From: a virus
IMG/VR virus record: IMGVR_UViG_3300029448_000525
Coordinates: 1 to 21,343 of that record
Direction: 5' to 3' (one strand)
Length of the DNA: 21,343 nt
The stretch's first letter is position 1; each line of letters starts with the position of its first letter. Of this stretch, positions 1 to 21,343 are shown in pieces. A program made the translations under genes and the position numbers. The notes beneath the pieces were generated by a model, which saw nothing but the letters and a program-made list of their open reading frames with translations, did no database searches and was not told the origin of the DNA.

Positions 1-615
1 ACTCCTGGACACATTGAAAATCTTAACAGAAACGCAGACCTAATGAGTATTAGATGGGCACAATATAAAGCGGATCTTGATGCTGAACTAAACAAAAATC
101 CAAACAGCACAGAAAATTCTGTAGCATCATTGTTCAATGCAACTAAATCAAATGACTTTTTAATTGGCGTAGAAAATTATGCAACTTTAGGCACAGCCAG
201 TTTTGAAACTTACAACAAATTGACTTCATCTTATAAAACAGGTAACTCAGACAACATAACAAATGTTTTAGTAAACGAAAGTAATGTGTTGTATACTGTA
301 GGTGCAAACACATTGATAAAAACAACGGGTGCTGATAAAGTAGTAGGAAATTTAAGCAAAACACAATCAACTGTACAAAATGTTGGAACATTATTAACAA
401 AAGGTACAAGTATAACCAACAATGGTATAGTGCCTGGCCTATCCAACGTTGCTAGTTTAAACAATTTAAATAATGTCACTACCACATACAAAAATGTTGT
501 TGGTGGCAAGGTTACCAGCGTGGTACAAACAGCAGAGACAATAAGTACTGTTGCAAAAACTATTAGCACAGTAGGTAAAGTTGCTAGAAGTATAGGAAAA
601 TATTTTGGATTTTAA
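1..615 (+). CDS. Phage structural protein of unknown function, 3' part (partial)
   Basis: The frame is open from the first base of the window. The residues before the ATG at 43 read TPGHIENLNRNADL, and no Shine-Dalgarno sequence precedes that ATG, so the gene very probably begins outside the window and 43 is an internal Met. The visible 204 codons are polar and rich in Asn, Thr, Ser and Val. The C-terminal third (from about residue 120 of the visible part) is a Thr/Val/Asn-rich, possibly helical repeat-like stretch ending in a basic tail, ARSIGKYFGF. I see no enzymatic motif, signal peptide or membrane segment. It lies 2 bases upstream of gp25. In T4-like marine phages this is the region of hub/spike genes such as gp5, so a hub-associated structural role is possible, but I do not recognise the family. 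Confidence 0.7.
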   Translation, partial: TPGHIENLNRNADLMSIRWAQYKADLDAELNKNPNSTENSVASLFNATKSNDFLIGVENYATLGTASFETYNKLTSSYKTGNSDNITNVLVNESNVLYTVGANTLIKTTGADKVVGNLSKTQSTVQNVGTLLTKGTSITNNGIVPGLSNVASLNNLNNVTTTYKNVVGGKVTSVVQTAETISTVAKTISTVGKVARSIGKYFGF

Positions 616-617
616 TT

Positions 618-1040
618 ATGGCATACAATAGTTCATCAGGTGGAGGTAATGACGGATACGTTCAAGGTAGAAGTACCTTTAAAGGATTTAGTTCAAGAGC
701 AGACAAAAGTAATTTTAAACTGTATGACTTTGCACTGATAAGACAGGATTTAATACATAGATTGTCAGTTAGAAAAGGCGAAAGAGTAGAGAATCCAGAA
801 TTTGGCACAATTGTATATGATGTGCTGTTTGAACCTTTAACTGACGCTGTAAAACAAGCAGTGGCAGATGATATTACAGCAAATCTCAATGCAGATCCAC
901 GTTTACAGACTGAAGAAATAGTGGTAAGTGAGTTTGAGCAAGGCATATCAGTACAGGCAACAATAAGATATGTGCCATACAATGTGGTAGAAAAACTTAC
1001 ATTTAGTTTTGATGAAAATGCCACGCTTCGTCTATCTTAA
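618..1040 (+). CDS. gp25: Baseplate wedge subunit gp25 (gpW/gp25 family, lysozyme-like fold)
   Basis: This 140-residue protein has the features of the T4 gp25 / phage P2 gpW family, which joins the baseplate wedge to the inner tail and sheath and is conserved in contractile injection systems (TssE in type VI secretion). The diagnostic part is the YDFALIRQDLIHRL segment (about residues 36-50), followed by the family signature NPEFGTIVYDVLFEPLTDAV at about residues 59-78, which carries the EP motif typical of gp25. A C-terminal beta-rich part with RYVPYNVVEKLTF follows. The length agrees with T4 gp25 (132 residues) plus a Gly/Ser-rich N-terminal extension of about 30 residues. The start at 618 lies 2 bases after the previous stop with only a weak upstream GGA, which suggests translational coupling. 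The gp6 gene follows, the usual partner in T4-like phages. The assignment is firm. Confidence 0.95.
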   Translation: MAYNSSSGGGNDGYVQGRSTFKGFSSRADKSNFKLYDFALIRQDLIHRLSVRKGERVENPEFGTIVYDVLFEPLTDAVKQAVADDITANLNADPRLQTEEIVVSEFEQGISVQATIRYVPYNVVEKLTFSFDENATLRLS

Positions 1041-1060
1041 TATACGCACTTAATATAAAC

Positions 1061-1068
1061 CATAAATA
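1061..1068 (+). promoter_or_regulatory. Putative T4-type late promoter (CATAAATA)
   Basis: CATAAATA sits in the 42-base gap between gp25 and gp6, 22 bases before the gp6 ATG from its first base. T4 late promoters have the single conserved element TATAAATA around -10, and marine T4-like phages use close variants. Transcription would start roughly at 1073-1075, giving a leader of only about 8-10 bases, and no Shine-Dalgarno precedes the ATG. I noticed only one other ATAAATA in the window, also at a gene boundary. The call rests on the motif and its location only. Confidence 0.6.
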
Positions 1069-1082
1069 TCCATACAAACAGT

Positions 1083-4000
1083 ATGGCCACAACAGATAGA
1101 CAGAACCGACTTTTAGTTGCTGAAGATTGGCGGAAAATTTACACCGCTTTTCAACAAGCAGATTTTAAATCATACGATTTTGAAACCATTAGAAGAACAA
1201 TGGTTGCTTATCTAAGGGAAAATTATCCTGACGACTTCAATGACTATATAGAATCTTCTGAATATGTTGCACTGTTAGATTTAATTGCCTATGTTGCACA
1301 AAGTCTAAGTTTTAGAGTTGATCTTAATGCTAGAGAAAACTTTTTAGAAACTGCGGAAAGAAGAAATTCAGTTTTAAGATTAGCAAGATTAATAAATTAC
1401 AACGCAAAAAGAAACAAACCTGCTACTGGTTTTTTAAAGTTTGATTCAGTATCAACAACGGAAAATGTTACAGACTCGGCAGGCACAGATTTAACTAACA
1501 CCACTGTGGTTTGGAATGATGGCACAAATGCAAATTATAGAGAACAATTTGTTAATATTTTAAATGCGGCAAATGTTTCAGGACAATTTTTTGGCAAACC
1601 TGCAGAATCAGATACCATCGGTGGAATCAAAACAGAAATATACAACACAAATTCAAACAACACAGACTTACCAATCTTTACATTTAGAAGATCAGTAAGC
1701 GGAATAGATAGAACTTTTGAAATTGTGCCTAGCACAATAGAAGCATCAGAAAACATTTATGAAAAAACACCTTTGCCTGGAGGAGGATTTTCATATGTAT
1801 ATAGAACAGATGGTGCAGGCGACACGTCAAACAACACAGGATTTTTTGTATTATTCAAACAAGGTGCTATGGCCAATACAGAGTTTACTGTTGAATCACC
1901 TACAACAAATTTTGTACAACCTGTAAACACAAATAATATTAATGATTCAGATGTATGGCTATATCAATTAGATGATTTTGGACAAGTTGAAAAATTATGG
2001 GACAAAGTTCCTAGCACAGCAGGTAACAATGCAATTTATAATTCTCTTGCAAAAAATTTAAGAGACACATATAACGTTATTACAAAAAACAACGATGCAG
2101 TTGATTTAGTTTTTGGAGATGGAAATTTTTCAAACATTCCATCAGGTACTTTTAGAAGTTATTACAGGACATCTGATAATGCTAGATATAGTATTCAACC
2201 AGGAGACATGAACGGTGTAACTTTTTCTATAAACTACAATGACAAAAACGGAGCACCACAAACTTTAACTGTATCTGCAAGTCTACAACAATCAATTTAC
2301 AATGCGGCTCCTACAGAATCTACAAATTCAATTAAAGAAAAAGCACCACAGGCTTATTATTCACAAAATAGAATGATCACAGCAGAAGATTACAATGTGG
2401 TACCTCTTTCAGCCTCACAGGAAATAATAAAAGTAAAAGCAGTGAATAGAACTGCATCAGGTATTAGTAGAGCAAAAGAAATAAATGATCCAACAGGAGC
2501 ATATTCAAATGTGTCTGTGTTTGCTGAAGACGGTGTATTATTTCGAGAAGAGACAACACCTACATTTACTTTTACATTTAATAATACAAATGATATATTA
2601 AGCACTATTAACACCAGTGTAGAAAATAAATTAAAAGAAGCAACTGCAAGACAATTTTTTTATTTAAAATACGGCACAAAAGATTTAAGCACTTTAAGTG
2701 CTAGTTGGGTGTCTACAACAACAGGAACAAATACTAACACTGGTTATTTTAACGCAGGAGGTCCTTTAGCAGTTGGTGAATATGCAACTTCTAACTTAAA
2801 ACATGCAAAAGTTGGTGCACTAATAAAATTTACTTCACCAGACACTAGAGAATTTTTAAATGGAAAACTTGTTACTTCAGGAACTGATAATGCTGAAGAT
2901 AGATCATGGGCAAAAATTTCTGCTGTTGAAGGTGATGGATCAAATGCAGGAGAAGGTAATTTAGAGTCAGGTGTAGGTCCTGTGACTTTGAATAATGTTG
3001 TACCTGCAAATGCAGTATTATCAAAAATAATTCCTGTGTTTACAACAAGTTTTACAACAGCATTAAAAAATGATTTAATTGATAGAATAAACGCTTTTGA
3101 AGAATTTGGTTTAAGATTTAACGAAGATACAGGTGAATGGATAGTAATTACAAGTGCAAATTTAAGTTCGTCTAGTGTTTTCAGTTTAACAAACGCAGGA
3201 GACACAACAGCAACTAACTTAGATGCTAGTTGGTACTTTAAATTTACAAATGACGGTAACACTTACACTGTCACTTATAGATCTTTAGCATACATATTTG
3301 AATCCGAAGGACAAAATAAATTTCATTATGATAAAACAGAAAAAATTTACGACTACACAACAGGTAGATCTGTAAAAGATTCTGTAAAAGTATTAAAAAA
3401 TAACACTATACCTGCTTCTGGATTAGGTATAGGATATCCAATAAATTGGCAAATAGTAGACACAATTGAAGAAGATGATGGATATCAAGATAACAGAAAA
3501 GTACAAGTTGGTTTCTTCGACAGTGATGATGATGGAGTTGTTGATAATCCTGAAATATTTGATATTATTGTTGACCCAGATACCACACCTGCTACAAAAT
3601 TTGTATTCTTTGAAAAGTATACAAGTTACAATAACATTGAAAGATTTAGACCTTATGCTTCAACGAATTTTGTTGTTTCGCAAAACGAAACAGACATAAC
3701 TTTACCTGGCACATACACAAATGGACAATTGTTTTATTTTTATGATTCATCTGAAGATGTAATTAAAAAATATGATTCAAGTACTGTAACATTATCAACA
3801 ACTACAGACTATAGAGCAAGGAAAGGTAGAAGTTCTATCAACTTCCAATACAAGCACAATGCAGGACAAGACACAAGAATTGACCCTAGCGTCAGCAACA
3901 TTGTAGATATTTTCATGTTAGAAAGATCTTATGACACTAGATTTAGAACTTGGTTGAGAGAAGGCGGCACTAAACCTAATGCATCTACAAGCGATCAATT

Positions 4001-4598
4001 AAGAATTTCGTATAGCGGATTTTTAAATCCATTAAAAAGTTTATCTGATCAAATTGTTTATCATCCTGTAAAATACAAAATTTTATTTGGATCTAAATCA
4101 GACAGCGAATTTCAAGCAACATTTAAAGTTGTAAAAAACACAGGAACAAATGTTTCCAACGCAGTAATTCAAACTAGAGTAATTCAAGCAATTAATGAAT
4201 TTTTTGCATTGGATAATTTTGATTTTGGAGACACATTTTACTTTACAGAATTAGCGGCATATATTCATCAACAACTAGCACCTGATTTGCTTTCAGTTGT
4301 GATTGTGCCAAATCAGTCAGGCCAAGTTTTTGGATCATTATTCCAAATATCAGGTGCTGGCGATGAAATTTTTATCAGTGGGGCCACCGTTGATGACGTT
4401 TCTATAATTGATGCTATAAGTGCCAACCAATTGGCGGCTTCTGGCACAGTTGTTACATCAACCACAGATACGACAACATCAACTTCAAGATCAACATCAG
4501 CAGTATCATCGGTGACTTCTAGCACGTCCGGAAGCGGATACACATCTTCCTCAGGAGGATCGTCATCCAGTTCGGGCAGTAGTGGGTCAGGATACTAG
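1083..4598 (+). CDS. gp6: Baseplate wedge protein gp6 (gpJ-like), enlarged
   Basis: The protein is 1171 residues, against about 660 for T4 gp6, the wedge subunit that forms the inner ring of the baseplate and connects gp25, gp53 and gp7. The N-terminus matches marine-phage gp6: a helical block at residues 15-105 (DWRKIYTAFQQADF; AYLRENYPDDFNDYIE; ALLDLIAYVAQSLSFRVDLN; LRLARLINY). A central gpJ-like element at about 418-460 includes a stretch of the form AP..Y..NR.ITAEDYN. The end is typical, with a LLSVVIVPNQSGQVFGSLFQ segment and a final hydrophobic IIDAISANQL stretch. The extra length lies in beta-rich insertions between about 460 and 1000, one of which carries an EF-hand-like loop (813-824). 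The last 50 residues or so are a Ser/Thr/Gly-rich tail ending SGSGY. The stop is 2 bases before the next gene. The identity is strong; the role of the insertions is unknown. Confidence 0.93.
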   Translation: MATTDRQNRLLVAEDWRKIYTAFQQADFKSYDFETIRRTMVAYLRENYPDDFNDYIESSEYVALLDLIAYVAQSLSFRVDLNARENFLETAERRNSVLRLARLINYNAKRNKPATGFLKFDSVSTTENVTDSAGTDLTNTTVVWNDGTNANYREQFVNILNAANVSGQFFGKPAESDTIGGIKTEIYNTNSNNTDLPIFTFRRSVSGIDRTFEIVPSTIEASENIYEKTPLPGGGFSYVYRTDGAGDTSNNTGFFVLFKQGAMANTEFTVESPTTNFVQPVNTNNINDSDVWLYQLDDFGQVEKLWDKVPSTAGNNAIYNSLAKNLRDTYNVITKNNDAVDLVFGDGNFSNIPSGTFRSYYRTSDNARYSIQPGDMNGVTFSINYNDKNGAPQTLTVSASLQQSIYNAAPTESTNSIKEKAPQAYYSQNRMITAEDYNVVPLSASQEIIKVKAVNRTASGISRAKEINDPTGAYSNVSVFAEDGVLFREETTPTFTFTFNNTNDILSTINTSVENKLKEATARQFFYLKYGTKDLSTLSASWVSTTTGTNTNTGYFNAGGPLAVGEYATSNLKHAKVGALIKFTSPDTREFLNGKLVTSGTDNAEDRSWAKISAVEGDGSNAGEGNLESGVGPVTLNNVVPANAVLSKIIPVFTTSFTTALKNDLIDRINAFEEFGLRFNEDTGEWIVITSANLSSSSVFSLTNAGDTTATNLDASWYFKFTNDGNTYTVTYRSLAYIFESEGQNKFHYDKTEKIYDYTTGRSVKDSVKVLKNNTIPASGLGIGYPINWQIVDTIEEDDGYQDNRKVQVGFFDSDDDGVVDNPEIFDIIVDPDTTPATKFVFFEKYTSYNNIERFRPYASTNFVVSQNETDITLPGTYTNGQLFYFYDSSEDVIKKYDSSTVTLSTTTDYRARKGRSSINFQYKHNAGQDTRIDPSVSNIVDIFMLERSYDTRFRTWLREGGTKPNASTSDQLRISYSGFLNPLKSLSDQIVYHPVKYKILFGSKSDSEFQATFKVVKNTGTNVSNAVIQTRVIQAINEFFALDNFDFGDTFYFTELAAYIHQQLAPDLLSVVIVPNQSGQVFGSLFQISGAGDEIFISGATVDDVSIIDAISANQLAASGTVVTSTTDTTTSTSRSTSAVSSVTSSTSGSGYTSSSGGSSSSSGSSGSGY
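3519..3554 (+). other. EF-hand-like calcium loop inside gp6
   Basis: Residues 813-824 of the gp6 homologue read DSDDDGVVDNPE. This satisfies the 12-residue EF-hand/dockerin loop pattern: acidic at 1, 3, 5 and 9, Gly at 6, a hydrophobic residue at 8 and Glu at 12. It sits in a beta-rich insertion absent from the shorter T4 protein. Calcium binding is inferred from the pattern alone. No second loop or flanking EF helices are evident, so it would be a lone DxDxDG loop as found in many extracellular proteins. Confidence 0.5.
4438..4596 (+). repeat. Low-complexity Ser/Thr/Gly tail of gp6
   Basis: The last 53 or so codons of gp6 consist mostly of Ser, Thr and Gly, with runs such as TTDTTTSTSRSTS and GGSSSSSGSSGSGY. 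The segment has no hydrophobic core and is probably a flexible linker or tail. The extreme end also carries the ribosome-binding site for the next gene, so it is constrained at the DNA level too. Confidence 0.7.
4589..4592 (+). promoter_or_regulatory. Shine-Dalgarno AGGA for the giant gene
   Basis: AGGA lies 8 bases before the ATG at 4601, inside the last codons of gp6. It supports 4601 as the true start of the giant gene and coupled translation with gp6, whose stop is 2 bases before that ATG. Confidence 0.6.
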
Positions 4599-4600
4599 CG

Positions 4601-7600
4601 ATGGCAGACAGATCTATTAATTCACAAACCAATTCTGTAACATACAAAGACAAAAACGGAACTACCATACGTAGATCTGTTGCTCATTTGCCTGCTTTTT
4701 ACAGGACAGATAGTAATGAAAGATTTTTATCTAGTACATTAGATCAATTGATCCAACCAGGACAATTAGAAAGATTAGATGGATTTGTTGGACGTGAGTA
4801 TGCTTACACAAGGAATACTGCCAAAGACAAATATCTAACCGGCACAAGCACTGATAGGAAGAATTATCAATTAGAGCCGGCAGTGACTTACACTGATAGA
4901 GACACATCATCAGTAAATCCTGAGGATCAAGTAAAATTTACAGGCACTTATGATGATTATATTAATCAAATAAAATATTTTGGTGGACTTACAGACAATC
5001 ATGATAGATTAAGCAAAGAGAAAGTTTATGCATGGAATCCTGCTATAGACTACGACAAATTAATAAATTACAGAGAATATTATTGGATGCCAGAAGGTCC
5101 AAATCCAATATTAGTAAGTGCAGTAGGTACCGGTGCTATCACTGAGATTGATGTAGTCAACAACGCCGCTGGTGCTTACAATTTTAGCACTAGGACTGGA
5201 GTAGACAATCCAACATTGACATTATACAGAGGAAACACTTACAAATTTATTGTAAATGCCGCGGGACATCCTTTCTATATAATGACCGAACCTTACAAAA
5301 CAGGTGTAGCAGTTGATGGGTCAACATCAGTAATCTACAGCACTGGAGTTACTAATAATGGTACTGATAGTGGCACAGTAGAATTTGTTATACCAACAGA
5401 TGCTCCTGACACTTTATATTATCAGTGTGGTAACCATTCAGCAATGCATGGAGTCTTAAGAATAATGACTGTGAACAGTGCAACTAATATAAACGTAGAC
5501 GATGATATTATAGGAGCAAAAAATTATACTACATCAACAGGCGTGGTTTTATCAAATGGTATGAAAGTAAAGTTTCAATCTAATGTAACTGATAAAGATA
5601 CATATGAAAGAAATGAATTTTATGTTGAAGGGGTTGGAGACAAAATAACTTTATCCGATACAGTTAATTTAATAACACCTGAATCATATGCAACTGAAAC
5701 AACTACACTATACGACAGTGTTTCCTATGACACAAGACCATATGCTAAGGCATTTTATAGACCTGAAACAAAAGATTACATCACAATTAAAAGAGATTCA
5801 TTAGATCAAAATGCTTGGTCAAGATATAATAGATGGTTTCATAAATCAGTAATAGAAGCCACTGCGACAGCAAATGGTTTTACTCCAAACCTGTTAGAAG
5901 ATGACAGAGCAAAAAGACCAATTATTGAATTTGATAGTGGACTTGTATTATATGATCACGGAAAGGTTGCGAAGAATTCAGTTGCTTTGATAGATACTGT
6001 GACCACTGATGCATTTTCAGATGTTGTAAACCAAACAGGTTACATTGTTGATGGTATATCATTACAAGATGGAATGCGTGTATTGTTTACAGCAGACACA
6101 GATTCTTTAGTTAAGAATAAAATTTTTACAGTAAATTTTGTAAATGTTGGCGACAGCACAGTTGCCAAAGTAATTTCATTAACACCCACTACAGATACAG
6201 ATCCCGGAGATAGACAAAGTGTTTTTGTTGAACTAGGCACAAACAATCAAGGTAAAACATACTATTATGATTCTGCTACAACATCTTGGATAGCAGGGCA
6301 AACAAAAACAAAAGTAAATCAGCAACCGTTGTTTGATATGTTTGATAATAATGATGTAAGTTTTTCAAACACAACAACATATCCTAACACAAGTTTTACT
6401 GGTGCTAAAGTTTTTGAATTTAAAACTAGCACAACAGCAACCACTGATACCGTTCTAGGCATCAAAGTAAAATATAAAACAATTAACAATGTTGGAGATA
6501 TTGTATTTTCATCAGATACCGCCAGCGGTAGTTTCACATACAAAAGTGGCGAAGAGTTTTTAACAAAAAGTTATGGATCTGGGCACTTACAATATACAAC
6601 ATCTTCTACAAGCACAAGTCATATTAGCGGTTGGATTGAAAGAACAAATCAAAGCAAACAAAGAGTAATTAAAACAATTGTTGTCACAGCAGATGAAAAG
6701 AAATTATTTCCAATTGATGTTTATAAAAATTCAGCCAATCTTACAGATTTAGAAGTAAATGTAGATGTTAATAATAAAAGAAAAGATTTAACAACAGATT
6801 ATACTTTATCAGATGGGACAACAAACAGATACATTAATTTTGTAAAAGAACTAGCAGTTGGTGATTTAGTTAAAATATCTACGTATTCTGCAACAAAAAA
6901 AGTTGATGGAAAAGGCATTTATGAAGTACCTGAAAATTTAGCAATCAATCCTCTTAATGAACAACTTGATGAATTTACTTTTGGTGAAATTTCTAATCAC
7001 CTAGTTGATATTGTAGAAAAAAATTCAATTGTAACAGGTTCAATGCCTGGAAGTAGTAATTTAAGAGACCTTCCCGATGTAAGAACAAAAGGCGGTACAA
7101 TTTTACAACACAGTGCTTCCTTGGCTCCTGCTGTATTCAATCTTATTGATCAAGACGCAAATGCAATAAAGGCATTAGACTATGCAAATTTAGAATATCA
7201 AAAATTTAAAGAAAGTTTTTTATCAACAAGCACAACAAAAAGTTTTGAAGGAGATGTGCCTGCTTATGTGGATGAATTGATCGAAGCACTAGCAGAAAAT
7301 AAAACATCATCATTTGCTTTTTATTATGAAGATATGGTGGGTTATGGATCAAATGTATCATTAAGAACTTACACAGTACAAGATTCCACGGAAGTTGAAT
7401 ATGCAATAGACTCTGTTCACAGTATGACATCTACTAGCAACAGGGCAGTGTACGTATATCTCAATGATGTGCAATTACTAGTTGGCGACGACTATACCTT
7501 TAGCACAACTGATGATAGTATAACCATTAAAACCTCTTTAAACGAAGGAGATATCTTAAAGATAAAAGATTATGGTGATACAACTGCAAGTTTTATTCCT

Positions 7601-10600
7601 CCAACTCCAACTAAACTTGGAATGTATCCAAAGTTTAAACCTGAATCAGTAACTGACAACACATATAGAACAAGTCAAACAGTAATTGTTGGACATGATG
7701 GATCAAGAATGATTGCCTACGGTGATTATAGAGATGATTTATTGTTAGAATTAGAAAAAAGAATTTACAATAACTGTAAGACTGCCTATGACTCTGCTTT
7801 ATTAAATTATCAAGACGTAAGGCCATCTGGCTTCGCCAGCACAGATTACACTAACACAGAAGTCAATTCAATACTGGCACCAGATTTTTATTCATGGGCA
7901 GGAAGAAACGGTGTGGAATGGCAAAATAATTCTACATATAACGGCAATGACGCCTTTACATGGAATTACAATCTTACAATTGACTCAATTAATGGTGATC
8001 CGTTACCTGGTTATTGGAGAGGCATATACAAATTATTTTATGACACTGACAGACCTCACACACACCCTTGGGAGATGTTAGGCTTTAGTGAAAAACCAAG
8101 CACTTGGGAAACTAATTATGGTCCTGCACCATATACATCAGGCAACAGTGTGCTATGGGACGACCTTGCTTCTGGATACGATAGAGATGCAAAAACAACA
8201 AACACAAGATACATTAGAACAGGATTATCAAACTATCTGCCAGTCAGTGATTCAGGAACTTTAAGAACGCCAATAGAAATAGGAATTGTTGCAGGGGATA
8301 TTACAAGAAACACAAACAGAAATTGGACTTTTGGAGACCAATCACCTAGTGAGACTGCATGGAGAAGATCTTCTTCATATCCTTATTCGGTAATGAAATT
8401 ACTTGCATTGACAAAGCCAGCAAAATTCTTTGGATTATTTTTAGACAATTCAAGACTTACTAAAAATAAATCTAACAATCTTGTTGATAAAGAAACAGAA
8501 GTAAGACAAAAACTATCAACTGCTAGATATCATTTAGAAACAGAAACAAATGCAAGTGGAGTTTTAACAAGATACACCACAGCAGGATATCAGCCTTGGG
8601 TAGTAAACTATTTGATTAAAGAAAATTTAGACCCAGCAGTTTTTTATTACGACAAGATGAAAAATTTAAATGTGCAACTTGCTTATAAACTAGGCGGATT
8701 CACAGATAAAGCAAACTTAAAGGTATTAACAGATTCAACATCACCGGCGTCCACTGGAGGATCTCAGTTTATTCCTGATGAGAACTTTAAAATATTATTT
8801 AGAACATCTAATCCTGTGAATAGTTTTGATTACTCTGGTATATTAGTAGAATTGAATACAAACATAAGTTCAGATGGATCTACTTTACAAGGAGGATACA
8901 AAGTAATAGGTTATAATTCTCTTAGACCTTTTTTCAAAGTTTTACGACCAATGATTAATGGCAATACTACAAAAATTACAGTTGGCAATAGTTCTGCAGT
9001 TGTATATAAAAATTTTACGGATAGTGTTGACACAGTAACATATGGCACAGTTTTTGAATCTCTTCAAGAAGTTGTTAATTTTATAATTGGTTATGGCAAA
9101 TATTTAGAATCACAAGGATTTGTTTTTGATAATTTTTCAAATGAAATAAAAGAAGCATTAAATTTTGACACGTCAGTAAAAGAATTTTTATATTGGTCGC
9201 AACAAGGTTGGGCGGCAGGATCGGCTATCACTTTATCTGCAGGAGCCAACGGTTTTGCAGTGAATACAGATAATAGTATTATTAGTAGACTGACAAACAA
9301 TAAGGGCGATTATTCTATTTTGGATGCAGGCGGTAGAACAATAGCAAGAAAAGATATTACAACAAAAAGAGCAGGTACCACATTTAGTTTAGGAATTAAA
9401 AACGACGAAGTAGGTGTGTTTAATGCATCAATGAACGCAGTGCAAAAAGAACATGTTTTATTATTTGATAATAAAACAGTTTTCAATGATGTAATTTTAG
9501 AACTTGCAACAGGATTCAGGCAACAAAGGTTAAAACTTGTTGGTTGGAAAACTGGAGGTTGGAATGGTGATTACTATTCTCCTGGATTTGTATTTGACGA
9601 AGCAAGGGTGTCACTTTGGTCTGCAAACACAAATTATGAGATAGGGGACACAGTTGAGTATGATGCTAAATTTTTTGTAGCAAAAAAGAATCATAACAGT
9701 GGTGCAAGTTTTGATTTTGAACAATGGCAGAAGAAAGACAACAAACCTAGACCAACTTTAATACCAAACTTCGACTATAAGATTAGTCAATTTAATGACT
9801 TTTATAACCTTGAAACTAATAATTTTGATGAAAGCCAACAAGGACTTGCACAGCATTTAATAGGTTATCAAAGTAGGCCTTATTTAGAAAATTTATTTGT
9901 TAATGACATTTCACAATACAAATTTTATCAAGGATTTATTAGAGACAAAGGTACATCCACAGCAATAGATAGATTATTAAAAGCACAATTCAATGATGAA
10001 AGTCTTTCTATAGACACATATCCAGAATGGATGATAAGAGTTGGAGAATTTGGCAACGTAGATGCACTTAAATCAGTGCAAATAAAAATGCCAGATGATA
10101 AATTTACAAACAACATACAATCTATTGAATTATTAGATGCAGGAGCCACACAACAATATACTAGATCAGCGGCGATATCTAGTGATGATTTGTATTCAAC
10201 TCCTTTAGAATACACGGCCAGCACAACTTTTGGCAGATACGATTATACCAAACAAGGATTTGATAGAGAAACTCCTCAGGTTTTAAAAAATGCAGGATGG
10301 CCAAGATTACAAGATGTTCAACACACATCGTTTGATATAAAACAACTTGAAAATCTTGATATGAACAATATTAACAATAACGATTTGGTGTGGATTGCTA
10401 AGAAGACAAACACAGATTGGGACGTCCAGAGAGTAACATCAACGAATAATACTGTAAAAACAATTCAGTCATTCAATGATGACACGCAACTTTTAATCAA
10501 CACAAATTTAAGTCATTCATTTGCAAAAGGAGAGTACATTGGAATACGTAATTCACAATTTGATGATTTGAATGGAGTTTATGAAATACAAGATGTACCT

Positions 10601-13600
10601 ACAGGTAAACAAATATTAATTAATTTTATTAACGGAAGCAAATTAGGTGCTGGAGTTTCAATATTACAAGATGAATCAACCTTTAGTACATATGGAGATG
10701 TTTATAAATTTGTTAGTGTGAGACTAGCATCAATGAACAATGTAAATGATCTTTTAAGTTATGGGGATTACAGATTTAAAGATACTATAAACAAACAAAA
10801 CGGTGACAGAGTTTTTGTAGATAACACAAGTTCAAATTGGAAAATATATGAAAAAGAAGACCCATACACAACTACTTTATTAAACAGTCCCGACACAACT
10901 AATGATCAAGACTTTGGATATAGGATTGTAGGTAGAGAAGACGGAAGAACACTTGTTGTTTCTGCACCATCAGTTGGGCAAGGTACTATACACTTCTTCT
11001 TTAGACGTAGTGCAGATGCAGGCACAGCCTTTACAGTGCAAAACAGTTTAACAATGACTGAGAACGATGATACTTCTTCTAGATTAGGAGAAAGTTTATC
11101 TATAAGTTCAGACGAAAATTTTATAGTTGCTGGTGCACCTTTTACAAATGCAATTGGCTTTGACGGTAGCACAAGATTTACAGATAGTGGTTTGATTAAA
11201 ACTTACATATGGAATCAAAGCACATTTAGTTATATTTTGCTCAGTACAATAACTGGACCAAGTGATGGATCAACTAACTTAGAAAATGCAAACTTTGGAT
11301 TTTCAACTGCCATTGCAGAGCCAACTGATTCAGCAGGTAGAACAACAACGCCTAAGTTGATGTTTGTTTCTGCACCAGGACACTCAAATGACACTGGCAT
11401 AGTCCATATGTATGATTGGAATGTTGGTGCTGATGGTTCAACTTATGATACTTGGACACAAAGAGTAGCAATTCAATCAAATGATCCAGATGGCGGACAA
11501 AGATTTGGACATAGAGTCAAAGTAAATGACAATGGCGACATATTGGCAGTATCTTCAAAAGCAACAGGTGTAGCCGGAAAAGTTGAAATTTTTACTAGAA
11601 GCAGTACAAAAAATGATGACAGTACAACTTATGCTTGGACACACAAACAAACTTTAACAGGTGCATCTGCTGATGGATCAACACTAAACACACAGTTTGG
11701 TGAGGACATTGCAATGAGCAAAGATGGCACAAGATTATTTGTTACAGCACCTGGTTATGACAAAACAAATCAAGCAGATGCAGGAGCACTTTATTACTAC
11801 AAATTCAACGATGATGGTTCTACTAACACGTATACACTTAAACAAACAGTAGAGGCTCCGGACTTGCAAACAAACATGAAGTTTGGTACTTCAATTGACT
11901 GTAACCAAGCAGGTAATAGACTAACCATTGGTGCAGAAAAATTAGGTAACTTCCGAGAAATGGCATTTGACAGCGGTGCTACCACCTTTGACTTACAAGA
12001 CACAACAGTGGTTGATCAGAACATAGGATCAGGTGGAGTGTACACTGCTACAATGTATGACACACTATTTGTTGTTGACGATAGATTAGTCACAACTAAA
12101 GTTAGTTCAAATGATGATTTTGGCAGAGGAGTGTTTATAAATGACAGAGGAGTTTATGTAGGTGCGCCAGAAGATGATTCATCTAGTGGAGTATCCAACG
12201 ATGGTACAGTGACATCTTTTGAATTAAACACTTTGGCATCTTACACTTGGAACGAACTTGTAACAGAATCTAATTTTATAGATAATAGAAAAATTAAATC
12301 TGCTTTTACATTTGATAGAGCAAATAATGAAATTATTGACTACCTAGATTATTATGATCCTGCAAAAGGAAGAATTTTAGGTGTAGCGGATAGAGAATTA
12401 AATTATAAAACAGAATGGGATCCTGCTGTATATAATGTTGGTGAAGGTTCTGTAACTGTTAATCAAGGTACTGCATGGGGAGAAGAACACATCGGTGAAG
12501 TTTGGTGGGATCTGTCGACATCAAGATATCAATGGTACGAACAAGGAACTCAAGAATACAAAAGTAAACATTGGGGAGAACTATTTCCAGGATCGAGTGT
12601 TGATGTTTACGAATGGGTAGAGTCAAGAGAAGCACCAACGGATTATGACAATCTGTCTGATACATCTACAGGACTTTCAAGAAATATTAGTGGTACTCCA
12701 AAATACGCAGATAACACTGTGTACACAATTAAACAAAAGTATGACAGTAAGTCTAACAGTTTTGTACCTTATTATTACTATTGGGTAAAAAATTCAGTAT
12801 TCTTGCCAGATTCAGGCAAAAGTGTTGTACAAAGAAAAAACACAACAGGATATATTGCAAACATAATTGAAAACCCTTTAGCATCAGGATTAAAATATTT
12901 TACAGTCACAGACACTAATAAACTATTAACCTTTAATGTCAAAGACAGTTTATTCAACGACAATGTTGTGCTTAATGTTGATTACTCAGATAACAACGAA
13001 GACAATGAAACACATTCGGTATGGAAGTTATTCAGTGAAGGTGATCCCAACGATAGACCAGGCACAAGAATAGAAAACAAATGGTGGGATAGTTTGATAG
13101 GTGCAGACAATTCAGGAAACACAGTGCCTGATTTGGACTTGGCTTTGAATAGGAAGTATGGTACTGCTTTAAGACCAAGACAAAGTTGGTATGTTAACAG
13201 ATTCAATGCGTTAAAAGAAATTGTAGATTATGCAAATTCAGTGTTGAAAAAGAATGAACTTGCAAATACTATTTCATATACAAATTTAAATGATGAAGAA
13301 GCACAACCATCTGCAGAATCAGGCTTATGGGATGGATCAGTTGACACGTATGCTGACCTAACCTACATTGACACTAGAGACCTAAGTGGCACAGTAAACT
13401 ATCTAGTAAAAGCAGACGAACAAAACTCTAATGGATTTTGGGCAATATATCAATGGGACGGCACATCTTGGAATAGAACAAGACTACAAACTTATAAAAC
13501 CAACGCCTACTATGAACTAGCAGATTGGTATGGTACTGATACTGATGTACATGAAATGGTACACAGTGCAGACACACCTATAGATGCACAGGTAACTTTT

Positions 13601-16600
13601 GAATATGAATTAGATACTTTAGATCTTGAAGTAGGCAAACACGTCAAAGTAACAAAAGCAGATACTGGTGGTTGGAAATTGTTTATGAAAACATCAACTG
13701 GTTACACAAATGTAGGCACTGAAAATGGAACTATACAACTTAAAAATTCTCTATATGATTATTCAATTGACAACACTGGATACGCAGGAGATGACACATT
13801 TGATGATAACTTCTTTGATCAAGAACCAACGATAGAAACAAGAAAAATTCTTACTGCTTTACGAGATGATATTTTTATTGGCGCATTAAAAAGTGAATAC
13901 AACAATTTGTTCTTTATAGGTTTAAGAAAAGTTTTAGAAGAACAAGGATACGTTGATTGGCTGTTTAAAACCAGTTTCTTAAATGTAAAAAATAATTTTA
14001 GAGAACTTACTCAAAGAAAAACTTACACAACTGGTGCAGATTCATACGTTGAAGAATATATTAATGAAGTAAAACCTTTTCACACTAAATTACGAGAATA
14101 TAAAGTAGGTTATAATAAAACGGAAACGCAAGATGGACTGTTCTCTGACTTTGACAATCCACCTTTTTATGATGCCACAATAAATTCAATTAGAAATTTA
14201 GATGCAGGCAGTACCGCTGACGGTACACGTATAACTGAATATCCATACAAAATATGGAACGACAATTATAAAAAAGGTGTCAAAACTATCACACTTAATA
14301 GTGGCGGTAGTGGTTATAGCACAGCGCCAACCGTCACTTTTGTTGGAGGCACTAATGAAAACGCTGGACCATTCCAAATTTTAGGTAGAAGCAATTCTGG
14401 AAGCACATCAGGTGACTATGGTTACTTCTATCCATTGTTCTCAGTAGAACAAAATGCAAATATCTATGATACACAGCAAGGTGGTTCTGGCAGATCATTC
14501 ATTGTAACTTTTGAAGAACATGCCGGTAAAACTTTTTATATGCCTGCAAGTACAACAAATGAAGCGTTAAGCACAAGAGATTTTTCTTTCAAAATGTATG
14601 AAGAACCAAACCTTACTCATGCAACTGCAACTGCTGTGGTACAAGGTGGGGCAGTCACAAAAATAAATTTATTAACAACTGGTTTGGGTTATACAGTAAC
14701 GCCAAAAATTTTATTAGTTGGTGGAGCATCAGATGGGTCAACTCCAACTGACACTGCAAAAGCATACGCAAATTTAAACAACGACCTTGTAAGAGACATT
14801 GATGTCACTATGAAGTTTAATAGAGTAGATCAAAGTGCAACTGTGTTCGAATGGGCAAAAAATACTACATTCTCATATGGTGCATTAGTTAGATATAACA
14901 ATGAACTTTATAGGGTAACGAAAACATTTACAAGCACAACTAAATTTGATGAATCAATTGGCAGTTTAACAAAATTACGTGGCGATGAATCTTTCTTAAC
15001 AGCGGCAGGAAGAACTTTAGGTATGTACACACCAGATTCCGGCATGGCAGGCAATGACCTTACGCAATTAATGGAAGGTATTGATTATGGCGGAGTAATG
15101 GTTACAGGATTGCTGTTTACTGAATCACAAGGTTGGGATAGGTCACCATGGTTTGATAATCCTTGGGACAACTATGGATCTACAAAAACAAAAACATTTT
15201 ACGGTGATGGTTCGACTGTGCTTTATACATTTGATTCTGCACCAATCATTGGTGATGTCTACACAGTGTATTACAATGGAGTAAGACAGACTGCTGATGT
15301 GTTCAGAGGTGATGGATCAACCACACAATTTACTTTGTCCACTGCACCAGGAGATGGAGTAAAAGTTGAACTTATTTTGTTTGACGATGACAAAGTTTTA
15401 ACACCAACTGACGATAGAACTTTAGATACTTTATTATCAGGTGGATTGTTTAGTACAGCGGTTGGTATAGCACCTGGAGACATTATACAAGATGGAGATG
15501 CTTTTATTTCTCCTGAAACAAGTTTTGCACCAGAAGAAAATGTGCCAGGACAAATTTTTGACACACTAGACATTACAGTTTACACAACACCAGAATCAGG
15601 AGTGCCTTTTATTGTAGACAAAACATACAGAGGAGATGACACAACAACCACTTTTGCTATTGGACAACAACCAGGCACACAAGCAGGTGTAATGGTAGTG
15701 GTAGATGGTGTTCATCAAAATTCTTTAGCAAGTGACAGCACAGTAAATTACACAGTAGACACAGCGGCTAAAACAATTACGTTTACAACAGCACCAAAAA
15801 ACAATGCTGTTGTTAATATAAAAAGTTTTGCAGTATCAGGTAACAACTATGTATTGTTGAACAGTTTTACTGGAGATGGTAGCACTACTGCTTTCACCAC
15901 TGGAGCAAGGGACACATATCAATTAGACAGTGCTTTACCTCAACTTTATGTAACAGTAGATGGCCAACCCACAACTGCGTTCAGCACTAGTGAACAGAAC
16001 AAGGCTGTCACTGTGACTTTTGACACTGCTCCTGCATCTGGAAAAGCAATACAGATTGCTGGATTCAATCAAGATCCAAGCACAAGGGCGTTTGCAGAAA
16101 TTAGATCAGAAGACATTTTGTTTGACGGGTCAACAACAACTTACACTTTAGATTATCCTCCAGGCGCAATTGGACCTTTTGCTGGAGAAACTTTAATAGA
16201 AGTAAATGGAGTTTTATTGAGAGGACCAGACAACACTTATTACAGTGCTGATGGATCAACTTACACTTACAGTGTATTGACATCATTCTCAGATGGATCA
16301 ACAGTTGATCCTGCTAAAACAATAACAAGTGCAAGTCAAATTGAAGTTTATAAAAACGGAATAAAACAATTATTGAACACAGATTACACTGTAAACACCA
16401 CAACACAAAACATTGACTTTGTAAATGTTCCTGATCCTAGTGATGTTATTGCAATAACAACTTTAGTTGACAATCATTATGCCATGGTAGCCAATGATGT
16501 AATTTTAGACCTTACACAAATTGCTAACGATGGAATAACTTTGAGTACAGGCGATGTAGTTAGAGCAACAACTTTTAACAATGCTTTGGGTATGAAACAA

Positions 16601-17503
16601 AGAAGAGAAGTTCTAGAAGGTAGACCGTCTGGAGAATTGTTCTTGTACAACGAACCTTTAAACAGTGATTATGTTTTTGTTACATTGAATGGATCAAGAG
16701 CACTTGTACAAAATACAGATTTCACACTTGTTGGTAACAAAATAACTGTTCACGGTATAACTTTAAGTAGCACAGACAGAATAGACGTCATGTATTTTGC
16801 TTTAGAGTCAGCCACAAACGCAACAGGATTTAGAATTTTCAAAGACATGTTGAACAGAACTTTTTACAAACGTATTAGTTCAACTAACACAACAACACTA
16901 GCGGCGGCCATCGAAGATGGTGATGCAACAATTACAGTTAGAGACGGAAATGTTCTTACTGATCCAGATGCATCTGTTAACATGCCAGGTGTTGTGTTTG
17001 TAGATAAAGAAAGAATAGAATATTTTACCAAGTCAGGAAACACTCTCGGACAACTAAGGAGAGGTACACTTGGAACAGGAATTAGGGCACATGCCTCCGG
17101 CGCAAACGTAGTGGACGCTGGCGGACAACAAACTGTGCCTTATGCTGACACAGTAGCAACCAAAACCCATACAGGTGATGGAAGCACTGTCAGTTTCGCT
17201 ACTACATACGCTCCGTCTCGTGGTGAAGATTTAGACATATTCATTGGTGGCCAACGATTGTTGTTTAAACACGAGACGGACGATAGTACATTGACAAGAG
17301 GTTATTCAGTAGACGGGAGTACTGCTAACGTAACACTAACAACCGCTCCAGCGTCAGGCACACAGATAAAAATTGTGCAAAAACGTGGTAATACATGGTA
17401 TAACGTAGGAGCATCAACAGCCGCTGATGGTAAAGGATTACAACAATCTGATACTGCACAGGCCAAATTCATAGCAGGAGAACCAACAAATGCACCAGAA
17501 TAA
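4601..17503 (+). CDS. Giant multidomain virion structural protein (4300 residues)
   Basis: This single uninterrupted frame follows gp6 at a 2-base gap, where T4 has gp7/gp8. From memory, unchecked, marine T4-like genomes carry very large proteins here, sometimes annotated VrlC-like. It has no signal peptide or membrane segment. Modules in order: a conserved-looking N-terminus (1-200; e.g. FLSSTLDQLIQPGQLERLDG); a cupredoxin-like domain (about 203-290); a long region with aromatic motifs such as PHTHPWEMLGF (near 1150); a CBM5/12-like W...W module (1673-1709); seven FG-type propeller blades (2104-2545); Trp-rich segments with VWWDLS (near 2630) and FWAIYQWDGTSWNRTR (near 2950); a helical stretch (about 3100-3180, e.g. 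FFIGLRKVLEEQGYVDWLF); a split GxGY-repeat region (about 3233-3378); a second W-module (from 3418); and GDGST-type beta-repeats (3535-4250) interrupted by a compact domain (about 4097-4182). The composition suggests an extended, beta-rich exterior particle protein, probably a peripheral baseplate or fibre-like component. Its exact role is inferred from position and modules. Confidence 0.85.
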   Translation: MADRSINSQTNSVTYKDKNGTTIRRSVAHLPAFYRTDSNERFLSSTLDQLIQPGQLERLDGFVGREYAYTRNTAKDKYLTGTSTDRKNYQLEPAVTYTDRDTSSVNPEDQVKFTGTYDDYINQIKYFGGLTDNHDRLSKEKVYAWNPAIDYDKLINYREYYWMPEGPNPILVSAVGTGAITEIDVVNNAAGAYNFSTRTGVDNPTLTLYRGNTYKFIVNAAGHPFYIMTEPYKTGVAVDGSTSVIYSTGVTNNGTDSGTVEFVIPTDAPDTLYYQCGNHSAMHGVLRIMTVNSATNINVDDDIIGAKNYTTSTGVVLSNGMKVKFQSNVTDKDTYERNEFYVEGVGDKITLSDTVNLITPESYATETTTLYDSVSYDTRPYAKAFYRPETKDYITIKRDSLDQNAWSRYNRWFHKSVIEATATANGFTPNLLEDDRAKRPIIEFDSGLVLYDHGKVAKNSVALIDTVTTDAFSDVVNQTGYIVDGISLQDGMRVLFTADTDSLVKNKIFTVNFVNVGDSTVAKVISLTPTTDTDPGDRQSVFVELGTNNQGKTYYYDSATTSWIAGQTKTKVNQQPLFDMFDNNDVSFSNTTTYPNTSFTGAKVFEFKTSTTATTDTVLGIKVKYKTINNVGDIVFSSDTASGSFTYKSGEEFLTKSYGSGHLQYTTSSTSTSHISGWIERTNQSKQRVIKTIVVTADEKKLFPIDVYKNSANLTDLEVNVDVNNKRKDLTTDYTLSDGTTNRYINFVKELAVGDLVKISTYSATKKVDGKGIYEVPENLAINPLNEQLDEFTFGEISNHLVDIVEKNSIVTGSMPGSSNLRDLPDVRTKGGTILQHSASLAPAVFNLIDQDANAIKALDYANLEYQKFKESFLSTSTTKSFEGDVPAYVDELIEALAENKTSSFAFYYEDMVGYGSNVSLRTYTVQDSTEVEYAIDSVHSMTSTSNRAVYVYLNDVQLLVGDDYTFSTTDDSITIKTSLNEGDILKIKDYGDTTASFIPPTPTKLGMYPKFKPESVTDNTYRTSQTVIVGHDGSRMIAYGDYRDDLLLELEKRIYNNCKTAYDSALLNYQDVRPSGFASTDYTNTEVNSILAPDFYSWAGRNGVEWQNNSTYNGNDAFTWNYNLTIDSINGDPLPGYWRGIYKLFYDTDRPHTHPWEMLGFSEKPSTWETNYGPAPYTSGNSVLWDDLASGYDRDAKTTNTRYIRTGLSNYLPVSDSGTLRTPIEIGIVAGDITRNTNRNWTFGDQSPSETAWRRSSSYPYSVMKLLALTKPAKFFGLFLDNSRLTKNKSNNLVDKETEVRQKLSTARYHLETETNASGVLTRYTTAGYQPWVVNYLIKENLDPAVFYYDKMKNLNVQLAYKLGGFTDKANLKVLTDSTSPASTGGSQFIPDENFKILFRTSNPVNSFDYSGILVELNTNISSDGSTLQGGYKVIGYNSLRPFFKVLRPMINGNTTKITVGNSSAVVYKNFTDSVDTVTYGTVFESLQEVVNFIIGYGKYLESQGFVFDNFSNEIKEALNFDTSVKEFLYWSQQGWAAGSAITLSAGANGFAVNTDNSIISRLTNNKGDYSILDAGGRTIARKDITTKRAGTTFSLGIKNDEVGVFNASMNAVQKEHVLLFDNKTVFNDVILELATGFRQQRLKLVGWKTGGWNGDYYSPGFVFDEARVSLWSANTNYEIGDTVEYDAKFFVAKKNHNSGASFDFEQWQKKDNKPRPTLIPNFDYKISQFNDFYNLETNNFDESQQGLAQHLIGYQSRPYLENLFVNDISQYKFYQGFIRDKGTSTAIDRLLKAQFNDESLSIDTYPEWMIRVGEFGNVDALKSVQIKMPDDKFTNNIQSIELLDAGATQQYTRSAAISSDDLYSTPLEYTASTTFGRYDYTKQGFDRETPQVLKNAGWPRLQDVQHTSFDIKQLENLDMNNINNNDLVWIAKKTNTDWDVQRVTSTNNTVKTIQSFNDDTQLLINTNLSHSFAKGEYIGIRNSQFDDLNGVYEIQDVPTGKQILINFINGSKLGAGVSILQDESTFSTYGDVYKFVSVRLASMNNVNDLLSYGDYRFKDTINKQNGDRVFVDNTSSNWKIYEKEDPYTTTLLNSPDTTNDQDFGYRIVGREDGRTLVVSAPSVGQGTIHFFFRRSADAGTAFTVQNSLTMTENDDTSSRLGESLSISSDENFIVAGAPFTNAIGFDGSTRFTDSGLIKTYIWNQSTFSYILLSTITGPSDGSTNLENANFGFSTAIAEPTDSAGRTTTPKLMFVSAPGHSNDTGIVHMYDWNVGADGSTYDTWTQRVAIQSNDPDGGQRFGHRVKVNDNGDILAVSSKATGVAGKVEIFTRSSTKNDDSTTYAWTHKQTLTGASADGSTLNTQFGEDIAMSKDGTRLFVTAPGYDKTNQADAGALYYYKFNDDGSTNTYTLKQTVEAPDLQTNMKFGTSIDCNQAGNRLTIGAEKLGNFREMAFDSGATTFDLQDTTVVDQNIGSGGVYTATMYDTLFVVDDRLVTTKVSSNDDFGRGVFINDRGVYVGAPEDDSSSGVSNDGTVTSFELNTLASYTWNELVTESNFIDNRKIKSAFTFDRANNEIIDYLDYYDPAKGRILGVADRELNYKTEWDPAVYNVGEGSVTVNQGTAWGEEHIGEVWWDLSTSRYQWYEQGTQEYKSKHWGELFPGSSVDVYEWVESREAPTDYDNLSDTSTGLSRNISGTPKYADNTVYTIKQKYDSKSNSFVPYYYYWVKNSVFLPDSGKSVVQRKNTTGYIANIIENPLASGLKYFTVTDTNKLLTFNVKDSLFNDNVVLNVDYSDNNEDNETHSVWKLFSEGDPNDRPGTRIENKWWDSLIGADNSGNTVPDLDLALNRKYGTALRPRQSWYVNRFNALKEIVDYANSVLKKNELANTISYTNLNDEEAQPSAESGLWDGSVDTYADLTYIDTRDLSGTVNYLVKADEQNSNGFWAIYQWDGTSWNRTRLQTYKTNAYYELADWYGTDTDVHEMVHSADTPIDAQVTFEYELDTLDLEVGKHVKVTKADTGGWKLFMKTSTGYTNVGTENGTIQLKNSLYDYSIDNTGYAGDDTFDDNFFDQEPTIETRKILTALRDDIFIGALKSEYNNLFFIGLRKVLEEQGYVDWLFKTSFLNVKNNFRELTQRKTYTTGADSYVEEYINEVKPFHTKLREYKVGYNKTETQDGLFSDFDNPPFYDATINSIRNLDAGSTADGTRITEYPYKIWNDNYKKGVKTITLNSGGSGYSTAPTVTFVGGTNENAGPFQILGRSNSGSTSGDYGYFYPLFSVEQNANIYDTQQGGSGRSFIVTFEEHAGKTFYMPASTTNEALSTRDFSFKMYEEPNLTHATATAVVQGGAVTKINLLTTGLGYTVTPKILLVGGASDGSTPTDTAKAYANLNNDLVRDIDVTMKFNRVDQSATVFEWAKNTTFSYGALVRYNNELYRVTKTFTSTTKFDESIGSLTKLRGDESFLTAAGRTLGMYTPDSGMAGNDLTQLMEGIDYGGVMVTGLLFTESQGWDRSPWFDNPWDNYGSTKTKTFYGDGSTVLYTFDSAPIIGDVYTVYYNGVRQTADVFRGDGSTTQFTLSTAPGDGVKVELILFDDDKVLTPTDDRTLDTLLSGGLFSTAVGIAPGDIIQDGDAFISPETSFAPEENVPGQIFDTLDITVYTTPESGVPFIVDKTYRGDDTTTTFAIGQQPGTQAGVMVVVDGVHQNSLASDSTVNYTVDTAAKTITFTTAPKNNAVVNIKSFAVSGNNYVLLNSFTGDGSTTAFTTGARDTYQLDSALPQLYVTVDGQPTTAFSTSEQNKAVTVTFDTAPASGKAIQIAGFNQDPSTRAFAEIRSEDILFDGSTTTYTLDYPPGAIGPFAGETLIEVNGVLLRGPDNTYYSADGSTYTYSVLTSFSDGSTVDPAKTITSASQIEVYKNGIKQLLNTDYTVNTTTQNIDFVNVPDPSDVIAITTLVDNHYAMVANDVILDLTQIANDGITLSTGDVVRATTFNNALGMKQRREVLEGRPSGELFLYNEPLNSDYVFVTLNGSRALVQNTDFTLVGNKITVHGITLSSTDRIDVMYFALESATNATGFRIFKDMLNRTFYKRISSTNTTTLAAAIEDGDATITVRDGNVLTDPDASVNMPGVVFVDKERIEYFTKSGNTLGQLRRGTLGTGIRAHASGANVVDAGGQQTVPYADTVATKTHTGDGSTVSFATTYAPSRGEDLDIFIGGQRLLFKHETDDSTLTRGYSVDGSTANVTLTTAPASGTQIKIVQKRGNTWYNVGASTAADGKGLQQSDTAQAKFIAGEPTNAPE
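5206..5470 (+). other. Cupredoxin-like domain with complete type-1 copper ligand set
   Basis: Residues about 203-290 of the giant protein begin with NPTLTLYRGNTYKF, a cupredoxin first strand. The segment GHPFYI carries His223 and YYQCGNHSAMHG carries Cys276, His279 and Met282. The Cys-x2-His-x2-Met spacing is the one found in amicyanin, and a distant upstream His is the expected fourth ligand. The preceding TGVTNNGTDSGTVEFVIP fits the strands before the ligand loop. Similar domains, with motifs like YYCxNHSGM, occur in marine phage and bacterial surface proteins from memory, so here the fold may be structural. Whether copper is bound in the virion is unknown. Confidence 0.75.
9617..9727 (+). 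other. CBM5/12-like carbohydrate-binding module, first copy
   Basis: Residues 1673-1709 have the chitin-binding type 5/12 layout: Trp1673, then NYEIGDTVEYDAKFFVAKK, then HNSG, then a closing Trp1709 after FDFEQ. This pattern (W....Y..GD.V.Y....F.A...H.SG......W) is common in phage tail and chitinase modules and suggests glycan contact. The assignment is by pattern only, and the module is short. Confidence 0.55.
10910..12240 (+). other. Seven-bladed FG-GAP-type beta-propeller
   Basis: Residues 2104-2545 contain seven units, each opening with (F/L)G: FG2105, LG2162, FG2232, FG2302, FG2366, FG2428 and FG2507, spaced 57-79 residues apart. Most continue with a turn such as REDGRT, NDNGDI, SKDGTR or NDRGVY, then a strand of type LVVSAP, FVTAP or VGAP, and then a Gly-led strand such as GTIHFF or GALYYYKF. 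This is the FG-GAP_2-like integrin-alpha propeller repeat. Seven copies match a closed propeller, usually a ligand- or glycan-binding platform. Blade 6 (IGAEKLGN) is the most degenerate. No catalytic residues are evident. Confidence 0.75.
14296..14735 (+). repeat. Split GxGY..P repeat region
   Basis: Residues about 3233-3378 contain one unit GGSGYSTAPTVTFVGG and a second GLGYTVTPKILLVGG, separated by about 110 residues. The intervening segment (with GYFYPLFSVEQNANIY, GGSGRSFIVTFEEHAGKT and FYMP) differs in composition. It ends at ATATAVVQGGAVTKINL, which is the expected middle of a GxGY repeat. The arrangement looks like one beta-repeat unit with a separate domain inserted in its loop. Confidence 0.55.
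14852..14990 (+). other. CBM5/12-like module, second copy (degenerate)
   Basis: From Trp3418 the giant protein reads WAKNTTFSYGALVRYNNELY and then RVTKTFTSTTKFDE, which follows the same W...Y.G..V.Y....Y.V spacing as the module at 1673-1709. The closing Trp is missing, so it is less certain than the first copy. Confidence 0.35.
15203..17340 (+). repeat. GDGST-type beta-repeats in the C-terminal third of the giant protein
   Basis: Nine (G)DGST or GDDTT motifs were located at residues 3535, 3570, 3678, 3758, 3842, 3884, 3898, 4192 and 4238, typically as GDGSTTxFTL followed some residues later by TAPxxG and a strand such as VxVxVDGV or VYYNGVR. Units with (A/S)APASGTQIKI or TFTTAPKNNAVVNI endings are clear. 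Such repeats are common in tail-fibre and baseplate-associated proteins of marine phages and probably form small beta-sandwich domains in series. Copies differ in length (about 35-110 residues) and in degree of decay. Confidence 0.7.
16890..17145 (+). other. Compact domain of the type found in marine phage fibre proteins (giant protein residues 4097-4182)
   Basis: Between two groups of GDGST repeats lies a block containing LAAAIEDGDATITVRDG, MPGVVFVDKERIEYF, LGQLRRGTLGTGIRAHASG and QQTVPY. This order of motifs (TITV, PG..F.D.ERIEY, L..LRRGTLGT...HASG) is one I associate, from memory, with structural proteins of marine T4-like phages. Its function is unknown. Confidence 0.5.
17476..17480 (+). 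promoter_or_regulatory. Shine-Dalgarno AGGAG for the 17490 start
   Basis: AGGAG lies 9 bases before the ATG at 17490, inside the end of the giant gene. It favours 17490 over the in-frame ATG at 17514 on read-through messenger RNA. Confidence 0.6.
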
Positions 17504-18206
17504 ATACAACGTGATGCAACAAGATCAAAAAGAAAATAAACAAGAAAATTCAAACAAAAAACCTGATGACAAGTCAGGCGTAATGATGCAAGGACATATC
17601 AAGATATGGGATCCAGAAACTGGTGAAGTTATTGTTGATAAAAGGAATGCAATACATTACGAAAACATGAGCACTGCACTAGCAAACTCTTTAGCAAATA
17701 AAACAACAGGATTTGTGCATGAAATGGCTTTTGGAAACGGCGGCACAACTGTGGACACAACAGGGGTCATAACTTATTTGACGCCAAACTCAACAGGCAC
17801 AAACGCAACGTTATACAATCAAACTTATTACAAAGTTATTGATGACAACAGTGCAACAAACAAAGACACTTCTAGAAATAAAATGGAAGTAAGGCACACA
17901 GCAGGTAACAAATACACAGATATAGTTTGTACTTGTACACTAGATTATGGTGAACCAACAGGACAACAAGCATTTGACAACACAACAAACTTTAATGGTG
18001 ACTATGTGTTTGATGAACTTGGTTTAAAAAGTTGGGAAGGTACAGAAAATGGATCGACTAATAAACTTTTGACGCACGTAATATTTCACCCTGTGCAAAA
18101 AAGTTTGAATAGACTAATACAAATTGATTACACTTTGAGAATACAAAGTTTAACATCATTTAATGATACTACATCAACAGGAACAACAACATCGACTAGT
18201 TACTAA
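17490..18206 (+). CDS. Phage virion structural protein, conserved type (238 residues)
   Basis: The reading frame overlaps the giant gene by 14 bases, so the two are probably translationally coupled. The first 30 residues are low-complexity and rich in Lys, Gln, Asn, Glu and Asp. The body starts at GHIKIWDPETGEVIVDKRNA (about residue 35), followed by IHYENMSTALANSLANK, FVHEMAFGNGGTTVD and a beta-rich C-terminal half with the VFDELGL segment. The protein ends in a Ser/Thr-rich tail, STGTTTSTSY. There are no signal or membrane segments. Sequences of this type occur, from memory, as structural proteins next to the large baseplate protein in marine T4-like phages; the position is compatible with a gp8- or gp9-like baseplate protein, but I cannot equate it with either. 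An in-frame ATG at 17514 gives a 230-residue form and follows a late-promoter motif. Confidence 0.8.
   Translation: MHQNKYNVMQQDQKENKQENSNKKPDDKSGVMMQGHIKIWDPETGEVIVDKRNAIHYENMSTALANSLANKTTGFVHEMAFGNGGTTVDTTGVITYLTPNSTGTNATLYNQTYYKVIDDNSATNKDTSRNKMEVRHTAGNKYTDIVCTCTLDYGEPTGQQAFDNTTNFNGDYVFDELGLKSWEGTENGSTNKLLTHVIFHPVQKSLNRLIQIDYTLRIQSLTSFNDTTSTGTTTSTSY
17499..17506 (+). promoter_or_regulatory. Putative late promoter (AATAAATA) overlapping the stop of the giant gene
   Basis: AATAAATA contains the giant gene's TAA (17501-17503) and is the second of the two ATAAATA matches I noticed. A T4-type late start would fall around 17511-17514, after the ATG at 17490 and at the alternative ATG at 17514. 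That would make the short form essentially leaderless. The motif may also be chance in AT-rich DNA. Confidence 0.4.
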
Positions 18207-18208
18207 AA

Positions 18209-19699
18209 ATGGCATATACAGTAAACAAAACAAATAGTTCAGCGTCCCCAAATGCATTTACAGTTCAAGATTCAGTATTGAATGCACAAACGGATTTAAA
18301 TTTTGTAGGAAAAGGATATGCGGGTTATGGCGAAACAATCGCTGAAAATTTTTTACATCTTTTAGAAAACTTTAGTAACTCAAGTGCACCAAGTAAACCT
18401 ATTACAGGACAACTATGGTATGATGAAACAGCCAATAAACTAAAAGTTTATGATGGTAGTTTTAAAGCGGTTAGTGGTGCTGAATACCAATCCAATGAGC
18501 CTACTGGACAACAGCAAGGAGACCTTTGGATTGATTCTGACACACAACAATTATTTTTCTATAATGGAAGTTCTCACATACTTGTTGGACCTCCTTCTGC
18601 AACAGGAACACTAAACGGCTTTGTATACAATACAATTGCAGATTCAACTGATACTAATCAAAACGTTACATATTGGTACAACGATGGTAACTTAATTGCA
18701 ATTATTTCAGAGGACACATTTACTCCTAAAATTTCTATAAGCGGATTTTCATCTATTACAAAAGGTATAACATTATCAACTGCAATATCAGATTTAAAAT
18801 TCGCAGGCACGGCTACAGACTCAGACGCACTAGGTGGAGTAGCGGCGGCAAACTATCTAAGGTCAAATGCTAACGATACCACATCTGGCACATTGGGCAT
18901 TACAAATGACACAGGATTAACAGTTGGTGCTGACAGCGATTTAAAATTTTCAGTTGATACCACAGGTGGTATTATCCAGAACCAAGTTTCTAACACAGAC
19001 ATAACATTTAAGGTCAATGATGCAGGAGTAACAACAACTGTTATGACGATTGATGGTGCTGAATCCAGAGTAGGAATAGGAACAACAACGCCATCCACAA
19101 AATTACAAATATCAGGCACAACAACTTCAACTGCGTTTGCTGGACCATTAACCGGAGACGTTACAGGAAATTTATCTAGTTCAGGTGCAAACACAATGGG
19201 AAGTTTAACAATGAGTGGCAACATATCATCACAAAATATATTGCCATCTGCAAACACAACGTATGACATAGGTTCATCGGTGTTAGGGTATAATGTTGTA
19301 TACGCAAAAGCAACATCGGCTCAATACGCTGACTTGGCAGAGATATATGAAGCAGACGATTCGTACGACGCAGGCACAGTGGTTGTGTTCGGCGGAGACA
19401 AAGAGATTACAATTGGGTCAACAGGAAACGACACAAGAGTAGCAGGAGTTATTTCACAAAATCCTGCTTACTTAATGAATTCAAAAGCCACTGGTCTACC
19501 AGTTGCTTTACAAGGAAAAGTTAAATGTAAAGTAGCAGGATTTATACGAAAAGGTGACATGCTGGCAACACATAATTCATTTGAAGGTGTGGCTAAAAAA
19601 ACAAGCGAACCTGCACCAGGAACAATAATAGGAAAAGCATTACAGGACTACGATTCAACAGAAATAGGCACGATCGACATTGTAGTAGGAAGGTGCTAA
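18209..19699 (+). CDS. Tail-fibre-like structural protein with C-terminal YADLAE (chaperone-like) domain
   Basis: The protein is 496 residues and starts 2 bases after the preceding stop, with no clear Shine-Dalgarno. The N-terminal part (1-130) carries GKGYAGYGETIAENFLHLLENF and two GxLW units, GQLWYDETANKLKVYDG (from residue 67) and GDLWIDSDTQQLFFYNG, typical of marine phage fibre proteins. The middle (about 215-330) has NYLRSNANDTTSGTLGI, TDITFKVNDAGV and VGIGTTTPSTKLQISG, the last a motif often preceding intramolecular-chaperone ends of fibres. From residue 373 a domain begins with YADLAEIYEADDSYDAGTVV. The N-terminal and middle portions are homologous to the next gene. It is probably a trimeric fibre or appendage that contacts the host surface; its place in the virion is inferred. 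Confidence 0.82.
   Translation: MAYTVNKTNSSASPNAFTVQDSVLNAQTDLNFVGKGYAGYGETIAENFLHLLENFSNSSAPSKPITGQLWYDETANKLKVYDGSFKAVSGAEYQSNEPTGQQQGDLWIDSDTQQLFFYNGSSHILVGPPSATGTLNGFVYNTIADSTDTNQNVTYWYNDGNLIAIISEDTFTPKISISGFSSITKGITLSTAISDLKFAGTATDSDALGGVAAANYLRSNANDTTSGTLGITNDTGLTVGADSDLKFSVDTTGGIIQNQVSNTDITFKVNDAGVTTTVMTIDGAESRVGIGTTTPSTKLQISGTTTSTAFAGPLTGDVTGNLSSSGANTMGSLTMSGNISSQNILPSANTTYDIGSSVLGYNVVYAKATSAQYADLAEIYEADDSYDAGTVVVFGGDKEITIGSTGNDTRVAGVISQNPAYLMNSKATGLPVALQGKVKCKVAGFIRKGDMLATHNSFEGVAKKTSEPAPGTIIGKALQDYDSTEIGTIDIVVGRC
19325..19696 (+). other. C-terminal YADLAE/VAGVIS domain (possible Peptidase_G2-like auto-processing domain)
   Basis: Residues 373-496 of the 496-residue protein contain YADLAEIYEADD, TVVVFGGDKEITI, DTRVAGVISQNPAYLMNS, VALQGKVKCKVAGFIRKGDM and GTIIGKALQDYDSTEIGTID. 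The order (YA-(D/E)..E, then a VVVFGG strand, then RVAGVIS.NPAYL) resembles the Peptidase_G2 / intramolecular chaperone family at the ends of tail fibres and appendages, where the domain helps trimerisation and may cleave itself off. I cannot identify the catalytic dyad with certainty, so self-cleavage is speculative. Confidence 0.5.
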
Positions 19700-19702
19700 A
19701 TA
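19695..19702 (+). promoter_or_regulatory. Possible late promoter variant (GCTAAATA) before the second fibre gene
   Basis: GCTAAATA contains the stop codon of the preceding gene and lies 15 bases before the ATG at 19710, the same spacing as from AATAAATA at 17499 to the ATG at 17514. It lacks one match to ATAAATA. An AGGAAGG at 19687-19693 is too far (16 bases) to be a standard ribosome-binding site. Confidence 0.3.
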
Positions 19703-19709
19703 TACACAA

Positions 19710-21170
19710 ATGGCGTACACAATCAACAAAACAGACGGAACAGTAGTTGTAACAATTACAGATGGCACAGTAGATAACACTACAAGTTTACAATTATTTG
19801 GAAAAAGTTATTCAGGATTTGGTGAAGGACTTAACGAAAATCTTGTTAAATTATTAGAAAATTCAGCATCAACATCAGCACCAACGGCACCATTATTAGG
19901 TGAACTTTGGTTTGATACAAGTGCAAACACAATTAAAGTTTATGACGGAACAGCATTCAAGCCAACAGGTGGTGCAAGATCACAAAGCACAGCACCAACA
20001 TCTGCTTCAGCAGGCGACCTATGGCATGATTCAGATGATGATCAAGTATACTTTTACACAGGATCAGCATTCCAATTATTAGGTCCTGTATTCACTTCAG
20101 GACAAACACTTTCAGGTTGGAAGATAGAAACAGTAACAGCAAGTAGTGTAAACAAAGTTATTTCTTCAATGTTTGTGGGTAACACAAGAGTTGCAGTATT
20201 ATCAAAAGAAGCATTTACACCAGATGCAGGATCACCGACAAGCACACCTTTGGCCGCAAATGGATTTGCCACAGTGGCTTCAGGCTTAACACTTAATTCA
20301 ACATTAGGTGCTAGTTTCTCAGGAAACTCTGCACAAGCAAGTGCTGTTGATGTCAGTGGCACAACAAATACTTCAGCAACAGTAATTGCTGGCGGTAATT
20401 TTTTAAGAGCAGATGCATCAGACACAACAACAGGCGCCTTAACAATTGATAGTGACTCAGGTTTATTGGTTGGTGACGAACAAGAATTAACCATTACAGC
20501 AAGTTCAGGTGATATCACAATAGCACAAACTAGACAAGATAAAGATTTAAGTTTTACAATAAATGATGGTGGGGTCACTAAAACTCCATTAACATTTGCA
20601 GGTAGCACAGGAAATATTACATTAACAGGTAACACTACAATTACAGGTAACCTAAGCATTACAGGTGAATTTGAAAACACATCTTCTGGCATAATCACAG
20701 TTGATGACGCTTTTGTTAAAGTAAACACAGGAAATTCAGAAGTAGACGCAGGACTAATAGTAGAAACTTCTGACACAGATGATGCTAGAATATTTTATGA
20801 TGTATCCGAAAACTATTGGGCCGCTGGAGAAAATCAATCTTACTCTCAAGTGGTAAGAGTTGCTGACCTCACAGACGACGGTGATGCCAACAAAGGCACA
20901 AAAGGTCTAACAACAGATTCATCAACAGGAGATTTAAAAGTAACCAGTTTGACATTGGGAGCAGTAGGGTCAAACATCGCAACATCAGATACTTCAAACG
21001 CCAAAGCACCAAGCATTGGTCAAGTGGCAGAATCTATTAAACGTTGGGGTGGCAGTTTCATATCAGATGACAGTAGTAACAGCGTAGCAGGTAATAGATA
21101 CGTTGAAACATCATCACCTACCAGCGGTCAGGGTTCAGATGGAGATCTTTGGTTTGTAAGGGAGGCGTAG
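19710..21170 (+). CDS. Tail-fibre-like structural protein, paralogue of the preceding gene
   Basis: The protein is 486 residues. The start MAYTINKTDGT aligns with MAYTVNKTNSS of the upstream gene, and the two share GxSYSGFGEGLNENLVKLLEN, two GxLW units (GELWFDTSANTIKVYDG from residue 64 and GDLWHDSDDDQVYFYTG) and the central block FLRADASDTTTGALTI (from about 230) with DLSFTINDGGV. It is therefore a tandem duplicate. The C-terminal part differs: DDAFVKVNTGNSEVDAGLIV, a YDVSENYWAAGEN segment, then a final GDLWFV unit at the very end instead of a YADLAE domain. No hydrophobic signal is present. It is followed closely by a glycine-rich adhesin-like gene, so it probably belongs to the host-recognition fibre set. 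Exact function is inferred. Confidence 0.82.
   Translation: MAYTINKTDGTVVVTITDGTVDNTTSLQLFGKSYSGFGEGLNENLVKLLENSASTSAPTAPLLGELWFDTSANTIKVYDGTAFKPTGGARSQSTAPTSASAGDLWHDSDDDQVYFYTGSAFQLLGPVFTSGQTLSGWKIETVTASSVNKVISSMFVGNTRVAVLSKEAFTPDAGSPTSTPLAANGFATVASGLTLNSTLGASFSGNSAQASAVDVSGTTNTSATVIAGGNFLRADASDTTTGALTIDSDSGLLVGDEQELTITASSGDITIAQTRQDKDLSFTINDGGVTKTPLTFAGSTGNITLTGNTTITGNLSITGEFENTSSGIITVDDAFVKVNTGNSEVDAGLIVETSDTDDARIFYDVSENYWAAGENQSYSQVVRVADLTDDGDANKGTKGLTTDSSTGDLKVTSLTLGAVGSNIATSDTSNAKAPSIGQVAESIKRWGGSFISDDSSNSVAGNRYVETSSPTSGQGSDGDLWFVREA
21159..21165 (+). promoter_or_regulatory. Shine-Dalgarno AGGGAGG for the last gene
   Basis: AGGGAGG lies 11 bases before the ATG at 21177, within the last codons of the previous gene. 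It is the strongest ribosome-binding match in the window and supports 21177 as the start. Confidence 0.6.
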
Positions 21171-21176
21171 AACCTT

Positions 21177-21343
21177 ATGCCAACCGTAACTAAAACTTTC
21201 ACGTACACAGGTACAACACAGGTATTAGAAATACCCGCAGGCACAACAAGTATGTCATATCTTTTATATGGCGGTGCCGGAGGTGGTGGAGGAGGTGACC
21301 AAGCAGGCGGTGGTAGATCTGGTGCCGCAGGACATTTCATTAA
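21177..21343 (+). CDS. Glycine-rich adhesin-like / tail-fibre tip protein (5' part only)
   Basis: The frame is open from ATG 21177 to the right edge of the window, giving 55 residues of an incomplete protein. It begins MPTVTKTFTYTGTTQVLEIP, then has the TSMSYLLYGGAGGGGG and GGGRSGAAG segments. The layout (short beta strand, P.G..S..YLLYG, then glycine-rich stretch) resembles the N-terminal part of glycine-rich phage adhesins that use poly-glycine-type sandwiches for receptor binding. It is 6 bases downstream of the fibre paralogue's stop, so it probably belongs to the same operon. The rest of the protein is not in the window, and function is inferred from this beginning only. Confidence 0.7.
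   Translation, partial: MPTVTKTFTYTGTTQVLEIPAGTTSMSYLLYGGAGGGGGGDQAGGGRSGAAGHFI

Follow-up and report, generated by a model that had tools for sequence, protein, structure and literature searches.

A giant protein in the baseplate-wedge slot of an uncultured aquatic phage combines a conserved scaffold with exchangeable modules, including a cupredoxin with a predicted copper site

Very large proteins encoded after the baseplate wedge protein gp6 are known in marine T4-like phages. In T4 this place is taken by gp7 (1032 aa). In cyano- and pelagimyophages gp7 is reported to be missing and to be substituted by VrlC (PMC7029224), a case which we compare with our protein by description only. Cyanophage S-8S29 (L175:2078-20917) encodes a protein of 6279 aa in the slot after gp6, and the KGT segment of this protein matches T4 gp7 (probability 91-94%, E 1e-6 to 8e-8). 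The wedge model PF23786 aligns with three successive parts of the S-8S29 protein (residues about 3-50, 670-722 and 3448-3489). Each part by itself scores below the cutoff and the first 1000 residues score above it, so that there is a precedent for a wedge domain interrupted by huge insertions; judged from these matches, one domain is apparently divided there into three distant pieces.

Giant proteins are also encoded in the baseplate operon of jumbo phages, where annotations usually call them hypothetical or simply structural. These proteins form the family phrog_10938, whose named isolate members are PA5oct gp355, Atu_ph07 gp180, CBB_236, 121Q gp582, SCTP-2 gp140 and Phosso 294. In PHROGs the family is classed as 'head and packaging', though it sits in the baseplate operon. 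Complete members are 2608-4937 aa long (3300-4560 aa in the jumbo isolates), a range from which shorter frames labelled 'complete' were left out because the frames of their contigs are broken. For the family as a whole, IMG/VR holds at least 598 matching stretches. The order gp25-gp6-giant gene is found in five of the six isolates examined (PA5oct, Atu_ph07, 121Q, CBB and Phosso); in SCTP-2 (L003), unlike the other isolates, a gp6-like gene lies roughly 95 kb from the giant gene. Two members were detected in virions: PA5oct gp355 by ESI-MS/MS, as noted in the genome record, and CBB_236, identified from the CBB genome as the gene adjoining gp6, with 21 peptides and 7.7% coverage in the CBB virion proteome (PMC5259590).

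The stretch of DNA analyzed here (the window) is an IMG/VR virus fragment of 21,343 bases, in which a gp25-type gene, a gp6-type gene and a giant ORF follow each other in this order on the plus strand (Table 1). As the first-pass annotation had stated, the giant ORF is a single open frame of 4300 residues directly after gp6, and the computed mass of its product is 476 kDa. The longest stop-free run in the other frames across the gene is 104 codons. A search against PHROGs assigned the protein to phrog_10938 (virion structural protein, E 0) over four stretches along the chain, and tblastn identified homologues with 25-32% identity in PA5oct and its kin, Atu_ph07, Phosso, SCTP-2, 121Q/PBECO4, RaK2, CBB and others. 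Nothing new came from related-locus scans in which slices of PA5oct and Atu_ph07 were used alone, a PDB sequence search with the whole giant protein gave nothing useful and NCBIfam gave no usable match to it. Because the family spans the size range given above, follows gp25-gp6 and has two members in virions, the size and position of the window protein are ordinary for phrog_10938; presence in virions is known for its relatives PA5oct gp355 and CBB_236. The window protein is a member of a known family of giant baseplate-operon proteins and its architecture is a new variant. The source is an uncultured aquatic phage, probably a T4-like myovirus and possibly a jumbo phage. The gp6 of the window is much longer than that of T4 (1171 versus 660 aa) and ends in a Ser/Gly/Thr-rich tail of ~50 residues. 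Downstream, at 18209-19699 and 19710-21170, are the genes of two fibre-like proteins whose N-termini resemble each other (MAYT[VI]NKT ... LW[YF]D ... KVYDG).

Table 1. Features of the window. Positions are nucleotides of the window; residues are those of the giant protein.
Feature	Residues	Position	Strand	Basis
gp25-type baseplate wedge protein		618..1040	+	PF04965 E 7.6e-8; phrog_43
gp6-type baseplate wedge protein, 1171 aa		1083..4598	+	phrog_10646 E 5e-293; Gp6-like_1st sub-cutoff
Giant protein gene		4601..17503	+	4300 aa, 476 kDa; phrog_10938, 1190 bits
Conserved N-terminal segment, LPxFYRTD...F...LDQL (proposed anchor 1)	22-62	4664..4786	+	kept in jumbo relatives
Cupredoxin domain	178-291	5132..5473	+	predicted structure, Foldseek, VIA; Pfam sub-cutoff
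Putative copper ligand H223	223	5267..5269	+	alignment of relatives
Putative copper ligand C276	276	5426..5428	+	alignment of relatives
Putative copper ligand H279	279	5435..5437	+	alignment of relatives
Putative copper ligand M282	282	5444..5446	+	alignment of relatives
Conserved core, GHDGS and PWEMLGF motifs	400-1650	5798..9550	+	25-32% identity with jumbo phages
CBM5/12-type module 1	1673-1703	9617..9709	+	PF02839 E 0.001 in slice
Conserved KGT segment, FYQGFIRDKGT (proposed anchor 2)	1738-1826	9812..10078	+	invariant F, G, K, G, T, G columns
Seven-bladed FG-GAP propeller	2087-2553	10859..12259	+	FG-GAP_2 E 1.9e-10; predicted structure
Conserved core	2551-2900	12251..13300	+	shared with jumbo phages
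Conserved segment ending INEVKPFHTKLREY (proposed anchor 3)	3095-3180	13883..14140	+	conserved in relatives
Two GxGY units	units at 3236, 3361	14273..14725	+	
CBM5/12-type module 2	3417-3445	14849..14935	+	PF02839
GDGST beta-module region	3530-4260	15188..17380	+	exact GDGST copies; weak DUF2460 match

An alignment with the jumbo isolates delimits a common core (residues about 27-150, 400-1650, 1750-1850, 2550-2900 and 3000-3250), and the variable parts of the same alignment include the cupredoxin, the first CBM and the propeller. The jumbo isolates thus share the homologous core and, in most cases, the gene slot, but are without the cupredoxin and the FG-GAP propeller; some have CBM5/12 modules. 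The combination of cupredoxin, CBM and propeller occurs in all 45 near sequences (the window included), in 17 of 38 more distant metagenome members and in none of the isolated jumbo phages examined. The combination of modules in one chain is thus unusual, being confined, among the members examined, to uncultured aquatic phages. Because the core is shared with the jumbo isolates and the modules are present or absent from member to member, the giant chain is, on the evidence of these alignments, a conserved scaffold with exchangeable modules. A distant relative (L115:7103-21064) has a YHYH domain (PF14240, E 4.7e-38) at its residues 3400-3583 as an extra module; this domain was not detected in the window protein. 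In slice models the core up to residue 1190 folded with confidence. The lists of Foldseek and VIA matches were dominated by the cupredoxin and the propeller, and barely covered the core slices 400-1190 and 2551-2830. Residues 688-761 resemble small chains of podovirus tail structures in the model (VIA Z 8.5, a value that is common), a likeness we take as a hint.

Profile and structure searches upheld three of the proposed module types, namely the cupredoxin, the CBM5/12 modules and the propeller. The propeller had been described as having seven units, and seven were counted in a region that matches FG-GAP_2 and whose model superposes on the integrin-alpha propeller with Z 36.2 and 3.1 A over 369 residues. 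Sequence identity to integrin-alpha is 16-20% and, unlike in integrin-alpha, DxDxDG calcium loops are absent from residues 2087-2553; for the latter reason only the fold is claimed to be of the integrin-alpha type. The predicted W-type glycan-binding-like modules correspond to two CBM5/12 modules, which together score above the curated cutoff for the whole protein (E 5.7e-7, 29.9 bits versus 26.2), each copy alone being below it. The GDGST repeats were confirmed as four exact copies (residues 3535, 3570, 3758 and 4192) plus looser variants, whereas the GxGY motif is present in merely two units.

The cupredoxin-like domain noticed in the sequence was recovered by Pfam below the cutoff, by a profile search of the PDB with few and marginal matches (among them azurin, nitrite reductase and pseudoazurin) and by structure prediction. 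Best Foldseek matches of the domain model were rusticyanin and plastocyanin (prob 1.00), and VIA-align superposed it on Cu nitrite reductase with Z 8.3 and 1.9 A over 93 residues. Residues H223, C276, H279 and M282 correspond to the ligand pattern H...C-x2-H-x2-M of type-1 copper proteins. The window copy therefore shares both fold and ligand set with type-1 copper cupredoxins such as rusticyanin, plastocyanin, azurin and Cu nitrite reductase, but differs from them in being a domain inserted in a virion protein, with copper binding putative. On the basis of the aligned sequences, the giant chain contains a complete, conserved plastocyanin-type predicted copper site.

Among 88 aligned relatives, all four ligands are present in 37, the domain is kept with a degenerate site in 29 and the domain is missing in 22. 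Being absent or degenerate in so many members, the cupredoxin is not essential to the basic role of the family. The 29 degenerate copies, which retain the domain on several branches of the tree, favor the view that the cupredoxin fold serves as a rigid interaction module only and that the H/C/H/M set has no metal function. Opposed to this view is the way in which the ligands are kept and lost: in the 37 sequences that have C276 it never occurs without the other three, and C276 and H279 are both gone from each of the degenerate copies. In addition, a tree of the core columns places the complete site on separate deep branches (at least 4 changes). H, H and M were found in all 79 readable sequences of a further set of 80 metagenome copies, which had been retrieved with a pattern that itself includes the cysteine. 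The cupredoxin module alone was found in 350 of 50,697 phage records (for example L177, L178, L179 and L180), nearly all from marine picocyanophages, where it mostly resides in gp9, and a few from Pelagibacter phages; four sampled cyanophage/podovirus copies kept all four ligands. One copy in the phage collection matches Pfam Copper-bind weakly. The persistence of the site in deep branches and in cyanophages also argues against a copper-free module, which we regard as rather unlikely. As far as sequences can tell, the module and its ligands wander among the tail proteins of marine phages, chiefly cyanophage gp9. In the literature searched, we found no report of a cupredoxin in phage tails or of FG-GAP propellers in phages, and no description of a virion protein that has all four copper ligands in a module recurring in 350 phage records.

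The first-pass annotation suggested that the giant protein may be a mega-sized replacement for gp7/gp8-type wedge parts. Part of this suggestion stands. The gene occupies the gp7 slot after gp6, and neither gp7 domain V nor gp8 (PF09215) was recognisable anywhere in six complete jumbo relatives, while T4 and Vibrio phage K491 were positive as controls. Homology to gp7 was not demonstrated and no positive evidence was found for the gp8 part: PF09215 has no match in the giant protein, nor do the gp7 Pfam domains PF21427, PF21428 and PF21456, all three of which are matched by T4 gp7 itself. HMM-HMM comparisons of core slices, the KGT segment and a composite of the three conserved segments with T4 gp7, P2 gpI and the cyanophage protein gave nothing significant. 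The best composite alignments to these three proteins all fall on the KGT motif; the one to gpI scored just above the shuffle maximum (16.4 versus 15.8 over 60 column shuffles), which is not significant, and those to gp7 and the cyanophage protein lie inside the shuffle range. In a profile-profile comparison of the giant family with T4 gp7 the probability was <10%, and since the same method also fails on gpI versus gp7, these negative results say little either way. T4 gp7 was not among the Foldseek/VIA matches listed for the slice models, and a scan with P2 gpI returned near-identical copies only.

What the window protein shares with T4 gp7 is the place after gp6 and a KGT-like motif in comparable order, whereas their sizes differ, the gp7 Pfam domains are unmatched and no profile match is significant. 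Three conserved segments (the LPxFYRTD N-terminus, KGT at ~1783 and KPFHT at ~3150) occur in the same order as the gp7-type wedge pieces. In the slice models, the N-terminal segment has low to middling pLDDT. Residues 1755-1808 of the KGT segment have pLDDT under 50 despite its invariant positions, as would be expected if this segment needed a partner to fold. The S-8S29 giant protein is similar in slot, in length and in having repeats of the GxGY and GDGST-like kinds, but its profile match to the window protein is in repeat modules only, and its gp7 signature is detectable while that of the window protein is not. We infer a gp7-like role for the window protein but do not file it as a gp7 member.

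The lack of significant homology to gp7, the adhesion-like nature of most recognisable modules (CBM5/12, propeller, GDGST) and the fibre-like genes downstream would also suit a fibre-type or side-appendage adhesin that merely adjoins gp6, the job of gp7 being done by another, undetected protein. The distribution of the parts speaks against such an adhesin, as jumbo phages whose hosts differ widely share the core (400-1650, 1750-1850, 2550-2900 and 3000-3250), while the adhesion modules are present in some members and missing from others. The gene almost always follows gp25-gp6, and the six complete relatives have no gp7 or gp8 elsewhere. We consider this explanation unlikely, although it has several points in its favor. 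That the giant ORF is an assembly artefact in which two or more genes were joined, a possibility merely raised by the first-pass annotation and for which no supporting point was found, is refuted for practical purposes by its relatives: more than 40 other IMG/VR contigs carry the whole gene (4183-4666 aa in most; 56-81% identity in the best segments), which excludes a false fusion or chimeric join, and genes of the same kind are present in isolate genomes. The region 4601-17503 encodes a genuine full-length protein of an uncultured aquatic phage.

Given the observed gene order, family membership, module folds and conserved copper ligand set, we think it probable that the window protein is a giant phrog_10938 protein of the baseplate-wedge slot of an uncultured aquatic T4-like (possibly jumbo) myovirus, in which short conserved segments anchor the chain to gp6 and the modules point outward. 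In such an arrangement the N-terminal, KGT and KPFHT segments would tie the chain to gp6 within the wedge, the part that gp7 plays in T4, and the large beta-rich core would build the body and periphery of the baseplate. The inserted modules would face outward, where glycans of the cell surface could be bound by the CBM5/12 modules, and fibres or the host surface by the propeller and the GDGST modules. A single copper ion would sit in the cupredoxin, and this site would serve for stability or for binding a ligand; that it responds to redox state is less likely.

Telling a conserved core apart from swappable surface modules yields a map, open to testing, of the way in which such phages may make contact with the cell. 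The virion-borne predicted copper site is the surprising part of the finding and the one most worth an experiment. It is conceivable, though we hold it as a doubtful conjecture, that a functional type-1 copper centre is present in the tail or baseplate proteins of many aquatic phages, most marine picocyanophages among them, and serves in adsorption, for instance as a trigger or adhesin that depends on copper or redox state. If copper is bound, the site would raise the question of metal or redox chemistry during phage adsorption in the ocean.
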